Positions 1 through 64,000 of a DNA stretch of 64,000 nt are shown in pieces. The stretch lies in the NCBI GenBank assembly GCA_019634915.1, contig JAHCAN010000001.1, positions 100,063 through 164,062 on the forward strand, in the 5' to 3' direction. Under the pieces are notes generated by a model. That model was not told the DNA's origin. It ran no database searches and saw only the letters and a program-made list of their open reading frames with translations. Position numbers and translations under genes: made by a program. Each line of letters starts with the position of its first letter. The stretch's first letter is position 1. Source of the DNA: Steroidobacteraceae bacterium (GTDB lineage Bacteria > Pseudomonadota > Gammaproteobacteria > Steroidobacterales > Steroidobacteraceae).

Positions 1-155
1 CTGACCCCTGATCGCAGTCGAAACGGTCTTGCAGACGGGACGCTCTGTCGGCGCCGTAAATGCAGGTCGAACAGGCAACGATCGGCGCGCAGCATACCAC
101 AGGGCGGAAAACCCCAGCATTTTCAATTCTTCAACCCCCTCCTTCCGGCCGGACA

Positions 156-183
156 GGGGGTCGAAGGGGGGCCAGGGGGGGGG
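156..183 (+). repeat. Guanine runs (potential G-quadruplex) at the 3' end of folE
   Basis: Three uninterrupted G runs of 5, 6 and 9 bases (156-160, 166-171, 175-183) lie immediately beyond the folE stop codon. The spacers are 3-5 bases, and the 9-base run can supply two tracts, so a four-tract quadruplex is possible on the plus strand. On the folE mRNA strand the same stretch is C-rich. Upstream (135-160) a C5...G5 inverted repeat around TCCGGCCGGA could act as a weak terminator for folE, although no U tract follows. The rest of positions 1-184 shows no gene I can support. Confidence 0.5.
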
Positions 184-184
184 C

Positions 185-766
185 TCAGGACCGGGGGTGG
201 CCGTCGATCTCGATGAACCGGAGGAATTCGGCCCGGGTCCGGGGGTCCTCCCGGAAGGTGCCGGTCATGTGGCTGGTGACCATCGAGACCCCCCGCTTGT
301 GCACCCCCCGGGTGGTCATGCACTCGTGGGTGGCGTCGATCACGACCCCCACCCCGCGGGGCTTCAGGACGTCCTCGATGCACTGGGCGATCTGGGCGGT
401 CAGCTTCTCCTGCACCTGGAAGCGCCGCGCGTAGCCCTCGACGACCCGGGCAAGCTTGCTGATGCCGACGACCTTGTCGCTCGGCAGGTAGCCGACGTGC
501 GCGCGGCCGATGATCGGCGCCATGTGGTGCTCGCAATGCGACTCGAACTCGATGTTCCGCAGCACGATCAGCTCGTCGTAGCCGCCGACCTCCTCGAACG
601 TGCGCCGCAGATCCTCGCCGGGATCGTGCGCATAGCCCGAGAACCAGTCGCCGTAGGCATCGACGACGCGCCGCGGCGTATCGAGCAGGCCCTCGCGCGT
701 CGGGTCCTCGCCCGCCCAGCGCAGCAATGTCCTGACGGCCTCCTCGGCCTCGTCGCGTGTCACCAT
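185..766 (-). CDS. folE: GTP cyclohydrolase I (FolE)
   Basis: This is a cytoplasmic enzyme that converts GTP to 7,8-dihydroneopterin triphosphate, the first step of folate and tetrahydrobiopterin synthesis. The 193-residue protein has the usual length of the single-domain bacterial family. The zinc-site motif [10 protein letters not shown] and the later [12 protein letters not shown] motif, which carries the second zinc cysteine, are both intact. The ATG at 766 is preceded by GGAGG about 7 bases upstream, which fixes the start; the much longer open frame upstream is antisense to the next gene. The last ~70 codons (185 to about 405) use ACC, CGG, CCC and GGG almost exclusively, whereas the first part uses ACG, CGC, CCG and GGC as the neighbouring genes do. 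This hints at a recombinant 3' end. The gene is divergent from the trans-sulfuration gene. Confidence 0.95.
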
Positions 767-808
767 CGATGTCCTCCGTCGCCGCTGTCCATCCACTATA
801 CCGGCAGG

Positions 809-817
809 TGCTAGCAT
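809..817 (+). promoter_or_regulatory. Extended -10 promoter element abutting the 824 start codon
   Basis: TGC-TAGCAT matches an extended -10 element and ends only six bases before the ATG at 824. Transcription would therefore begin at or next to the start codon, and no Shine-Dalgarno sequence lies in the gap. The same TGCTAGCAT string recurs before the amidohydrolase gene at 30108-30116. A weaker alternative -10 (TATACC, 797-802) would give a leader of about 13 bases. No convincing -35 is visible. Confidence 0.4.
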
Positions 818-823
818 TGCCGC

Positions 824-2119
824 ATGAGTTACGAGCAGTATCACAAGCGGCGCATCGGCGAGCACGTGCTGCATGCCGAAACCCAGATGATGGGTTACGG
901 CTACGACCCGCAGCTGTCCGAAGGCGCGCTGAAACCACCCGTCTTCCTGACCTCGACCTTCGCGTTCAGGACGGCCGAGGACGGCAAGGCGTTCTTCGAC
1001 TACACCGCCGGCCGGCGCGACGCGCCGCCCGGCCAGGGCGCGGGGCTCGTCTACTCGCGCTTCAACAACCCGAACCTCGAAGTGCTCGAGGACCGGCTCG
1101 CGCTGTGGGAAGGCGGCGAGGCCGCGGCGGTGTTCGCGAGCGGCATGGCCGCGATCTCGACCACGATACTCGCGCACGTGCGCCCGGGCGACGTGATCCT
1201 GATGAGCCAGCCGCTCTACGGCGGCACCGAGACGCTGATCGAGAAGACGCTGCCGAATCTCGGCATCCGCGCGGTCGGCTTCACCGAGGGCTGCAGCGAG
1301 CGCGCGGTGGCCGCGGCGATGGAGGAAGCGCTGCGCGTCGCGAAGGACGCCGGTGGCCGCGTCGCGTTCATCATGACCGAGACACCGGCGAATCCGACCA
1401 ACAGCCTGGTCGACCTCGCGCTGATGCGGCGCACGGCCGACGAGATCGGCCGTCGCCAGGGCGGCGAGCCGCCGCCGGTCGCGGTCGACAACACGTTCCT
1501 CGGCCCGGTCTACCAGCGCCCGCTCGCGCATGGCGCCGATCTCGTACTGTATTCGCTGACGAAATACGTCGGCGGACACTCGGACCTGGTCGCCGGTGGC
1601 CTCGTCGGCTCGAAGGCGGGCATCCGCACGACGCGGTTGCTGCGCAGCGCGCTCGGCACGCAGCTCGATCCGAACACCGCCTGGATGCTGATGCGCTCGC
1701 TCGAGACGATGGCGCTGCGCATGCGGGCGGCGGCGGACAACGCCGCGCAGGTCGCGAAATTCCTCGCCGCCCATCCGCGCGTCAGCGACGTGAACTACCT
1801 TGGCCTGCTCGCGCAGGACGATCCACGCTGGCCGGTGTTCCGGCGCCAGTGCGACAGCGCCGGCTCGACCTTCGCGTTCAAGGTCGGCGACGGCGAGGCG
1901 GACGCGTTTCGCATGCTGAACCGGCTGCAGGTGATGAAGCTCGCGGTGAGCCTCGGCGGCACCGAGACGCTGGTCTCGCATCCGGCCTCGACCACGCATT
2001 CGGGCGTGCCGAAAGCGACCCGCGATCGCTACGGCGTCACCGACGCGATGGTGCGCATCTCGATCGGCATCGAACACCCCGAGGACCTGATCGCCGATCT
2101 CGCGCAGGCGCTCGCCTGA
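824..2119 (+). CDS. PLP-dependent trans-sulfuration enzyme (cystathionine gamma-synthase / methionine gamma-lyase family)
   Basis: This 431-residue protein belongs to the Cys/Met metabolism PLP enzyme family (fold type I). Visible landmarks are the YSRFNNPN segment near residue 77, the cofactor-ring stacking region around FASGMAA (104-110), TETPANP (185-191), the DNTF aspartate (222) and the PLP-binding lysine in [11 protein letters not shown] (Lys247). Such enzymes make cystathionine from an activated homoserine or eliminate thiols from sulfur amino acids. The sequence alone does not settle which. It is longer at the N-terminus than classical MetB. It starts at ATG 824 without a ribosome binding site (see the promoter entry) and ends 15 bp from the convergent tonB gene. 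Family assignment is firm; substrate is not. Confidence 0.9.
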
Positions 2120-2134
2120 CACGCGCCCGGCCGC

Positions 2135-2779
2135 TCAGTTGCTCGCGAGCACGTCGCGCAGGCTGAACTCGATCGGCACCGTCACGAGCGCCCGGCGCGC
2201 GAGGCCGTTCTCGCGATAAGGCTTGAAGAGCGCGCGGGCCACGGCCGCGCGGGCCGCCTCGTCGAGCGAGCGATCACCGCTCGAGCGCTCGACGACGACC
2301 TCGAGCGGCACTCCGCTCTCGCCGACCAGCACGCGCAGCAGCACGACGCCCTGCGCGCGCTGCCGGCGCGCCTCGCGCGGATAGTGCGGCTGCGGTGCAC
2401 GCAGGTACTCGACGAACGACACGCGTCGCGGGCCGGCGTCGGCCGGCGGCGCCGTGGTCTCGGCGACCGGGGGCGGCTGCGCGGCCACGGTGATCGCCTG
2501 GCTCGCATCGACCGGCGCCACGTTCAGCAGGACCGGCGGCACCTCGGGCAACCGCAGGTTCGGCTCGACGAGCCGTACCGGCGGCGGCAGGTGGGGTGAC
2601 TCGGCCTCCTGGTCGTCGATGAACGAGACCACGGCCGCGACGGCCGGGGGCCGGGTGACGCCGATGCGCCCGCTGGTCAACAGCAGCAGCAGGCCGACGT
2701 GCACGGCGACGATGACGGCCAGCACGACCGACCGGCGCGCTGCGCGCTCGCGCTGCGGGGCTGCGTTCGAAGGAAGCAT
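2135..2779 (-). CDS. tonB: TonB-type energy transducer
   Basis: This 214-residue inner-membrane protein transmits proton-motive force to outer-membrane TonB-dependent receptors. It has a short cytoplasmic tail, one transmembrane segment at about residues 19-40, a proline-rich periplasmic linker, and a C-terminal TonB domain. That domain starts with [20 protein letters not shown] and ends with the [10 protein letters not shown] region typical of the family. No exbB/exbD lies next to it; the ExbB/D set at 41.6-43.4 kb belongs to another operon. It is divergent from the PiuC-type gene with a Fur-like box between them, so iron control is likely. It probably serves the receptor at 8.2-10.6 kb and perhaps the one at 27.4 kb. 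Confidence 0.92.
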
Positions 2780-2813
2780 GGCGGCATTTTCCGGGAGCCC
2801 TGTTACAATTGCA

Positions 2814-2832
2814 AATACGAATCCTTCTCATT
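2814..2832. promoter_or_regulatory. Fur-box-like operator between tonB and piuC
   Basis: Read on the minus strand the site is AATGAGAAGGATTCGTATT. Its AATGAGAA half is a standard Fur half-site and the other half is degenerate. It lies 34 bp upstream of the tonB start and 28 bp upstream of the PiuC start, in the only AT-rich patch of this intergenic region, so one Fur dimer could repress both divergent genes. The assignment is by eye, supported by the iron-related genes on both sides. Confidence 0.55.
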
Positions 2833-2860
2833 AACGATCCCGCCCCGCTTCGGAAACCGC

Positions 2861-3541
2861 ATGCTGCTGCAGATACCCGGCGTACTCCGGCCCGACGAAC
2901 TCGCCCATGTCCAGGCCACGCTCGGCGGCGCCGAGTGGGTCGACGGCCGCGTGACGGCCGGGCACCAGTCCGCGAGAGCCAAACACAACAGGCAGCTGCC
3001 CGAGGACTCGGCCGCCGCGCGCGAACTCGGCCGCATCGTGGTCGCGGCGCTCGAACGCCACCCACTGTTCGTCTCGGCCGCGCTGCCGCTCAAGATCTTC
3101 CCGCCGCTCTTCAACCGCTACGAATCCGGCGAGTCTTTCGGCGTGCACATCGACAACGCGATCCGCATGGTGCGCGGCAGTGCGCATCGCGTGCGCACCG
3201 ACCTGTCGGCGACGCTGTTCCTCGGCGAACCGGCCGACTACGACGGCGGCGAACTGGTCATCGAGGACACGTATGGCGCGCACAGCGTCAAACTGCCCGC
3301 CGGCCACCTCGTGCTCTACCCCGCCTCGAGCCTGCACAAGGTGCAGCCGGTCACGCGCGGCGCGCGGATTGCCGCATTCTTCTGGGTGCAGAGCATGATC
3401 CGCGAGGACGCACAGCGTGCGCTGCTGTTCGACCTCGACGGCGCGATCCAGCGCGTCGCCGCGGGCGATGCCGGTCATCCGGCGCTGGTGCAGCTGACCG
3501 GGGTCTACCACAACCTGCTGCGTCGCTGGGCGGACGCCTGA
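2861..3541 (+). CDS. piuC: Fe(II)/2-oxoglutarate-dependent dioxygenase, PiuC/YbiX (PKHX) family
   Basis: This 226-residue protein is full length for the PiuC/YbiX family, whose genes usually accompany catecholate-siderophore receptors such as PiuA or Fiu. The metal site is visible: His96 and Asp98 in FGVHIDN, and His159 in SSLHK. An arginine in the following RGARI segment would bind 2-oxoglutarate. The biochemical substrate of the family is not established; modification of an iron-uptake component is the usual proposal. The start at ATG 2861 matches the family N-terminus (MLLQIPGVL); an in-frame extension upstream would run across the Fur-like box and into tonB. It is divergent from tonB, and the matching receptor lies 5 kb downstream beyond an exporter operon. 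Confidence 0.9.
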
Positions 3542-3658
3542 CGCGCGCCGGCGCCTGAGGGCGGCACGCCGGCCGCCGACGCGGCATGCCTTGCCCGCAG
3601 ATCGCGCACGACGTCGACGCGGTCAACGCCGGCGCCGCCCGAACGTTATTCTGGCCAC

Positions 3659-4912
3659 ATGAACCGCAAGAAGCTGCTCGCGGCCGCCGCCACGGTCGTC
3701 GCCATCGTCGCCCTCGCCCTCATCTGGCGCGCCTTCACCCGCGACACCGCCCTGCCCTACCGCTACGCGACGGTCGAGCGCGGCGACATCCGGGCCGCGG
3801 TCGCCGCCACCGGCGCGTTGAGCGCCGTGACGACCGTCCAGGTCGGCACGCAGGTGTCGGGCCGCGTGGTCGCGACCTACGCCGACTTCAACGACCGGGT
3901 GACCAAGGGCCAGCTGATCGCGCGCATCGACCCGACGCTGCTCGAGCAGGCGGTGCGCGATGCGCAGGCGGGTCTCGAGAGGAGCCGCGCGCTGTACCAG
4001 CAGGCGGACGTCGAGTACCAGCGCAATCTCGGCCTGTTCAAGGAGAAGGTGCTGACCGAGATCGAGTTCGACACGACCAGGTTCGCGCGCGAGGTCGCGG
4101 CGGCCAACGTCAAGTCGGCCGAGGTCGCGCTCGAGCGCGCGCGCCAGAACCTCGCCTATACCGAAATCTACGCGCCGATCGACGGCATCGTCGTCGAGCG
4201 CAACGTCGACGTCGGCCAGACCGTGGCCGCGAGCCTGTCGGCGCCGCAGCTGTTCCTGATCGCCAACGATCTGGCGCGCATGCAGATCCTCGCGTCGGTC
4301 GCCGAGAGCGACATCGGCGCGATCCACAAGGGCCAGCCGGTCACCTTCACGGTGCAGGCCTTTCCCGAACAGTCCTTCACCGGCACCGTGCAACAGGTGC
4401 GCCTGCAGTCGACGACCACCGAGAACGTGGTCAACTACACCGTCGTGATCGAAGTGGCGAACCCCGGCGAGAAGCTGCTGCCGGGAATGACCGCGAGCGT
4501 CGATTTCGTGACCGGCGAGGCGAAGGACGTGCTCACTATTCCGAACGCCGCGCTGCGCTTTCGCGCCACCGAGGCGATGCTCGCCGAAGTGCGCAAGGCC
4601 GGCGGCACACAGGGCCAGCGGGCCAGCGGTACGCGGCCGGCCGGCGAGGCGCGCGGCTCCGGCGACGCGCGCGGCACGGGCGAACGGCGGCCCGCCGATC
4701 TCGCGATCCTCTGGTATGTCGACGGCAACGGCCGGCTCGCGCGCCTGCCGGTGCGCACCGGTCTGACCGACGGCCAGCGCACCGAAATCAGCGGCGAGGG
4801 CCTGAAGGAAGGCATGAACGTCATCATCGGCGTCACGCAATCGGGCGCGAGCGCGCAGTCTTCGAGCCCGTTCCAGTCGGCGCCGATGCAGGGCGGGCCG
4901 CGCGGCTTCTGA
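3659..4912 (+). CDS. Periplasmic adaptor (membrane-fusion) subunit of a MacAB-TolC-type exporter
   Basis: This 417-residue HlyD/MacA-family adaptor has an N-terminal membrane anchor at about residues 4-26, a first lipoyl half near [10 protein letters not shown], and an alpha-helical hairpin around residues 95-165. The second lipoyl half is at [19 protein letters not shown], followed by beta-barrel and membrane-proximal domains. A Gly/Arg-rich insert (about 315-350) and a serine-rich tail are less typical. It bridges the inner-membrane ABC transporter to an outer-membrane channel. It is the first gene of a four-gene operon (adaptor, ATPase, permease, TolC) with 11 bp or overlapping junctions. 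Position inside an iron-uptake block suggests the cargo may be a siderophore, as with PvdRT-OpmQ, but this is inference. Confidence 0.9.
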
Positions 4913-4923
4913 GCGTGCCAGCG

Positions 4924-5673
4924 ATGCCAACCGCCGACATTCCCGTCATCCGCCTGCAGGGCGTCACCAAGGTGTACAGCCCGGGCGAGAACGCGGTCCA
5001 CGCGCTCGCCGGCGTGGACCTCGAGATCCGGCGCGGCGAGCTGGTCGCGATCATGGGCGCGTCGGGCTCGGGCAAGTCGACGATGATGAACATCCTCGGC
5101 TGCCTCGACACGCCGACCGCCGGGCGCTACGAGCTCGACGGCATCGACATTACCGGCCTGACGAAGAACGCGCTCGCCGACCTGCGCAGCCTGAAGATCG
5201 GCTTCGTGTTCCAGGGCTTCAACCTGCTCGCGCGCACGACCGCGCTCGAGAACGTCGAGCTGCCGCTGCTGTACGACCGCGCAGGCCGCTTCGCGCCGGC
5301 CGCCTCGCCGGCGCCCGAGGCGCTGCGGCGCGTCGGCCTCGGCGAGCGCATGCACCACGTGCCGAGCCAGCTGTCGGGCGGCCAGCAGCAGCGCGTCGCG
5401 ATCGCGCGCGCGCTGGTCACGAACCCGTCGCTGATCCTCGCCGACGAGCCGACCGGCAATCTCGACAGCCACACCTCGCTCGAGATCATGGCGCTGTTCC
5501 AGGAGCTGAACGCGCAGGGCATCACGATCGTGCTCGTCACGCACGAGCCCGACATCGCCGCACACGCGCACCGCGTGATCGAGATGCGCGACGGGCACAT
5601 CGTGCGCGATGCGCGGGTCGATGCGCCGCTGGATGCCGCGGCCGAGCTCGCGCAGCTGCAGGTGGCCTCGTGA
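4924..5673 (+). CDS. ABC transporter ATP-binding protein, MacB/LolD type
   Basis: This 249-residue nucleotide-binding subunit has Walker [10 protein letters not shown] at about residues 45-53, a Q-loop in VFQGFN, the ABC signature LSGGQQQR, Walker [14 protein letters not shown], and the H-loop histidine in LVTHE. It powers the type VII (MacB-like) permease encoded next. In classical MacB the ATPase and permease are fused; here they are separate genes overlapping by four bases (GTGA). ATG 4924 fits the family start; a GTG at 4915 is possible but less well placed. Confidence 0.93.
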
Positions 5674-6887
5674 AGGCCTCGGCGCTGGTCCGCATCGCGA
5701 CGCAGAGCATTCTGCGCAACAAGATGCGCACGCTGCTGACGATGCTCGGCATCGTGATCGGCGTCGCCGCGGTGATCGTGATGGTCGCGGTCGGCCAGGG
5801 CGCGCAGGCGAACATCGAGGCGCAGATCCGCGGCCTCGGCACCAACATGCTGATGGTGATGGCCGGCTCGAGCAGCCAGGGCGGCGTGAGCCAGGGCGCG
5901 GCGACGTTCAACCGCCTGACGATCGAGGACGCCGAGAAGCTCGAGCGCGAGGCGACGCTGCTGGCGGCGGTCTCGCCGGTCGTGTTCTCGCGCGGCCAGA
6001 TCATCGGCGGCGCCGGCAACTGGCGCACCGCGATCATCGGCGCCGCGCCGAACTACCAGACGATCCGCGACTGGCCGGTCGACAGCGGCAGCTTCTTCTC
6101 GGCCGCCGACCTGCGTTCGGTGCGTCGTGTGACCGTGCTCGGCCGCACGGTCGCGAACGCGCTGTTCCCCGACGCCGACCCCGTGGGCCAGCAAATCCGC
6201 GTGCGCAACGTGCCGTTCACCGTGATCGGCGTGCTCACGGCGAAGGGCCAGACCGCCGGCGGCAACGACCAGGACGACACGATCCTGATCCCGTACACGA
6301 CCGCGCGCGCCTACCTCTCCGGCCACTTCCGCATCGGCCAGATCATCGCGAGCACGTTCTCGCCCGGCGACATCCCGGCCGCGCAACAGGAGATCCGCGC
6401 GATCATGCGCGAGTCGCACCGCATCCCGGACGGCGACGACGACGACTTCACGATCAGGAACCAGGACGACATCGCGGCCGCGGCGCAGGGCACCACGCGC
6501 GTGATGTCGCTGCTGCTGGCCGCGATCGCGTCGATCTCGCTGCTGGTCGGCGGCATCGGCATCATGAACATCATGCTGGTATCGGTCACCGAGCGCACGC
6601 GCGAGATCGGCATCCGCATGGCGATCGGCGCGCGCGGCAGCGACGTGATGGCGCAGTTCCTCGTCGAGAGCATCGTGATCAGCCTGGTCGGCGGGCTGAT
6701 CGGGCTCGCGCTCGGCTTCGCGAGCGGCGTGCTGCTCGCGCACCTGACCGGCTGGGCGGTCGCGATGTCGCCACAGGCCGCGCTGATCGCGATCGCGTTC
6801 TCGGCCGCCGTCGGCGTGTTCTTCGGCTTCTATCCCGCGCGCAAGGCCGCCGCGCTCGATCCGATCCAGGCGCTCCGCTATGAATGA
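5670..6887 (+). CDS. ABC transporter permease, MacB type
   Basis: This 405-residue inner-membrane permease has the MacB topology. There is one membrane helix at about residues 18-42 after the [20 protein letters not shown] motif, then a large periplasmic MacB_PCD domain (about 50-270). Three C-terminal helices follow, including the FtsX-like core with [20 protein letters not shown]. It drives substrate from the periplasm through the adaptor into TolC rather than across the inner membrane. The GTG start overlaps the ATPase stop, and its 3' end overlaps the TolC gene by eight bases, indicating translational coupling. Confidence 0.93.
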
Positions 6888-8226
6888 CACGACCCGCATG
6901 CTCACGGCCAGCCTCGCGGCGCTGCTCGTCGGCGGCTTCGCCGCCGCGGCGCTCGCGCAGGATGCGCCGCGCGAGACCCGCATCATCACGTTCGACCAGG
7001 CGATCGAAATCGCCCTGCAGCAGAACGACGTGCTGCGCAGCGCGCGCAACGCCGCGGCGCTCGGCGAGCTCGGCGTCGACCAGGCGCGCACCGGTTTCCT
7101 GCCGGACCTCGGGCTGAGCGCGCGCACCAGCCGCGACTTCGATCGCGACGACACGAACCAGACGACTTCGCTGAACCTGTCGTCGGGCGTCACGCTGTTC
7201 GACGGCTTCGCCAATACCGCGGGCCTGAAGGCCGCGAAGCTCGCGAGCCGGGCAAGCGGCGCGGACCTCGCGCGCACCGGCGAGACCGTGATCTTCACCG
7301 TGGCGACCGACTTCCTCGCGCTCGTGCAGAGCCAGGAGCAGCTGCGCGTGCAGCGCGAGAATCTCGCCGCGCAGGTGGCGCTCGGCAAGCAGATCGACGC
7401 CTACGTGCGCGCCGGCGCCCGCACGATCGCCGACCAGTACCAGCAGGAGGCGAACGTCGCGAGCGCGAAGCTCGCGGTCGTCGAGGCCGAGCGCGCCGCG
7501 GAGCTCGCCAAGGTCGACGTGATCCTGACGCTGCAGCTCGATCCGCGCGGCACCTACGAATTCGTCGCGCCAGCCGTCGGCCAGCCGGGCGCCGACGCGC
7601 TCGAGCCGCTCGATGCGCTGATCGCGCGCGCCTGGGCCGCGCGCGCCGATGTCGCGGCCGGCGAAGCGCGGGCCGAGGCCGCCCTGCAGGACATCCGCGT
7701 CGCGAAGTCCGGCCGCTGGCCGGTGGTCGGCCTGTCGGCCGGTTACGGCTCGTCGTTCTCGTCGGACGTCGCGCCGTCGTGGAACGACCAGCTCGACGAC
7801 AACCGTGGCGGCGCCGTCGGCCTCACGGTCACGATGCCGCTGTACGATCGCGGCGCGACGCGGATCGCGACGCGGCGCGCCGAGCTGGCCGCCGACAACG
7901 CGCAGATCGCGCTCGACAGCCTGCGCCAGCAGGTCGGCTCGCAGGTGCGCCGCGCCGTGCTCGATCTCGAGTCGGCGCGGGAGCAGCTGCTCACGTCCGA
8001 GGCGCAACAGCGCGCCGCGGCGCGCGCGCTCGAAGTGACCGAGCAGCGCTACCGCGCGGGCGCCGCCACCCTGGTCGAGCTGACGCAGTCGCGCGCGACC
8101 CAGGTGCAGGCCGCGGGCGCCTACGTCACCGCGAAATACGAAGTGGAGTTCCAGCGGCGCCTGCTCGACTACTACGTCGGCGGCCTGACCGCCGAGCGCG
8201 TGCGCTTCGAACAGGCGCCCGACTGA
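6880..8226 (+). CDS. TolC-family outer-membrane channel protein
   Basis: This 448-residue precursor has an N-terminal signal peptide (cleavage probably after ALAQ, about residue 27). Two homologous OEP repeats follow, each with long alpha-helical barrel stretches, consistent with a trimeric TolC-like exit duct of normal length. It starts inside the last codons of the permease gene, completing an adaptor-ATPase-permease-channel operon. The stop is 13 bp from the convergent receptor gene. No separate promoter is apparent. Confidence 0.9.
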
Positions 8227-8239
8227 AACCCCGCGCGGC

Positions 8240-10582
8240 TCAGAACGCGTAGTTCGCCGACAGCACGAACTGGCGCGTGTCGCCGGGCACCGCCCAGCCA
8301 TTGTTGCGCACGCGAACGTAGTACTCCTCGTCGAACAGGTTGTTGACGTTCAGCCGCAGGCCGAGCCGGTCGGTCGCCTGCCAGCTCGCCATCAGCCGGT
8401 GCACGGTGTACGACGGCGCCTTGTTGAGCGGCGGCGCACCGTTGGTCAGATAGATCTCGCCCTGGTACGTGACGCCGTAACCGATCGTGAAGCGCAGCGG
8501 CAGCTCGTAGGTCGTCCACAGGCTGCCCGAGTTCTCGGGCGTCTGCGTCAGCGGATTGCCGGCCTGCGCGTCGAGACTGCCTTGCGACAGATCGTAATCC
8601 GACACGCTCTGGATCACCTCGCTGTCGAGATACATGTAGTTCGCGAACACCTGCCACCTGTCGGTGATCGCGCCCGCGAGGCCGAGCGACACGCCGTCGA
8701 CGCGCGCCTCGCCGTCGAGCGCCTGCTCGCCGGACGGGTTGTCGGGGTTGTTCGGGTCGTTGACGCGGTAGTTGGTGCGCTCGTTCCTGAACACCGCCGC
8801 GCTCAACGCCAGGTGCGCGTCCAGCAGGTCCCACTTGACGCCGATCTCGTAATTCACCGCCTCTTCGGGATCGACGTTGCAGTTTGCGTTGCCGCTTGCG
8901 CTGGTCAGCGTGCACGGATTGCCATTCACGCTCGCCTTGGACGGCGTCTCCGAATTGCCGTAGGCGACGTAGATCGACGCGTTCTCCACCGGCTTGAACA
9001 CGAGGCCGGCGCGATACGACAGCAGATCGTCGCGGTTCACCGTGAGCGGATTGCCGGTGATCTCGCCGCCGCTCGCCGGTGTCGGAACCGACTGGCTGAC
9101 TGCGCGACTGTCGTTGTGCTCGTAGCGCAGGCCGGCGCTGAATTCCCACTTCGGCGAGAACCTCAGGCTGTCGAACACGTAGAGCGCCTGGTTGTCGAGC
9201 TCGCCGTTCGTCCTGCCCGAGACGATGAAATTGACCGGACCCGTCCAGTTCGAATCGGGGTTGCGGATGTCCATCAGCGGCAGCACCGGATTCGGCGTCG
9301 CGCCGTCCGGGTTGCGCAGGCTGTTGCCGTTCGCAAGGTCGTAGGTCTCGTGCGAGACCGAGAAGCCCGCGACCAGCGAGTGCGCCACTCCGCCCGTGTC
9401 GAAGTCGGCGCGGAAGTCGGTCTGGTTGACGATCGAGGTGTTCTTCGTGTCGCGCGTCGTGCCGCGCGGACCGGAAGGCTGGTACTGGCCGGGTGTCGCG
9501 CAGGCGGCGCCCGTCGGCGTCAGGCTCGTGTCGAGACACCAGGTGCCCTGCGGCGGATCGACCGCCGAGAACTGGCTCACCGTCTGCCAGCGCGTCAGGT
9601 TGCGCACCGAGAAGCGCTCGTCGAAGCGATGGTTCAGCACCAGCGTCGCGGCATCCTGCTCGTTCTTCTGCCGGTCGACGTTGTGGTAGCCGTAGTAGTT
9701 CGACGGATCGACGCCGGGCAGCGGGCCGCCGTCGAGTCCGGGATAGAACGGCACGCCATACTGCGGCACGTTGTCGTCGTACTGGTGGATGTAGCTCAGC
9801 GACAGCGTCGTGTCGCTGCCGAGGCCGAAGCTGATCGACGGCGCGATGCCCCAGCGCTCGTACTCCTCGTAGTCGCGGCCGGGCACGTCGTTGTGATGCA
9901 CCATCGCGTTCAGGCGCAGCGCGGTCGACTCGCCGATGCGCTGATTCGTGTCGACCGTGAAGCGGCCGTAGCTGTCGGTGCCGGCGCCGGCGCCGGCGCC
10001 GAGACGCGTGAATTCCTCTTCCGTCGCGACCTTGGTCACGAGGTTGATCGTTCCCCCGACCGAGCCGGACCCGGAGTACACGGAGCTCGGGCCGTTGACG
10101 ACTTCGACCTGCTCGAGATTGAACGGATCGGAGCGCGTGTACTGGGCACTGTCGCGCACGCCGTCGACGCCGATGTCGTTGTTCGCGTTGTAGCCGCGCA
10201 GCGTGATGCTGTCGCCGTAGCCACCGCCGCCCTCGCCGGCGCCGAACGTGATGCCGGGCAGCGTCGAGAGCACTTCGCGCAGCGTCATCAGGTTCTGGTC
10301 GACGATGACCTGCTGCGGCACCACGGTCACGGTCTGCGGCGTGTCGCGCAGCGGGCGCGTGTACTTGGGGGACGACGGTGCTTCGGGCCGGTAGCCTTCC
10401 TCGATCGAGGTCTCCTCGACCGTGACCTTCGGCAACTGGCGCACGTCGGCTGGCGCCTGCTGCGCCCTCGCGACCAGCACACCTCCGGCGATGGCCACGC
10501 TGACGGCGGTGGCAACCAGGGAGCGCGACGTCGCAGCGCGACGTGCGCCGTTCGAAAGAGACAGCGGCGGGACGGACTTCAT
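8240..10582 (-). CDS. TonB-dependent siderophore receptor (catecholate/FiuA-like)
   Basis: This 780-residue outer-membrane receptor has a signal peptide (about 1-40) and a TonB-box-like segment LPKVTVEE. A plug domain spans about 65-170 (RDTPQTVTVVPQ, TLREVLSTLPGI, VEVVNGPSSVYSG), and a 22-strand barrel ends in the canonical C-terminal phenylalanine (SANYAF). Sequence style and the nearby PiuC-type gene point to a catecholate siderophore or related ferric complex as ligand. The promoter region has a Fur-like box (10604-10622) and a perfect FNR/ANR box (10642-10655), suggesting control by iron and oxygen. The ligand is inferred, not shown. Confidence 0.92.
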   Translation of the reverse strand: MKSVPPLSLSNGARRAATSRSLVATAVSVAIAGGVLVARAQQAPADVRQLPKVTVEETSIEEGYRPEAPSSPKYTRPLRDTPQTVTVVPQQVIVDQNLMTLREVLSTLPGITFGAGEGGGGYGDSITLRGYNANNDIGVDGVRDSAQYTRSDPFNLEQVEVVNGPSSVYSGSGSVGGTINLVTKVATEEEFTRLGAGAGAGTDSYGRFTVDTNQRIGESTALRLNAMVHHNDVPGRDYEEYERWGIAPSISFGLGSDTTLSLSYIHQYDDNVPQYGVPFYPGLDGGPLPGVDPSNYYGYHNVDRQKNEQDAATLVLNHRFDERFSVRNLTRWQTVSQFSAVDPPQGTWCLDTSLTPTGAACATPGQYQPSGPRGTTRDTKNTSIVNQTDFRADFDTGGVAHSLVAGFSVSHETYDLANGNSLRNPDGATPNPVLPLMDIRNPDSNWTGPVNFIVSGRTNGELDNQALYVFDSLRFSPKWEFSAGLRYEHNDSRAVSQSVPTPASGGEITGNPLTVNRDDLLSYRAGLVFKPVENASIYVAYGNSETPSKASVNGNPCTLTSASGNANCNVDPEEAVNYEIGVKWDLLDAHLALSAAVFRNERTNYRVNDPNNPDNPSGEQALDGEARVDGVSLGLAGAITDRWQVFANYMYLDSEVIQSVSDYDLSQGSLDAQAGNPLTQTPENSGSLWTTYELPLRFTIGYGVTYQGEIYLTNGAPPLNKAPSYTVHRLMASWQATDRLGLRLNVNNLFDEEYYVRVRNNGWAVPGDTRQFVLSANYAF

Positions 10583-10603
10583 GTAAGGGGGCCTCAGCAG
10601 TTG

Positions 10604-10622
10604 TTATTGAGAATAAGACTCG
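10604..10622. promoter_or_regulatory. Fur-box-like operator before the siderophore receptor
   Basis: The AT-rich sequence TTATTGAGAATAAGACTCG contains a TGAGAAT half-site close to the Fur 7-1-7 consensus; the second half is weaker. It lies 22 bp upstream of the receptor ATG and overlaps a plausible minus-strand -10 (TATTCT, 10615-10610), which fits repression. Together with the site at 2814-2832 it brackets the iron block. Confidence 0.6.
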
Positions 10623-10641
10623 TTCGTAATTACTTTCTCAT

Positions 10642-10655
10642 TTGATCCAGATCAA
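10642..10655. promoter_or_regulatory. Perfect FNR/ANR-type box
   Basis: TTGAT-CCAG-ATCAA is an exact match to the FNR/ANR/Dnr consensus TTGATNNNNATCAA. It lies between the receptor gene (minus) and the ZIP transporter gene (plus). The centre is about 41-46 bp from plausible start sites on both strands, a spacing typical of class II activation. Which gene it controls cannot be read from the sequence. Confidence 0.7.
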
Positions 10656-10753
10656 CGTCAAGGGACGCCGGGTGCTGTAGCCCGCGCAAGCCTCATAATG
10701 TTGGGATCCACCACGGGGAGGTCAGTCTGGACTGGGTCTACGCCACAGGGGTC

Positions 10754-11497
10754 GTGTTTGCGTCCGGCACGCTCGCCACGGCCGTCGGCGCGGCACCGGT
10801 GCTCGCGCTGAAGACGCTGAGCCCGCGGCTCGCCAACCATTTCCTCGCCCTCGCCGCCGGCGTGATGCTCGCCGCGAGCGTCTACACGCTGCTGCCGGCC
10901 GCGCTCGACGAGGCAGCGAACCGCGTGGCCGCGCCGTGGGCCGTGCCGCTGACACTGCTCGCGATGGGCGTCGGGGCGTGGACGATCGCCTGGGCGAACC
11001 GGCGCTTCCCGCACGAACACCAGTACAAGGGCCACGATGGCAGCCGCAGCGAGCATTCGCTGTCCTTCCTGCTGGTGACGGCGATCGCGCTGCATAATTT
11101 TCCGGAGGGCCTGAGCGTCGGCGTCACGCTCGGCGCCGACGACCCGACGCTGACGCCGCGCATCGCGGTCGCGATCGCGATCCAGAACGTGCCGGAGGGG
11201 CTCGTCGTCGCGATGGCGATGCTCGGCAGCGGTTTCAGCCGCGGGCGGGCCTTCGGGCTCGGCGTGTTCACCGGGCTGATCGAGACTGCGGGCGGGCTGT
11301 TCGGCGCCGCCGCGGTCGGCTCCGCCGGTGCGCTGCTGCCCTGGGCGCTCGCGTTCGCGGCCGGTGCGATGCTCTACGTGATCAGCGAGGAAGTGATCCC
11401 CGAGACGCATCGCAAGGGGATGTCGGGCGGCGCGACCGCGAGCCTGCTGACCGGCTTCGCCGCGATGGTGTGGTTCAACGGCCTGTTCGCGTCCTGA
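10754..11497 (+). CDS. ZIP-family metal transporter
   Basis: This is an inner-membrane divalent metal importer (zinc, possibly iron or manganese) of the ZIP family. The metal-site helices carry HNFPEGLSVG and QNVPEGLVVA, and a histidine-containing cytoplasmic loop (PHEHQYKGHDG) follows helix 3. From GTG 10754 the protein has 247 residues but lacks the start of helix 1. The frame continues upstream as LDWVYATGV from CTG 10727, five bases after a GGGGAGG ribosome binding site (10715-10721). CTG 10727 (256 residues) is therefore probably the true start. A CATAAT -10 candidate sits at 10694-10699. It is followed at 12 bp by the LAL regulator. Confidence 0.88.
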   Translation: MFASGTLATAVGAAPVLALKTLSPRLANHFLALAAGVMLAASVYTLLPAALDEAANRVAAPWAVPLTLLAMGVGAWTIAWANRRFPHEHQYKGHDGSRSEHSLSFLLVTAIALHNFPEGLSVGVTLGADDPTLTPRIAVAIAIQNVPEGLVVAMAMLGSGFSRGRAFGLGVFTGLIETAGGLFGAAAVGSAGALLPWALAFAAGAMLYVISEEVIPETHRKGMSGGATASLLTGFAAMVWFNGLFAS

Positions 11498-11509
11498 CCG
11501 GTCGCCACG

Positions 11510-14152
11510 ATGTACACCGCGCAGACCAAGTTCCGTGCCCCGCGGGTGCGCAGCGATTCGGTGGCGCGCGCGGCGTTGCTCGCCGCGCTCGAGCGCTCGG
11601 TGGCGGCGAACCCGGTGACGCTGGTCAGTGCACCGGCCGGCTGGGGCAAGTCCACCCTCCTCGCGCAGTTCGCCGGCGCCGCGCAGCACAGTCGCCAGGT
11701 CCTGTGGCTGTCGATCGACGCCGATGACAACGACCCGAACCGGCTGTTCGCCGCGCTGGTCGAGGCGATCGAACCGCTCGGCGCGGTGTGGGACGTCGAT
11801 CCGCGCGCGCTGACCGCGAATGCCTCGCTCGGCGGCTCGCAACTGCGCGCGGCGGCGGCGGCGCTCGTCAATGCGCTGTGCACGGTCAGCACGGCGCGCA
11901 TCGTGCTGCTGCTCGATGACCTGCATCGGCTGGAACGCGGCGAGCCGCTCGCGCTGATCGAGTCGCTGGCCGAACGCCTGCCCGAGCACGTCGCGCTGCT
12001 GCTCGGCTCGCGCGTACCGCCGGCGCTGCCGCTCGCGCGCTGGCGCCTGCACGGCGAGCTCGGCGAGTTCGGCACGGCGGAGCTCGCGTTCACGGCCGAG
12101 GATGCTGCGACGCTCGCCGCACAGCGGCTCGCCGCGCCGCTCGACGAGATCGCCCTGCACCGCGCGCTCGCGCGCACGCATGGCTGGCCCGCGGGCCTCG
12201 CGCTCGCGCTCGGCCGCACGCGCGGCGGCGGGCGCCTGCCGAGCTCGGAAGCGCTGATGTTCGAATACCTCGCGCAGGAAGTCTTCGCCGGCGTGCCGGC
12301 GGACATCCAGGAATTCCTGCTGCGCAGCTCGATCCTCGTCGAGCTCGACCCGGCGCTGTGCGAAGCGGTGACCGGCCGCGAGGATGCGCGCGAGCTGCTG
12401 CGCGACCTGTACCGGCGCAGCCTCTTCGTCACCGCGCTCGACGAGACGACGCCGGTGCTGCGCGTGCACGACCTGTTCCGCGACTTCCTTGCCGCGCGCC
12501 TCGCGCTGCGCGATCCCGGCGAAGTCGCGGCCTGGCATCGCGCCGCCGCGCGCGCCGAGCGCAACGGGACGCGTGCGATCCAGCACTGCCTCGCCGCCGA
12601 GGACTGGGACGAGGCCATCGCGCGGATCTTCCCGATCGGCGAGCAGCTGCTCGCCGAGGGCGCGCAGGACGCGATCGAGCGCTGGCTCGTGCAGCTGCCG
12701 CCCGCCGCGCGTGAGACGAGCGCCGCCGCCGCGTGGCTCGACGGGCTGTGCGCCTCGACGCGCTGGGACTGGCTGCGCACGCGCCGGCAGCTGACCCGCG
12801 CGGTGGGCCTGCTCGACCCCGGCGCACCGGAACGCGTGCGCGCGCTCGTGCATCTGGCCGATGCCGTCAATTCGCTCGGCGATCGCGCCGGCGCCGCGCG
12901 CTTGCTCGACGAGATCGAGCGCCAGCCGATGGACGCGGCGGGCCGCGCGCAGCTCGCGGTGCTGCGTGCCTGGAATGCGCTGCCGTCGGGCGACGTCGAC
13001 GCGGTCGTGCGGCACATGCGCGATTTCCTCGCGATCGTCGAGCACGATCCGGTGCAACTGTGCCCGCGCGCGGCCGGCCAGATCCATTGCCTGTTCATCG
13101 GCATCCCGGGCATCGTCGGCCTGTTCGACCGCTTCTTCACGCTCGCGCAGCGTGTGCCCGGCACGAAGGCGGCGCCCTGGCAGGCACTCGCGCTGACGGT
13201 CGGCGCCTGGGCGAGCCTGTGGCGCGGACGGCTCGAGGATACGCGCGATGCGATCGCCCGCAGCGACGAGCTGCAGCATCGCTTCGGCGACCTGCGCAAC
13301 GTCGGGCGCGGCCACGCACAGGTCAAGTGCATCTTCCTCGCCGCGATCGGCCGCGGCGAGGAGGCGCTCGCGATCTCGACCGCGATCCTCGCGAACATGG
13401 ACGCGCCCGATGCGGCGGGCCTGCGCCTCGTCTGGCGCCGCGCCTACCTGCACGGCACGGCGCGCCTGTTGTGGATGCTCGGTCGCGACCGCGAATTCCT
13501 CGCGCTGGTGCCGGAGCTGACCGCACCGCGCAACGAGGCCGAATGGCCCTTCCTCGATATGGCCGCCGACATCGTGGCCGGCCAGGCCGCGCTGATCGCG
13601 CTCGACTGGCCGGCGGCGATCGCGGCGTTCGGGCGCGCGGTCGCCGTCCATCCGCGCCACCGCATGGCGATGGCGGCCGCCGATTCGCGCACGGGCCTCG
13701 CGTGCGCGCTGCTCGGTGCCGGACGGCGCGACGCGGCCTGGCGCGCGCTCGCGCCGGTGATCGACGAATGCGTCGCCGACCAGGCGATCGGGCTGCTGCT
13801 GCTCGAACCCGCCGCACGCCTCGATGCGCTGCTCGGCGTGGTGCCCGCCACGGTGCGGCGCCGCCCGGAGGTTGCGGTGCTGCTCGAGCGCCTCGCCGCA
13901 TGGCGCGGCCACGTCGAGCAGGACGCCCCGCAGGGCCCGCTCGCGCTGCTGACCGAGCGCGAGCTCGAAGTGCTCGCGCAGGTCGCCGCGGGCGCGGGCA
14001 ACAAGCACGTCGCGCGCGAGCTGGCGCTGTCGCTGCACACGGTCAAGCGGCACATCGCCAACATCCTCGCGAAACTCGACTGCGCCTCGCGCGGCGAGGC
14101 TGCCGATCTCTATCGCCGCCACGCGCCGCGCAGCAGTGTCACGGCCGGCTGA
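11510..14152 (+). CDS. Large ATP-binding LuxR (MalT-like, LAL) transcriptional regulator
   Basis: This 880-residue regulator has an N-terminal STAND-type ATPase with P-loop SAPAGWGKSTLL (about residues 43-54) and Walker B VLLLDDLHRL. A long helical TPR-like sensor region runs from about 330 to 800. The C-terminal LuxR helix-turn-helix begins LTERELEVL and contains SLHTVKRHIANILAKL. LAL proteins bind an effector and ATP, oligomerise and activate promoters; the effector here is unknown. It follows the ZIP gene by 12 bp and overlaps the glycosylase gene by 17 bp, so it may be co-transcribed with both. Its targets are not evident. Confidence 0.9.
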   Translation: MYTAQTKFRAPRVRSDSVARAALLAALERSVAANPVTLVSAPAGWGKSTLLAQFAGAAQHSRQVLWLSIDADDNDPNRLFAALVEAIEPLGAVWDVDPRALTANASLGGSQLRAAAAALVNALCTVSTARIVLLLDDLHRLERGEPLALIESLAERLPEHVALLLGSRVPPALPLARWRLHGELGEFGTAELAFTAEDAATLAAQRLAAPLDEIALHRALARTHGWPAGLALALGRTRGGGRLPSSEALMFEYLAQEVFAGVPADIQEFLLRSSILVELDPALCEAVTGREDARELLRDLYRRSLFVTALDETTPVLRVHDLFRDFLAARLALRDPGEVAAWHRAAARAERNGTRAIQHCLAAEDWDEAIARIFPIGEQLLAEGAQDAIERWLVQLPPAARETSAAAAWLDGLCASTRWDWLRTRRQLTRAVGLLDPGAPERVRALVHLADAVNSLGDRAGAARLLDEIERQPMDAAGRAQLAVLRAWNALPSGDVDAVVRHMRDFLAIVEHDPVQLCPRAAGQIHCLFIGIPGIVGLFDRFFTLAQRVPGTKAAPWQALALTVGAWASLWRGRLEDTRDAIARSDELQHRFGDLRNVGRGHAQVKCIFLAAIGRGEEALAISTAILANMDAPDAAGLRLVWRRAYLHGTARLLWMLGRDREFLALVPELTAPRNEAEWPFLDMAADIVAGQAALIALDWPAAIAAFGRAVAVHPRHRMAMAAADSRTGLACALLGAGRRDAAWRALAPVIDECVADQAIGLLLLEPAARLDALLGVVPATVRRRPEVAVLLERLAAWRGHVEQDAPQGPLALLTERELEVLAQVAAGAGNKHVARELALSLHTVKRHIANILAKLDCASRGEAADLYRRHAPRSSVTAG

Positions 14153-14672
14153 TCCCGCGCGCGTACGCGCGTTCCCGCCAATCCTCGGTCCGCGGCCGTG
14201 CATCCTCGTGCTCGGCAGCCTGCCGGGCGTTGCCTCGCTGCGCGCGGGTCAGTACTACGCGCATCCGCGCAACCAGTTCTGGCCGATCATGGGCGCGCTG
14301 TGCGACGCCGGCCCGCAGCGGCCGTATCGCGAACGGCTGCGCGCGCTGCGCGAGCGCGGCGTGTGCGTCTGGGACGTGCTCGCCGAAGCCTCGCGGCCCG
14401 GCAGCGCCGACGCCGCGATCGACGCCGCCACGGCGCGCGCGCACGACCTCGCGGGCCTGCTCGGCAGCCGCCCGTCGATCCGGCTGGTCGCATTCAACGG
14501 CGCGACGGCCGCCCGCCTGTACGCGAAGCTCGTGGGTCCCGCGCTGACGCCGGATCGCGCGGCGGCGCTGGCCCATGTGACCCTGCCCTCGACGAGCCCT
14601 GCGCACGCGAGCCTGACGTACGCGGCCAAGCTGCGGGCCTGGCGGGCGGCGCTGGCACCCCTTCTCGCCTGA
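14136..14672 (+). CDS. DNA-deoxyinosine glycosylase family protein (uracil-DNA glycosylase superfamily)
   Basis: This 178-residue protein is of the hypoxanthine-DNA glycosylase branch of the UDG superfamily, which removes deaminated bases. Recognisable motifs are the LGSLPGVASLRAGQYYAHPR segment (about residues 26-45) followed by NQFW, whose asparagine is the usual catalytic position, and a C-terminal LPSTSPAHA motif that inserts into the DNA. The GTG start at 14136 lies inside the 3' end of the LAL regulator gene. The coding end coincides with the first unit of a 17-bp tandem repeat, so the stop codon itself is part of the repeat. Confidence 0.85.
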   Translation: MSRPADPARVRAFPPILGPRPCILVLGSLPGVASLRAGQYYAHPRNQFWPIMGALCDAGPQRPYRERLRALRERGVCVWDVLAEASRPGSADAAIDAATARAHDLAGLLGSRPSIRLVAFNGATAARLYAKLVGPALTPDRAAALAHVTLPSTSPAHASLTYAAKLRAWRAALAPLLA

Positions 14673-14712
14673 CACCCGTTCTCGCCTGACACCCGTTCTC
14701 GCCTGACACCCG
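14656..14712 (+). repeat. 17-bp tandem repeat, three copies plus a partial copy
   Basis: The unit CACCCnTTCTCGCCTGA occurs at 14656-14672, 14673-14689 and 14690-14706, with a truncated CACCCG after it. Copies 2 and 3 are identical; copy 1 has C instead of G at the variable base. Each unit ends with TGA, so the glycosylase gene ends in the first copy and the others give redundant in-phase or out-of-phase stops. It looks like a short minisatellite in the 118-bp gap before the next gene. Confidence 0.9.
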
Positions 14713-14790
14713 GCGTATGGCTCCTCGCGGGCGCCCCGCATGGCTCTCCGGAGCGATGCCGGCGCCCGGCCCCCTGCCGAGAATGGCGCC

Positions 14791-15195
14791 ATGTCGGACG
14801 CCACTGCATACGACCCCCACCGCCGCTTCATCGAGCACTACCGCAGCCGGTATCTGCCGAGCGTGCGCTGGTCGGCGCCGCGCCGCGGGATCGAGATCGT
14901 CGGCCTCGAGGCCGTGATCCGCCATCTGCTGCAGGAAGCGGCCTGCATGGCGGCACCCGAGTTCACCCCGGTGCGCTGCGCGAGCTCGCCCGAGCGGGTG
15001 ATCGACGAACAGGTCGTGCGCTTCGTGCACGCCGGGGACGGCATCGCCGGCGCGCCGATCACCCGTGGCGACCTGGTCGAGCTCGAGCGCGTGCGCATCT
15101 TCGAGCTGCAGGCGGGGCGCGTGAAGTCCGAAACCCATATCGAAACCTGGTCCGTGCTGGAACGGGCCAATCACACAGGGAGGATCCAGGCATGA
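14791..15195 (+). CDS. Small NTF2/SnoaL-like protein
   Basis: This 134-residue cytoplasmic protein resembles SnoaL-like polyketide-cyclase or nuclear-transport-factor-2 folds: an N-terminal helix (RRFIEHYRSRYLPSVRW), a middle helical segment and a C-terminal sheet ending in ETHIETWSVLER. No catalytic assignment is possible. ATG 14791 is chosen over an upstream in-frame ATG because the upstream part is low-complexity and overlaps the repeat-bearing gap. The stop overlaps the next start (ATGA), so it is coupled to the cytochrome gene. Confidence 0.65.
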   Translation: MSDATAYDPHRRFIEHYRSRYLPSVRWSAPRRGIEIVGLEAVIRHLLQEAACMAAPEFTPVRCASSPERVIDEQVVRFVHAGDGIAGAPITRGDLVELERVRIFELQAGRVKSETHIETWSVLERANHTGRIQA

Positions 15196-15722
15196 AATCG
15201 AAACTCTGGCTGGGCGCGGCGGCCGTCGCCGCCCACTTCTGCGTCTGGCAGGCATTCGCATCCGACGCACCGACCCGGATCGCCGCGGCGGTCACCGGCG
15301 AATCCACGGTCAGCGGCGAGCCGGCGGGCCACGTCGCGCGCGGCCGCTACCTCGTGCAGGTCGCGGGCTGCAACGACTGCCACACCCCGGGCTATGCCGG
15401 GCAGGCGGGCAAGGTGCCCGAACAGGACTGGCTGACCGGCGATGCGCTCGGCTGGACGGGCCCCTGGGGCACGACCTACCCGATCAACCTGCGCCTGTTC
15501 GTCGCCGACCTGACGGCCGGGCAGTGGCTCACGGTGACCCGCAACGCCGTCGCGCGCCCGCCGATGCCCTGGTTTAATCTGCACGCCATGAGCGACGAGG
15601 ATCTGCTCGCGATCTACCACTACGTCCGCGCGCTCGGGCCGACGGGCCAGCCCGCACCCGCGTACCTGCCGCCCGGCGTCGCAGCCGCCACGCCGGTCGT
15701 GCGCTTCCCGGGGATCGAATAG
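15192..15722 (+). CDS. Periplasmic c-type cytochrome
   Basis: This 176-residue precursor has a signal peptide (about 1-24) and one haem-binding motif, CNDCH, at residues 60-64. A likely axial methionine lies in the PPMPWFNLHAM region before a helix (SDEDLLAIYHYVRAL) typical of class I cytochromes c. It should be an exported electron carrier or redox subunit. It is translationally coupled to the preceding SnoaL-like gene. No partner oxidase or dehydrogenase is adjacent, so its electron donor is unknown. Confidence 0.85.
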   Translation: MKSKLWLGAAAVAAHFCVWQAFASDAPTRIAAAVTGESTVSGEPAGHVARGRYLVQVAGCNDCHTPGYAGQAGKVPEQDWLTGDALGWTGPWGTTYPINLRLFVADLTAGQWLTVTRNAVARPPMPWFNLHAMSDEDLLAIYHYVRALGPTGQPAPAYLPPGVAAATPVVRFPGIE

Positions 15723-15752
15723 CCCGGCACACACAAAAGAAGGAACACCGCC

Positions 15753-16751
15753 ATGTCGTCGATCACCGCTGTCGGATCAACTGCCGTGCGCACGGCCCTC
15801 GTGCTGCTCGCCGCGGTACTGTGCATGCCGGCACTCGCCGACGAGCCCGGCGAGACCTGGGAGATCACGACCGAAATGCAGGCGGCGGGCATGTCCCTGC
15901 CCGCGAATACGCAGCAGGTCTGCACGCCGAAGGACGCCCCGGAGCAACCGCCGGGCCTGCAGACGCAGGACAACTGCGAGGTCTACGACGTGCAGCGCTC
16001 GGGCAGCTCGATGCGCTGGAAGATGCGCTGCACCGGCGACCCGCCGACTTCCGGTTCCGGCGAGATGACCTACAGCGGCCGGGACAGCTATCGCGGCGAG
16101 ATGCACATGAACGTCGGCGGCGACGAGATGCACATGAAGCTGAGCGGCCGCCGGCTCGGCACGGCCTGCGACGCGGGCAAGGTCAAGCGGCAGATCGCGG
16201 CCGCGCAGGCGCAGTCCGCGGCGTACCAGGAGCAGGTCTGCCAGGCCGGCGTCGACGGCATGACAGCGTACACGTTCAACGGAGCGAACGGCATCCAGTG
16301 CGCGGCGAAATACCGCGACCAGTATTGCGCGAATATCCGGACCGAGGCGGGCTACGACAAGGTCGCCGACATGGGCATGAGTACGCAGGGCCCGGCGCAG
16401 ATGCGCAGCGACCTCGGTGCCGCCGCGAGCCTGTGTGGCCTGCCGGCCGCGGGCGCCGGCAGTGTCGAGGACATCCGCGGCGGGCTGTGCCGCAAGGCAC
16501 TCGAGAACGAGTCGCTCGTCTTCCTCGGCCGCAACTGCGAGCCCGAGGGCAAGCCGCTCGCGCTGCGCGAGTGCGCGGGCCGCGGCTATTCGTCGCCGGT
16601 CGCGGCGAAGTACGTCGATTTCTGCAACGCCTACGCGCGCCACGGCGCGCTGCCGGCCGCGGGAGAAGCGGCCGCCGCAGCACCGGCCGACCCGAAGGAG
16701 TCGGCGATCAAGGCCGGCAAGAAGGCGCTGCGCGGCCTGATCGGCTTCTGA
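15753..16751 (+). CDS. DUF3617-domain secreted protein
   Basis: This 332-residue exported protein has a signal peptide ending near ALADE (about residue 30). A DUF3617-type region begins GETWEITTEMQ with paired cysteines (QVCTPKD, DNCEVYDV, MRCTG). A longer cysteine-containing C-terminal part follows, ending in a Lys-rich helix. The function of DUF3617 proteins is unknown; they are found in the periplasm of proteobacteria. ATG 15753 has a GAAGGAA-like ribosome binding site. Its stop codon overlaps the start of the carboxypeptidase frame. Confidence 0.8.
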   Translation: MSSITAVGSTAVRTALVLLAAVLCMPALADEPGETWEITTEMQAAGMSLPANTQQVCTPKDAPEQPPGLQTQDNCEVYDVQRSGSSMRWKMRCTGDPPTSGSGEMTYSGRDSYRGEMHMNVGGDEMHMKLSGRRLGTACDAGKVKRQIAAAQAQSAAYQEQVCQAGVDGMTAYTFNGANGIQCAAKYRDQYCANIRTEAGYDKVADMGMSTQGPAQMRSDLGAAASLCGLPAAGAGSVEDIRGGLCRKALENESLVFLGRNCEPEGKPLALRECAGRGYSSPVAAKYVDFCNAYARHGALPAAGEAAAAAPADPKESAIKAGKKALRGLIGF

Positions 16752-17557
16752 GCAGGCTCGCGCTCCTGCTGCTGGCCTGCCTCGGCGCCGTCGCGCACGG
16801 TGCCGGGGCGGCGGCGGCCCCCGATCGCTACCCGCGCGCGGCCAGAGCCTATGTCGTTGCGATCGGCGACACGGTGACCTGGGCGCGAGCCGCCGATCTG
16901 CCGCTGCCGCCGGCGTCGCTGACGAAGCTGATGACCGCCGTCGTGCTGCTCGAATCCGACTGGGATCCACAGGCGCTCGTCACGGTCAGCGCCCTCGCAG
17001 CCGGCGCGGGCGGCACGCGGGCCGGACTGCGCGAGCGCGAGCAGCTTAAGGCCGGCGACCTGCTTGCCGCGCTGCTCGTGCGCTCGGCGAACGACGCCTG
17101 CCTCGCGCTTGCCGAACATCACTCCAGCAGCGTGGCGCGATTCGTCGAGCGCATGAACGCGCGCGCCGCGGAGCTCGGGCTCGCTCACACCCACTATGCC
17201 AATCCCTGCGGCCTCGACGCGCCGGAGCATCGTTCGAGCGCCAACGATCTGCTGCGCCTGTCGCGCTACGCCGTGCAGTTCCCGTCGATCGCGGCGCTCG
17301 CCACCGCGCGCGAAGTCACGCTGCAGACCCGCGCAGGTCGCCGCCTGACGCTGACGACGACCAATCCGCTGCTCGGCCGGCTCGATGGCGCGATCGGCCT
17401 GAAGAGCGGCTTCACGTCGCAGGCCGGCCAGTGTGCGGTCGTGCGCGCGCAGCGCGAGGGCATCGAAGTGTGGGTCGTGCTGCTCGACGCGCGCGATCGC
17501 TGGTGGACCGCGGCGGCGCTCGTCGAGGATGCCTATCATGCCGCGCTTCGCCGCTGA
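16748..17557 (+). CDS. D-alanyl-D-alanine carboxypeptidase (PBP5/6, S11 family)
   Basis: This periplasmic penicillin-binding enzyme trims pentapeptide side chains of peptidoglycan. The three active-site motifs are present: SLTK (Ser57-Lys60 from the proposed start), SAN (113-115) and KSG in GLKSGFT. The frame encodes a good signal peptide (LALLLLACLGAVAHG), yet no ATG, GTG or TTG precedes it within reach. The best start is CTG at 16748, overlapping the DUF3617 stop as CTGA, implying coupled translation. A downstream GTG (T-V-T-W) would lose the signal. It lacks the long C-terminal anchor domain of PBP5, ending soon after the catalytic domain at 269 residues. It overlaps the next gene by 20 bp. 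Confidence 0.85.
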   Translation: MSRLALLLLACLGAVAHGAGAAAAPDRYPRAARAYVVAIGDTVTWARAADLPLPPASLTKLMTAVVLLESDWDPQALVTVSALAAGAGGTRAGLREREQLKAGDLLAALLVRSANDACLALAEHHSSSVARFVERMNARAAELGLAHTHYANPCGLDAPEHRSSANDLLRLSRYAVQFPSIAALATAREVTLQTRAGRRLTLTTTNPLLGRLDGAIGLKSGFTSQAGQCAVVRAQREGIEVWVVLLDARDRWWTAAALVEDAYHAALRR

Positions 17558-18923
17558 TCCGGCGTTGCGGGCCCGCGCGCTGCTCGCGGCGGCGACGCTC
17601 GCCGCCTACGTGACGGCCTTCGGCGGCGGCTACCAGTTCGACGACTGGGCGGTGATCGTCGACGACCCACGGGTGCATTCGCTCGACGCCTGGTGGCAAT
17701 CGATGCCGGGCATACGGCCGCTGCTGAAGTTGAGCTATGCGCTCAACTGGCAAAGCGGCCTCGGGCTCGCGGGCTTCCACGCGGTCAATCTCGGCGTGCA
17801 CCTGCTGAACGTCCTGCTCGTGTTCGCGCTGCTGCGCCGGCTCGCCGCGCGCACCGGCCCGACGGGGCTCGCCGCGCCGTTCGTCGCCGCCCTGCTCTTC
17901 GCGCTGCATCCGGTGCAGACCGAGGCGGTCACCTACATCTGCGGCCGCTCGTGCAGCCTGAGCGCGCTGTTCGCGCTCGCGAGCCTGCTCGCGTGGGAGT
18001 GCTCGCGCGCACGGCCGCGGGCCGCGGCCCGCCGCTGGCTCGCCTGGTGCGTTTCGCCCATCGCGCTGCTGCTCGCGCTGCTCGTCAAGGAAACCGCGAT
18101 GGTCACGCCGGCGGCGCTCGTGCTGCTCGCACTGTGCGACTCGCGCTCGCGCGTGCGCTGGCGCGATGCGCTCGCGGCGGCGATCCCGCAGCTGCTCGTG
18201 CTCGCGGCCGCGGGCCTCGCCGCCGCGACATTGCCGCGCTACTGGATGCTCCTCGAAGCGAGCTTCACGGCGCGCCCGCTCGGCGTGAACCTGCTGACGC
18301 AGCTGCACGGCATCGCGTGGCTCGCCGGACAGCTCGTGCTGCCGTGGCGGCTCAACGCCGATCCGCTGCTCGCGGAAGTGGCCGCGTGGACGCCGGTGAC
18401 GTTCGTGCTCGCGCTCGTCCTCGGTGCGCTACTCGTGTTCGCCGCCGCCTCGCTGCGGCGGCGGCCGGCGGTCGCCTTCGGGATCTTCTGGTTCTTCCTG
18501 TGGCTCGCACCGACGAACTCGCTGCTGCCGCGGCTCGACATCGTCAACGATCGCCAGCTCTACGTCGCGCTGATCGGGCCGGCCTGGCTCGCGGGCTACG
18601 CGGTCGCGCAGCTCATCGAGGCGCGCGACGCGGCCGGATGGCGGCGCATCGCACTCGCCGCCGCCCTGATGTCGATCGTGGGCCTCGGCCTCGCGACCAG
18701 CGCGCGCAACCGCGTCTACCACAGCGAAATCGCCTTCTGGAGCGATGTCTGCGCGAAGTCGCCGGGCAATGCGCGCGCGGCGGGCAATCTCGGTTACGCG
18801 CTCGCGCTGGCCGGCCGCCCTGCGGAGGCGGAGGCGCAGTTTCGCCGCGCGCTCGAGATCGACCCACAGTACACTCGTGCGGCCATCAATCTGCTGCTGC
18901 TGAAGGACCTGGGTCCCGAATGA
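17538..18923 (+). CDS. Polytopic membrane protein with TPR tail (TMTC/DUF1736-like)
   Basis: This 461-residue inner-membrane protein has about nine to ten hydrophobic helices and one TPR unit at the C-terminus (GNLGYALALAGRPAEAEAQF). The N-terminal pattern FDDWAVIVDDPRVHS, followed by RPLLKLSYALNW, is characteristic of the GT-C-like TMTC family of O-mannosyltransferase-related proteins, with the acidic pair after the first helix as catalytic candidate. A lipid-linked sugar donor would be expected, but the acceptor is unknown. Start ATG 17538 (or 17529) lies within the carboxypeptidase gene; the stop overlaps the MFS start (ATGA). Confidence 0.75.
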   Translation: MPRFAADPALRARALLAAATLAAYVTAFGGGYQFDDWAVIVDDPRVHSLDAWWQSMPGIRPLLKLSYALNWQSGLGLAGFHAVNLGVHLLNVLLVFALLRRLAARTGPTGLAAPFVAALLFALHPVQTEAVTYICGRSCSLSALFALASLLAWECSRARPRAAARRWLAWCVSPIALLLALLVKETAMVTPAALVLLALCDSRSRVRWRDALAAAIPQLLVLAAAGLAAATLPRYWMLLEASFTARPLGVNLLTQLHGIAWLAGQLVLPWRLNADPLLAEVAAWTPVTFVLALVLGALLVFAAASLRRRPAVAFGIFWFFLWLAPTNSLLPRLDIVNDRQLYVALIGPAWLAGYAVAQLIEARDAAGWRRIALAAALMSIVGLGLATSARNRVYHSEIAFWSDVCAKSPGNARAAGNLGYALALAGRPAEAEAQFRRALEIDPQYTRAAINLLLLKDLGPE

Positions 18924-20179
18924 TCTCCTCCGGTTCCGAATTCCGGCGGGGCTGGCGCGTACTCGCCGCCTCCTCGCTCGGTGTCGCCTTCGGCGCATCG
19001 CCGATCCCGTACAACTCGCTCGGGCCGTTCACGCTGCCGATCGCCGCAGAGTTCGGCTGGGGCCGCGGCGACGTGCAGCTCGCGATACTGTGGTACACGA
19101 TCGCGGTCGTCTGCGTCGTGCCGATCGTCGGTGCGCTCGCGGACCGTTACGGCGTGCGGCGGCTCGCACTGCTGACGCTGGCGGCCTTCGGCCTCGGCTT
19201 CGCCGCGCTCGCGCTGGCGCCGGGCGTGCTCGTGCTGTTCTACGCGTTGTGGTTCATGGTCGGCTTCGTCGGCGGCGGCTCGACGCCGGTCACCTGGACC
19301 CGCGCGGTCAACGGCTGGTTCGTCACGAACCGCGGCCTCGCGCTCGCGATCACGCTGCTCGGCACCGGCATCACGGCCGCCTTCCTGCCGACACTGACGA
19401 TCTGGCTGATCGAGCACTTCGGCTGGCGCCGGGCTTTCATCGGCATCTCGCTGCTGCCGCTCGCGATCGCGCTGCCGATCGCGATCGCGTGGTTTCGCAA
19501 CGCGCCGGACCCAAGTGCCGCCACGGCGCAGTCCGGCAGCGGCGCGGCGCGGGCACCGGCGCACGCGCACGAGCCCGGCGTCACGCTGCGCGAGGCGCTG
19601 CGCAACTACCGCTTCTGGGTGCTGATCGTGTCGATCCTGCTGGTCGCCACCGGCATCGGCGGCACGATCACCAACATGGTGCCGCTGCTGCAGGACCGCG
19701 GCTTCACCGCGATCGAAGCCGGCCAGACCGCCGGCGCGATCGGCATCAGCATCATCTTCGGACGCGTGCTCGCGGGCTTCCTGATGGACCGTTTCTGGGC
19801 GCCGGGCGTCGTGTTCCCGATGCTGGTGCTGCCGGGCATCGCCTGCCTGATCCTGATGAACCATGCGCTCGCGCACGGCGCGGCATTGTTCGCCGCGGTA
19901 CTGGTCGGCTTCGCGTCGGGCGCCGAGACCGACCTCGTCGCCTATCTCAGCGCGCGCTATTTCGGCCTGAAGCACTATGGCCGCATCTACGGCGTGCAGT
20001 ACGCCGTGTTTGGCTTCGCCTCCGGCATCGCGCCGGCGCTGTTCGGCAGTGTGTACGACCGCACCGGCAGCTACGACGCGATCCTGATCGCCGCGGCGAT
20101 CGCGTTCGGGCTCGGCGCCCTGCTGCTGCTGACGATGGGACGTTATCCGGCGTTCGCGCCGGCGGCCGCTCCGACGTAG
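18920..20179 (+). CDS. Major facilitator superfamily transporter
   Basis: This 419-residue inner-membrane carrier has twelve predicted helices in two halves separated by a cytoplasmic loop (about residues 195-225). The MFS signature ADRYGVRR follows helix 2 and a weaker counterpart follows helix 8. General style resembles monocarboxylate/oxalate-formate antiporter-type MFS proteins; the substrate cannot be told. It is the last gene of a coupled run from the SnoaL-like gene onwards, and its 3' end overlaps the convergent SDR gene by 37 bp. Confidence 0.85.
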   Translation: MISSGSEFRRGWRVLAASSLGVAFGASPIPYNSLGPFTLPIAAEFGWGRGDVQLAILWYTIAVVCVVPIVGALADRYGVRRLALLTLAAFGLGFAALALAPGVLVLFYALWFMVGFVGGGSTPVTWTRAVNGWFVTNRGLALAITLLGTGITAAFLPTLTIWLIEHFGWRRAFIGISLLPLAIALPIAIAWFRNAPDPSAATAQSGSGAARAPAHAHEPGVTLREALRNYRFWVLIVSILLVATGIGGTITNMVPLLQDRGFTAIEAGQTAGAIGISIIFGRVLAGFLMDRFWAPGVVFPMLVLPGIACLILMNHALAHGAALFAAVLVGFASGAETDLVAYLSARYFGLKHYGRIYGVQYAVFGFASGIAPALFGSVYDRTGSYDAILIAAAIAFGLGALLLLTMGRYPAFAPAAAPT

Positions 20180-21186
20180 TCCCGCGTCAGCTCCGCCGAT
20201 ACGGCCCACAGCCGCGCCGCGAGCGCCTCGTCGCGCATCGCCTCGCCCGGCACTTCCGGATTGCAGTTCGCGAAGTAGCAGCCGCTCACGCCGTCCACGC
20301 GCGGATTCGTCGCGACGTAGCACTGCGTCGCGGCGCCCGCCGCGATGCTCTTCATGAAGGTCCAGCCGATCAGCTTGCCGAGTATCTGCTTGCGGCGGCC
20401 GAAGTGGCGGCCGAGGTTGGTCCTGATGATGCCCGGATGCACGGAGTTCGACGTCGCGGAGCTGCCGCGCAGCCGCCGCGCGAGCTCGAGCGAGAACAGG
20501 CCGTTCGCGAGCTTGCTCTGGCCGTAGGCGCGGTTCGGGTCGTATTCGCCGCGCTCGCCGGAGAGATCGTCGAACTCGATGCCCTCCGGCGGCGCCCAGA
20601 TGTAGCCGCGGCTCGAAACGACGACGACCCGACCCTGCGGCGCGGCGAGCACGCGATCGAGCAGGCGGTTGACCAGGATGAAATGGCCGAGATGGTTGAC
20701 GACGAAGTGCTTCTCGATTCCGTGGACCTGCTCGAGCGTCGGCAGCGCCATGATCCCGGCGTTGCAGACCAGCATGTCGAGACCGACGCCGAGCTCGCGC
20801 ACCCGGTCGGCGCAGGCCGCCACCGAGTCGAAGTCGGCCAGCTCGAGCGCGAGCGGCGTCGCGCGATCACCCGCCGCCGCGCAGGCCGCGGCAGCCTTGT
20901 CGAGCGTGCGCGCGGTGCCGAGCACGTGCGCGCCCCGCAAGGTCAGCACGCGCAGCGTCTCGGCGCCGAGGCCCGAGTTGACGCCGGTCACGAGCGCGAC
21001 CTTGCCCGACAGGTCGAGCCCCGCGGTGACCTCCTCGGCGGTCGAGTCCTTGCCGAACGGCCCGACCGGTACGCCCGCGGGGCGCGCCGGTCCGTCGCGG
21101 CCACCGAGCGAGCGCCGCGCGAGCAGCGCGCCGATGCCCGCCGCGGCCACCACGCCGCCGATTGCGAGTGCCTTGCGACGATTCAT
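20143..21186 (-). CDS. Short-chain dehydrogenase/reductase with N-terminal membrane anchor or Tat-like leader
   Basis: This 347-residue SDR has a hydrophobic leader (RRKALAIGGVVAAAGIGAL, residues 3-21), a Rossmann motif TGVNSGLG near residues 67-74, NAG (about 142-144) and the catalytic YGQSK. The overall pattern matches retinol-dehydrogenase/WWOX-like SDRs acting on lipophilic alcohols or ketones with NAD(P). The leader suggests membrane tethering; a twin-arginine leader is possible but would be odd for a nicotinamide enzyme. It sits 21 bp behind the phospholipase D gene on the same strand. Confidence 0.85.
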   Translation of the reverse strand: MNRRKALAIGGVVAAAGIGALLARRSLGGRDGPARPAGVPVGPFGKDSTAEEVTAGLDLSGKVALVTGVNSGLGAETLRVLTLRGAHVLGTARTLDKAAAACAAAGDRATPLALELADFDSVAACADRVRELGVGLDMLVCNAGIMALPTLEQVHGIEKHFVVNHLGHFILVNRLLDRVLAAPQGRVVVVSSRGYIWAPPEGIEFDDLSGERGEYDPNRAYGQSKLANGLFSLELARRLRGSSATSNSVHPGIIRTNLGRHFGRRKQILGKLIGWTFMKSIAAGAATQCYVATNPRVDGVSGCYFANCNPEVPGEAMRDEALAARLWAVSAELTRDYVGAAAGANAG

Positions 21187-21207
21187 GCCTTGCCCTCCTG
21201 GATCTGG

Positions 21208-22776
21208 CTAAATCTGACTTTCCAGGAAAGGCAGGAAGCCTGCACACCAGACCGCGAAGCGCTTCCACCAGGTGGTATCGGGCTCGCGCGTGTAACGCAC
21301 GTCGCCGCCGAGATCCTCGCTCGTCCAGACAAGCGCGTCGGAGGCCCCTTCCGGGCCGTCGCGCAACGTGACGTCGTAGCTCAGCGTCTTCGCGGACGCG
21401 AGACGGAAGAGCCGCGCGACCCGCGCCGCGAGCTGCGGGCTGTCGATCAGCATGCCGATCTCGGTGTTGCGCTCGATCGAGCGCGGGTCGAGATTGATCG
21501 AACCGACGAACAGCGTGCGCTGGTCGATCACGAAATACTTGGCGTGCAGGCTCACGAACTCGGAGCCGAACAGGCGCCGGTCGCGGCGCCGCGCGGTCAG
21601 TCCGCTGGTGACACGCAGCTCGTGCAGGTGCACGCCGCCGCGCAGCAGCGCCGCGCGATAGCGCGCATAGCCGCTGTGCACGATGCTGACGTCGTTCGCG
21701 GCGAGCGAATTGGTCAGCACCGAGACGTCGACGCCGTCGGCCGCGAGCGCCGTCAGCGCCTCGACGCCGCGCTTGCCCGGCACGAAATACGGCGAGCTGA
21801 TCAGCAGCTGGCGCTCGGCGTCCCCGGCATGCTGCTGCAGGCGTTCGATCAGGAACGAATCGCGATCCGCATCGGTCGCCTCGACCTTCGACGGATCGTC
21901 GGCCAGCACGGTCGCCGCGCCGAACTCGAGGTCGACCGCGGCCGAGGCAAACTCCGCGGCGATCGGCGACTTCTCGAGCGCGTGCACGTACGCGGAGTCC
22001 GCGAGCCGCTCGCGATGCGCGACGAGCGTCGCGCGCACCGCCTCGATGTCGTCGGCGGTCGGCGCATGGTCGAGCAGGCCGGCCGCGGGCACCGCCCATT
22101 TACTGTTCCAGTAGCGGTCGAAGGAATCACTGGCCGCGACCGCCGCCGGGCCGACCGCGAGCACGTCGAGGTCGCGGAAGTTCATCTGCGTCTTGAGATC
22201 GAAGTACTCGTCGCCGATGTTGCGCCCGCCGATGATCACCGCGTAGCCATCGGCGGCGAACAGCTTGTTGTGCATGCGATGGTTCAGGCGACCGGCGTTC
22301 AGCACGAAGTCGAAGGCGCGCGCCAGCGGCCCGCTGCGGCGGGTCCACGGATTGAACAGGCGCACCTCGATGTGCGGGTGCGAATCGAGGATCGCGATCG
22401 CCCGGTCGGCCGACGCCGCATAGATGTCGTCGAGCAGTATCCTGACGCGCACGCCGCGATCGGCGGCCGCCAGCAGCTCGCCGACCAGCAGCCGGCCGGT
22501 GTCGTCGGCGTTGATCATGTAGTACTGCAGGTCGAGCGAGCGCGCCGCGGTGCGCGCGAGCCAGGCGCGGGCGACGAACGCATCGACGCCGTCGGCGAGC
22601 AGGCGGAAGCCCGACTCGCCGTCCGGCGCGGACGCCGCCGGGCGGAACAGCTGGTGCACGGCGGTCGGACTCGAGTCGGGCATGGCCACGGATGCCTCGC
22701 GGGGATGGTCCAGATCGAGCGTCTGGCAGGCGGCAAGCAGCGGCAGGACGAGCCAGGCGCAATACCTCACCGACAT
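21208..22776 (-). CDS. Phospholipase D/cardiolipin synthase family lipoprotein
   Basis: This 522-residue protein has a lipobox (LPLLAAC) at the N-terminus and two PLD-type HxKxxxxD motifs, HNKLFAADGYAVIIGGRN and HAKYFVIDQRTLFVGSINLD. The fold and two-HKD layout match ClsC-like phospholipid transesterases or periplasmic PLDs. ATG 22776 gives an exact lipoprotein signal; the longer open frame upstream is antisense to the kinase. It is divergent from the histidine kinase (59-bp gap) and likely co-transcribed with the SDR. Confidence 0.88.
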   Translation of the reverse strand: MSVRYCAWLVLPLLAACQTLDLDHPREASVAMPDSSPTAVHQLFRPAASAPDGESGFRLLADGVDAFVARAWLARTAARSLDLQYYMINADDTGRLLVGELLAAADRGVRVRILLDDIYAASADRAIAILDSHPHIEVRLFNPWTRRSGPLARAFDFVLNAGRLNHRMHNKLFAADGYAVIIGGRNIGDEYFDLKTQMNFRDLDVLAVGPAAVAASDSFDRYWNSKWAVPAAGLLDHAPTADDIEAVRATLVAHRERLADSAYVHALEKSPIAAEFASAAVDLEFGAATVLADDPSKVEATDADRDSFLIERLQQHAGDAERQLLISSPYFVPGKRGVEALTALAADGVDVSVLTNSLAANDVSIVHSGYARYRAALLRGGVHLHELRVTSGLTARRRDRRLFGSEFVSLHAKYFVIDQRTLFVGSINLDPRSIERNTEIGMLIDSPQLAARVARLFRLASAKTLSYDVTLRDGPEGASDALVWTSEDLGGDVRYTREPDTTWWKRFAVWCAGFLPFLESQI

Positions 22777-22835
22777 GTTGCCCTCCACGCTCGTGGGCGG
22801 ACACACTAGCGTATCGCGATCGAGGCTGTCATCAC

Positions 22836-23960
22836 TTGAGCACCCAGACACCCGGCGACGCGCAGGACCTGCTGCGCGAGGCGCAGGAAATCGCCCAGCT
22901 CGGCAACACCGAGTTCTTCGTGCCCGACAACGGCGTGAACTACTGGTCGCCGCAGGTGTACCGGATACTCGGTATCGATCCGTCCGTGCCGCCGTCGCAT
23001 TTTCGCGTGTTCGAGGGCGTGCACCCCGAGGACCGGGACCGCTGCCTGCTCGCGTGGTCGCGCGCGATCCGCGGCACCGGCCGGCTCGAACTGAGCTACC
23101 GTTTCGTGCGCGGCGACGGCACGGTGCGCCATATCGAGGCACGCTACCGGCTCTCGCGTGCCCCCGGCAACAGCCTGCGCGCGGTCGGCACGCTGCACGA
23201 CGTCACCGAGCGCAAGACCGCCGAGGAAGCCGCGCGGCGCGCGCAGTCGCGCCTCGCCGACGTCGGCCGTCTCGCGACGCTCGGCGAGATCGCAACCGGG
23301 ATTTCGCACGAGCTGAACCAGCCGCTCGCGGCGATCGCGAACTACGCGCGGGCCTGCGAGCGGCTGCTCGATGCACCGCGCCCGGACGTGCCCGAGATCA
23401 AGAACGCGCTCGCCGACATCGCCGCGCAGGCGATCCGCGCCGGCGAGATCATCCATCGGCTGCGCGGCATGGTGCGTCACCGCGAGATGCACCGCACGGT
23501 CGTCGCGGCCAACGACCTGGTGCGCGACGTGATGACGCTGCTCGAGATGGATGCCCGCGCCTCGCGTAGCGCGCTGCGCCTCGAACTCGCGCCGGACCTG
23601 CCGCTCGTGCTGGTCGACGGCGTACAGATCCAGCAGGTGATCGTCAACCTCGTGCACAATGCGGCCGAAGCGCTCATGTCGACGGGCGCCACAGGAGGAG
23701 AAATCGTGATCCGCACCGCCCGCACCCCCGGCGGCCACGTCGAGGTGAGCGTCACCGACAACGGCCCCGGACTCGAACCGGGCGCCGCGGCGCGCGTGTT
23801 CGAGCCGTTCTTCACGACCAAGGAGGAAGGCACCGGGCTCGGCCTCGCGATCAGTCGCTCGATCCTCGAGGGACACCGCAGCCAGCTCGCCCACGAGCCA
23901 GCCACGCCGCAGGGCGCGCGCTTCCTGTTCACGCTGCCCGCCGCCCCGGAGCTGTCATGA
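22836..23960 (+). CDS. PAS-domain sensor histidine kinase (FixL-like)
   Basis: This 374-residue soluble kinase has a PAS domain at about residues 20-125, with a PAC-like end HDVTERKTAEE. A HisKA-type dimerisation helix carries the phospho-acceptor His158 (GISHELNQPLAA). The ATPase domain shows an N-box (VNLVHNAAEAL), G1 (DNGPGLEPG) and G2 (GTGLGLAISRS). No membrane segment is visible. The LNQPLAAI motif is typical of FixL/TtrS/DctB-type kinases paired with FixJ-like regulators. TTG 22836, ten bases after GAGG, is the only start that keeps the PAS domain. The stop overlaps the regulator start (ATGA). Confidence 0.88.
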   Translation: MSTQTPGDAQDLLREAQEIAQLGNTEFFVPDNGVNYWSPQVYRILGIDPSVPPSHFRVFEGVHPEDRDRCLLAWSRAIRGTGRLELSYRFVRGDGTVRHIEARYRLSRAPGNSLRAVGTLHDVTERKTAEEAARRAQSRLADVGRLATLGEIATGISHELNQPLAAIANYARACERLLDAPRPDVPEIKNALADIAAQAIRAGEIIHRLRGMVRHREMHRTVVAANDLVRDVMTLLEMDARASRSALRLELAPDLPLVLVDGVQIQQVIVNLVHNAAEALMSTGATGGEIVIRTARTPGGHVEVSVTDNGPGLEPGAAARVFEPFFTTKEEGTGLGLAISRSILEGHRSQLAHEPATPQGARFLFTLPAAPELS

Positions 23961-24577
23961 AGAACGGTACGCCGACCGTATTCGTCATCGACGACGACGA
24001 TGCCGTGCGCAGCTCGCTGCGCCTGCTGTTCAAGTCCTGGGGCCTCGACGCGGTGCTCGCGGCGTCCGCCGACGAGTTCCTCGCCGGCTACGACGTCGAG
24101 CATCCCGGCTGCGTCGTGCTCGACGTGCGCATGCCGGGCATGAGCGGGCTCGAGCTGCAGCAGCGCCTGAACACGCTCGGCGCGACGATCCCGATCATCT
24201 TCATCACCGGCCATGGCGACGTGCCGATGGCCGTCGAGGCGATGCAGGCCGGCGCGTTCGACTTCCTGCAGAAGCCGTTCCGCGATGACGACCTGCTCGA
24301 GCGCGTGCGTCGCGCGCTCGAGCACGACGCCGCGCAGCGCGCCCGGCTCGAAGCGCGCCAGGGCACGCGCGGGCGCCTCGCGACGCTGACGCCGCGCGAG
24401 CGCGACGTGCTCGACCTGGTCGTCGTCGGCAAGGCGAACAAGGTGATCGCCGCCGACCTCGGCCTGAGCCAGCGCACCGTCGAGATCCACCGCGCGCGCG
24501 TGATGGAGAAGATGGACGCCGCGTCGCTCGCGCAGCTGGTGCGCATGGTGCTCGACCTCGAGCGGCCGGACGGCTGA
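23957..24577 (+). CDS. Response regulator, FixJ/NarL type
   Basis: This 206-residue regulator has a receiver domain with acidic pocket DDDD at 12-15, phosphorylation Asp56 in LDVRMPG, a conserved Thr/Lys (ITGHGDVP, QKPF), and a LuxR-type helix-turn-helix from LTPRERDVL (about 139) to VMEKM. The layout and the ITGHGDVPMAVEAMKAG-like stretch are characteristic of FixJ/TtrR/StyR. It is translationally coupled to the kinase, so they are cognate. Possible targets include the convergent PEP carboxylase region, but no site was identified. Confidence 0.9.
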   Translation: MKNGTPTVFVIDDDDAVRSSLRLLFKSWGLDAVLAASADEFLAGYDVEHPGCVVLDVRMPGMSGLELQQRLNTLGATIPIIFITGHGDVPMAVEAMQAGAFDFLQKPFRDDDLLERVRRALEHDAAQRARLEARQGTRGRLATLTPRERDVLDLVVVGKANKVIAADLGLSQRTVEIHRARVMEKMDAASLAQLVRMVLDLERPDG

Positions 24578-24585
24578 CCGGGCCA

Positions 24586-24615
24586 CCGCCGCCGCGCGCT
24601 ACTACGCGGCGGCGG
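24586..24615. terminator. Perfect 11-bp GC hairpin between convergent genes
   Basis: CCGCCGCCGCG (24586-24596) pairs completely with CGCGGCGGCGG (24605-24615) around an eight-base loop. It fills the 39-bp gap between the convergent response-regulator and PEP carboxylase genes and could slow transcription from both sides. Neither side has a U tract, so it may stabilise mRNA 3' ends rather than act as a classical terminator. Confidence 0.5.
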
Positions 24616-24616
24616 C

Positions 24617-27346
24617 TCAGCCGGTGCTCTGCAGGCCCTGCGCGATGCCGCTGATGCTCGCGAGCAGCGCCTCGAACAGGTCGCGGTCCTCGCGGCCGGT
24701 GGCGCGCCAGCGCTGCAGAAGGTCGATCTGCATCAGGTTCATCGGGTCGACATAAGGGTTACGCAGCTCGATCGAGCGCTGCAGCGTCGGGTCGCCGTCG
24801 AGCAGCGCGCCGCTCCCCCTGATCGTCAGCACGGCCTGCACGGCGCGCGCGTATTCTTCGCGGATCGCGCCACACCACGGCTCGCCGTGATCGGGAGCCA
24901 GCGCGTCGTAGGCGTGCGCGATGTCGAGATCGGCGCGCGCGAGCATCGTCTCGACGTCGTCGACCAGATTGCCGAGGAACGGCCACTGCGCGCAGGCGTC
25001 GCGCACGAAGCCTGCGCCATGGGCCGCGAGCAGCGCCTCGAAACCCGCGCCCGCGCCGTACCAGCCCGGCAGCATGCAGCGCGTCTGCGTCCACGCGAAC
25101 ACCCACGGCACGGCACGCAGCGCCGCGATCGTGCGCTGCTCGTCACGCCACGCGGGCCGCGAACCGATCTGCATGCGCTCGATCGCGTCGATCGGCGTTG
25201 CCGCGCGGAAGTATTCGAAGAAGCCCGGCTGCCCGCAGACGAGCTCGCGATAGCGGGCGCTGCTCGCGGCCGCCATCCGTTCGGCGCCCGCGAGCAGCGT
25301 CCCGTCGACCGGCGCCGCCGTGCCGCGCCGGGCCGCGGCCGTGCGCAGCGCGAGCGCGTTGAACGCACGCTCGAGCGTGCGCAGCGCGATCGGCCGCAGG
25401 CCGTAGTTCTGGCTGATGACCTCGCCCTGCTCGGTCAGGCGCAGCACGCCGTTCATCGTCTCCGGCGGCGCGGCCCGCACGAGCGCATCGATGCGCCCGC
25501 CGCCGCGCGCGACGCTGCCGCCGCGGCCGTGGAAGATCACGTGCCGCTCATTGGCGCCCGCGAGCGTCGCGGCGAGGCCCTGTTCCGCCCGGTACACCGC
25601 GACGCGCGACGCGCAGATGCCGCCCTCCTTGTTGGTGTCGGAATAGCCGACCATCACGCACTGGCGGCGGCCGCGCGCCTCGAGGTGGCGGCGATAGAGC
25701 GGATCGTCGAGCAGCCGGCGCATCGTGCCGGCGCAGCCCGCCAGCGACTCAAGGCTCTCGAACAGCGGGCACAGGTCGAGCGCGACTTCGCCGCTGACCT
25801 TGTCGTAGGCTTCGGCCCAGCGTGCGATCAGCAGCGGCGCGAGCACGTCGTCCGCCCCCTGCGTGGCGCTGACGATGTAGCAGCCGACCGCGTCGCGGCC
25901 GTAGCGATGCCGGGCCTGCACGATCGCCTCGAACACGGCCAGCGCGCGCTTGCCGAGCGCGTCGAGCTCGCCGCGCGGCCCGAGGTCGCGCTCGATCGCG
26001 CCGACCAGCGCGTCGTGGCGCTCGCCGCCCGGGCGCTGCTCCCACTGCGGATCGTCCAGGCCCTGCGCGAGCACACGGTGATGCACGCTCGCGTGCTGGC
26101 GCACGTCGAGCGTCGCGAAGTGGAAACCGAAGGTTTCAACGCGCCGGATCAGGCGCCGTACCAGGTAGAGACCCGCGTGGTGCCCGCGGTTCGCGGCGAG
26201 GCTCAGCACGATCAGGCCGAGATCGTCGAGCAGCTGGCGCGGGCTCTCGTAGGCGCTCGCGCGGCCCTCGTAGGTGCAGCGCAGGCGCTCGCCCACCTGG
26301 CCGAGGAACACGCGGTAGGGCATGCGATCGTGGCGCGCGGGCGTGGTCGCGCGCGCCGCCGGCACGAGCGCCGCATAGCGCTCGATGCGCCCGGTGAGCT
26401 CGCGGCTCACGCCGATGCGGCTCGCGCTCTGCGAGAGGATCTGCGCGAGGTGCTGGCATTCCTCGAAGTACGCGTTGACGATCACCTGCTGGTGGCGCGC
26501 GAGCGTTTCGCGGATCGTCTTGGCGTTGACGTCGGGGTTGCCGTCCATGTCGCCGCCGACCCAGGTGCCGAAGCGGATCAGCACCGGCAGCTCGAGCGAT
26601 TCGGCGGCGACGCCGTAGAGCTTGCCGAGCGCGAGCGCGATCTCGTCGTAGAAGGCCGGCAGGATCCGGTAGATCACCTCGGCGATGTAGAACACGACGT
26701 GCTCGCGCTCGTCGGCGACGGTCAGGCGGTCGCGCGGATGGTCCTCGGTCTGCCACGAGGTCGTCATCTCGGTGCGCACGCGGCCCCACAGCGCGCGCGT
26801 CTCCTGCGGCGTCAGCGTCGGGTCGAGGCGATCGAGCAGCATCTCGGCGACGCGCTGCTGCTTGCGCAGGATCGTGCGGCGGGTCGACTCGGTCGGGTGC
26901 GCGGTGAACACCGGCTCGATGTGCAGCGCGCCGAGCAGCGCGAGCACCTCATCGAGCGTCGCGCCACCTTCCTTCAGCGCCGCGAGCGCACTTTCGACAC
27001 CGCCCGGCTGCGGCCGCGCGCCGTCGGCGAGGAAGTACTCCTTGCGCCGGCGGATGCGGTGCACTTTCTCGGCCAGGTTGACGGCCTGGAACCAGGCCGA
27101 GAAGGCCCGCACCAGATCCCGCGCCTCGGCCGGCGGCCGACCGCGCACGCGCACCTCGAGCTCGGCGGCCGCGTCGGCCTCGCCGGCGCGGCGGGCGATC
27201 GCGAGCACGCGGTCGCGCTCGACGACCTCGAACAGCGCGTCGCCGCCCTGCTCGCGCAGGATCTCGCCGACCAGCCCGCCGAGGGCGTGTACGTCGTCCC
27301 GCAGCGCGGCGTGCTGCGGGGGAAAGTGGATGTCGTCGCGTCTCAC
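24617..27346 (-). CDS. ppc: Phosphoenolpyruvate carboxylase
   Basis: This 909-residue enzyme carboxylates PEP with bicarbonate to oxaloacetate, replenishing the TCA cycle. Signature motifs are intact: TAHPTES with catalytic His140, GYSDTNKEGG, the arginine/glycine loop FHGRGGSVARGGG and QGEVISQNYG. The C-terminal NPYVDPMNLMQIDLL and terminal QSTG (close to the QNTG that binds aspartate in the family) are also present. The frame opens with GTG 27346 directly after a 22-base-pair-arm hairpin, leaving no room for a ribosome binding site. No other start precedes the conserved helix ALRDDVHALGGLVG, so initiation here is unusual. Confidence 0.95.
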   Translation of the reverse strand: MRRDDIHFPPQHAALRDDVHALGGLVGEILREQGGDALFEVVERDRVLAIARRAGEADAAAELEVRVRGRPPAEARDLVRAFSAWFQAVNLAEKVHRIRRRKEYFLADGARPQPGGVESALAALKEGGATLDEVLALLGALHIEPVFTAHPTESTRRTILRKQQRVAEMLLDRLDPTLTPQETRALWGRVRTEMTTSWQTEDHPRDRLTVADEREHVVFYIAEVIYRILPAFYDEIALALGKLYGVAAESLELPVLIRFGTWVGGDMDGNPDVNAKTIRETLARHQQVIVNAYFEECQHLAQILSQSASRIGVSRELTGRIERYAALVPAARATTPARHDRMPYRVFLGQVGERLRCTYEGRASAYESPRQLLDDLGLIVLSLAANRGHHAGLYLVRRLIRRVETFGFHFATLDVRQHASVHHRVLAQGLDDPQWEQRPGGERHDALVGAIERDLGPRGELDALGKRALAVFEAIVQARHRYGRDAVGCYIVSATQGADDVLAPLLIARWAEAYDKVSGEVALDLCPLFESLESLAGCAGTMRRLLDDPLYRRHLEARGRRQCVMVGYSDTNKEGGICASRVAVYRAEQGLAATLAGANERHVIFHGRGGSVARGGGRIDALVRAAPPETMNGVLRLTEQGEVISQNYGLRPIALRTLERAFNALALRTAAARRGTAAPVDGTLLAGAERMAAASSARYRELVCGQPGFFEYFRAATPIDAIERMQIGSRPAWRDEQRTIAALRAVPWVFAWTQTRCMLPGWYGAGAGFEALLAAHGAGFVRDACAQWPFLGNLVDDVETMLARADLDIAHAYDALAPDHGEPWCGAIREEYARAVQAVLTIRGSGALLDGDPTLQRSIELRNPYVDPMNLMQIDLLQRWRATGREDRDLFEALLASISGIAQGLQSTG

Positions 27347-27347
27347 G

Positions 27348-27371
27348 AAGGTGCCGGTTTACCGGCACCTT
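27348..27371. terminator. Perfect 11-bp inverted repeat with 2-base loop
   Basis: AAGGTGCCGGT and ACCGGCACCTT pair perfectly around TT. In the minus-strand transcript this hairpin begins one base after the stop codon of the TonB-dependent receptor and ends one base before the ppc start. It can serve as the receptor's terminator or gate translation of ppc on read-through mRNA. The U tract of a classical terminator is absent. Confidence 0.6.
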
Positions 27372-27372
27372 G

Positions 27373-29928
27373 TCAGAAACGCAGGTTCACGTCGAGACCA
27401 TACGAGCGGCCGGGGGCGTCGTGGATGAACGCGCCGCCGAACTCGGGCGCCACGATCACCTCGGCGAGGTAGTCCTCGTCGGTCAGGTTGCGCACCCAGG
27501 CCGTCACGCTCCAGCGCTCGTGGCGCAGCGTGGCGCGCGCATTGAAGATCTCGTACGGATCGCGCTTCAGCTTCGAGAACTCGCCCTGACCGAAGCCGAA
27601 GCCGGTGAACAGGTTCGGGATGCGGTTGTCCTGCACCGGGTTGAACCAGGTCTCGCCGACCGCCGTCATGTCGAGGCGCGTGTCGAGCTCGAGGCCGTTG
27701 CCGCCGATCGGCACCGAGAACTCGACGCCCGCGTTGCCGGTGTACTTCGGCGCGTAGGGCACCTCGTTGCCCTTCGTGTAGGGCCGGCTGTCGTAGCGGT
27801 CGATCTCGCCGTCGACGAAGCCGATGCCGCCGAACACGCTGAAGTAGTTGTTGACGCGCCAGCGCGCGTCGAACTCGCCACCCTTGATCGTCACCTCGTC
27901 CATGTTGGACACGACGCGCAGCAGCCCGAACGGCCCGGCCAGGAAGTCGAAGAACTGCATGTTCTCGACCTTCGTGTGGAACACCGCGCCGTTCAGCGTC
28001 AGCCGGCGGTCGAGCAGCTCGGCCTTGAAGCCGATCTCGGCCGCCTTCGACACTTCCTTGTCGAAGTCGTCCCTGATGTTCGAGATGTTGTGCACCGAGT
28101 CCGGGCCGCAGACCGGCAACGTGAAGTCCGGCCCGAGGCACAGGCCGCCATAGGCCTGCTCGATCGTCGCGGCGCTGCCGCTCGAATTGAAGCCGCCCGA
28201 GCGGAAGCCGTAGCCGTAGGAGCCGAACAGCGACCATTGGTCGGTGACGCGCCAGTTGAGCGACAGCTTCGGCTGGAACTGGCTGAACGAGAGGTCGCGG
28301 CCCGGGATGCCGCTCGTCGCGAGCGCCGGATCGGCGGTGTACGCTGGATTGATGTACGGCGGCCCGCCCGGGTTGAACGCCGAGGCAAAGCCCGGCGTCT
28401 GCGCGAACGCATCGGCGCCGGTCGGCACGTTGTTGTCGACCTTGCGCTTCTCGCGGTCGTAGCGCAGCGCGAGCGACAGCTCCATCCTGTCCGTGAGGTC
28501 ATAGGCGAGCTGGCCGAAGCCGGCCATCACCTTGCTCGAGAAATCGTCGTCGTACAGCAGGTCGGTCGGGTTCGGGCCGCTCGCCGGCACGAAGGCCTGG
28601 TGCAGGAACACGCCGCCGCCGTTGTCGGAGCCCTGCGAGACGACCACATGGCGGTCGATGTCGGCGAAGTACACGCCGCCGATCCAGCGCAGCCGCTGCT
28701 CGCCGGGCGAGGACAGGCGCAGCTCGATGCTCAGGTCTTCCTGGTCGCGCTGCTGGTACTGGTAGCCGTCGCAGGTCGTCACGCTGTAGGGCGGCAGGAA
28801 GCTGGTCACGAAGCCGTTGCTCGGCGCGTAGAAGAACGGCGCCGGCAGCGGCGTGTCGGCCATGCGCGCGTCGTTCGAGGTGAGGCACGAGTCGGTCGAG
28901 CTGTACAGGTTGAACGCCGCGCTCGTGCCGTCGGTGACGAAGTTGTTGTCCTGCTTGTTGTAGGCGACGTAGCCGGTCAGCGTGTTCGCGCCGGCCGCCC
29001 ACTCGCCTTTCAGCGAGACGTTGATGTTGTCCTGGTCGTTGACCGGCTTGACGTTGTTCAGGTACTGGAACAGGTGGGTATTCGGGTCTTCCTGGAAGAT
29101 CGGCGCATTGAGCCCGGCCGCGGCATCCGCGAGCGCGAGCGACGCGTTGAAGTTGATCGCGCCCGCCTCGATCGTCGAGTACTTCGCCTTCAGGTCGAAC
29201 GAGCCGCCACCGAGATCGAACAGCAGCCGGCCCTGGACACCGGTCTCCTCGTAGTAGTCGACGCAGTCATCGCAGCCGATGACGTGGTTGTCCCACTGGC
29301 CGTCGGTCGTGCGGTAGTAGGCCGAGAGGCTGCCCTTCGCCGTCTCGGACAGGGCGCCGCCGGCCCAGAAATTGGCCTTGTAGCTGCCGTCGCTGCCGAT
29401 GCCGGCGCCGAGGTCGAGCTCGAACGCGTCGGTCGGCTTGCGCGTCGTCAGGATGATCGCGCCGGCGACTGCATTGCGGCCATAGAGCGCGCCCTGCGGT
29501 CCCTTCAGCACCTCGATCTGTGAAATCGAGCTGAGCTCCTGATTGAGCGCCGCCGGGTTGGTCTGCAGCACGCCGTCGATGACCAGCGCGAAATTGGTTT
29601 CGGTATCGCGGCCCGTGTTGATGCCGCGGATGTTGACCTGGATGTCGCCGATCTCGGCGGTCTGCACCTGCGACAGGCCCGGCGTCAGCGCGATGAAGTC
29701 CTGCGGCCGCTCGATGCCGGCGGCCTGGATGTCGCGCGCGGTGAAGGCATCGATCGTCGCGGGCACGTCGAGCAGCACCTCGGCGCGCTGGCGCGCGGTG
29801 GTGACGACCACCTCATCGAGCGCCTGCTGGCCCTGCGCGTGCGCGGTCGCGCCGGCAGCGGCGGCCGACACGGCGGCGGCGATCATCGACAGGCTACGGC
29901 ATCGGTGAAGATATCGCTGCATGGCCAT
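27373..29928 (-). CDS. TonB-dependent receptor (GntR-linked, substrate unknown)
   Basis: This 851-residue outer-membrane receptor has a signal peptide ending near AHAQ, a TonB-box-like DEVVVTTARQRAE segment and a plug domain (about 45-165, including GINTGRDTE, IEVLKGPQGALYGRNA and AGAIILTT). The large barrel ends GLDVNLRF. The IEVLKGPQGALYGRNA/GAIILTT style is that of receptors found beside catabolic genes in sphingomonads and relatives rather than siderophore receptors. It probably imports an organic substrate or its complex. The upstream region carries two copies of the palindrome also found at the GntR gene. Start ATG 29928 (or the inner ATG 29922) gives the signal peptide. Confidence 0.9.
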   Translation of the reverse strand: MAMQRYLHRCRSLSMIAAAVSAAAAGATAHAQGQQALDEVVVTTARQRAEVLLDVPATIDAFTARDIQAAGIERPQDFIALTPGLSQVQTAEIGDIQVNIRGINTGRDTETNFALVIDGVLQTNPAALNQELSSISQIEVLKGPQGALYGRNAVAGAIILTTRKPTDAFELDLGAGIGSDGSYKANFWAGGALSETAKGSLSAYYRTTDGQWDNHVIGCDDCVDYYEETGVQGRLLFDLGGGSFDLKAKYSTIEAGAINFNASLALADAAAGLNAPIFQEDPNTHLFQYLNNVKPVNDQDNINVSLKGEWAAGANTLTGYVAYNKQDNNFVTDGTSAAFNLYSSTDSCLTSNDARMADTPLPAPFFYAPSNGFVTSFLPPYSVTTCDGYQYQQRDQEDLSIELRLSSPGEQRLRWIGGVYFADIDRHVVVSQGSDNGGGVFLHQAFVPASGPNPTDLLYDDDFSSKVMAGFGQLAYDLTDRMELSLALRYDREKRKVDNNVPTGADAFAQTPGFASAFNPGGPPYINPAYTADPALATSGIPGRDLSFSQFQPKLSLNWRVTDQWSLFGSYGYGFRSGGFNSSGSAATIEQAYGGLCLGPDFTLPVCGPDSVHNISNIRDDFDKEVSKAAEIGFKAELLDRRLTLNGAVFHTKVENMQFFDFLAGPFGLLRVVSNMDEVTIKGGEFDARWRVNNYFSVFGGIGFVDGEIDRYDSRPYTKGNEVPYAPKYTGNAGVEFSVPIGGNGLELDTRLDMTAVGETWFNPVQDNRIPNLFTGFGFGQGEFSKLKRDPYEIFNARATLRHERWSVTAWVRNLTDEDYLAEVIVAPEFGGAFIHDAPGRSYGLDVNLRF

Positions 29929-30005
29929 CGTGCTGGGCTCCCCTGTGGCATGCGGGCGATGTTGCCGGCGCGCCGCTCGCGCCCCGGCCATCGCCGTCAG
30001 CGCCG

Positions 30006-30011
30006 ATCCTA
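30006..30011 (-). promoter_or_regulatory. Candidate -10 of the receptor promoter
   Basis: On the minus strand TGC-TAGGAT (30014-30006) resembles the extended -10 TGC-TAGCAT seen before two other genes in this window. It lies about 80 bp upstream of the receptor start. The palindromic operators at 30022-30053 cover the space where its -35 would be, which fits repression by steric blocking. Confidence 0.4.
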
Positions 30012-30021
30012 GCATGCGAAT

Positions 30022-30031
30022 TGACCGGACA
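30022..30031. promoter_or_regulatory. GntR operator candidate, copy 1 (TGACCGGACA)
   Basis: One mismatch from the perfect palindrome TGTCCGGACA; flanked by T and A to give TTGACCGGACAA. It lies 22 bp centre-to-centre from copy 2, about two helical turns, so two dimers could bind the same face. It lies in the divergent promoter region of the receptor and amidohydrolase genes. Confidence 0.55.
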
Positions 30032-30043
30032 AGCAAATGGCAA

Positions 30044-30053
30044 TGTCCGGACA
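30044..30053. promoter_or_regulatory. GntR operator candidate, copy 2 (TGTCCGGACA)
   Basis: A perfect 10-bp palindrome, identical to the one in front of the GntR gene at 36308-36317. GT..AC at the ends fits the symmetric operator pattern of the HutC branch of GntR regulators. It can control the receptor (minus) and the amidohydrolase (plus). Confidence 0.65.
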
Positions 30054-30107
30054 AACCACCGCAGCCGGGACGAGCCGGCTGTCGCGGTCGCGCAACGCCG
30101 GGGGCAC

Positions 30108-30116
30108 TGCTAGCAT
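30108..30116 (+). promoter_or_regulatory. Extended -10 element before the amidohydrolase gene
   Basis: TGC-TAGCAT, identical to the element at 809-817, ends 29 bp before the GTG start. A GGGAGGG ribosome binding site (30135-30141) lies between, so unlike the 824 gene this transcript has a normal short leader. Confidence 0.45.
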
Positions 30117-30145
30117 TGCGGGTTCTACGACACCGGGAGGGCGGA

Positions 30146-30997
30146 GTGAAGGCGATCGACATCGTGGCGGGCATCTGGACCCCGGAGGCGATCGCGCATC
30201 GCCCCGGCTGGCAGGACGAGTTCTTCGCCGGCAAGATGAAATCGAAGGCGAGCATGCAGGGCATCTCCCTGGAAGACATGCTCGCGCAGATGGACGCGGC
30301 AGGCATCGAACAGGCCTTCCTGTTCGCGCCCAAGGCGGGACGCAAGGGCCTGCCGGGCTCCTTCCACCTGCCCTACGAAGTCGTCGCCCGCGCCGTCGAG
30401 AAGTATCCCGCGCGCTTCCGCGGTCTCGCCGGCATCGATCCCTACGAAGGCATGAACGGCGTGCGGGCGCTCGAGGACGCCGTGAAGAACATGGGCTTCA
30501 TCGGTGCGCACCTCTACCCGCACTGGTTCGATCTGCCGCCCGACCACGCGAAGTACTACCCGTTCTATGCCAAATGCTGCGAACTCGGCGTGCCGATCCA
30601 GATGCAGGTCGGGCAGTCGATGGTGTACGCGAAGGAGCAGCCGATGCGCAGCGTCGGCCGGCCGATCCTGCTCGACGGCATCGCCTGCGACTTCCCGGAG
30701 CTCAGGCTGATCGGCATCCACGTCGGCATCCCGTGGACCGAGGAGATGATCGCGATGGCGTGGAAGCACGCCAACGTCTACATCGGCTCGGACGCGCACA
30801 GCCCGAAGTACTGGCCGCCGGCCTTCGTGAACTACATCAACAGCTACGGCCAGGACAAGGTGCTGTTCGGCACCGACTTCCCGGTGCTCGGCTTCGGGCG
30901 CACGATGGACGAGGTGCGCGCGCTCGGGCTGCGCCCCGAACCGCTGCGCAAGTTCCTGCGCGACAACGCGCTGCGCGTCTACGGCCTCGGGGGCTGA
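30146..30997 (+). CDS. Amidohydrolase-2 family protein lacking the N-terminal HxH motif
   Basis: This 283-residue TIM-barrel protein is related to ACMSD, resorcylate decarboxylase and 4-oxalomesaconate hydratase. Later metal and active-site positions are visible: His122 and His126 in GAHLYPHW, His192 in GIHVG and Asp244 in FGTDFPV. The first strand reads AIDIVAGIWTPEAI where the family normally has DxHxH, so two usual metal ligands are missing. It may bind metal differently, use none, or be non-hydrolytic. GTG 30146 is fixed by GGGAGGG. It is the first plus-strand gene after the GntR-type operators and is followed at 4 bp by a glutathione transferase. Confidence 0.82.
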   Translation: MKAIDIVAGIWTPEAIAHRPGWQDEFFAGKMKSKASMQGISLEDMLAQMDAAGIEQAFLFAPKAGRKGLPGSFHLPYEVVARAVEKYPARFRGLAGIDPYEGMNGVRALEDAVKNMGFIGAHLYPHWFDLPPDHAKYYPFYAKCCELGVPIQMQVGQSMVYAKEQPMRSVGRPILLDGIACDFPELRLIGIHVGIPWTEEMIAMAWKHANVYIGSDAHSPKYWPPAFVNYINSYGQDKVLFGTDFPVLGFGRTMDEVRALGLRPEPLRKFLRDNALRVYGLGG

Positions 30998-31001
30998 GCC
31001 G

Positions 31002-31613
31002 GTGCCGATGCAGATCATCGGCACCACTTCGAGTCCCTATACGCGCAAGCTGCGCGTGCTCGCGATCGAACGCGGCCTCGCGCACGAGTTCGTCGTCGCG
31101 AGCCCGATGACCGAGAGCGCGGCGGTGCAGGCGGTCAACCCGCTCGGCAAGGTACCGGTGCTGGTACGCGCCGACGGCAGCGCGCTGGTCGACTCGCCGC
31201 TGATCGCGGAGTATCTCGACAGCCTCGGCGACGCGCCGCGCCTGATCCCGGCCGACCCGGCAAAGCGCGAGGCCGTGCGCCAGCTCGAGGCGATCGCCGA
31301 CGGCGTGCTCGACGCCGCGCTCCTCGTGCGCATGGAATCGCTGCGGCCGGAGGCGCAGCGCAGCGCGGAGTGGCTGTCCTGGCAGGACGGCAAGATCCGG
31401 CGGGGCCTGGCGGCTTTCGATGCGCGGCTCACGGGGCGCAGCTGGGCGGTCGGCGATGCGATGACACTCGCCGACATCGCGCTCGCCTGCTGTCTCGCCT
31501 GGCTCGAATTCCGCTTCGACGAATTCCACTGGCGCGGCCGCTATGCCCACGCCGGACGCGTGCTCGAGGTGCTGGAAGACCGGGAGGCGTTCCGGCAGAC
31601 GCCGCACGCCTGA
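31002..31613 (+). CDS. Glutathione S-transferase family protein
   Basis: This 203-residue two-domain protein has a thioredoxin-like N-terminal domain with active-site segment TTSSPYTRKLRVLAIE and the cis-proline motif GKVPVLV. A DSPLIAEYL glutathione-binding motif and a helical C-terminal domain (DAMTLADIALAC N-capping motif) follow. It may conjugate, isomerise or dehalogenate a substrate using glutathione. It begins 4 bp after the amidohydrolase stop, so both are probably in the same operon and pathway. Start is GTG 31002 or ATG 31008. Confidence 0.88.
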   Translation: MPMQIIGTTSSPYTRKLRVLAIERGLAHEFVVASPMTESAAVQAVNPLGKVPVLVRADGSALVDSPLIAEYLDSLGDAPRLIPADPAKREAVRQLEAIADGVLDAALLVRMESLRPEAQRSAEWLSWQDGKIRRGLAAFDARLTGRSWAVGDAMTLADIALACCLAWLEFRFDEFHWRGRYAHAGRVLEVLEDREAFRQTPHA

Positions 31614-31619
31614 CCGGGC

Positions 31620-32849
31620 TCAGTCGGCGCCCTGGGCCACCGTCCTGACTGCCTGCTCGTCGGTCATCGCCGCGCCGCTCGCGAGCAGTGCCTCGATCGC
31701 CCCGCCGTCGAGCCCCGCCTCGCCGAGCACTTCACGCGTGTGCTCGCCGAGACGCGGCGCATGGCGCTCGATGCCGGCCGGCGTCGCGCCGAAGTTCACC
31801 GGGAAGGCCGGCAGCCGCAGCTTGCCCTCGGTCGGATGATCGACCGACTTCCAGAAACCGACGGCCTCCAGATGCGGATCGCTGGCGAGTTCCTCGAGGC
31901 TGTTGACGACGATCGTCGGCACGCTCGTCTTGCCGAACAGATCGAGCCATTCCTGCGTCGTGCGCGTCGCCATGATCTTCGCGGTCTCCGCATAGGTCGC
32001 GTCGATGTGGCGCACGCGGTCGGCGAGCGTGCGGAAGCGCGGGTCGGCCAGCAGGTCGGGCCGGCCGACGACCTCGCAGAAGACGGCCCAGTGCGCATCG
32101 AGGTAGGGCAGGATCGCGATGTAGCCATCCCGGGTCGGATACGGGCGGCGCTCCTGGCTCATCAGGCGCGTGTAGCCCGGGCCGCCGATCGGCGGATCGA
32201 AAGTCATGCCCCAGAGGTGCTCGCCCATGACGAAGTGCACCATCGTCTCGAACATCGGCACTTCGATGTCCTGCCCTTCACCGCTGCGTTCGCGGTGGAA
32301 CAGCGCGGCGAGCACGGCGTAGACGACCGTCACGGCCGTGGTCTTGTCGGCGACGACCGTCGGCAGGTAGCGCGGCTCGCCGAGTACCCGCTCGTTCAGC
32401 ATCGCGATGCCGCTCGCGGCCTGGATCGAATCGTCGAGCGCGCCCTTCGCGCCGTACGGGCCGCGCTTGGAGTAGCCGTAGGCGCCGCAGTAGATGATCC
32501 GCGGATTGACCTTCTTCAGGTCGGCATACTCGAGCCCGAGCTTGGTCATCACCTGCGGGCGGTTGTTGTGCACGAAGACGTCGGCGGTCGCCACGAGCTG
32601 CAGCAGCGCCTCGCGCGCACCGGGCTTCTTGAGGTCGAGCACGACGCTGCGCTTGTTGCGGTTGCAGCTGAGGTACAGCGCCGCCATGCCGGGATGGCGC
32701 GCCGCGCCGAGCGTGCGGTTGCTGTCGCCGCGCGGCGCCTCGATCTTGATGACGTCGGCGCCCATGTCGCCGAGGAACTGGCAGGCCCACGGGCCGAGGA
32801 CGACACTGGTCAGTTCGACGACACGGATACCGTGCAGGGGTCCGGGCAT
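31620..32849 (-). CDS. CaiB/BaiF family CoA-transferase (copy 1)
   Basis: This 409-residue type III CoA-transferase moves CoA between carboxylic acids through an aspartyl-CoA anhydride. Visible landmarks are VVELTSVVLGPWACQFLGDM at the N-terminus, VIKIEAPRGD, the NKRSVVLDLKKP segment and the predicted catalytic aspartate in ALDDSIQAASG. ATG 32849 matches the family start; the open frame upstream is antisense to the isochorismatase gene. It is convergent with the transferase gene (6-bp gap). Substrate unknown; two more copies lie at 38.0-40.3 kb. Confidence 0.9.
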   Translation of the reverse strand: MPGPLHGIRVVELTSVVLGPWACQFLGDMGADVIKIEAPRGDSNRTLGAARHPGMAALYLSCNRNKRSVVLDLKKPGAREALLQLVATADVFVHNNRPQVMTKLGLEYADLKKVNPRIIYCGAYGYSKRGPYGAKGALDDSIQAASGIAMLNERVLGEPRYLPTVVADKTTAVTVVYAVLAALFHRERSGEGQDIEVPMFETMVHFVMGEHLWGMTFDPPIGGPGYTRLMSQERRPYPTRDGYIAILPYLDAHWAVFCEVVGRPDLLADPRFRTLADRVRHIDATYAETAKIMATRTTQEWLDLFGKTSVPTIVVNSLEELASDPHLEAVGFWKSVDHPTEGKLRLPAFPVNFGATPAGIERHAPRLGEHTREVLGEAGLDGGAIEALLASGAAMTDEQAVRTVAQGAD

Positions 32850-32961
32850 ACGGCATGCTCCAGTTGCGGATCTGACAATCGGAAAAGCTTCACATCTGGC
32901 CGCAGGCGTGGCAATAGTGGAAACCCCGGTCGCGCGCGGCGCGGTCGTCCTGCGGGTGTCC

Positions 32962-33663
32962 ATGATGCAACCGACCTACATCGACGAATTCACCCGGCCC
33001 GTGAGCGTGGCCGGCGCGGGCAGCGCACTCGTGATCGTCGACATGCAGAATGCCAGCGGCCATCGCGCCTACGGCCTCGGCCGCATGCTCGCCGAGCAGG
33101 GACGCAGCGCGGAAGCCGAGTACCGCTTCGCGCGCATCGAGCGCCTGCTGATTCCCAACATCCGTCGCCTCGCGTCGGCCTTTCGCGCCGCCGCCGCGCC
33201 GGTGATCTACCTGACCTATGGCTGCACGCTGCCCGACTACGCCGATGCGCCACGCCACCTGAAGAAATGGCTGCAGGCGACCCGCAATCGCGCCGGCGAA
33301 CCCGAGCACGAAATCGTCGCGGAGCTCAGGCCCGAACCCGGTGACCTGGTGCTGAACAAGACGACGATCGGCGCGTTCGCCTCGACCGGCCTCGAGGCGG
33401 CCCTGCGCGGCATGGGCGTCGAGACGATCGTCGTCACCGGCGTGTCGACCAACAACTGCGTCGGCATGACCGCAATGGAAGCCGCCGACCGCCAGTTCGG
33501 CGTCGTGCTCGTCGATGACGCCACCGGCACCTGCAGCGACGCGATGCAGGCGGCGACCACGGCGACGTTCCGCCGCCTGTGGGGGCGGGTCGCAACCACC
33601 GACGAGGTGATCGGTGAACTGCGCGCCGGCCGCGGCGCGCGCCGTGCCGGCGCAGCCGGTTGA
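32962..33663 (+). CDS. Isochorismatase-like cysteine hydrolase
   Basis: This 233-residue enzyme of the isochorismatase/nicotinamidase superfamily has the triad visible: Asp in VIVDMQNASGH, Lys in LNKTTIGAF and Cys in STNNCVGMTA, with the usual cis-peptide before it. Such enzymes hydrolyse carbamoyl, amide or enol-ether bonds (biuret, N-carbamoyl compounds, isochorismate). ATG 32962 is taken as start. It is divergent from CaiB copy 1 and coupled (TTGA) to the EamA transporter, which suggests the two act on one compound. Confidence 0.88.
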   Translation: MMQPTYIDEFTRPVSVAGAGSALVIVDMQNASGHRAYGLGRMLAEQGRSAEAEYRFARIERLLIPNIRRLASAFRAAAAPVIYLTYGCTLPDYADAPRHLKKWLQATRNRAGEPEHEIVAELRPEPGDLVLNKTTIGAFASTGLEAALRGMGVETIVVTGVSTNNCVGMTAMEAADRQFGVVLVDDATGTCSDAMQAATTATFRRLWGRVATTDEVIGELRAGRGARRAGAAG

Positions 33664-34622
33664 CTCCCGAAGACTCCGCGGCCGGTTACCGGCTGACCGG
33701 CGCACTCGCCGCAGCGGCGGCAGCCGTCCTGTTCGCGTGCAAGGGCATCATCGCGAAGTTCGCCTACGCCCGCGGCATCCCGTTCGAGACGCTCTCGATC
33801 GTGCGTGCACTGCTCGCGGTGCCGCTGTTCTGGGGCTTCGCGTTCACGCACGAACCGGCGCGCGAAGTACTCGCGACGCCGTGGCGCCCGGCCGCGGCCG
33901 CCGCGTTCGCCGGCTTCATCTGCTACTACGCCGGCACGCTGATCGATTTCTATGCGCTGACGCTGATCGACGCGAGCATCGAGCGCGTGCTGATCTTCAG
34001 CTACCCGGCGATGGTGGTCGCGGCGAGCGCGGCGCTGCGGCGCGAGTGGCCGCCGGTGCGCGTCGTGATCGCCGTCGGCCTCACGTGGATCGGCATCTTC
34101 CTCGCGGTCGGCGGCTTCGACGCCGCCGCGCTCAGCGCCAACCTCGTCGGCGCGGCCTGCGTGCTCGCCGCGGCGCTGTCCTACGCGATCTACTTCATGA
34201 TCGGCGAGCGCTGCACGCGCCAGATCGGCGCGAGCCGCTTCACGCTCTATGCGATGTCGGCGGCCGCCGCGGCGCTGCTGGTGCACGGCATCCTGCGCCG
34301 TCCGCAACTCGCGCTCGCGCAGGTCGACGCGACGGGCTGGTGGCTGCTCGCCCTGCTCGCGGTGTTCTGCATGTTCGTGCCCGCGCTGCTGCAGGCCGAG
34401 GGCGTGCGCCGCATCGGCGCGCAGCGCGGCGCGCTGGTCAGCACCGCCGGGCCGCCGGCCACGATCCTGCTCGCGTGGCTGGTCCTCGGCGAGCGCCTCG
34501 CGCCGCTGCAGCTCGCAGGGGTCGGACTGATCGTCGGCGGCATCCTCGTGCTCGACGTGGCGCGGCTGCGCCGCCGCGGGCCGCCGGCCGGCGCTCAGCC
34601 GCCGGCGTCGGCCGCGGACTGA
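33660..34622 (+). CDS. EamA/DMT-family transporter
   Basis: This 320-residue inner-membrane protein has ten predicted helices in two EamA repeats (about 15-145 and 160-300). The second repeat ends AWLVLGERLAPLQLAGVGLIV-like, as in RhaT/YdcZ-type permeases for amino acids or metabolites. The TTG start overlaps the preceding stop. The end overlaps the convergent lyase gene by 28 bp. Substrate unknown. Confidence 0.82.
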   Translation: MTPEDSAAGYRLTGALAAAAAAVLFACKGIIAKFAYARGIPFETLSIVRALLAVPLFWGFAFTHEPAREVLATPWRPAAAAAFAGFICYYAGTLIDFYALTLIDASIERVLIFSYPAMVVAASAALRREWPPVRVVIAVGLTWIGIFLAVGGFDAAALSANLVGAACVLAAALSYAIYFMIGERCTRQIGASRFTLYAMSAAAAALLVHGILRRPQLALAQVDATGWWLLALLAVFCMFVPALLQAEGVRRIGAQRGALVSTAGPPATILLAWLVLGERLAPLQLAGVGLIVGGILVLDVARLRRRGPPAGAQPPASAAD

Positions 34623-35488
34623 CCGGCCATCGCGAGTACGCGGCGCGCCTTGTGCGCGACCGGGTAGTCGACGAACACGCCGTCCACCTGGATCGATGCG
34701 ATTCCACGGGCCTGCGCCTCGTCGAACGCGGCGACGATCGCCCGCGCGCGCTCGATCTCGGCGGCGCCGGGCGTGAACACCTCGTGGCACGGCGCGATCT
34801 GGTCGGGATGGATGCACAGTTTGCCGCGCAGGCCGAGGCGCCGGCCATTGCGTGCGGACTGGCGGAAGCGCTGCGGATCGCGCACCTCGAGCACCACCGT
34901 ATCGACCGGCGGCTCGAGCCCGGCGACGCGCGAGGCGTGCACGAGCCGCGCACGGCCGTAGGCGAGTGCCTCCTCTTCCGGCGTCCATTCGAGATCGAGA
35001 TCGTTGGTGTAGTCGCCGCCGCCGAACGCCAGGCGCGCGACGCGGGGCGATGCCGCGGCGATCGCTTCGGCGTCGACGACGCCGCGCGCGGTCTCGACGA
35101 TCAGCATCAGCTCGAGCGTCCCGGGCTCGAGCCCCGCCGCACGCTCGCGCGCCTCGATGTGCGCGGCGACCGCCTGCACGTGCCCGGCCGACTCGGCCTT
35201 CGGCAGCACGACGCCATCGAGCCACGGCCCGACCACCGCGTCGAGATCGTCGCGCCAGAACGGCGTGTCGACACCGTTGATGCGCACGTAGCCGCGGGCG
35301 CCGTGCGGCCGGCGCAGCGCCTCGACCGCGAGCGGACGCGCGTTCGCCTTCTCCGTGAGCGCGACCGCGTCCTCGAGATCGAGAATCACGACATCGGCGC
35401 CGACCTCGAAGGCCTTGCCGGCACGGCGCACGTGATTGGCCGGCGCAAAGAGATAACTGCGCAGCCCGGCGGGTGGGCGGGCGCTCAC
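34595..35488 (-). CDS. CitE/HpcH-HpaI-type acyl-CoA lyase (citramalyl/malyl-CoA lyase family)
   Basis: This 297-residue TIM-barrel protein is of the CitE-like branch that reversibly cleaves beta-hydroxyacyl-CoA such as citramalyl-CoA or malyl-CoA. Recognisable parts are RSYLFAPANHVRRAGKAFEV, the metal-binding LDLEDAV, YVRINGVDT, VLPKAES, the acidic ligand in LIVETARGV and the C-terminal KLCIHPDQI. GTG 35488 overlaps the GntR stop (GTGA), so the two are co-transcribed. Placed with a MaoC hydratase and CaiB transferases it would be the last, carbon-carbon cleaving step, yielding acetyl-CoA plus an oxo-acid. Confidence 0.88.
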   Translation of the reverse strand: MSARPPAGLRSYLFAPANHVRRAGKAFEVGADVVILDLEDAVALTEKANARPLAVEALRRPHGARGYVRINGVDTPFWRDDLDAVVGPWLDGVVLPKAESAGHVQAVAAHIEARERAAGLEPGTLELMLIVETARGVVDAEAIAAASPRVARLAFGGGDYTNDLDLEWTPEEEALAYGRARLVHASRVAGLEPPVDTVVLEVRDPQRFRQSARNGRRLGLRGKLCIHPDQIAPCHEVFTPGAAEIERARAIVAAFDEAQARGIASIQVDGVFVDYPVAHKARRVLAMAGQSAADAGG

Positions 35489-36252
35489 GGCGCGCTCCAC
35501 GAATCGGTCGATTGCCAGCCGCGCTGCAGTTCGAGCGAATAGGCGTAGCGATCGCTCGGGTGCTCGGACACCGAAATCTGGAACGGGCGCCCGCTGCGGC
35601 CGAAATAGCGGCGCACGACGGTGAGCGACGGCGTGCCGACCTCGGCGAGCAGCGGCCCGGCGAGTGCGGCGGTCACGCTGCCGGCGCGCAGGTGCACCTG
35701 GATGTGCTCGACGTGCTGGCCGTGCATCGCCTCGATCAGCTGGTAGACCATCTGCCCGCGCCTGCCGATCAGCGGCACGATGCCGGCGTAGTCGGGCAGC
35801 AGGTAGACGTCGGTCCAGGCCATCGGCACCGGCGAGGACTTCAGGCGGCGCACCGCGCTCACCTTGAGCCATTCGGAGCCGGTGCGCACATCGAGCACCT
35901 GCGCGAGGCTGCGCGTCGCCCTGACCTTCGCGGTGTCGACCACGTGCAGCCGGCTGTCGGACGGATAGCGCATCAGCTCGGCCGGCGTGCGCACGGCCTG
36001 CACGTAGGACGGCAGCGATTCGCGCGCGCGCACCACGGTGCCGACGCCCTGCTGGCGGTCGATCAGGCCGAGATCGTCGAGCACGCGCAGCGCCTCGCGC
36101 ACCGTATGCCGGCTGACCTCGTAGCGTTCGACGAGTTCGAGTTCGCCGGGCATCGTCTCCCCGACCTTGATGCGCCCGCGCCTGATCTCGCCGATCAGTG
36201 CATCGGCGAGCTGCCGGTAGCGCGGCTGTCCCTGGCCCTGCTCTTTTCCCAT
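35485..36252 (-). CDS. GntR-family (HutC/UTRA) transcriptional regulator
   Basis: This 255-residue regulator has an N-terminal winged helix (about residues 12-78; ELELVERYEVSRHTVREAL is the recognition region, QQGVGTVV the wing) and a UTRA ligand-binding domain (about 95-245). HutC-type proteins bind symmetric GT..AC operators and release on binding a pathway acid. A perfect TGTCCGGACA palindrome lies 56 bp upstream of its own start, and the same palindrome lies before the receptor and amidohydrolase genes. It is divergent from the MaoC operon and coupled to the lyase gene. ATG 36252 is the only start that fits. Confidence 0.92.
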   Translation of the reverse strand: MGKEQGQGQPRYRQLADALIGEIRRGRIKVGETMPGELELVERYEVSRHTVREALRVLDDLGLIDRQQGVGTVVRARESLPSYVQAVRTPAELMRYPSDSRLHVVDTAKVRATRSLAQVLDVRTGSEWLKVSAVRRLKSSPVPMAWTDVYLLPDYAGIVPLIGRRGQMVYQLIEAMHGQHVEHIQVHLRAGSVTAALAGPLLAEVGTPSLTVVRRYFGRSGRPFQISVSEHPSDRYAYSLELQRGWQSTDSWSAP

Positions 36253-36307
36253 ACCTCGACTGTAACCCGTTCGGTGGTTGACAGCCACCGGGCAGCGGAC
36301 CAAGATT

Positions 36308-36317
36308 TGTCCGGACA
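36308..36317. promoter_or_regulatory. GntR operator candidate, copy 3 (TGTCCGGACA)
   Basis: A perfect 10-bp palindrome, TTTGTCCGGACATTT with flanks, in the 88-bp gap between the GntR start (36252) and the MaoC start (36341). It is identical to 30044-30053. Position allows autoregulation plus control of the divergent MaoC/dehydrogenase/CaiB operon. Confidence 0.7.
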
Positions 36318-36340
36318 TTTGGCACGAATTGCAGGGAACC

Positions 36341-36859
36341 ATGACCCAGTCCGCCAGCCAGGTGGCGCCCGGCCGCTATCGCGAGTCGTTCGGCCGCTAC
36401 TACGAGGATTTCACCGTCGGCGACGTCTACGAGCATCGCCCGGGCCGCACGATCACGCAGACGGACAACATCTGGTTCACGTTGCTGACGATGAACACCC
36501 ATCCGCTGCATTTCGACGAGGAATACGCCAAGTCGAGCGAGTTCGGCCGCTGCATCGTCGCGAGCCCGCTCACCGTGGCGCTGATGGTCGGCATGAGCGT
36601 GTCCGACGTCAGCCAGAAGGCGATCGCCAACCTCGGCTGGCGCGACATCCGCATGACCGCCCCGCTCTACGCCGGCGACACGCTGTACGCCGAGTCCGAG
36701 GTGCTGGAAATGCGCGAGTCGAAATCGCGGCCCGGTGCCGGTCTCGTCACGGTGCGCACGACCGGGCACAACCAGGACCGCGTCGCGGTCTGCACCTTCG
36801 AGCGCACGATCCTGGTCGCGAAACGTAGCCACGGCGTCGGCGCGGCCGGCAACTACTGA
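36341..36859 (+). CDS. MaoC-family enoyl-CoA hydratase (itaconyl/mesaconyl-CoA hydratase-like)
   Basis: This 172-residue single hot-dog-fold hydratase has the MaoC catalytic pattern: Asp42 in TQTDN, followed by His54/His57 in MNTHPLHFD. GRCIVASPL and a C-terminal strand VAVCTFERTILV complete the fold. The family hydrates C4-C5 unsaturated CoA esters, including itaconyl- and mesaconyl-CoA. ATG 36341 starts after the operator; an upstream in-frame GTG would place the operator in coding sequence. It is the first gene of a four-gene operon, with one-base overlap (TGATG) to the dehydrogenase. Confidence 0.85.
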   Translation: MTQSASQVAPGRYRESFGRYYEDFTVGDVYEHRPGRTITQTDNIWFTLLTMNTHPLHFDEEYAKSSEFGRCIVASPLTVALMVGMSVSDVSQKAIANLGWRDIRMTAPLYAGDTLYAESEVLEMRESKSRPGAGLVTVRTTGHNQDRVAVCTFERTILVAKRSHGVGAAGNY

Positions 36860-38004
36860 TGGCGACGGACGACGAGCGCGCCGTTCTCGACACGATCGAA
36901 CACTGGGTCGAGCGCGAGGTGCGCCCGATCGCCAGGCAGTACGACCACGCCGACGAATACCCGCACGAACTCGTCGGGCAGATGAAGGACCTCGGCCTGT
37001 TCGGCGCGACGATCAGCGAGCAATACGGCGGCCTCGGCCTCTCGGCGTCGACCTACGCGCAGATCGTCACGACGATCGCCGCCGTGTGGATGGCGCCGGT
37101 CGGCATCTTCAATTCCCACCTGATCATGGCTGCCTGCGTGCAGCGCCACGGCACCGAAGAGCAGAGGCGGCAGTGGCTGCCGTGCTTCGCGAGCGGCGAG
37201 CTGCGCGGCGGCATCGGCCTCACCGAACCGAACGCCGGCACCGACCTGCAATCGATCCGCACCGTCGCGCGCCGCGACGGCAGCGACTACGTGATCGACG
37301 GCACGAAGACCTGGATCACGAACGGCATCCACGGCAGCTGCTTCGCGGTGCTCGTGAAGACTGATCCGGCCGCCGAGCCGCGCCACAAGGGCATGAGCAT
37401 GTTCCTGTGCGAGAAGGGCCCCGGGTTCACGATCGGCAGGAAGCTGAAGAAACTCGGCTACAAGGCCATCGACAGTGCCGAGCTCGTGTTCGACGGCTAT
37501 CGCGTGCCGGCGGACCGGTTGATCGGCGGCGTCGAGGGCAAGGGCTTCGTGCACGCGGTCGGCGGGCTCGAACTCGGTCGCATCAACGTCGCCGCCCGCG
37601 GCGCGGGCATTGCGCTCGGCTCGCTGCGCGAGGCGCTGCGCTATGCACAGGAGCGCAAGACCTTCGGCAAGCCGATCGCGCAGCACCAGGCGATCCAGCT
37701 GAAGCTCGCCGACATGGCCACGCGCGTCGAGGCGGCGAAACTGCTGATCCGCGAGGCCGCGAACAAGTACGATTCGGGCCAGCGCTGCGACCTGGAGGCC
37801 GGCATGGCCAAGCTGTTCGCCTCGGAGGCCGGCGTCGAGAACAGCCTCGAGGCGATGCGCATCTTCGGCGGCTACAGCTATTCGACGGAATTCGACGTCG
37901 AGCGCTTCTATCGCGACGCGCCGCTGATGTGCATCGGCGAGGGAACCAACGAAATGCAGCGCATCATCATCGCGCGCCAGCTGCTCGAGAGGCATCCGCT
38001 GTGA
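36859..38004 (+). CDS. Acyl-CoA dehydrogenase
   Basis: This 381-residue flavoenzyme has the three-domain acyl-CoA dehydrogenase layout: helical N-terminal domain, beta domain with GLTEPNAGTDLQS (about 121-133) and TWITNG, and C-terminal helical domain with RKTFGKPIAQHQAIQ. The catalytic-region motif is IGEGTNEMQR near residue 365. It introduces a double bond into an acyl-CoA and passes electrons to ETF. The operon context suggests a short branched or dicarboxylic acyl-CoA. It is translationally linked to MaoC and to CaiB copy 2 (GTGA overlap). Confidence 0.93.
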   Translation: MATDDERAVLDTIEHWVEREVRPIARQYDHADEYPHELVGQMKDLGLFGATISEQYGGLGLSASTYAQIVTTIAAVWMAPVGIFNSHLIMAACVQRHGTEEQRRQWLPCFASGELRGGIGLTEPNAGTDLQSIRTVARRDGSDYVIDGTKTWITNGIHGSCFAVLVKTDPAAEPRHKGMSMFLCEKGPGFTIGRKLKKLGYKAIDSAELVFDGYRVPADRLIGGVEGKGFVHAVGGLELGRINVAARGAGIALGSLREALRYAQERKTFGKPIAQHQAIQLKLADMATRVEAAKLLIREAANKYDSGQRCDLEAGMAKLFASEAGVENSLEAMRIFGGYSYSTEFDVERFYRDAPLMCIGEGTNEMQRIIIARQLLERHPL

Positions 38005-39212
38005 GCGCCACCGCCGACCGCGCCGCGCTGCCGCTCGCCGGCCTGCGCGTGCTGACGTTCGAGAACTTCGGCGCCGGCCCGTTCGGCTCGATGTACCTCG
38101 CCGACCTCGGCGCCGAGGTCGTGAAGATCGAGAACCGCGACCAGGGCGGCGATGCGACGCGGAACATGGGACCGTTCTTCCTCGGCGAGAACGACAGCCA
38201 CTTCTTCCAGACGTTCAACCTGAACAAGCGCAGCGTCACGCTGAACCTGAAGACCGCGGCGGGCCAGCAGGTGTTCCACCGCCTGGTCGCGCGCGCCGAC
38301 GCGGTGCTGAACAACCTGCGCGGCGACCAGCCCGAGAAGCTCGGCCTCACCTACGCGGCGCTCGCCGGCGTGAACCCGCGCATCGTCTGCGCGCATCTGT
38401 CGGCCTACGGGCGCGACAACGAGCGCAAGGGCTGGCCCGGCTACGACTACCTGATGCAGGCCGAGGCCGGCTATCTGCACCTGACCGGCGAGCCCGGCAC
38501 TCCGCCGGCGCGCATGGGCCTGTCGATCGTCGATTACATGACCGGCATCACGACGGCACTCGCGCTGCTCGCCGCACTGCTCGACGTCCGGAAGGGCGGC
38601 AAGGGCCGCGACATCGACGTGAGCCTCTTCGACGTCGCGCTGCACCAGCTGTCCTACCCCGGCACCTGGTTCATCAACGAACGCCACCACACCGGGCGGA
38701 TGCCCCGCAGTTCGCATCCGTCGGCAACGCCGGTGCAGCTGTTTCGCACGCAGGACGGCTGGATCTTCCTCATGTGCATGACCGAAAAGTTCTGGCAGGC
38801 GCTCACCGCGGTGCTCGGTGTGCCCGGGCTCGCCACCGATCCGCGCTACGCGACGATGCAGGCGCGCCGCGAGCACCGCGACGCGCTGACCGCCGAGCTC
38901 GACGGCCATTTCGCGCGCGACACCACCGCCGCCTGGCTCGACAAACTGCAGGGTGTGCTGCCGGCCGCGCCGGTCTACGACATGGAACAGGCGCTCGACA
39001 ATCCGTTCGTCGTGCGCACCGGCATGATCCAGGCGACGCCGCACCCGCAGAAGGAAGGCTTTCGCGCCCTCGCTAATCCGATCAAGCTCGATGGCCGGCG
39101 GCTGCACGGCCGCGTCGGTTCGGCGCTCGGCGCCGACACGCGCGACGTGCTGCGCGAAGCCGGCTACGACGACGCCGAGATCGACTCGCTCGCCGCGCAG
39201 CGGGTGATCTGA
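38001..39212 (+). CDS. CaiB/BaiF family CoA-transferase (copy 2)
   Basis: This 403-residue type III CoA-transferase has the N-terminal motif LRVLTFENFGAGPFGSMYLADLG, VVKIENRDQG, NKRSVTLNLK and the putative catalytic aspartate in GYDYLMQAEAG. GTG 38001 overlaps the dehydrogenase stop. It is probably the activating enzyme that loads CoA from succinyl-CoA or another donor onto the pathway acid, but the direction and partners are not shown by sequence. Confidence 0.9.
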   Translation: MSATADRAALPLAGLRVLTFENFGAGPFGSMYLADLGAEVVKIENRDQGGDATRNMGPFFLGENDSHFFQTFNLNKRSVTLNLKTAAGQQVFHRLVARADAVLNNLRGDQPEKLGLTYAALAGVNPRIVCAHLSAYGRDNERKGWPGYDYLMQAEAGYLHLTGEPGTPPARMGLSIVDYMTGITTALALLAALLDVRKGGKGRDIDVSLFDVALHQLSYPGTWFINERHHTGRMPRSSHPSATPVQLFRTQDGWIFLMCMTEKFWQALTAVLGVPGLATDPRYATMQARREHRDALTAELDGHFARDTTAAWLDKLQGVLPAAPVYDMEQALDNPFVVRTGMIQATPHPQKEGFRALANPIKLDGRRLHGRVGSALGADTRDVLREAGYDDAEIDSLAAQRVI

Positions 39213-39220
39213 GGCCGGGC

Positions 39221-40336
39221 ATGAAACTCGAAGGCCTGCGCGTCGTCGACCTGTCGCTGTTCCTGCCCGGGCCCTATCTCACGCAGGTCATGGCGGACCA
39301 TGGCGCCGAGGTGATCAAGGTGGAGCCGCCCGGCGAGGGTGAGCCGAACCGGCACATCGGCGCGACCGAGGATGGCGTCAGCATCTTCTTTCGCAACACG
39401 CACCGCGGCAAGCGCAGCGTCACCGCCAACCTGAAGGATGCCGCGCAGCGCGAGGCCCTGCTCGCGCTCGCCGCGACCGCGGACGTGTTCGTCGAAGCCT
39501 TCCGGCCGGGCGTCGTCGACCGCCTCGGCGTCGGCTACGCGCAGGTCGCCGCCCGCAACCCGCGCATCGTCTACTGTTCGATCGCCGCCTTCGGCCAGCA
39601 CGGGCCGTACCGCGACATGCCGGCGCACGACCTGGTGACCGAGGCGATGGCCGGGGTCGTGAGCCTCAACCTCGGCGAAGACGGCCAGCCGACGATTCCT
39701 TATGTACCTGCCGCGGACATGGCGGCCTCGATGTTCGCGCTGTCCGGCATCCTGATGGCGCTGCTGCGGCGCGAGCGCACCGGCGCCGGCGACTACCTCG
39801 ACATCTCGATGCACGATTCGATCCTCGCCTGGACACCGAACGTGACCGGCCAGGTGTTCGCGCACAAGCGCCCGCCGGTCGTGAAGCACGAGCGCAGCCT
39901 CGGCGGCAGCGCCTTCTACCGCATCTACCGCACGCGTGACGATCGTCACGTCGTGCTCGGCGGCCAGGAGCCGAAGTTCATCCGCAACCTGCTCACCGGG
40001 CTCGGCAGGCCCGGGTTCATCGAACTGTGCGAGCGCGGCCCGGGTCCGCACCAGGCGCCGGTCGTGGAATTCCTGCGCGGCGTGTTCGCGACGCGCACGC
40101 AGGCCGAATGGGTCGAGTGGTTCCGCGGCCGCGACGTGTGCTTCGCGCCGGTGAAGGACCTGCGCGAGGCCTTCGACGACAGCCACGCGAACGCGCGCGG
40201 CATGCGCCTCGTCGACGCCGCGGGCCGGGAACACATCGGCACGCCGCTCAAGTTCAGGAACGAGCCGGGGCAGATCGATTTCACGGTGCCGCGCCAGGGC
40301 GAGCACACGGAGCAATACCTCAGCAGGCGCGCCTAG
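39221..40336 (+). CDS. CaiB/BaiF family CoA-transferase (copy 3)
   Basis: This 371-residue type III CoA-transferase is shorter than copies 1 and 2. Landmarks are LRVVDLSLFLPGPYLTQVMAD, VIKVEPPGEG, GKRSVTANLK and the aspartate in AHDLVTEAMAG. It ends the MaoC operon (8-bp gap from copy 2). Two adjacent, clearly different transferases imply two acids to be activated, or a separate CoA-recycling step. Its TAG stop shares a CTAG with the stop of the convergent small gene. Confidence 0.9.
   Translation: MKLEGLRVVDLSLFLPGPYLTQVMADHGAEVIKVEPPGEGEPNRHIGATEDGVSIFFRNTHRGKRSVTANLKDAAQREALLALAATADVFVEAFRPGVVDRLGVGYAQVAARNPRIVYCSIAAFGQHGPYRDMPAHDLVTEAMAGVVSLNLGEDGQPTIPYVPAADMAASMFALSGILMALLRRERTGAGDYLDISMHDSILAWTPNVTGQVFAHKRPPVVKHERSLGGSAFYRIYRTRDDRHVVLGGQEPKFIRNLLTGLGRPGFIELCERGPGPHQAPVVEFLRGVFATRTQAEWVEWFRGRDVCFAPVKDLREAFDDSHANARGMRLVDAAGREHIGTPLKFRNEPGQIDFTVPRQGEHTEQYLSRRA
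40333..40336. other. Shared CTAG stop codons of two convergent genes
   Basis: The palindrome CTAG supplies TAG to the plus-strand CaiB copy 3 and, read in reverse, TAG to the minus-strand small protein gene. The same arrangement occurs at 63420-63423 for the ArsC-like gene and msrA. It fixes both ends exactly. Confidence 0.9.
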
Positions 40337-40692
40337 GTATTCATCAGCACGGTCGTGTCGTAACGCTCGAAGCCGTGGATCGCGCGCCGGTAGGCGCTCA
40401 GCACCAGCCGCTCGGCGACCTTGTCGGTGCGCGGCGAGAGCAGCATGCGCAGCACGACGTCGTCGGCCGGCCGCGTGCGGTCCTCGGCGAGCAGCTGCTC
40501 GAGCACGCGCGTCACGCGGTGCACCAGCTCGTTGACGAAGCGCAGGTGCGCGCTGTCGGTCACCTGTTCGCTGCCCGGTCCATAGGTGCTGCGCGCCTCC
40601 TCGGCCAGCTCGTGCAGGAACGAGTTCAGCAGGCGCGCCTTGTCGAGCACGCGCAGCTCCGAGAAGTACTGGATCTCCGATTGCAGATTCAC
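40333..40692 (-). CDS. Small protein of unknown function at the end of the AgmX operon
   Basis: This 119-residue, mostly helical protein has no signal peptide or membrane segment. It begins VNLQSEIQYFSELRVLDKARLL, counted from GTG 40692. I do not recognise its family. It follows the AgmX-like gene by 22 bp on the same strand, so it may be a cytoplasmic partner of the motor. Its stop codon shares the CTAG tetranucleotide 40333-40336 with the convergent CaiB gene. Confidence 0.6.
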   Translation of the reverse strand: MNLQSEIQYFSELRVLDKARLLNSFLHELAEEARSTYGPGSEQVTDSAHLRFVNELVHRVTRVLEQLLAEDRTRPADDVVLRMLLSPRTDKVAERLVLSAYRRAIHGFERYDTTVLMNT

Positions 40693-40714
40693 GCTCGCCT
40701 CGCGTGCGCCACGG

Positions 40715-41644
40715 TCAGGCCGGGAAGAAATCGATGGGCTTGGTGGTCGTGATCGCCTCGACGTCGCGGGCCTCGAACCGGAACAGGCGCACGCGCGCAA
40801 CGATCTTGCGCTCGAGCTCCGGATCGCCGATCTCGCTCGATACCACCCGGCACATCGTCACCTCGCCCGATGGCGCAATGGTGAACTCGAGGACCATCTT
40901 ACCCTGCAGGTCGGGCTGTTCGCGAAGGGCCCGGCTGTAGAGCGCATAGATGGCCCCCTTGTTGCGGTCGAACACGAGCTCGATTTCCTCGCGGCTGCGC
41001 GAAGCCTTGCCGCTCGTGCCCGAGCGGGTCGCGGCGTCGCCGCGGCCGCCGACCGGCACGCCGGGCGGCATGCCCATGCGCGTCGTGTCGTGGCCCGTCA
41101 GGCTGCCGGCCCCCGCGCCGAAGCCGCGGCTCGAACTGGTCGAGGCGATGCCGCCGCTCGCCGCGCCCACTTTCGAGGTGATCAGCGAGCGCTCGGCGCG
41201 GCTGTCGGCGCCGACCTCGCCGGTCAGGTTGCGGGTCTGCTCGACCGGCACGATCGGCAGGTTCTGCCGCAGGTCGGCGAGTTCGTCCTGGAACTGGTTG
41301 ACCGCGCGCTGCGCCTTGCGGCGTGCCTCCTCGGTCCGGTCGACCGGCTGCGGGACCGGCTTCGGCGTGATCGCCGCGAGCTTCGGTTCCGGCTTCGGCT
41401 CCTCCTTGGGCACCGGCGGTGGCGGCGGCTCCGGCGGCTTGTAATCGAGCATCACCTTCGCGAGCCGCTGCGGCACGACTTCCTCGTAGGCCGCGCGTTC
41501 CGGCACCGGCAGGAACGGGATCACGATCGCGCCGACGACCAGCGTGACGAGCGCGACCGTCAGGAAGCGGCGCAGCCGCTCGTTCTCCTCGGGCTCGATG
41601 TCCCAGGCGAGGTCGAAGTGCCGGTAGTACGGGGCGAGCATCAT
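40715..41644 (-). CDS. AgmX/PglI C-terminal domain protein (TonB-like energy transducer)
   Basis: This 309-residue inner-membrane protein has a short cytoplasmic N-terminus, one transmembrane helix (about 24-45), a proline/lysine stretch (PPEPPPPPVPKEEPKPEPK), and a long low-complexity periplasmic linker. The AgmX/PglI-type C-terminal domain starts near RNKGAIYALYSRAL and ends with TTTKPIDFFPA. In Myxococcus related proteins (AgmX/GltJ) belong to the gliding Agl-Glt machine; elsewhere the domain acts like TonB. The ATG overlaps the ExbD2 stop, giving an ExbB-ExbD-ExbD-transducer unit. Confidence 0.85.
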   Translation of the reverse strand: MMLAPYYRHFDLAWDIEPEENERLRRFLTVALVTLVVGAIVIPFLPVPERAAYEEVVPQRLAKVMLDYKPPEPPPPPVPKEEPKPEPKLAAITPKPVPQPVDRTEEARRKAQRAVNQFQDELADLRQNLPIVPVEQTRNLTGEVGADSRAERSLITSKVGAASGGIASTSSSRGFGAGAGSLTGHDTTRMGMPPGVPVGGRGDAATRSGTSGKASRSREEIELVFDRNKGAIYALYSRALREQPDLQGKMVLEFTIAPSGEVTMCRVVSSEIGDPELERKIVARVRLFRFEARDVEAITTTKPIDFFPA

Positions 41645-42162
41645 GCCGGTTTGAAGCCGGCCGGCACCGGCTTCTCCTTCTGCAGCGTCGCGAGCGAGAT
41701 GCGGCCGTAGTCGGCATCGGTGCAGGTGGCCATCACCTTCTTCAGCACGTCGTACGGGATCGCCTTGTCGCCGAGGATCGTGATCTCGCGCGCGGCGAGG
41801 TCCTTCTCGGTCATCGCGCGACCGACCAGCATCGGGCGCTTGAGCGCGGCCCGCAGCGGCTCGATCAGCGGCGAGCCGGAGGCGCGGATCTCGTCGAGCG
41901 TCGCGACGTGCTCGCCCTGCACGAACAGGTCGGTGGTCGTCACCATCAGCACGACCGAGTCCTTCGGCTGCGCTTCGGCGATCGACTGCGGGATCTCGAT
42001 GCCCTTGGTGTTCTGGATCACCTCGACCTCGGTCGAGTACACGAGCAGGAACATCACGAGCACGGTCAGGATGTCGATCATCGGGATCAGGTTCAGCTCG
42101 AGACCACCCTTGTGGCGCTCGTGGCTCTTCGCCATGCGTCTTGCGCGGCCGGACATGCTCAT
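41641..42162 (-). CDS. exbD: ExbD/TolR family protein (second copy)
   Basis: This 173-residue protein has one N-terminal membrane helix (about 27-46) carrying the proton-path aspartate in LIPMIDILTVLVMF, followed by a periplasmic ExbD-fold domain. It differs clearly from the neighbouring copy, so the stator may be a heteromer. Both ends overlap neighbouring genes by four bases. Confidence 0.88.
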   Translation of the reverse strand: MSMSGRARRMAKSHERHKGGLELNLIPMIDILTVLVMFLLVYSTEVEVIQNTKGIEIPQSIAEAQPKDSVVLMVTTTDLFVQGEHVATLDEIRASGSPLIEPLRAALKRPMLVGRAMTEKDLAAREITILGDKAIPYDVLKKVMATCTDADYGRISLATLQKEKPVPAGFKPA

Positions 42163-42683
42163 GAGCGTGCCTCCGCGGCCACCGCCGGCGCATCCCCGAT
42201 CGAGATGTCGGGGAACAGCTCGGCCTGGACCAGCCGGCCGGCGTCGTCGACCTCGACGACACGCACCTTGTCCATGACCTGCACCAGCGTGTCGTAGGGC
42301 GTGTCGGGCTCGAGCAGGATCGTCGCACTCGTCATTTCGGGGAACTTGGTTTTCACGAGCTGCAGGTAGCCGGACAGGCCGTCGAGGTCATAGCCCGCCG
42401 CATTGCTCGGCAGTAGCGCAAGCCGGCCGCTGTTGCGGTCGGCGACGTCGAGGGCGTCCTTGCGCACGATCACCTCGAGCTGCAGGCCCTTCGGCGGCTC
42501 GCGGAACTCGGCGAGCTGTGCGGGCAGGTTGAGCTCGAGCACCACGGTGCGCGAGAACACCGCGGTCATCAGCAGGAAGGTCACGAGCACGATGAAGATG
42601 TCGATCATCGGCACGAGCAGCAGCTCCGATGGTCGACGGCTCCGGCGTGCGAGCTTGCGCGCCTCGAAGGATGACCTGCGCAT
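42159..42683 (-). CDS. exbD: ExbD/TolR family protein (first copy)
   Basis: This 174-residue protein has a basic cytoplasmic start, a membrane helix with the key aspartate in LVPMIDIFIVLVTF, and a periplasmic ExbD domain. With ExbB it forms a proton-conducting motor. Two exbD genes in tandem are also found in Myxococcus (AglS and its paralogue) and in some TonB2-type systems. It follows the ExbB gene by 15 bp. Confidence 0.88.
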   Translation of the reverse strand: MRRSSFEARKLARRSRRPSELLLVPMIDIFIVLVTFLLMTAVFSRTVVLELNLPAQLAEFREPPKGLQLEVIVRKDALDVADRNSGRLALLPSNAAGYDLDGLSGYLQLVKTKFPEMTSATILLEPDTPYDTLVQVMDKVRVVEVDDAGRLVQAELFPDISIGDAPAVAAEARS

Positions 42684-42698
42684 CGATGGCTCCTGGCG

Positions 42699-43352
42699 TT
42701 ACGCCGCGGCCGGTGTTTCGGGACGGCGCTCGGTGATCGAGTTCAGGAACTTGACCGAAGCCATCTCGAGGCTGTCGATCAGCGCCGTGGTGCGCGACTG
42801 CAGCCAGGCATGGATGAACAGCAGCGGCACGGCGGTCAGCAGGCCGAACGCGGTGCAGTTCATCGCGACCGAGATGCTCGCCGACAGCAGGTTCGCCTTC
42901 TCGGCGGGATTGACAGTGGCGACGGCCGCGAACGCGTGGATCAGGCCGAACACGGTGCCGAGCAGGCCGAGCAGCGTCGCGAGGTTGGCGAAGGTCGCGA
43001 GATAGTGGGTGCGCCGTTCGATCTTCGGCACGACCTCCATCAGGCTCTCCTCCATCGCCTTCTCGATGTCGTCGCGGCGGCGGGCCGTCGCGATGCGCGC
43101 GAGGCCGTAGTTCAGGATCTGGCCGATCGCCGAGTCGGACTTCGACGTCAGCTGCACGGCCGAGCGGAAATCGCCGCGCTGCAGATACGGCGTGATCTCG
43201 GACCACAGCGAGCGGTTGCGGCGTCCGACGTTCCACAGGTAGATGAAGCGTTCGGCCGCGATCGCGAGGCCGAGCACCAGGACCAGGGCGATCGGGATCA
43301 TCCAGTGTCCCCCGCCCTGGAAAAAACGGACTATCGAGCCATAGAGTTCCAT
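42699..43352 (-). CDS. exbB: MotA/TolQ/ExbB family proton-channel protein
   Basis: This 217-residue inner-membrane protein has three helices. The first is at about 15-35 (HWMIPIALVLVLGLAIAAERF); the second and third sit around LATLLGLLGTVFGLIHAF and SVAMNCTAFGLLTAVPLLFIHAW, with the conserved T/G-rich channel motif. ATG 43352 is preferred over GTG 43361 because GAGGAG lies eight bases upstream. It should energise the AgmX-like transducer. It lies 72 bp downstream of the small secreted protein gene on the same strand. Confidence 0.9.
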   Translation of the reverse strand: MELYGSIVRFFQGGGHWMIPIALVLVLGLAIAAERFIYLWNVGRRNRSLWSEITPYLQRGDFRSAVQLTSKSDSAIGQILNYGLARIATARRRDDIEKAMEESLMEVVPKIERRTHYLATFANLATLLGLLGTVFGLIHAFAAVATVNPAEKANLLSASISVAMNCTAFGLLTAVPLLFIHAWLQSRTTALIDSLEMASVKFLNSITERRPETPAAA

Positions 43353-43424
43353 CGAAAGCACTCCTCGAAATGCGGCAGGTCAAGCGGTCTCAAACTGAAT
43401 GACATAAGGCTCAAAAGCTGCGAC

Positions 43425-43898
43425 CTATTTCTCAGCTTTGTCGCCGGGCTGCACGGCATCCGGCTGCAGCGCCTCGTAATAGCGGTTCTCACGGCGAAAT
43501 ACGTCACGGTCCACCGGCGCGAGCACCTCGTCGAGCAGGCTGTTGGCCGGCTTGCCCATCAGGTCGCCCAGGTCCGGCGACTTCCACGGCACGATGTACA
43601 GCACCTTCGGCAGTTCGCGGTTGCCGGTGATCTGGGTCGCATCGAGCTCGAGCCGGTCCATGACGCGGCGCGTGCCGCCGGCGGGCGCCGCGGGTGCGGC
43701 GGTGCGCGCGGCCGCGTCCGCCGCGCCTTGCGCTCCGGCCGGCGTCCCGGGCGCCGCCGTGTCGGGGGCCTCAGTGTCCCGCGGCGCCGACGTATCGACA
43801 CCCGGCTCCAGCGTTTCGGGTCCGCCCACGGGCGGCTCCTGCGCGTGCGCGAGCGTAGTAGCCAGCACACAGGCCAGCAGACTGATCAGCGGTCTCAT
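43425..43898 (-). CDS. Small secreted protein of the TPR-AgmX operon
   Basis: This 157-residue exported protein has a signal peptide (about 1-19), a long Ala/Pro/Thr-rich linker, and a C-terminal conserved-looking block (DRLELDATQITGNRELPKVL, then YIVPWKSPDLGD). I do not know its function. The block after the linker looks like a binding module projecting from the membrane or from a TPR partner. The gene overlaps the 1138-residue TPR gene by four bases. Confidence 0.7.
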   Translation of the reverse strand: MRPLISLLACVLATTLAHAQEPPVGGPETLEPGVDTSAPRDTEAPDTAAPGTPAGAQGAADAAARTAAPAAPAGGTRRVMDRLELDATQITGNRELPKVLYIVPWKSPDLGDLMGKPANSLLDEVLAPVDRDVFRRENRYYEALQPDAVQPGDKAEK

Positions 43899-46800
43899 GG
43901 CGTCTGTCCTCCCGCGACCGGCTCGGCCCGGCCCGCGCGCTGGCGCAGCTCGGCGATCCAGCCGCTGACGGGCTTGTCCTCCCCGGTCAGTTCCCGGTAG
44001 CGCTCGAGATGCTCGAGTGCCGGCGCGGGTTCGAGCAGATACAGGTCGAGCAGCACGGCGTAGTCGCGGTGCGCCGGCGCGTAATCCGCGTCGGCGGCGA
44101 GCGCCTGCTCATAGGCCGCGCGCGCCTCACCGAACTTCCCCGCCATGCGCAGCGTGAGCCCGAGCCCGGTCGCCGCGATCGCGCTCGACGGCTGGCGCTC
44201 GAGTGCCGCGCGGAAGGCTGCCTCAGCCTCCTCGAGGCGATCCTGCGCGCGCTGTGTGACACCCAGGTTGAAATGTACGGCCGCGTACTGCGGCACGGCC
44301 GCCGTGAGCTGGCCGAATTCGAGCGCCGCGCCGGCCTGGTCGCCCGCCTGCGCGAGCCCGACCGCGCGATCGAAGTCGGCCACCGCGCGTGCCGGCGGCG
44401 GCGCGGCGGCCGGCGCCGCGACGGACTCCGCCGGAGTCGTGTCACCGGCCGCGGCGGGCACGGCAGGCGGCGGCTCGAGCGCGGTCAGGCTGCCGACCAC
44501 ACCCTGCGGCAGCTCGGTCTTGCCGTAGCGGCCGGGATTCAACTCCGCGAGCGCTGCATAGCTCGCCTTCACGCCATCGTCGTAGACGCCGTCGCGCGCG
44601 CGCGCGGCATTCGCCTGGTGCACGGTGATCGCCTGCTCCTCGAACGGGAAGGCCTGCTCCTCGAGCAGCAGCTCGTACTGCTCGAGCGCCTCGCCCTCGA
44701 GGTTCCCGGGCCGCTGCGAGGCCATCAGGTCGCGCGCGAGCGTGCGATACAGCTCCGCCATCTCGAAGGTCGCGCGCGTTGTGACGTCGGCAACGCGGTA
44801 GTCGGCCGCGAGCTTGTAGGCGGCGAGCGCGGTCTCGAGCGAGTCGCGCTTCACCGCGAGGCTCTTCTTCAGCGGCGCGAGCAATTGCACGCCGCGGAAC
44901 GCATCGCGCGCCGGCGTCGCGAGCGCGAGCTGGGCATGCGCGGCGAGGTAGCGCGTGCGCTCGGTGCGCGCACTGCCCGCCGCTGCATCGGCGCGGATGA
45001 TCTCGTGCTGCCAGTGCTGCTGGCGCGCCGTGTCACCGCGCCGCGCCGCGCCGTCGGCGAGGCGCTGGCGCACTTCGATGGCCTCGGGAACGGGCGTCGG
45101 ATAGTCGGCGACGAACTTCTCGAGCATCGCGACCGAGCGGCCGGCGTCGCCAGCCTTGTCATAGAGGTCTGCCGCCTGCATCACGGCCTCGCGGCGCACC
45201 GCCGGATCCTCGGTGGCGGAGGTGGCGATGCGCTCGAACTCCGCGGCCGCCTGGCCCGCGCGGCCGGTCTCGGCGTACGCGACCGCGAGGTTGCGCGTGA
45301 CTTCGGGCTGCAGCGCGTCCTGCGGGAAATCGCGCCGGAAGGATTCGAGCACCGGGATCGCCCGATCCCACTCCTTCAGCGTCACGAGCTGCGCCGCCGC
45401 GTCGTAGGTCGCCGTCGAGCGGATCTTCGAATCGGGCGCGACGACCGCGACGCGCAGGAAGGCCTCGACCGCGCCGAGCGCATCACCTGCCGAGCGCTTC
45501 GCCTCCGCCTGCCTGTAGACCGAAGCCGCGAGCCGCTCGGTCAGGTCGGCACGCTCCGGGTCGCCGGGCGGTGCGAGCGCGAGCGCATGCACGAAGGCCG
45601 TCTCGGCCTTGTCGAAGTACAGCAGGTCGTAGTTCGCCTGGCCGATGATCGTCCAGCCGATGCGCTGTTTCGCCGCATCGACCGGCGGCACGCGCGCGAG
45701 CAGCTGCTCGGCGACGGTGATCGCGCGCGGCATGTCGCCGGCGGCGAAGATGTCCTGCGCGGCGCGGGTCAGCACGCCGGCGCTGTCGGGATGCTCCGGA
45801 AAGGTGGTCGCGAAGCGCACGCCGGCATCGGTCGCCTCGGCGTGCACGGCGGCCTTCGCCGCGGCCGGCAGCGTCTCCTCGTGCCGCTGGTAGGCGACCA
45901 GTGCTGCATAGCCGGCCGCCGCCGACTGCGCGTTCCTCGGGTAGTCGTAGGCGCTGCGCTGGTACTCGGCCGCGGCGTCGAGGTACTGGCGGCTCTCGAA
46001 CAGCGTCTCGGCGAGCAGGTAGTTGGTGCCGGCCGAATCCGGATCGTCCGGGAACGAATCGAGGTAATCGCGGTACCAGCGCGCGGCCTGCTGGTAGTCC
46101 TCGATCTTCTTCGAGCCCTGTGCGGTCGCGTGGTAGTACTGCGCCACGTCCTTCAGGTTCGTCTTCAGCTCGGCGGTGACCTTCGGATAGGCGGCGCGGT
46201 CGCGGCCGTTCCAGAACGAACCGGCGAACCGGTAGCGCTCGACGAACTCGCGCTTGCCCTCGAGCACCAGATCGGCGAAGCCGCCCTGGCGATAGGCCTC
46301 GATCGCCTGCATCGACAGACCCGGCGCGTACTCGTTGTCGGGATCGCGGTTGACGAAGGCACGGTAGGTCGCGGCAGCATCCTGGTAACGCTGCTTGTCG
46401 ACGTACAGGTCGCCGAGCCGCGAGTACAGCAGATGCGAATACGGCGGCGTGTCGTGCTGGCGGGCCCAGGCGTCGAGCGTCCCGGCGCCGTCGAGGTACG
46501 AGAACGTGATCGCCATGACCCGCAGCGTGTCGTCGACCAGCTCCCGGTCGGCGCGCGACAGCTGGTCGAAACGCCGCTCGCCGCGGCTGCCCGGTTCGAG
46601 CAGCATTGCGTCGAGCACGCCACCGAAGGACTCGAGGCATTCCTCGTTGCGCGACTGCTTGAACAGCGACCAGCCGTGCTTGTAGAGGCTCTGCTCGAAG
46701 AACGCCGAATCCGCGCCGTAGCCGATCACGCGCCCGTAGGCCGCCTCGGCGTCGCCATAACGCTTCGCCGAGAACAGCATCTCGCCGCGCCGGAACTGGA

Positions 46801-47311
46801 TCTCGTCGAGCTGCGGCGTCGACGGGTAGCGCCGCACGATGTCGTCGAGCGTCGCGAGCGCCTTCTCCGGCTGGCCGGTGGTCTCATACGCGCGCGCGAG
46901 CTGGTAGAGCACCTGGTCGTTGCGCGGGTAGTTCGGGTAGGCGGCGAGCAGCGTGCTGTAGAGCTTGATCGCCTCGGCACCGGCCAGGTCGATCGCGGTG
47001 ACCTCGCTCTGCATGCGCTCGAGCTCGCCGGCCTCGAGGTTGAGGTCGCCGAGCCGGCGCAGGGCCTCGGCGCGCAGGGCCGGATCGGTGCCTTGCAACT
47101 CGAGGAAGCGGCGGTAGTTCTCCATCGCACGCGGCGCGCTCGCCGGCACCGGCGCCGAGGTCTGCAGATCGAGCGGGCGCGTCTGCAGGTCCCCGATGGT
47201 CGGGGCGGAGGACTTCGACTTCGCCTTCGATCTGTCGGCGGCCTGCGCATCGTGCGGCATCGCCACGGCGGCGAGTGCGAGGGCGGCGGCGACCAGGAAT
47301 GCGCGACTCAC
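43895..47311 (-). CDS. Large periplasmic TPR protein
   Basis: This 1138-residue exported protein has a signal peptide (about 1-24) and many tetratricopeptide repeats across nearly its entire length, for example LYQLARAYETTGQPEKALATL near the N-terminus and GVTQRAQDRLEEAEAAFRAAL near the C-terminus. An Ala/Pro linker (about 945-990) separates the main solenoid from the last TPR block. It should scaffold other envelope proteins. It overlaps both neighbouring genes by four bases, so dosage is coupled to the 640-residue TPR protein and to the small secreted protein. Confidence 0.85.
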   Translation of the reverse strand: MSRAFLVAAALALAAVAMPHDAQAADRSKAKSKSSAPTIGDLQTRPLDLQTSAPVPASAPRAMENYRRFLELQGTDPALRAEALRRLGDLNLEAGELERMQSEVTAIDLAGAEAIKLYSTLLAAYPNYPRNDQVLYQLARAYETTGQPEKALATLDDIVRRYPSTPQLDEIQFRRGEMLFSAKRYGDAEAAYGRVIGYGADSAFFEQSLYKHGWSLFKQSRNEECLESFGGVLDAMLLEPGSRGERRFDQLSRADRELVDDTLRVMAITFSYLDGAGTLDAWARQHDTPPYSHLLYSRLGDLYVDKQRYQDAAATYRAFVNRDPDNEYAPGLSMQAIEAYRQGGFADLVLEGKREFVERYRFAGSFWNGRDRAAYPKVTAELKTNLKDVAQYYHATAQGSKKIEDYQQAARWYRDYLDSFPDDPDSAGTNYLLAETLFESRQYLDAAAEYQRSAYDYPRNAQSAAAGYAALVAYQRHEETLPAAAKAAVHAEATDAGVRFATTFPEHPDSAGVLTRAAQDIFAAGDMPRAITVAEQLLARVPPVDAAKQRIGWTIIGQANYDLLYFDKAETAFVHALALAPPGDPERADLTERLAASVYRQAEAKRSAGDALGAVEAFLRVAVVAPDSKIRSTATYDAAAQLVTLKEWDRAIPVLESFRRDFPQDALQPEVTRNLAVAYAETGRAGQAAAEFERIATSATEDPAVRREAVMQAADLYDKAGDAGRSVAMLEKFVADYPTPVPEAIEVRQRLADGAARRGDTARQQHWQHEIIRADAAAGSARTERTRYLAAHAQLALATPARDAFRGVQLLAPLKKSLAVKRDSLETALAAYKLAADYRVADVTTRATFEMAELYRTLARDLMASQRPGNLEGEALEQYELLLEEQAFPFEEQAITVHQANAARARDGVYDDGVKASYAALAELNPGRYGKTELPQGVVGSLTALEPPPAVPAAAGDTTPAESVAAPAAAPPPARAVADFDRAVGLAQAGDQAGAALEFGQLTAAVPQYAAVHFNLGVTQRAQDRLEEAEAAFRAALERQPSSAIAATGLGLTLRMAGKFGEARAAYEQALAADADYAPAHRDYAVLLDLYLLEPAPALEHLERYRELTGEDKPVSGWIAELRQRAGRAEPVAGGQTP

Positions 47312-49230
47312 GGCCCGTCTCCGCCGCCGGGCGGTGGCGTCGGGGACGGCGCGGACGACGGCGCAGGCGGGCTGGCCGCCCGGTCATAGATCGTCGCGAG
47401 CGCGAAGCGCGCCTGGACGCGATACGCCGCCAGCCTCGCCTGCTGCGACTCGAGCTCGCGGATCGCGCTCGCCTCGAGGAAATCGTTCTGCCGGTCGCGC
47501 GCGCCTTCGAGGCGGGCCTGCAGCGCGGCGAGCCGCGACGACAGCGCATCGATGCGCGCCTCGAACTCGCCGGTATTGGTCGGCACGTTCCGCCGCGCCT
47601 TCTCGACACGCACCCAGCGGCGCTGCGCCTCGCGCAGCGCGGCATCGAGATCGCGGATCTCGCGCCGCTGCTGGTAGACACGCGCGCGCATCGCTTCATC
47701 GAGCCGCCACGACAGCGCGCCCTTGACGAGCCGCAGCCGGTCGCGGGCCGCGGCGAGTTCCTCGCCCTCGAGGCCCGCCCCGCCATTCGCGAGCGCCTGC
47801 TCGATGCGCTGGATGCGCGCCCACTGGTCGCGCTCGGTCGCGGTGCCGAGCGCAGCGGCGTCGTGGTTGCGCTCGATCGCGTCGAGCTTCGACTCGAGCT
47901 CGCCGCGCTCGCGCTCGATGCGCTCCGGCGCCTGCGTCGCGAGCAGCGCGTCGGCGTGCGGCACGCGCGCGGCATAGGCCTGCTGGCGGGCATCGACCAT
48001 GTCGTGGAACGCCACCATGCTCTGCGCCCACTCGCCGAGCCGCTCGTGCAGGAACGCGAGGTCGCGGTAGTTCTTCAGGCCCTCCTGGAAATCGTGCCCG
48101 GCGAGCACCGCGTACAGATAGCGCGACTGCGGCGCGTCGGGCAGCTCCTTCAGCTGCCAGAACCAGCCCTGCTGGTCGGCCGATTCCTGCGCGAGCAGGT
48201 CGTCGAGCAGGCGGCTCGAGCGGATGCCCGCGATCGCGCTGTCGAGCGATGCCGCCTCGCGATCGAACTCGCGCATCGCCGTCTCGTAGTACTCGGCCGC
48301 CTGCGCGTTCGCGCCGAGCTTGCCGTAGGCATAGGGCACCGCGAGCCAGGACTCCTGCACGGCCGCATCGAGCAGGTTGCGCCCGCGCAGCTCGAGCCAC
48401 GGCCCGAGCGCGCCGCGGAAATCACCGAGCGCGGCGCTCGCCCAGCCGGCGCCCAGCAGCGCCTTGTTCGACTGCGGGCCCGCGAGGCGCACGCGCTCGA
48501 GCGCGACTTTCGCATTGGCCGGCTGGCCGGCCTGCAGCCAGGCGAAGCCGAGCGCGAGATTCGCCTTGTCCCGCAGCGCGAGCAGTTCCGGCGTGTCCGC
48601 CGCCATCTCGCCGACGCTGGTCAGGTGGTGGTCGGCGTCGGCGAGCTGCCCCTTGCGCACCAGCGCAACACCGAGGTTGAAACGCGCGTAGGCGACCCAG
48701 TCGGGGCTGCCGCGATAGGCGTCGAGCAGCGCCACCGCTTCATCGTAGCGGCCGCCGTGCATCAGCACGTTCGCGAGCAGGTGGGTCTTCTCGGCCTCCA
48801 GCGCGGGCGGCAGCAGCCCGGTGACGCTGCGCAGCGCCTGTTCGGCCTTGTCGTCGTAGCCGCGCGCGTACCAGACCTTGCCGAGATAGAACCAGGCGCG
48901 ATTGCGCACGCCCAGCGGCGTCGTCGGCGTCAGCAGGCGCGCGAAGCGCTCGCCCGCCTCGTTGTGCATGCCGAGCGAGAGGTACATCCCGCCGGCGAGC
49001 AGCTCCGCCTCATCGAGGTGGTGCGGCAGCCGGCCCCAGTGCTCGTAGGCCAGCAGGCGCGTCAGCGCATCGAAATTGTCGTCCTGGTAGAAATGGAAGA
49101 GCACGTCGCCGTAGTGCAGGTCCTGCACGCGGGTGACGGGCAGCCGGTCGGGAGCGGCGGCCGCATGCACGCCGCCGCCGGCGGCCGCACCGCCGAGGGC
49201 CGCAACGAGCGCGAGGATGCCGCTGCGCAT
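47308..49230 (-). CDS. Periplasmic TPR/coiled-coil protein
   Basis: This 640-residue exported protein has a signal peptide (about 1-24) and a conserved N-terminal block (QDLHYGDVLFHFYQDDNF). TPR-like repeats span about 60-350, and a charged coiled-coil region spans about 420-620 (RIERERGELESKLDAIERN, and later blocks). The layout suggests a rod-like structural or tethering protein. Its ATG follows the preceding TAG stop without a gap, and it overlaps the 1138-residue TPR gene downstream. Confidence 0.82.
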   Translation of the reverse strand: MRSGILALVAALGGAAAGGGVHAAAAPDRLPVTRVQDLHYGDVLFHFYQDDNFDALTRLLAYEHWGRLPHHLDEAELLAGGMYLSLGMHNEAGERFARLLTPTTPLGVRNRAWFYLGKVWYARGYDDKAEQALRSVTGLLPPALEAEKTHLLANVLMHGGRYDEAVALLDAYRGSPDWVAYARFNLGVALVRKGQLADADHHLTSVGEMAADTPELLALRDKANLALGFAWLQAGQPANAKVALERVRLAGPQSNKALLGAGWASAALGDFRGALGPWLELRGRNLLDAAVQESWLAVPYAYGKLGANAQAAEYYETAMREFDREAASLDSAIAGIRSSRLLDDLLAQESADQQGWFWQLKELPDAPQSRYLYAVLAGHDFQEGLKNYRDLAFLHERLGEWAQSMVAFHDMVDARQQAYAARVPHADALLATQAPERIERERGELESKLDAIERNHDAAALGTATERDQWARIQRIEQALANGGAGLEGEELAAARDRLRLVKGALSWRLDEAMRARVYQQRREIRDLDAALREAQRRWVRVEKARRNVPTNTGEFEARIDALSSRLAALQARLEGARDRQNDFLEASAIRELESQQARLAAYRVQARFALATIYDRAASPPAPSSAPSPTPPPGGGDGP

Positions 49231-49857
49231 CTACTCCCAGTCCCTGATCTCGAACTCCGGCTGCGCCTTGCGCTGCCGATCGCTGATGCGCAGCTCGAGG
49301 TACTTCGCCCCGACGCTCTTCTCGAAGCGCAGCGACGCGCCGCGGCGGTAGTCGCGTTCGTTCGGACCCTTGCCGGCGAAGAACGCGACCAGCTCGTGCG
49401 GCCCGGTCTTCAGGTTGCCGACGTAGAGCCGCTGCACGCCGCCCTTCAGCAGCGCCTCGGCCTCGCGCGGCGTGTACAGATAGTTGGATACTTCCTGGTC
49501 GTCGATCTTCAGCTGCACCGAATCGAGTGCGAAGAACTCGCCGACGTCGAGCGAGACGAACACCGCGACCTGCGTGTTCGCCGGGAACAGCAGTTCCTCC
49601 TCGAGGATGAACAGCTCCTTGTTGAGGTCGACGACCTCCTGCTTGAGGTCCTGGACCTCGGTGTCGAGTGCGCGGGTGCCGGCCGGCGCTTCCTGGGCCG
49701 CGGGCGCTTCCTGGGCTGCGGCCGGCTCCTGCGCGGCGATGGCGCCGCACCAGGCGCAGGCGAGCAGCGCCGGCAGCAGCAGCCGGGTCAGCAATCCGTT
49801 CCGGGCGAAGGCGGTGGGCATGTGGGTCTCGCTGGTGTCTTTCGGGCACTCATTCAT
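49231..49857 (-). CDS. Exported coiled-coil/beta protein of the TPR-AgmX operon
   Basis: This protein of up to 208 residues has a signal peptide (NGLLTRLLLPALLACAWCG), a repeat-rich Ala-Gln-Glu-Pro linker, a short coiled coil (TEVQDLKQEVVDLNKELFIL) and a C-terminal beta-rich domain ending PEFEIRDWE. ATG 49857 overlaps the TlpA stop; the inner ATG 49821 gives a more normal signal peptide and may be the true start. Function unknown; the coiled coil could oligomerise it or bind the TPR proteins. Confidence 0.72.
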   Translation of the reverse strand: MNECPKDTSETHMPTAFARNGLLTRLLLPALLACAWCGAIAAQEPAAAQEAPAAQEAPAGTRALDTEVQDLKQEVVDLNKELFILEEELLFPANTQVAVFVSLDVGEFFALDSVQLKIDDQEVSNYLYTPREAEALLKGGVQRLYVGNLKTGPHELVAFFAGKGPNERDYRRGASLRFEKSVGAKYLELRISDRQRKAQPEFEIRDWE

Positions 49858-50347
49858 CGAGCAGGCGGCGCAGTTCGTTCACATAGACCGGCTCGCCGCG
49901 GGATGCGGGATCGCGGTGCACGTAGCGCACGGTGCCGGCGCGGTCGACGATCACGATCGTCGGCAGCCGGTCGACCGCATAGGCGCGGCCGACGGCCTTG
50001 TCGGGATCGGCCAGCATCGGAAAGCCGACGCCGAGGCTCGCGGCGAACTCGCGCGCATCGGCAGCGTCGTCATCGATGCTGACGCCATAGACCGTGAGGC
50101 CCGCGGGCGCATAGGTGCGATGCACGTCGTCGAGTTCGGCGAGCTGCGCGCGGCACGGATTGCAGCGGCTGCCGTAGAACGACAGCACGACCACCTGGCC
50201 GCGCGCCTCCGACAGGCGCACGTTGGCGCCGGCGAGCGCGCGCAACGCGAAATCGGGCGCCTCGCGGCCGATCAGCGGCGGCTCGGCGGCACAGGCGGCC
50301 CACGCCGCGCACAGCGACAGCAATGCAACAACGGCACGCTCGATCAA
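49850..50347 (-). CDS. TlpA-like periplasmic thioredoxin
   Basis: This 165-residue protein has a signal peptide (cleavage near ACAAEP) and an AhpC-TSA/TlpA thioredoxin fold with the redox motif CNPC at residues 62-65 in YGSRCNPCRA. The usual WCxxC tryptophan is replaced by Arg. A cis-proline follows in RLPTIVIVD. It may reduce disulfides or cytochrome cysteines in the periplasm. TTG 50347 is the only in-frame start near the signal peptide. It is the first gene of the ten-gene minus-strand run ending at 40333. Confidence 0.8.
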   Translation of the reverse strand: MIERAVVALLSLCAAWAACAAEPPLIGREAPDFALRALAGANVRLSEARGQVVVLSFYGSRCNPCRAQLAELDDVHRTYAPAGLTVYGVSIDDDAADAREFAASLGVGFPMLADPDKAVGRAYAVDRLPTIVIVDRAGTVRYVHRDPASRGEPVYVNELRRLLDE

Positions 50348-50425
50348 GCAATGGTCCTCATGGCGGCACGCAATGAAGCAAGCCAACGGCGGCGCGCCCT
50401 GCGCGTGCGACCGTCGCATGCGCAC

Positions 50426-50438
50426 TTGACAATGTCAA
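50426..50438. promoter_or_regulatory. TTGACA-A-TGTCAA palindrome upstream of the TlpA/TPR/AgmX operon
   Basis: A perfect 6-1-6 inverted repeat about 80 bp before the TTG start of the TlpA gene. On either strand it reads as a consensus -35 (TTGACA). It could be the operon's -35, an operator, or both. No good -10 was found 16-18 bp downstream on the minus strand, so a regulator site is as likely. The rest of 50348-50529 shows nothing else. Confidence 0.4.
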
Positions 50439-50529
50439 CGGAGCGCGCCGGCAAATCACGCTGCGCGCGCATGACCTGCCGCACACTTCGGCCGGCCCGC
50501 GCCGCGCGTCGGCAAAGCGCGACAGTGCG

Positions 50530-52125
50530 TCAGATCGGGTTGGTGATGACCGCGTCGACGATCGGCGCGAAGACCGCGAGACTGTCGAGCTGTGCGCCGA
50601 GGCCATGACCGGGAAACAGCGTCGTGAACCGCCCGATCTCCTGGTGCAGCGCCAGGTAGTTCAGCAGCACCGTATTGACCAGCAGGTTGACCGCGTTGGC
50701 GCCCGGGTGCGAGTTGTTGGCGACCGCACCGTCGCGCGTGTAATAGCCGATCTGGTTGCCGTTCCGGAACGAACTGGTGCTCGGCGTCACGACCGCCCGC
50801 CCGCCGGGGTTGTAGACCAGGAAAAACGAATTCGCGGTCGCCTGGTTGTCGCTGACCCACATGAACTTGCCGCGGCCGTTGGCACTGTTGTCCACCTGGT
50901 TGTCGGACGACAGCGAACCGTCGCTGAACACGTAGAGCATCAGCGGCTTGGCCGCGCGGTGCGCGAACTCGAGGCAGGCGCCGATGCATTCGCCGGCGCG
51001 GAAGTTGCGCACCTCACCGGTCGCGCGGCCCTGGCCGTGGTAGTCGTAGCCGCCCATCGTGATCGTGCCTGCGCCCGCGTAGCCCTCGATCACCATCTTC
51101 ATGACCGCGGCGGTCTTCTCGTATTCGCCGTCCGCATTGAACTGCGCGTCGGTGAAGATGCCGGTGTCGCCCTTGATGCGCGTGTCGAGCTCCGGGTTCA
51201 GGTTCGCCGGCACGCCGAAGCGGTCGGCGAGATAGGCGGTCTTGGTGTAGCCGCATTCGACCAGCGTCTTGATCGCCGCGTCGCGGCTCACGCGCGTGTC
51301 GATGCGATCGAGCTTGCGGCCGCTCATGCGCACCATCGACTCGAGCACCGCGACCGCGTCGTTCTGCGCCATCAGCTGCGCGAGCTTGCCGGTGTCGACG
51401 AGGCCGGTGACGTCGCTGGTACGATCCACCTTGGTCGGCCGGTAGGCGATGTCGTAGGGCATCGGCGCCATCGAGTTGCCGCCCGAGTCGGACGCCCGCG
51501 AGCCGATCAGCGTCAGCAGCTGGCCATCGGCGCCGCAGCGCTGGATGCCGTACATCGGGTTGTGCGGGTTGTTCGCGGTGTCGTTCTCGGAGCGCGCGGC
51601 GATCACCGCACCATTGGTCAGCGCGAGCGCCTCGGGGCTCATCTTCGAGAGGATGCCGCGCAGCATCGCGCCGTCGGAATGCCAGGCGAGGCCGAGCGAG
51701 GTATCGACGAAGTTGTTGGTTGCGCTGGCGGCATTCGGCGCGTTCGGCACCATGTCGCCCGGCAGGCCGAGCCGGCCGTAGGCCGCCGTCGTCAGGAAAT
51801 CGAGCTGCCCGCCGGGGCCGCCGATCAGCACCTCGGAACCGGCGAGATTCGCGCCGCCGGCGAGATCGAAGCCGATGAACGGGATCTTGCCGGCACCGTC
51901 GGTGATGCCGCAGGCCTCCTTCAGCGCCTCGATGTCGGGGGCGAGCGCGCCGTGCGCGTCACGCGGGGCGAGCAGCGAGAGCGCCGAGGGTACCGTGACG
52001 ACCGCGGCACCGGTCCGGAAGCCGCGCGCGATCAGTTCGCGACGCGTCACCGGCAGCTGGTGGTCGGGATGCCGCAGCGGCTCGTTCAGGCCGAGTTCGC
52101 GGGGGGGCTTGTGGCGGATCAGCAT
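50530..52125 (-). CDS. Tat-like secreted protein, DUF1501-like
   Basis: This 531-residue protein has a twin-arginine-like leader (VTRRELIARGFRTGAA, then a hydrophobic stretch to about residue 53). The region starting PFIGFDLAGGANL resembles DUF1501-type sulfatase-fold proteins that accompany cytochrome-containing partners. No clear catalytic motif was identified. ATG 52125 is preceded by GAGGGAG at seven bases. It is the last gene of a three-gene run with the LamG and CxxCH proteins (18-bp and 10-bp gaps). This family is sometimes labelled as a general secretion protein, for which I see no support. Confidence 0.65.
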   Translation of the reverse strand: MLIRHKPPRELGLNEPLRHPDHQLPVTRRELIARGFRTGAAVVTVPSALSLLAPRDAHGALAPDIEALKEACGITDGAGKIPFIGFDLAGGANLAGSEVLIGGPGGQLDFLTTAAYGRLGLPGDMVPNAPNAASATNNFVDTSLGLAWHSDGAMLRGILSKMSPEALALTNGAVIAARSENDTANNPHNPMYGIQRCGADGQLLTLIGSRASDSGGNSMAPMPYDIAYRPTKVDRTSDVTGLVDTGKLAQLMAQNDAVAVLESMVRMSGRKLDRIDTRVSRDAAIKTLVECGYTKTAYLADRFGVPANLNPELDTRIKGDTGIFTDAQFNADGEYEKTAAVMKMVIEGYAGAGTITMGGYDYHGQGRATGEVRNFRAGECIGACLEFAHRAAKPLMLYVFSDGSLSSDNQVDNSANGRGKFMWVSDNQATANSFFLVYNPGGRAVVTPSTSSFRNGNQIGYYTRDGAVANNSHPGANAVNLLVNTVLLNYLALHQEIGRFTTLFPGHGLGAQLDSLAVFAPIVDAVITNPI

Positions 52126-52143
52126 GGCGGTACTCCCTCGAAC

Positions 52144-54570
52144 CTATTGCAGCAGCATCGCGGCGCTGCCGATCGCGGCAGCGCACGAGGCCTTGGCGAT
52201 CGTCGCGCTGCGCTGCGCATTGCAGCTGCCGCCGCAGGTCGCGGCGAGCTTCGTCACGAGCGCGTTCAGCTCGGTGCGCACTTCGGTATCGTTCGGCTGG
52301 GTCGGCAGGTTCGTGCCGACCGCCTTCGCGACGATGCCGGTGATCATCGCGTCGCGCCCCGACTGGCTGTTGATGTCGACCGCGCCGCCGAAGAACGCGT
52401 TGCGCAGCGTGGTGTCGTCGACCATCGCATCGCAGTAGGAAATCGCGAGCTGCGCGATGCCCATCTGCTGCGAGGAGCCGAAGGTGTCGATCGACTCCAC
52501 CGACGGCAGCGCCTGCTTGACGAGCCGGTAGGTGTCCGTGACGCCCTGGTTGGTGATCGGCACTCCGGTGATGTTCGCCATGGTCTGGTTGATCTCGTCG
52601 AAGGTGCGCAGGCCGACCTCCGGATTCGAGCTGTCGGCGAGCACCGGCGGATCCGGCATCGGCTCCTCCGGATACACGCGTGTCTCGCTGCCGAGCTGCT
52701 CGAAGGTCAGGAAGAACAGGTCGCTCTCCGGACCCTTCTCGAGCGCGATCACGGTGCCCGTATCGGACAACAGCTGCCCGCTGCCTGGCACGTAGTTCGA
52801 ACCGCCGACCGTCGTGTCGAGCGGGATGTAGGCTTGGCCGACGCGCGCCTCCTGGCCGTTGACGCCGATGCGCAGGCCTTTCAGCGGAATGCCGGCCGGC
52901 GTGACGCCCGGATCGAGGCTGATGAAAGTCGGCTTCGTGAACAGGTAGGCGTAGCTGTCGTACTGGCTCGTCTCGAACATCACGTAGCTCTTCGGCAGAT
53001 CGACGAGGTCGCTGACGTTGAACAGCATGAAGTAGCGCTCGCCGACGCCCGCCTCGAAGTTCTGCTCGATCTGCTGTGCCGTCAGCGCGCGGTTGTGGAT
53101 CGCGACGAGGCGCAGCACGCCGGTCCACTGCCGGGCGCCGGACGGATCGTTGCCGAGCACCAGCGCGAAGCTGTCGTCCCAGTCGCCGAGCGCGCCGCCG
53201 CGACCGTCGCTGTCGCCGGTGTACTGGCCGTTGACGTAGAGCCGCTGGCCGTTCACCGGATCGTAGGTCAGCACGACATGCTGCAGCGACGCCTGCGCAT
53301 CCTGGTCGGCTGCGCGGGTCAGCAGCGCCGGCGCGCCGTTCGCGTCGGTCTCGCTGCTGCGGGTCATCGCCTGGTACTGGTACTCGCGCTGCGCGAGCGT
53401 GACGTTGTTCGCCATCGTGCCGCCCGAATAGCTGACGATGTAGGCGTCTTCCTGCACGACGTTGCCGGGCGCGGCCCAGGCCTCGATCGAGAACTCGCCG
53501 CTCGTCTTGATCATGTCGGCGAGCTTGCGGCTGCCGCTGGTCGTGCCCTGGGCCTTGCCGCCCTCGTGCACATTGAGGCCCCAGCCACCGACCCATTCGA
53601 TCGAGCCGGACATCGTCAGGTTCGCCGCCGGTTCGACACCGCTCGTGTCGTACACGGTCGTGCCCATGCCCGTCTTGAACTCGTACAGCGCGATCTGCGC
53701 GGTCTCGTAGCGGTTGCCGCCGGCGGCCACCGTGCCGTCATACAGCGTCAGCGCCTTCGAGAGCTTCAGCGAAGCATCGACCGGGGTCACCGGCACGCCG
53801 TTGGCGAACGCGCGCACCGCTGCCTCCATCTTGTTCGCGTCGTTCGCGCAGCTGGCCGTCCAGCAGTTGTGCGATTCCTCGCGCAGGCGCACGACGAGAC
53901 GCGACAGCGCAGGCTCGTCGAGATTGATCTTCGGACGCGCGGCGGCATAGGCCGCGTCGACGTCGCTCGAGGCAAAGTACGGCGACTGCGCGGTCGCCGA
54001 GGCCGGCGTGTGGCAGCGCAGGCAGTTGCCCTCGCCGCGCACCAGCGGCCAGATCGTCGACGCGTACAGGCTCGAGCTGTCCGGGAACGTCTTGCTGTCG
54101 CCCACTTCCTTGATCGGCGGCTCCTGCAGCTCGATGGTCTTGCCGCCGCCGGCGACCGAGCCCGCCCAGTTGCGGATCCACACGGTCAGCGTGTCGCCGC
54201 AGGCCGCGTTGGAGGCGAGCCAGCAGTTGTGGCCGCCCGCGACCTTGGTCACGAGACGCGACTGGTCCGGCTGCGTGAGTTCGACCAGCGCGATCGCGGC
54301 CTGGTAGGCGAGGTTCACGTCGTCGTTGCGGGCGAAGTTCGGCGACTGGCCGCCGGCGTTGTGGCAGCCGCCGCAGCGATTGCTCGCCTTGATGTTTTCC
54401 CACAGGTTGATGCGGAACGCCTGCACGTCGGCATTGGCCGGCGCGGGACCGGTGTAGTCGGCGACCGGCGGCGGCGTCGTGACCGGGTTGACCTCGGTCG
54501 GCGCGCCCCCGCCGCTGCACGCGGCCAGCGCGGCAAGGGTCGCAGTCGCAATGAACAGGTTGCGGATCAT
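52144..54570 (-). CDS. Lipoprotein with two CxxCH motifs and a LamG-type domain
   Basis: This 808-residue lipoprotein has a lipobox (LAALAAC). Two haem-c-like motifs lie in similar sequence contexts, CGGCH near residue 70 and CLRCH near residue 175, suggesting an internal duplication. Further conserved cysteines sit in NCWLASNAAC and NCWTASC. A LamG/concanavalin-like domain follows in the middle (GSIEWVGGWGLNVHEGGKA to the RLVAIHNRALTAQQIEQNF signature), then a C-terminal helical domain. It is probably an outer-membrane or periplasmic redox or substrate-binding component. ATG 54570 is preferred over GTG 54579 because GAGG is better spaced. Confidence 0.8.
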   Translation of the reverse strand: MIRNLFIATATLAALAACSGGGAPTEVNPVTTPPPVADYTGPAPANADVQAFRINLWENIKASNRCGGCHNAGGQSPNFARNDDVNLAYQAAIALVELTQPDQSRLVTKVAGGHNCWLASNAACGDTLTVWIRNWAGSVAGGGKTIELQEPPIKEVGDSKTFPDSSSLYASTIWPLVRGEGNCLRCHTPASATAQSPYFASSDVDAAYAAARPKINLDEPALSRLVVRLREESHNCWTASCANDANKMEAAVRAFANGVPVTPVDASLKLSKALTLYDGTVAAGGNRYETAQIALYEFKTGMGTTVYDTSGVEPAANLTMSGSIEWVGGWGLNVHEGGKAQGTTSGSRKLADMIKTSGEFSIEAWAAPGNVVQEDAYIVSYSGGTMANNVTLAQREYQYQAMTRSSETDANGAPALLTRAADQDAQASLQHVVLTYDPVNGQRLYVNGQYTGDSDGRGGALGDWDDSFALVLGNDPSGARQWTGVLRLVAIHNRALTAQQIEQNFEAGVGERYFMLFNVSDLVDLPKSYVMFETSQYDSYAYLFTKPTFISLDPGVTPAGIPLKGLRIGVNGQEARVGQAYIPLDTTVGGSNYVPGSGQLLSDTGTVIALEKGPESDLFFLTFEQLGSETRVYPEEPMPDPPVLADSSNPEVGLRTFDEINQTMANITGVPITNQGVTDTYRLVKQALPSVESIDTFGSSQQMGIAQLAISYCDAMVDDTTLRNAFFGGAVDINSQSGRDAMITGIVAKAVGTNLPTQPNDTEVRTELNALVTKLAATCGGSCNAQRSATIAKASCAAAIGSAAMLLQ

Positions 54571-54580
54571 GGCCCTCACC

Positions 54581-55774
54581 TCACTGTCCCATGCAGTACG
54601 CGGCCGTCTCGGCGAAGACCGTCTTCAACCGGTAGTTGCTGCCGCGAAAGCTCGCCGCGATCTGCGCGACCTTGGCGCGATCCGTGCTGTCCTGCGGCGC
54701 GCGGAAACAGACCGCCTTGAACACTTTCTGCACCTGGCAGGTCGCGAACGCCTCGCTGTTGGCGAGCTCCTCGCCGAGCGATTTCGCGCCGGCGCCGCTG
54801 CCGCTGGTCGCGGTCGTGCCCCAGCCCCAGCCGAGCAGGCGGTTGTGGCCCTTGCGCCAGTAGTTGTCCCAGTGGTCATCCGGCGTCACGTAGCCGGGCT
54901 TGAAGTTCTCGGCGTTGACGAAGTACTTCGCGTTCGGCGCGCCCGCCGTGTACACGAGCCGCTGCTGCGTTTCGTCGAAATCGTAGTAGGCGAAGGCCTG
55001 CGTCATCGGGTCCATGCCGGTGTGGCAGCCGATGCAGTTGTTCAGGAACACGCGGCTGTCGCCGCCCGGGCTGCGACTCACGTCCTGGCGGATGCGGTCG
55101 GGGGGCAGGGTCGTGTCCTGCACCTGCTCGAGGTCGTGGCACAGGTGGTTCATCAGCGTGAAGCGGAACATCGCGCGGTTGGTGCCGTCGATGAAGAACG
55201 CCTCCGAGGAGGCACGCGTCGTGATCAGGCCGGCGGTCGCCTCGGCCGGCAGGCCGAGCAGGTCCGACTGCTGGCGCGCGACCAGCGTCGCCTGCAGGTC
55301 GACCCCGCGCGATTCGGCCTGCTCGTAGTGCGCATTGCTGGTCGCCGAGTAGGCGGGCAGGCCCGATGCGTTGCTGACGTAGACGAGATTGGCCGACAGC
55401 GCGGTGTTGAACGGCACGTCGTCGCGCACCATGCCGATCACCGTTGCGGAATAGTCGTTCAGCGGTGCGAACACCGTCTGGTCACGGTTCGTCCACGGCG
55501 TCGCGAAGTTCTTCAGCGTGACGTCGTAGAAGGCGCGGTTCTGCATGGCCGTCTCGGCAGCCGCCAGTGCATTGCCCGCCTGGATGTCGGCGGCCATGTC
55601 GGCGAGCACGCTCGCGGTCGGCGGCACGCCGGCGAGGCGATCATGGATGCGCTTGGCCTGGTCGCGCGAATCGGCGGCCGCGGTCGCAGTCACCAGCAGC
55701 GCGGCAAGGCAGCCTGCGCCGAGGCCTGCGATGCGCCCGGGAACTTTCGCCGTGTTCCGATGATCGATGTTCAT
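54581..55774 (-). CDS. Secreted protein with one CxxCH motif
   Basis: This 397-residue exported protein has a signal peptide (about 1-33) and one CIGCHTGMDP motif near residue 260, followed by AFAYYDFDE. This arrangement is seen in the DUF1588/DUF1592-type proteins of cytochrome-associated clusters. The C-terminus is cysteine-containing (CQVQKVFKAVCFRAP, AAYCMGQ). No enzyme class is evident. ATG 55774 gives the signal peptide. It is the first gene of the minus-strand trio and divergent from the HzsA-like gene. Confidence 0.7.
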   Translation of the reverse strand: MNIDHRNTAKVPGRIAGLGAGCLAALLVTATAAADSRDQAKRIHDRLAGVPPTASVLADMAADIQAGNALAAAETAMQNRAFYDVTLKNFATPWTNRDQTVFAPLNDYSATVIGMVRDDVPFNTALSANLVYVSNASGLPAYSATSNAHYEQAESRGVDLQATLVARQQSDLLGLPAEATAGLITTRASSEAFFIDGTNRAMFRFTLMNHLCHDLEQVQDTTLPPDRIRQDVSRSPGGDSRVFLNNCIGCHTGMDPMTQAFAYYDFDETQQRLVYTAGAPNAKYFVNAENFKPGYVTPDDHWDNYWRKGHNRLLGWGWGTTATSGSGAGAKSLGEELANSEAFATCQVQKVFKAVCFRAPQDSTDRAKVAQIAASFRGSNYRLKTVFAETAAYCMGQ

Positions 55775-56065
55775 TGCACTGTCCTCGATTGCGGCTGCGA
55801 ATATACGCAGCGCGATCACGCCCCCGGAATGTCTCATTGCACCGACGTCGCCGCGCGACGACATCCCCGCGGATCGCATCCCGCAGGTATGCTTGCGGCC
55901 GTCAATTGCGACTGCCGTCACAGCATCGTTTCACGAGCCCGCAACACTCGGGGCCAGCAAGCCGGCCACTAGGGAACCGCGGCGCTGCATCGGGCGCTGT
56001 GATGGCCTCGGCAGATTGGCGACGCAGATTGCGCGAGCATGATTACGTCACATGAGGGAGGCGGC
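55775..56065. other. Divergent intergenic region before the CxxCH gene pair
   Basis: These 291 bases separate two divergent secreted-protein genes and must hold both promoters. I see no convincing -35/-10 pair. AT-richer patches lie at about 55797-55806 (GCGAATATACGC, a short inverted repeat) and 56029-56052. GAGGGAG (56054-56060) is the ribosome binding site for ATG 56066. No RNA gene or repeat was recognised. Confidence 0.5.
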
Positions 56066-58750
56066 ATGACGAAGCGGCGAAACAGTGCGGCAGGTCACGC
56101 CTTGCGCGGCATCGTGCCTGGCCTCGCCGTCGGCTTCGCGTGCGTGCTCGTCGTGGCCTGCAGCCCGGGCGGCAACGTCGACATCGGCAGCGGCCAGAAC
56201 CCCGATCCGGTCGCCGCTGATTTCCCGATGGCCTACATCAAGCGCACGTTGCCGCCGGTCGAGGACGAAGTGGGACTGACCGAGCTGCGCGACGCGGTGC
56301 CGGACACCGACGTCGACGTCTACGTGCGTGACCGCGCCGACCCGACCGCGCCCGAACACAACGTCACCGAACGCATCACCGGCGACGACCGCTACGACAT
56401 CCGCGACCTCGACGTCGCCTACGACGGCACGTCGATCGTGTTCGCGATGCGCGGCCCGCTCGCGATGAACCAGGACGAGGAAGACCCGCCGACCTGGAAC
56501 ATCTGGGAGTACGTGTTCGCGACCGACACGCTGCGCCGGGTGATCGCCTCCGACATCATCGCCGAGGAAGGCCACGACCGCGCGCCGCACTACCTGCCCG
56601 ACGGCCGCATCCTGTTCTCGTCGACCCGCCAGCGCGGCTCGAAAGCGGTGCTGATCGACGAGGGCAAGCCGCAGTTCGAGGCGCAGACCAGCTCGCGCAA
56701 CGAGCCGGCCTTCGTGCTGCACGTGATGAACGCCGACGGCACCAACATCCGCCAGGTGTCGTACAACACCGATCACGATCTCGACCCCACCGTGCTGATG
56801 AGCGGCAAGATCATGTGGAGCCGCTGGGACAATCCGCCCGGCGGCCGCAACGGCATCCACCTCTACCAGGCCAATCCCGACGGCAGCGACCTCGAACTGC
56901 TGTACGGCGCGCAGAGCCACAACACCGGCACCGACAATTCGCGCATCGAGTTCGTCAAGGCGCGCGAGCTGCCGAACGGGCGGCTGCTCGTGCTGATCCG
57001 CCCGCGCGGCGAGGCGAGCTTCGGCGGCAACCTGCAGCTGATCGACGCCGGCACCTATGTCGAGAATTCGCAGCCGACGCTCGCGAACGTCGGCCTGACC
57101 GGACCTGCGCAGCAGGCCGCGACCGGCAACGACGTGCGCACGGTGCCGGGCATCTCGCCGGGCGGACGCTTCCACGACGCGTTCCCGCTGTGGGACGGCA
57201 CGAACCGCATGGTCGTCAGCTGGGCGCAGTGCCTCGCGCTGCTGAACGGGCAGTCACGGCCCTGCACCGACGATGTCGTCAACGATCCGGCCGCGCTGCC
57301 GGCCCCGCCACAGTACAGCCTGTGGATGTACGACCTGGGTGCGCGCGCCTTCCTGCCGCTGATGACGCCGGAAGCCGGCCGCATGATCACCGACGTCGTG
57401 ATCGCGCAGCCGCGGCCGCGGCCTGCGGTGATCCTCGACAAGACGGCCGGCGTCGACGCCGATCCGGACCTCGTCGCCGAGGGCGCGGGCATCCTCGACA
57501 TCACGTCCATCTACGACTTCGACGGCGTCGACCGCGCCGCGCCGCCGGGCGGCGGCGGCATCCGCGGCATGGCGGATCCGGCACGTACGACGGCGGAGCA
57601 GCGCCTCGCCCGCTTCATCCGCATCGAGAAGATGGTGTCGATTCCCGACGATGACGTGCGCGACATCGACAACGCGGCGTTCGGCGCGACGAACTACATG
57701 CGCGAGATCCTCGCCTACGCACCGATCGAGCCCGACGGCTCGGTGCGCATCAAGGTGCCGGCGAACGTCGCCTTCCAGATGGCGATCCTCGACGTGAACG
57801 GCCGCCGCCTGCCCGGCTTCCCGCGCCACAACAACTGGCTGCAGCTGCGGCCCGGTGAAGTGCGCAACTGCAGCGGCTGCCATACGCGCGACGCGCAGAA
57901 CCCGACCTCGCACGGCCGCGCGGGCCTGTTCGGCGTGTCCTACACCGGCGCGCAGACCACCGGCACGCCGTTCCCGAACACCGTCGCCACCTGGCCGCCC
58001 GAGGCCGGCGAGACGATGGCGCAGACCCGCGCGCGCGTCTCCTCCGCCTGCACCGACAGCCCGAACTGTGCGTCGATCAACCCAAGCGTCAACGTCGTCT
58101 ACCAGGACGTGTGGACCGACCCGAACGTGCGGGCACCGGACCCGGACGTCGCCTACAACTATGCCGGGTTACTGACGCCGGCCCCGACCACTCCCGAATG
58201 CCAGACGCGCTGGACGCCGACGTGCCGCATCGTGATCAATTACGAACGGCACATCCACCCGCTCTGGTCGCTGCCGCGCGAAGTGACCGACCCGGACACG
58301 ATGCTGGTGGTCGCCGATCACACCTGCACGCAGGCGGGCTGCCACAACACGACCGACGCCAATGCGCTGCCGATGGTGCCGGCCGGCAACCTCGACCTGC
58401 AGGACGGCGATTCGCAGGACGAGCCCGAACAGTTCGCCGCGTACCGCGAGCTGCTGTTCGGGGACAACGAGCAGTGCCTCGACCCGGACACCGGCGCCGT
58501 GATCGACTGCCAGCAGGAAATCGGCATCGACCCGGTCTCCGGACTGCCGATTACCGCACCGATACCGTATCCTCCGTCCCTGAGCGCCGGCAACGCGCGG
58601 GGGTCCACACGCTTTTTCGGTCGCTTTGCGGCGGGCGGAACCCACGCGGGCTATCTCTCGCCGGCCGAGCTACGCCTGATCTCCGAATGGGTCGATATTG
58701 GAGCGCAGTATTTCAACAATCCGTTCGATCCTGACGTGCCGGTCAATTGA
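56066..58750 (+). CDS. Large lipoprotein related to hydrazine synthase alpha subunit (HzsA-like), with CxxCH motifs
   Basis: This 894-residue lipoprotein has a lipobox (VLVVAC) and TolB/PD40-like beta-propeller repeats (YDGTSIVFAMRG, YLPDGRILFSSTR, LMSGKIMWSRWD). A middle region follows, then CSGCH (near residue 610) and CTQAGCH (near 760). Propeller plus late haem motifs is the arrangement of HzsA-related proteins, which are widespread outside anammox bacteria and of unknown role. No HzsB/HzsC partner is present, so hydrazine synthesis is not implied. It begins a plus-strand run through the DUF3570 gene; the next gene overlaps it by 53 bp. Confidence 0.8.
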   Translation: MTKRRNSAAGHALRGIVPGLAVGFACVLVVACSPGGNVDIGSGQNPDPVAADFPMAYIKRTLPPVEDEVGLTELRDAVPDTDVDVYVRDRADPTAPEHNVTERITGDDRYDIRDLDVAYDGTSIVFAMRGPLAMNQDEEDPPTWNIWEYVFATDTLRRVIASDIIAEEGHDRAPHYLPDGRILFSSTRQRGSKAVLIDEGKPQFEAQTSSRNEPAFVLHVMNADGTNIRQVSYNTDHDLDPTVLMSGKIMWSRWDNPPGGRNGIHLYQANPDGSDLELLYGAQSHNTGTDNSRIEFVKARELPNGRLLVLIRPRGEASFGGNLQLIDAGTYVENSQPTLANVGLTGPAQQAATGNDVRTVPGISPGGRFHDAFPLWDGTNRMVVSWAQCLALLNGQSRPCTDDVVNDPAALPAPPQYSLWMYDLGARAFLPLMTPEAGRMITDVVIAQPRPRPAVILDKTAGVDADPDLVAEGAGILDITSIYDFDGVDRAAPPGGGGIRGMADPARTTAEQRLARFIRIEKMVSIPDDDVRDIDNAAFGATNYMREILAYAPIEPDGSVRIKVPANVAFQMAILDVNGRRLPGFPRHNNWLQLRPGEVRNCSGCHTRDAQNPTSHGRAGLFGVSYTGAQTTGTPFPNTVATWPPEAGETMAQTRARVSSACTDSPNCASINPSVNVVYQDVWTDPNVRAPDPDVAYNYAGLLTPAPTTPECQTRWTPTCRIVINYERHIHPLWSLPREVTDPDTMLVVADHTCTQAGCHNTTDANALPMVPAGNLDLQDGDSQDEPEQFAAYRELLFGDNEQCLDPDTGAVIDCQQEIGIDPVSGLPITAPIPYPPSLSAGNARGSTRFFGRFAAGGTHAGYLSPAELRLISEWVDIGAQYFNNPFDPDVPVN

Positions 58751-59510
58751 CGCTGCGGTCCTGCTTTGCGGACTCCTGACCCTGTTCGTCGCGGCCCCCG
58801 CGGCGCACGCCGCGAAGGAATACCTGCAGGTGTTCGTGGCCGAGCCGTACCTCGAGCTGCGCACGGGCCCCGGGCGCGGCTACCCGGTCACGCAGGCGGT
58901 CGGGCGCGGCGAGTCGGTCGAGATCCTGAAGCGGCGCACCGACTGGCTGAAGGTGCGCACCGAGCGCGGCGTCGAGGGCTGGGCGGCGCAGCGCGACATG
59001 GTGAAGACACTGCTCGCCGACGGCAGCTATCTGAAGATCGATCTCGGCGACCGCGCGGGCTTCACGTCGCATCGCTGGGAGGCCGGCGCGATGCTCGGCG
59101 ACTTCGATGGCGCGAACCTCGTGTCGGGCTACCTGTCGTTCTCGCTGAACGACCAGCTGAAGATCGACTTCTCGCCGTCGCAGTTCCTCGGCGTGACCAG
59201 CAACGCGACGCCCGCCGACCGCAGCGGCTACACGCTCGACATCGGCCTGAACCACGTATTCTTTCCGGAATGGCGCTTCTCGCCGTTCGTGACGCTCGGC
59301 GGCGGCCTGTTCAACGTCAACGAGGACCCGCAGAACCCGCAGGCCGTCGACCGCCACGACCAGTCGGCGTACTACGGCGCGGGCTTCCGCTTCTATCTGA
59401 CACGGCGCTTCTTCGTCCGCGGTGAATACAAGAACCGCGTGGTATTCACGAGCCGGAACGACAACGAGGAACTCGAGGAATGGAAAGTCGGACTCGCCTT
59501 CTTCTTCTGA
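58698..59510 (+). CDS. Secreted SH3-domain protein with outer-membrane barrel
   Basis: This 270-residue protein has a signal peptide (LLCGLLTLFVAAPAAHAA), a bacterial SH3 domain (about 43-100, LELRTGPGRGYPV to GWAAQRDM) and a C-terminal small beta-barrel domain ending VGLAFFF with terminal aromatic residue. SH3_3-type domains bind peptidoglycan or proteins, so it could link the wall to the outer membrane. TTG 58698 is the only standard start in frame; it lies inside the HzsA-like gene. An ATT at 58746 touching the TGA is an alternative if the start is non-standard. It overlaps the next gene by 31 bp. Confidence 0.78.
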   Translation: MERSISTIRSILTCRSIDAAVLLCGLLTLFVAAPAAHAAKEYLQVFVAEPYLELRTGPGRGYPVTQAVGRGESVEILKRRTDWLKVRTERGVEGWAAQRDMVKTLLADGSYLKIDLGDRAGFTSHRWEAGAMLGDFDGANLVSGYLSFSLNDQLKIDFSPSQFLGVTSNATPADRSGYTLDIGLNHVFFPEWRFSPFVTLGGGLFNVNEDPQNPQAVDRHDQSAYYGAGFRFYLTRRFFVRGEYKNRVVFTSRNDNEELEEWKVGLAFFF

Positions 59511-60181
59511 TGCTCGCGGCGACGACCGCGCTGCCGGGCTGCGCGTCGTTCCGCTGGCCGTGGCACGACGAGCCGCCGCCGGCCACCGAGCCCGCGCCGG
59601 CCGATGCCGACAATGCGCCACCGCCGCGGGTCATCGAACCCGAGGTCGAGCGGCGCAAGATCAAGGTCGCGAAGATCGACCAGGAGAACATCGAGGTCGG
59701 CGGCTTCTACGGCGTGATGAGCGTCGACGATTTCGGCTCGAACCCGGTCTACGGCGCGACCTTGACATATCACGTCACCGAAGACTTCTTCTTCCGCGCC
59801 GAAGGCGGCCAGACCAAGCTCGGCATGACGAGCTTCGAGATCCTGAACCCGGGCTCCGATCCGCTCAACCTGGGGACTGATAGGCGGCTCACATATTACG
59901 GCCTGTCGATTGGCTATAACTTCCTGCCTGGCGAGGTGTTCATCGGTCGCAACCTCGCCATGAACAGCGCCTTCTACGTGTTGGGCGGCGTAGGCAGCAC
60001 GAAGTTCGCCGACGACGAGAGGTTCACGCTGAACTTCGGTGCCGGCTACCGGATCCTCCCGACCGACTGGCTCGCGGTCAGCATCGAGGTGCAGGACCGC
60101 GTGTACGAGTCGGACATCTTCGGGAAGAACGAGCTGGTCAACAATCTCGAGGCGCGCCTGGGACTGACCGTATTCTTTTAG
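59480..60181 (+). CDS. Outer-membrane beta-barrel lipoprotein
   Basis: This 233-residue protein has a lipobox (TTALPGC), a Pro/Ala/Glu-rich linker, and an eight-stranded-type barrel region from about residue 70 to the end (GLTVFF, terminal Phe). It resembles the preceding barrel, so the pair may be diverged paralogues; the SH3 domain is missing here. Coupled to the preceding gene and followed at 11 bp by TlpA. Function unknown. Confidence 0.75.
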   Translation: MESRTRLLLLMLAATTALPGCASFRWPWHDEPPPATEPAPADADNAPPPRVIEPEVERRKIKVAKIDQENIEVGGFYGVMSVDDFGSNPVYGATLTYHVTEDFFFRAEGGQTKLGMTSFEILNPGSDPLNLGTDRRLTYYGLSIGYNFLPGEVFIGRNLAMNSAFYVLGGVGSTKFADDERFTLNFGAGYRILPTDWLAVSIEVQDRVYESDIFGKNELVNNLEARLGLTVFF

Positions 60182-60192
60182 AGGTATACACG

Positions 60193-60672
60193 ATGCGCGC
60201 CCTGCTCTTCGCCCTCCTCCTCGCGGTCCCGGCCGCGGCCAACAACGCCGCCGGTCCGGCGCCCGATTTCGCCCTGCCCGCGCGTGGCGGCGAGCAACTC
60301 TCGCTCGGCCAGTTCAGGGGCCAGGTCGTGATGATCAACTTCTGGGCCACCTGGTGCGGCCCGTGCCGGCAGGAAATGCCGCTGCTCGAGGGCATCTACA
60401 GGAAGTACAAGCCGATGGGCTTCACGATGATCGGCGTCAACGTCGAGCCCGACCCGAAGGCCGCCGAGGAATGGCTCGCGAAGCAGTCACCGGTCAGCTT
60501 CCCGGTCGCGTTCGACACCGACAGCAAGGTCAGCAAGCTGTACAAGGTGAACGGCATGCCGAACAGCGTGATCATCGACCGCAAGGGCAACGTGCGCCTG
60601 CTGCACCGCGGCTACAAGCCGGGTGACGAGAACACCTACCTCGACCAGATCCGCGCACTCGTGAGGGAATGA
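60193..60672 (+). CDS. TlpA-family periplasmic thioredoxin (WCGPC)
   Basis: This 159-residue protein has a signal peptide (about 1-17) and a TlpA/ResA-type thioredoxin domain with canonical WATWCGPC (Cys55/Cys58) and the cis-proline in GMPNSVIID. The classical motif contrasts with the CNPC version at 49.9 kb. In such operons it probably reduces cysteines of the DUF4266 or CxxCH proteins, or supports haem attachment. It has a GAGG ribosome binding site and overlaps the DUF4266 gene by four bases. Confidence 0.88.
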   Translation: MRALLFALLLAVPAAANNAAGPAPDFALPARGGEQLSLGQFRGQVVMINFWATWCGPCRQEMPLLEGIYRKYKPMGFTMIGVNVEPDPKAAEEWLAKQSPVSFPVAFDTDSKVSKLYKVNGMPNSVIIDRKGNVRLLHRGYKPGDENTYLDQIRALVRE

Positions 60673-60917
60673 CGATGAGCCTGCCGCGCGCCCTGGTCCG
60701 ACCGCTGCTCGCCGCGACGATGCTGGTGATCGCGTTGTCGGCCTGCGCGCCGATCGAGCCTTGGGTGAAGCCCTACGAGCGCGAGAACCTCGCCGACCCG
60801 ATCATGGCCTTCGACCGCTACCCCGTCTCGAGCGCCTATCTCGATCACGTCTACGAGGCGCGCGAGGGCGCGCGCGGCGCGACCGGCAGCGCCGGCGGCG
60901 GCTGCGGATGCAACTGA
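60669..60917 (+). CDS. DUF4266 small lipoprotein with Gly/Cys tail
   Basis: This 82-residue lipoprotein has a lipobox (IALSAC), a core WVKPYERENLADPIM and the conserved DHVYEAREGARGATG, ending in GGGCGCN. The two tail cysteines two residues apart next to a glycine run look like a metal or modification site. DUF4266 genes typically adjoin DUF3570 and TlpA genes, as here; the function is unknown. The TGA overlaps the next ATG (TGATG). Confidence 0.85.
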   Translation: MTMSLPRALVRPLLAATMLVIALSACAPIEPWVKPYERENLADPIMAFDRYPVSSAYLDHVYEAREGARGATGSAGGGCGCN

Positions 60918-62125
60918 TGGCGCGACGGGCGGCCCACGACGGATCGCGGACGGCGGCGGCACGGCAGCGCGGCGCGCGCGGCCTGCCCTGCTGGCTGCCG
61001 GCCGCGTGCGGCTCGCTGCTCGCCGCGACGGCCGCTGCCGGCGTGCTGCCCGAGGACCGCGCCGACGTCCTCTATCACCGCTACGACGGCGGCGGCGTCG
61101 TGATCGACGGCCCGTCGATCCTCGTGCGCAAGAAGTTCGCCGACAAGGTCTCGATCGCGGCCAACTACTACGTCGACATGGTGTCGAGCGCGTCGATCGA
61201 CGTCGTGTCGACCGCGAGCCCGTACCGCGAGGAGCGCACGCAGTACAGCCTGACCGCCGACTACCTGCGCGGCAAGTCGACCTACAGCATCGGCTACATC
61301 AACAGCTCAGAGAGCGACTACGACGCGAAGACCTGGTACGCCGGCGTGAGCCAGGACCTGTTCGGCGACCTGACGACGATCTCGTTCAGCTTCAAGAAGG
61401 GCGACAACGACATCTTCCGAAACATCGGCGGCACGAAGGACCCGGGCTTCGCCCGCGGCTCCGAGGTGCGCAGCTACGCGGTCGGCATCACCCAGGTGCT
61501 CACGCGCAGCATGATCGGCGCGTTCAATTTCGAGGTGATCAGCGACGAGGGCTACCTGAACAGCCCGTACCGCTCGGTGCGCTACTTCGACCCAGCCGAT
61601 CCGAAGGGCTATTCGTACCAGGCGGAGATCTACCCGTCGACACGCACCAGCAATGCCGCGTCGCTGAAGCTCAGCTACTTCCTGCCCTATCGCGCCGCGC
61701 TCGACGGCTGGTACCGCTACTACTCGGATTCCTGGGGCGTCGTCGCGCACACGGCCGAACTCGGCTACACGCACCCGCTGCGCGAGCGCTGGATCTTCTC
61801 GGGCTCGGTGCGCTACTACCAGCAGGACGCGGCCGACTTCTACGCCGACCTCTTCCCGCGGCGCGACTACGCGAACTTCCTCGCGCGCGACAAGGAGCTG
61901 TCCACCTTCACCGCAGTCACCTTCGGCGTCGGTGCGAGCTACGACTTCCGCATCGCCCGCCTGCCCTGGGTCGACAAGGCACAGGTCAACCTGCGCTACG
62001 ACTTCATGACGATCGACTACGACGACTTCCGGGACGTGCGCGAGACCGTCACCGTGCCCGGCACCGAGCGGCCCTACTCGCTCGACGCGAACATCTACCA
62101 GGTCTTCCTGTCGATCTGGTTCTGA
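60917..62125 (+). CDS. DUF3570 outer-membrane barrel protein
   Basis: This 402-residue protein is predicted to be a large beta-barrel: repeated alternating strands (SIAANYYVDMVSS, YSLTADYL, SYFLPYRAALDGWYRYY) and a C-terminal aromatic ending (QVFLSIWF). A basic N-terminal extension precedes a hydrophobic segment (LPAACGSLLAATAAAG) that serves as signal. The family has no known function. ATG 60917 is chosen because of overlap with the DUF4266 stop; ATG 60908 is in frame three codons earlier. It should form the outer-membrane part of the DUF4266-TlpA module. Confidence 0.85.
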   Translation: MARRAAHDGSRTAAARQRGARGLPCWLPAACGSLLAATAAAGVLPEDRADVLYHRYDGGGVVIDGPSILVRKKFADKVSIAANYYVDMVSSASIDVVSTASPYREERTQYSLTADYLRGKSTYSIGYINSSESDYDAKTWYAGVSQDLFGDLTTISFSFKKGDNDIFRNIGGTKDPGFARGSEVRSYAVGITQVLTRSMIGAFNFEVISDEGYLNSPYRSVRYFDPADPKGYSYQAEIYPSTRTSNAASLKLSYFLPYRAALDGWYRYYSDSWGVVAHTAELGYTHPLRERWIFSGSVRYYQQDAADFYADLFPRRDYANFLARDKELSTFTAVTFGVGASYDFRIARLPWVDKAQVNLRYDFMTIDYDDFRDVRETVTVPGTERPYSLDANIYQVFLSIWF

Positions 62126-62225
62126 ACGCCGCGCGGGCTGCGCGGTCCAACCCCCCGGTTCTGGGTTAAAGTTCTGCGTTAAGCTTGCGCCGCGCCACCC
62201 GCGCGGCCCCGAGGAGGTTGGAACG

Positions 62226-63050
62226 ATGCGCGCATTCCCCATTGCCGGCCGGGCCACGCTGCTCGCCGCCGTGGCCTGCCTCGCCGCACCCGCGCTGCAT
62301 GCGCAGGGCCGCGAGGAGGCCAAGCTGATCACCGCGACCGAAGTGATGACCGAGCTGCGCGAGAGCCGCGACCAGCAGATTCCGCAGTGGCTGCTCGACC
62401 GCGCCTACGGCATCGTGGTCGTGCCGGACGTCGTCAAGGTCGGCTTCTGGCTCGGCGGCCGCCACGGCAAGGGCGTCATGGTCGTGCGCGACGACGCCGG
62501 GCACTTCTCGAACCCCGTGTTCGTCAACCTGAGCGGCGGCAGCTTCGGCCCGCAGATCGGCGCGCAGTCGAGCGACGTCGTGCTCGTGTTCACGACCCGC
62601 AAGGGCATCGACGGCATCGCCGACGGCAAGGTCACGCTCGGCGCCGACGCCTCGGTCGCCGCGGGCCCCGTCGGCCGCCAGGCCTCGGCCGCGACCGACG
62701 CGTCCTTCACCGCCGAGGTGTACTCGTACTCGCGCAGCAAGGGCCTGTTCGCCGGCATCGCGCTCGACGGCAGCGCGATCACGATCGACGACAAGTCGAA
62801 CGCCGCGTTCTATGGCAGGAAGGTCTCGGCGGGCGACATCATGAAAGGTGCCGCGACCACGAACTCGAATGGCGCGCAGCGCTTCCTCGCCACGGTCTCG
62901 GCGAGCACGACGGCGGGACAAGCCGCACCGGCGAACACCGTCGCGCCCGCGGCACCGGCTCCGGCGGCGCCCGCCACGAGCGAAACGTCCGGCGTGAAGA
63001 CCTACCCGCTCGAGCCCGAACCCCAGCCCGAGCCCACGACACCGAGGTAG
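62226..63050 (+). CDS. SYLF (Ysc84-like) lipid-binding domain protein
   Basis: This 274-residue exported protein has a signal peptide ending near LHAQG (about 26) and one SYLF domain (about 35-205), with the conserved GIVVVPDVVKVGFWLGGRHG, SGGSFGPQIGAQSSDVVLVF and SYSRSKGLFAGIALDG segments. A Pro/Ala/Glu-rich C-terminal tail follows. SYLF proteins bind phosphoinositides in eukaryotes; in bacteria a periplasmic lipid-binding role is assumed. It has its own 100-bp upstream gap and a GAGGAGGTTGG ribosome binding site, and lies 7 bp ahead of the arsC-like gene. Confidence 0.88.
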   Translation: MRAFPIAGRATLLAAVACLAAPALHAQGREEAKLITATEVMTELRESRDQQIPQWLLDRAYGIVVVPDVVKVGFWLGGRHGKGVMVVRDDAGHFSNPVFVNLSGGSFGPQIGAQSSDVVLVFTTRKGIDGIADGKVTLGADASVAAGPVGRQASAATDASFTAEVYSYSRSKGLFAGIALDGSAITIDDKSNAAFYGRKVSAGDIMKGAATTNSNGAQRFLATVSASTTAGQAAPANTVAPAAPAPAAPATSETSGVKTYPLEPEPQPEPTTPR

Positions 63051-63057
63051 CAAAGCG

Positions 63058-63423
63058 GTGGACGCCACGATCTGGCACAACCCGGCGTGCAGCACCTCGC
63101 GCAGCGTGCTCGCGATGCTCGAGCACGCGGGCATACAGCCGACGATCGTCGAGTACCTGCGCACGCCGCCGTCGCGCGCCGAGCTCGCCGAACTGATCCG
63201 CGCCGCCGGCATCGGCGTGCGTGGCGCGATGCGCCAGAAGGATGCGCTCTACCGGGAGCTCGGCCTCGCCGATCCCGCGCTGGGCGACGCGAAGCTGCTC
63301 GATGCGATGGCCGAGCACCCGGCGCTGATCAACCGGCCGTTCGTGCGCACGCCGCTCGGCACGCGACTGTGCCGGCCGAAGGAATTGCTGTACGAGATCC
63401 TGCCGGCGATCGGGGGGCTCTAG
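63058..63423 (+). CDS. arsC: ArsC-family arsenate reductase (glutaredoxin type)
   Basis: This 121-residue thioredoxin-fold protein has the ArsC signature NPACSTSR with catalytic Cys11, and the later [17 protein letters not shown] segment carrying arginines that bind oxyanion. It matches the YfgD/ArsC group that uses glutathione and glutaredoxin. No arsenic operon (arsB, arsR) is nearby, so a general redox role is equally plausible. GTG 63058. The TAG stop lies within CTAG shared with the convergent msrA gene. Confidence 0.9.
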
Positions 63424-63998
63424 CCCCGCGGACCGTAGGCCACGCCGCACCCACCGATACCGCAGTAACCATCCGGATTCTTCGCCAGGTACTGCTGGTG
63501 ATAATCCTCGGCGTAGTAGAACGGCGGCGCCTCGCGGATCTCGGTCGTGATCGCACCGCGCCCCGCCTCGGTCAGGCGCTGCTGGTACACGCGCTTCGAC
63601 GCCTCGGCCGCGCGCAGCTGTTCGGCGCTCGTCGCGTGGATCGCCGAGCGGTACTGGGTACCGAGGTCGTTGCCCTGGCGCATGCCCTGCGTCGGGTCGT
63701 GCGATTCCCAGAACCGCCGCAGCAGCAGCTCGTAGCTGGTCACACGCGGATCGAAGATCACGCGCACCACTTCGGCGTGGCCGGTCGCGCCGCTGCAGAC
63801 CTCTTCATAAGTCGGGTTCGGCGTATGGCCGCCCGAATAGCCCGCCGCCGTCGAATGCACACCCGGCAGCCGCCAGAACAGGCGCTCGGCGCCCCAGAAG
63901 CAGCCGAGCGCGAACACCGCTTCCTCGAGCGGAGCCTCGAACGGTGGCTGCAGCGGATTGCCACTGACAAAATGCTTCTCCGGCACGGGCAAAGACAT
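63420..63998 (-). CDS. msrA: Peptide methionine-S-sulfoxide reductase MsrA
   Basis: This 192-residue enzyme reduces methionine-S-sulfoxide in proteins. The catalytic GCFWG (Cys33) is followed by the conserved [20 protein letters not shown], the substrate region [19 protein letters not shown], and a C-terminal resolving-cysteine region [10 protein letters not shown]. It appears complete, with ATG 63998 two bases from the window end, so its promoter is outside. It is convergent with the ArsC-like gene. Confidence 0.95.
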
Positions 63999-64000
63999 CG

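Follow-up and report, generated by a model that had tools for sequence, protein, structure and literature searches.

Does a short palindrome, repeated across a 64,000-nt stretch of Steroidobacteraceae DNA (the window), place a TonB-dependent receptor and a set of putative CoA-ester genes under one GntR/UTRA regulator? The exact palindrome TGTCCGGACA is found at positions 30044–30053 and 36308–36317 of the window, and a one-mismatch copy, TGACCGGACA, at 30022–30031, its first base 22 bp from that of the neighbouring exact copy. The copies at 30022–30031 and 30044–30053 lie between the divergent start codons of the receptor (27373–29922, minus strand, ATG at 29922; Pfam barrel and plug) and an amidohydrolase (Amidohydro_2, PF04909; 30146–30997, plus strand, GTG at 30146), and the copy at 36308–36317 lies between those of the GntR/UTRA regulator (35485–36252, minus strand, ATG at 36252) and a MaoC hydratase (plus strand, ATG at 36341). 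An earlier note on this DNA had all three coordinates right, and the gene starts agree with its placement of the copies in these two divergent promoter regions.

Occurrence of the palindrome

In the window, the two exact copies of TGTCCGGACA compare with 0.06 expected, and none of 100 shuffled sequences contained two copies. Allowing one mismatch gave three matches; at least three were found in 24 of 100 shuffles, which is not unusual, so the imperfect copy by itself is no proof. The whole assembly (2,784,465 bases, 78.6% complete) holds the exact 10-mer in four places (backwards control, 0): two in the window and one each in C34, another GntR/UTRA island, and C56. The C56 copy lies at the 3′ terminus of an aspartokinase gene and was set aside as a regulon site. 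Base composition alone predicts about three copies for a genome of such size; it is therefore the location of the 10-mer, not its number, that is telling. When up to two mismatches were tolerated, TTGTCCGGACAA was not enriched in the assembly (25 places versus 22 for the control); the flanked exact form WTGTCCGGACAW was enriched in 12 chosen family genomes (45 sites versus 0 for the control).

The site before MaoC and the GntR gene

We next consider the regulator itself. Its two domains exceed their Pfam cut-offs, GntR with 64.7 bits against 27 and UTRA with 49.9 against 23.8, as in the HutC subfamily (HutC, YvoA/NagR, DasR and PhnF), and the protein misses the NCBIfam equivalog cut-offs for HutC (TIGR02018; 79.5 of 220 bits) and PhnF (TIGR02325; 104.1 of 156.8 bits). 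PMC4494728 describes HutC-subfamily sites as palindromes with GT and AC 4 nt apart that share a divergon with the gene of their regulator. The window regulator shares the domains, the divergon location and the palindrome, which reads GT-CCGG-AC with the 4-nt spacing conserved, but the site centre is CCGG instead of the TA of the subfamily consensus GTMTAKAC and, unlike in the subfamily, the genes governed would be putative CoA-ester and TonB genes. The recognition helix (VSRHTVREA) resembles that of Bacillus subtilis AraR (VSRHTIRKA; PDB chain 4egy), the two having VSRHT(V/I)R(E/K)A in common. The proteins differ in the genes they control and in the effector domain, which is UTRA in the window regulator and of the sugar-binding type in AraR.

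In Steroidobacteraceae genomes with a GntR orthologue, the motif precedes MaoC with up to two mismatches in 26 of 30 upstream regions and with up to three in all 30, compared with 0 of 17 and 1 of 17, respectively, in genomes without the orthologue; these related genomes are non-independent, and a different gene often lies directly upstream of MaoC where GntR is absent, so the co-occurrence may partly reflect operon layout. The backwards motif was found, with up to two mismatches, in 1 of the 30 regions. Full-length MaoC places at ≥65% identity numbered 51, of which 49 were taken in; G154:C115 and G137:C93 (both from genomes with GntR) and two G181 fragments were left out of the upstream count. 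Of 27 named loci beyond these, 19 have the motif before MaoC, and over all named loci it occurs with up to two mismatches in 41 of 53 (backwards motif, 1 of 53). In several classes, named loci have the site beside a GntR gene, and five GntR-linked MaoC loci among the named ones are without it (L094, L095, L098, L103 and L106). Together, the shuffles, the conservation before MaoC and the named loci rule out chance as the source of the motif. The palindrome recurs before uptake and breakdown genes and near one regulator gene in many bacteria, so it is very probably the docking site of that regulator; the motif, with the family form WTGTMCGKACAW, behaves as a putative operator of the adjoining GntR/UTRA protein.

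The sites might instead belong to a different regulator that shares these promoters, with the GntR protein working elsewhere. This is quite improbable: a near-copy does precede the TonB gene in G066, where a GntR match is absent, and sites of the TTGTACGTACAA type, found in Azospirillum, fit the core of the AraR operator consensus At(T/A)tGTaCGTAcaa(A/T)T, at which PMC4218819 describes unrelated AraR as binding in cooperative, in-phase pairs. However, the tracking of the GntR orthologue by the site before MaoC, its position beside GntR genes in several classes and a recognition helix that suits it all argue for the GntR protein.

The MaoC promoter suggests how that protein would act. A −35-like TTGACA (36278–36283, plus strand), at a fixed spacing to the operator, is followed by a −10-like AAGATT read by eye (36302–36307, plus strand; TAGATT or TAGCAT in relatives), which touches the putative operator TTGTCCGGACAT (36307–36318, without strand), itself supported by sequence, conservation and promoter geometry. 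In 20 of 21 MaoC promoters bearing TTGACA, the operator lies 28–30 bases from the first base of that element and on the −10 box, a fixed position that suits a blocking repressor. The repressor role proposed in the earlier note thus fits at MaoC; at the receptor promoter, where the conserved copy lies at about −48, either repression or activation is possible.

The receptor region and sites elsewhere

Between the receptor and amidohydrolase genes, the putative operator ATGTCCGGACAA (30043–30054, without strand) is accompanied 22 bp away by the imperfect copy TTGACCGGACAA (30021–30032, without strand). The operator is present with at most one mismatch in all five receptor/amidohydrolase regions of the window's genus (the window included), even though the surrounding intergenic sequence varies; one of the five, G079, has GntR and lacks a MaoC match. 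The place of the imperfect copy holds a three-mismatch version at best in these relatives. Divergent receptor/amidohydrolase pairs of other genera carried the operator in 0 of 9 cases (L072 and L086, with another gene order, were left out), and among the pairs compared the site in this arrangement is found only in the window's genus. A chance origin of the receptor-region palindromes, or inheritance without function, would accord with these nine pairs and with one-mismatch 10-mers being not rare, yet is highly improbable in view of the operator kept by five of five genus members amid differing sequence and of further sites before receptors in L061, L165 and L151.

The presumed receptor promoter has a −10-like TAGGAT (30006–30011, minus strand), read by eye. 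By eye estimate, the copy conserved in the five genus members lies just upstream of its −35 region, a position from which the GntR protein might activate the receptor while repressing MaoC. We regard this dual role as unlikely, as the second copy in the window overlaps the presumed −35/−10 spacer, which favours blocking, and HutC-type regulators are mostly repressors.

Sites also occur outside the island. The GntR/UTRA island C34, also in the genome of the window, looks foreign, encodes two tannase-family enzymes and carries the exact site; its regulator is 30% identical to the window GntR and has Phe in place of His in the recognition helix. The one distant relative of the C34 regulator that was found (39%) lacks a site with up to two mismatches, its two three-mismatch sites being at chance level, and the genome's third UTRA regulator sits in a 3.4-kb locus lacking a site with up to three. 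Relatives carry the site before an alpha/beta hydrolase (the check took in 30 of the 44 genomes having that gene) and before another receptor. A TonB gene has a copy with up to two mismatches in six of six other genus members and also in G066, which keeps it although a GntR match is absent; the genome of the window lacks a TonB match of that type, and in relatives this gene perhaps belongs to the regulon. Five relatives (G066, without a GntR match, among them) have copies where a CoA-transferase gene starts; these were set aside because the same letters encode Met-Ser-Gly-Gln.

The C34 site and those in family genomes rule out a regulon confined to the island, the point that the earlier note had meant a genome search to test. 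The idea of one GntR regulon is partly supported, in that sites track the GntR gene and both promoters keep them, and conservation before orthologous gene pairs extended to MaoC and, within the genus only, to the receptor regions.

Gene content and the proposed circuit

Between the two promoter regions lie genes for a glutathione S-transferase-like protein (31002–31613, plus; Pfam), class III CoA-transferase A (31620–32963, minus; PF02515), an isochorismatase-like hydrolase (32962–33663, plus, start uncertain; PF00857 on a longer frame), an EamA transporter (33660–34622, plus; PF00892) and an HpcH/CitE-like lyase (34595–35476, minus, start uncertain; PF03328). The MaoC gene (36341–36859, plus; Pfam, NCBIfam) is followed by those for an acyl-CoA dehydrogenase (36859–38004, plus; Pfam) and class III CoA-transferases B (38001–39212, plus; Pfam on a longer frame, NCBIfam) and C (39221–40336, plus; Pfam). 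The best NCBIfam model for MaoC, RipB/Ich, scores 228.8 bits, below its cut-off of 340 (relatives, 190.5–221.4), and the lyase scores 182.8 bits against the RipC/Ccl cut-off of 375 (relatives, 174.1–229.4).

The MaoC, acyl-CoA dehydrogenase, class III CoA-transferase and HpcH lyase families cluster here as in the itaconate/methylsuccinate cluster, given as ich-mcd-mmgE-ict-ccl for Pseudomonas aeruginosa and Cupriavidus necator in PMC12290011 and PMC9875883. Unlike that cluster, the window set is linked to GntR/UTRA and accompanied by a TonB receptor and hydrolases. TRAP and MmgE/PrpD genes were absent among the window genes scanned; the GntR-linked cluster of Azospirillum brasilense also includes both. 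An enzyme set built in this way suggests that a branched short dicarboxylic acid, or a conjugate of such an acid, may be the substrate.

On this sequence evidence, TTGTCCGGACAA is likely the operator of the HutC-type GntR/UTRA protein, which would control the receptor/hydrolase and CoA-ester genes. A dimer would read the GT-4nt-AC palindrome through its AraR-like recognition helix and, at MaoC, block transcription by occupying a sigma-70-type promoter at its −10/+1 region; in the receptor/amidohydrolase region, the two copies 22 bp apart could seat two dimers, perhaps cooperatively, on one DNA face. Binding of a metabolite from the pathway to the UTRA domain would release the protein from the operator. 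The regulon would comprise the outer-membrane receptor, the hydrolases and the CoA-transferase, dehydrogenase, hydratase and lyase set. It is conceivable, if doubtful, that the receptor imports an ester or conjugate of a branched short-chain dicarboxylic acid, that hydrolases free the acid for degradation by a sister of the itaconate/methylsuccinate pathway, and that one UTRA regulator type has spread between genomes with its operator; the hydrolases would be the amidohydrolase, the alpha/beta hydrolase in relatives and the two tannase-family enzymes in C34.

In the open-licence literature, no title retrieved with the TGTCCGGACA string (titles only) concerned bacterial regulation, the TTGTCCGGACAA string appeared only in a fly stem cell context and nothing joined these gene families or names; the supplementary motif tables of PMC4494728 may hold earlier curation. 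The circuit is a new, yet fairly ordinary, bacterial regulatory circuit. For the Steroidobacteraceae, it defines a putative operator and names a candidate regulator along with a regulon possibly extending from the outer membrane to central metabolism, and the UTRA domain offers a handle on finding the pathway substrate. A common operator before MaoC in alpha-, beta- and gammaproteobacterial records means that CoA-transferase/MaoC/lyase clusters can be grouped and tested together.

A probable palindromic operator in two divergent promoter regions

The link that an earlier note had drawn, through a short palindrome, between a TonB-dependent receptor/amidohydrolase pair and a CoA-ester operon is real and conserved, and the sites likely belong to the GntR/UTRA protein encoded at 35485–36252 (− strand), their putative binder judging from sequence comparisons. 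Checks of the window sequence confirmed all three palindrome coordinates. In their 12-base forms, an imperfect copy (TTGACCGGACAA, 30021–30032) and a perfect copy (ATGTCCGGACAA, 30043–30054) lie between the receptor (27373–29922, −) and the amidohydrolase (30146–30997, +), and the third (TTGTCCGGACAT, 36307–36318) separates GntR from the MaoC hydratase gene (36341–36859, +). The genes guessed earlier largely match those found: TonB-dependent receptor, amidohydrolase, GST, class III CoA-transferase, isochorismatase-like hydrolase and EamA transporter, followed by an HpcH/CitE-like lyase, GntR/UTRA, MaoC, acyl-CoA dehydrogenase and two further CoA-transferases. Immediately past the CoA operon are ExbB/ExbD/TonB-like genes (40715–43361, − strand), a stretch with no operator copy; one ExbD (42159–42683) is confirmed by Pfam, and the others were assigned by eye.

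Across the assembly containing the window (2,784,465 bases, 78.6% complete), there are four exact copies of the 10-mer and none of a control with reversed letters (backwards motif). With at most one mismatch, TTGTCCGGACAA occurs at five places (three in the window, one on contig C34 and one at the 3′ end of an aspartokinase gene); at two mismatches the enrichment is gone (25 places versus 22 for the control). The assembly encodes three UTRA regulators, the third at a locus without a site within three mismatches. The C34 site is flanked by an HpcH lyase and a TonB-dependent receptor, the latter followed by two tannase-family genes. A second GntR/UTRA gene, a class III CoA-transferase and a MaoC gene are close by, and the island (about 3265–15629 of L005, C34:12000–31000) also contains a TRAP permease. 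Upstream of the MaoC/CoA-transferase pair of this island is a near copy, TTATCCGGACAT, which a second half-site overlaps. Given its lower G+C content (62.5–66.7% versus 70.5–71.1% at both ends of the stretch, in 3-kb steps) and a regulator with no match at E 1e-40 among the other 216 family genomes, the C34 island looks acquired, bearing the same operator.

Conservation of the site with GntR

Matches to the window's GntR were found in 37 of 200 Steroidobacteraceae genomes (own included), four of which have only distant ones (30–33% identity). Upstream of GntR, the site was present within two mismatches at 25 of 30 loci and within three at 29 (own included); the single miss, G079, has no MaoC match. 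For MaoC, we scanned 220 bases upstream of orthologues at 49 places, grouped by the GntR status of the genome. The site was present within two mismatches in 26/30 cases with a GntR orthologue (30/30 within three), 0/17 without one (1/17 within three) and 0/2 with a distant GntR only. The backwards motif occurred within three mismatches in 2/30, 0/17 and 1/2, respectively, and within two in 1/30 of the GntR group. Because a different gene often lies directly upstream of MaoC where GntR is missing, and because relatives are not independent, this pattern is co-occurrence, short of proof.

The operator was found within one mismatch in all five receptor/amidohydrolase regions compared (own, G014, G034, G051 and G079), four copies being perfect. 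These represent five of the seven genus members; in G090 the contig stops at GntR and the assembly has no further exact site, and G066 has no GntR match. G079 (L055) retains GntR, CoA-transferase A, GST, amidohydrolase, operator and receptor with no MaoC match, so the receptor-region operator is tied to the regulator independently of the MaoC operon. The imperfect second copy is particular to the window, the counterpart in relatives having at best three mismatches. In other genera, none of nine divergent receptor/amidohydrolase pairs had a site within three mismatches (two loci of different order excluded); a site does occur upstream of a receptor at loci L061 and L165 and, in L151, upstream of a different one, while in L064 it precedes the isochorismatase-like gene.

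A GntR profile retrieved 80 loci, 53 of which had a MaoC gene with sufficient upstream sequence (26 had no MaoC match and one was short). The site preceded MaoC within two mismatches in 41 of the 53 (backwards motif, 1/53). By our own count, these comprise 22/26 among L054–L090, mainly the same Steroidobacteraceae assemblies, and 19/27 among L091–L133, which bear no Steroidobacteraceae titles and include Stutzerimonas, Pseudomonas, Azospirillum, Extensimonas, Polaromonas and others; two of the 19 (L092 and L105) are incomplete palindromes. In L122 and L128 the site precedes the dehydrogenase rather than MaoC, and no site precedes MaoC in L094, L095, L098, L103 and L106. Four of the latter (L094, L095, L098 and L106) come from Azoarcus and Aromatoleum; their clusters share the gene set and encode a related GntR, which may recognise a different site. 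The usual operator form is WTGTMCGKACAW. At five Azospirillum loci (L119, L121, L123, L126 and L131), MaoC is preceded by TTGTACGTACAA or TTGTCCGTACAA; the GntR recognition helix reads SRYT in these five and SRHT in the other 75 of 80. As Azospirillum is one lineage and the retrieval pattern included VSRHT, this apparent co-variation of protein and site is only a hint.

Promoter geometry and recognition helix

TTGACA was identified on the MaoC strand in 21 of 30 MaoC promoters, and in 20 of these 21 the operator starts 28–30 bases past its first base, overlying a −10-like box (by eye, TAGCAT or TAGATT; AAGATT in the window), where a dimer would mask the transcription start. In the receptor promoter, the centre of the conserved operator falls some 48 bases upstream of the presumed start, a position from which either repression or activation would be possible. 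The window's two receptor-region copies are 22 bp (about two helical turns) apart; AraR binds two in-phase operators cooperatively, as described in extracts of PMC4218819. The recognition helix of the window's GntR is VSRHTVREA, compared with VSRHTIRKA in AraR chain 4egy. According to extracts of PMC4494728, HutC-subfamily sites mostly have 4 nt separating GT and AC, HTH position 39 is correlated with central site bases, and Arg at position 38 touches G in FadR and AraR. In our alignment, the window's GntR has, as AraR does, Arg at position 38 and His at position 39.

The probable wider regulon and its putative pathway

In 12 selected family genomes (all seven of the genus, the window's own included, and five more with GntR), WTGTCCGGACAW had 45 sites and the control none. 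Hand-sorting placed 21 in the GntR island or its parts, one on C34, seven before an alpha/beta hydrolase, three before a TonB gene, five at a CoA-transferase start codon and eight elsewhere. Before the alpha/beta hydrolase, which has no match at E 1e-80 in the window's genome, the site occurs within two mismatches at 7/30 loci (backwards motif, 1/30), namely 7/21 with GntR and 0/9 without. The five start-codon copies (L150:17386, L153:5016, L156:5500, L157:4967 and L161:4940) are probably a coding coincidence. In these five genus members, one without a GntR match, the operator letters form the first codons of a class III CoA-transferase gene (Met-Ser-Gly-Gln). A TonB gene has an operator copy (≤2 mismatches) 21–23 bases upstream of its ATG in all six other genus members (L201–L206), G066 among them although it has no GntR match.

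The regulon is new, and its probable regulator is of a known type. Extracts of PMC12290011 and PMC9875883 describe an itaconate/methylsuccinate cluster that shares MaoC, acyl-CoA dehydrogenase, class III CoA-transferase and HpcH lyase families with the window; the word GntR is absent from the main texts of both. The GntR-linked cluster of Azospirillum brasilense has MmgE/PrpD and TRAP genes in addition. Since the MaoC and HpcH scores are well below curated cut-offs, we label the window's CoA genes a putative sister pathway of the itaconate/methylsuccinate route. Beyond that cluster, the window contains the TonB receptor and hydrolases, a gene content that suggests a larger or conjugated substrate.
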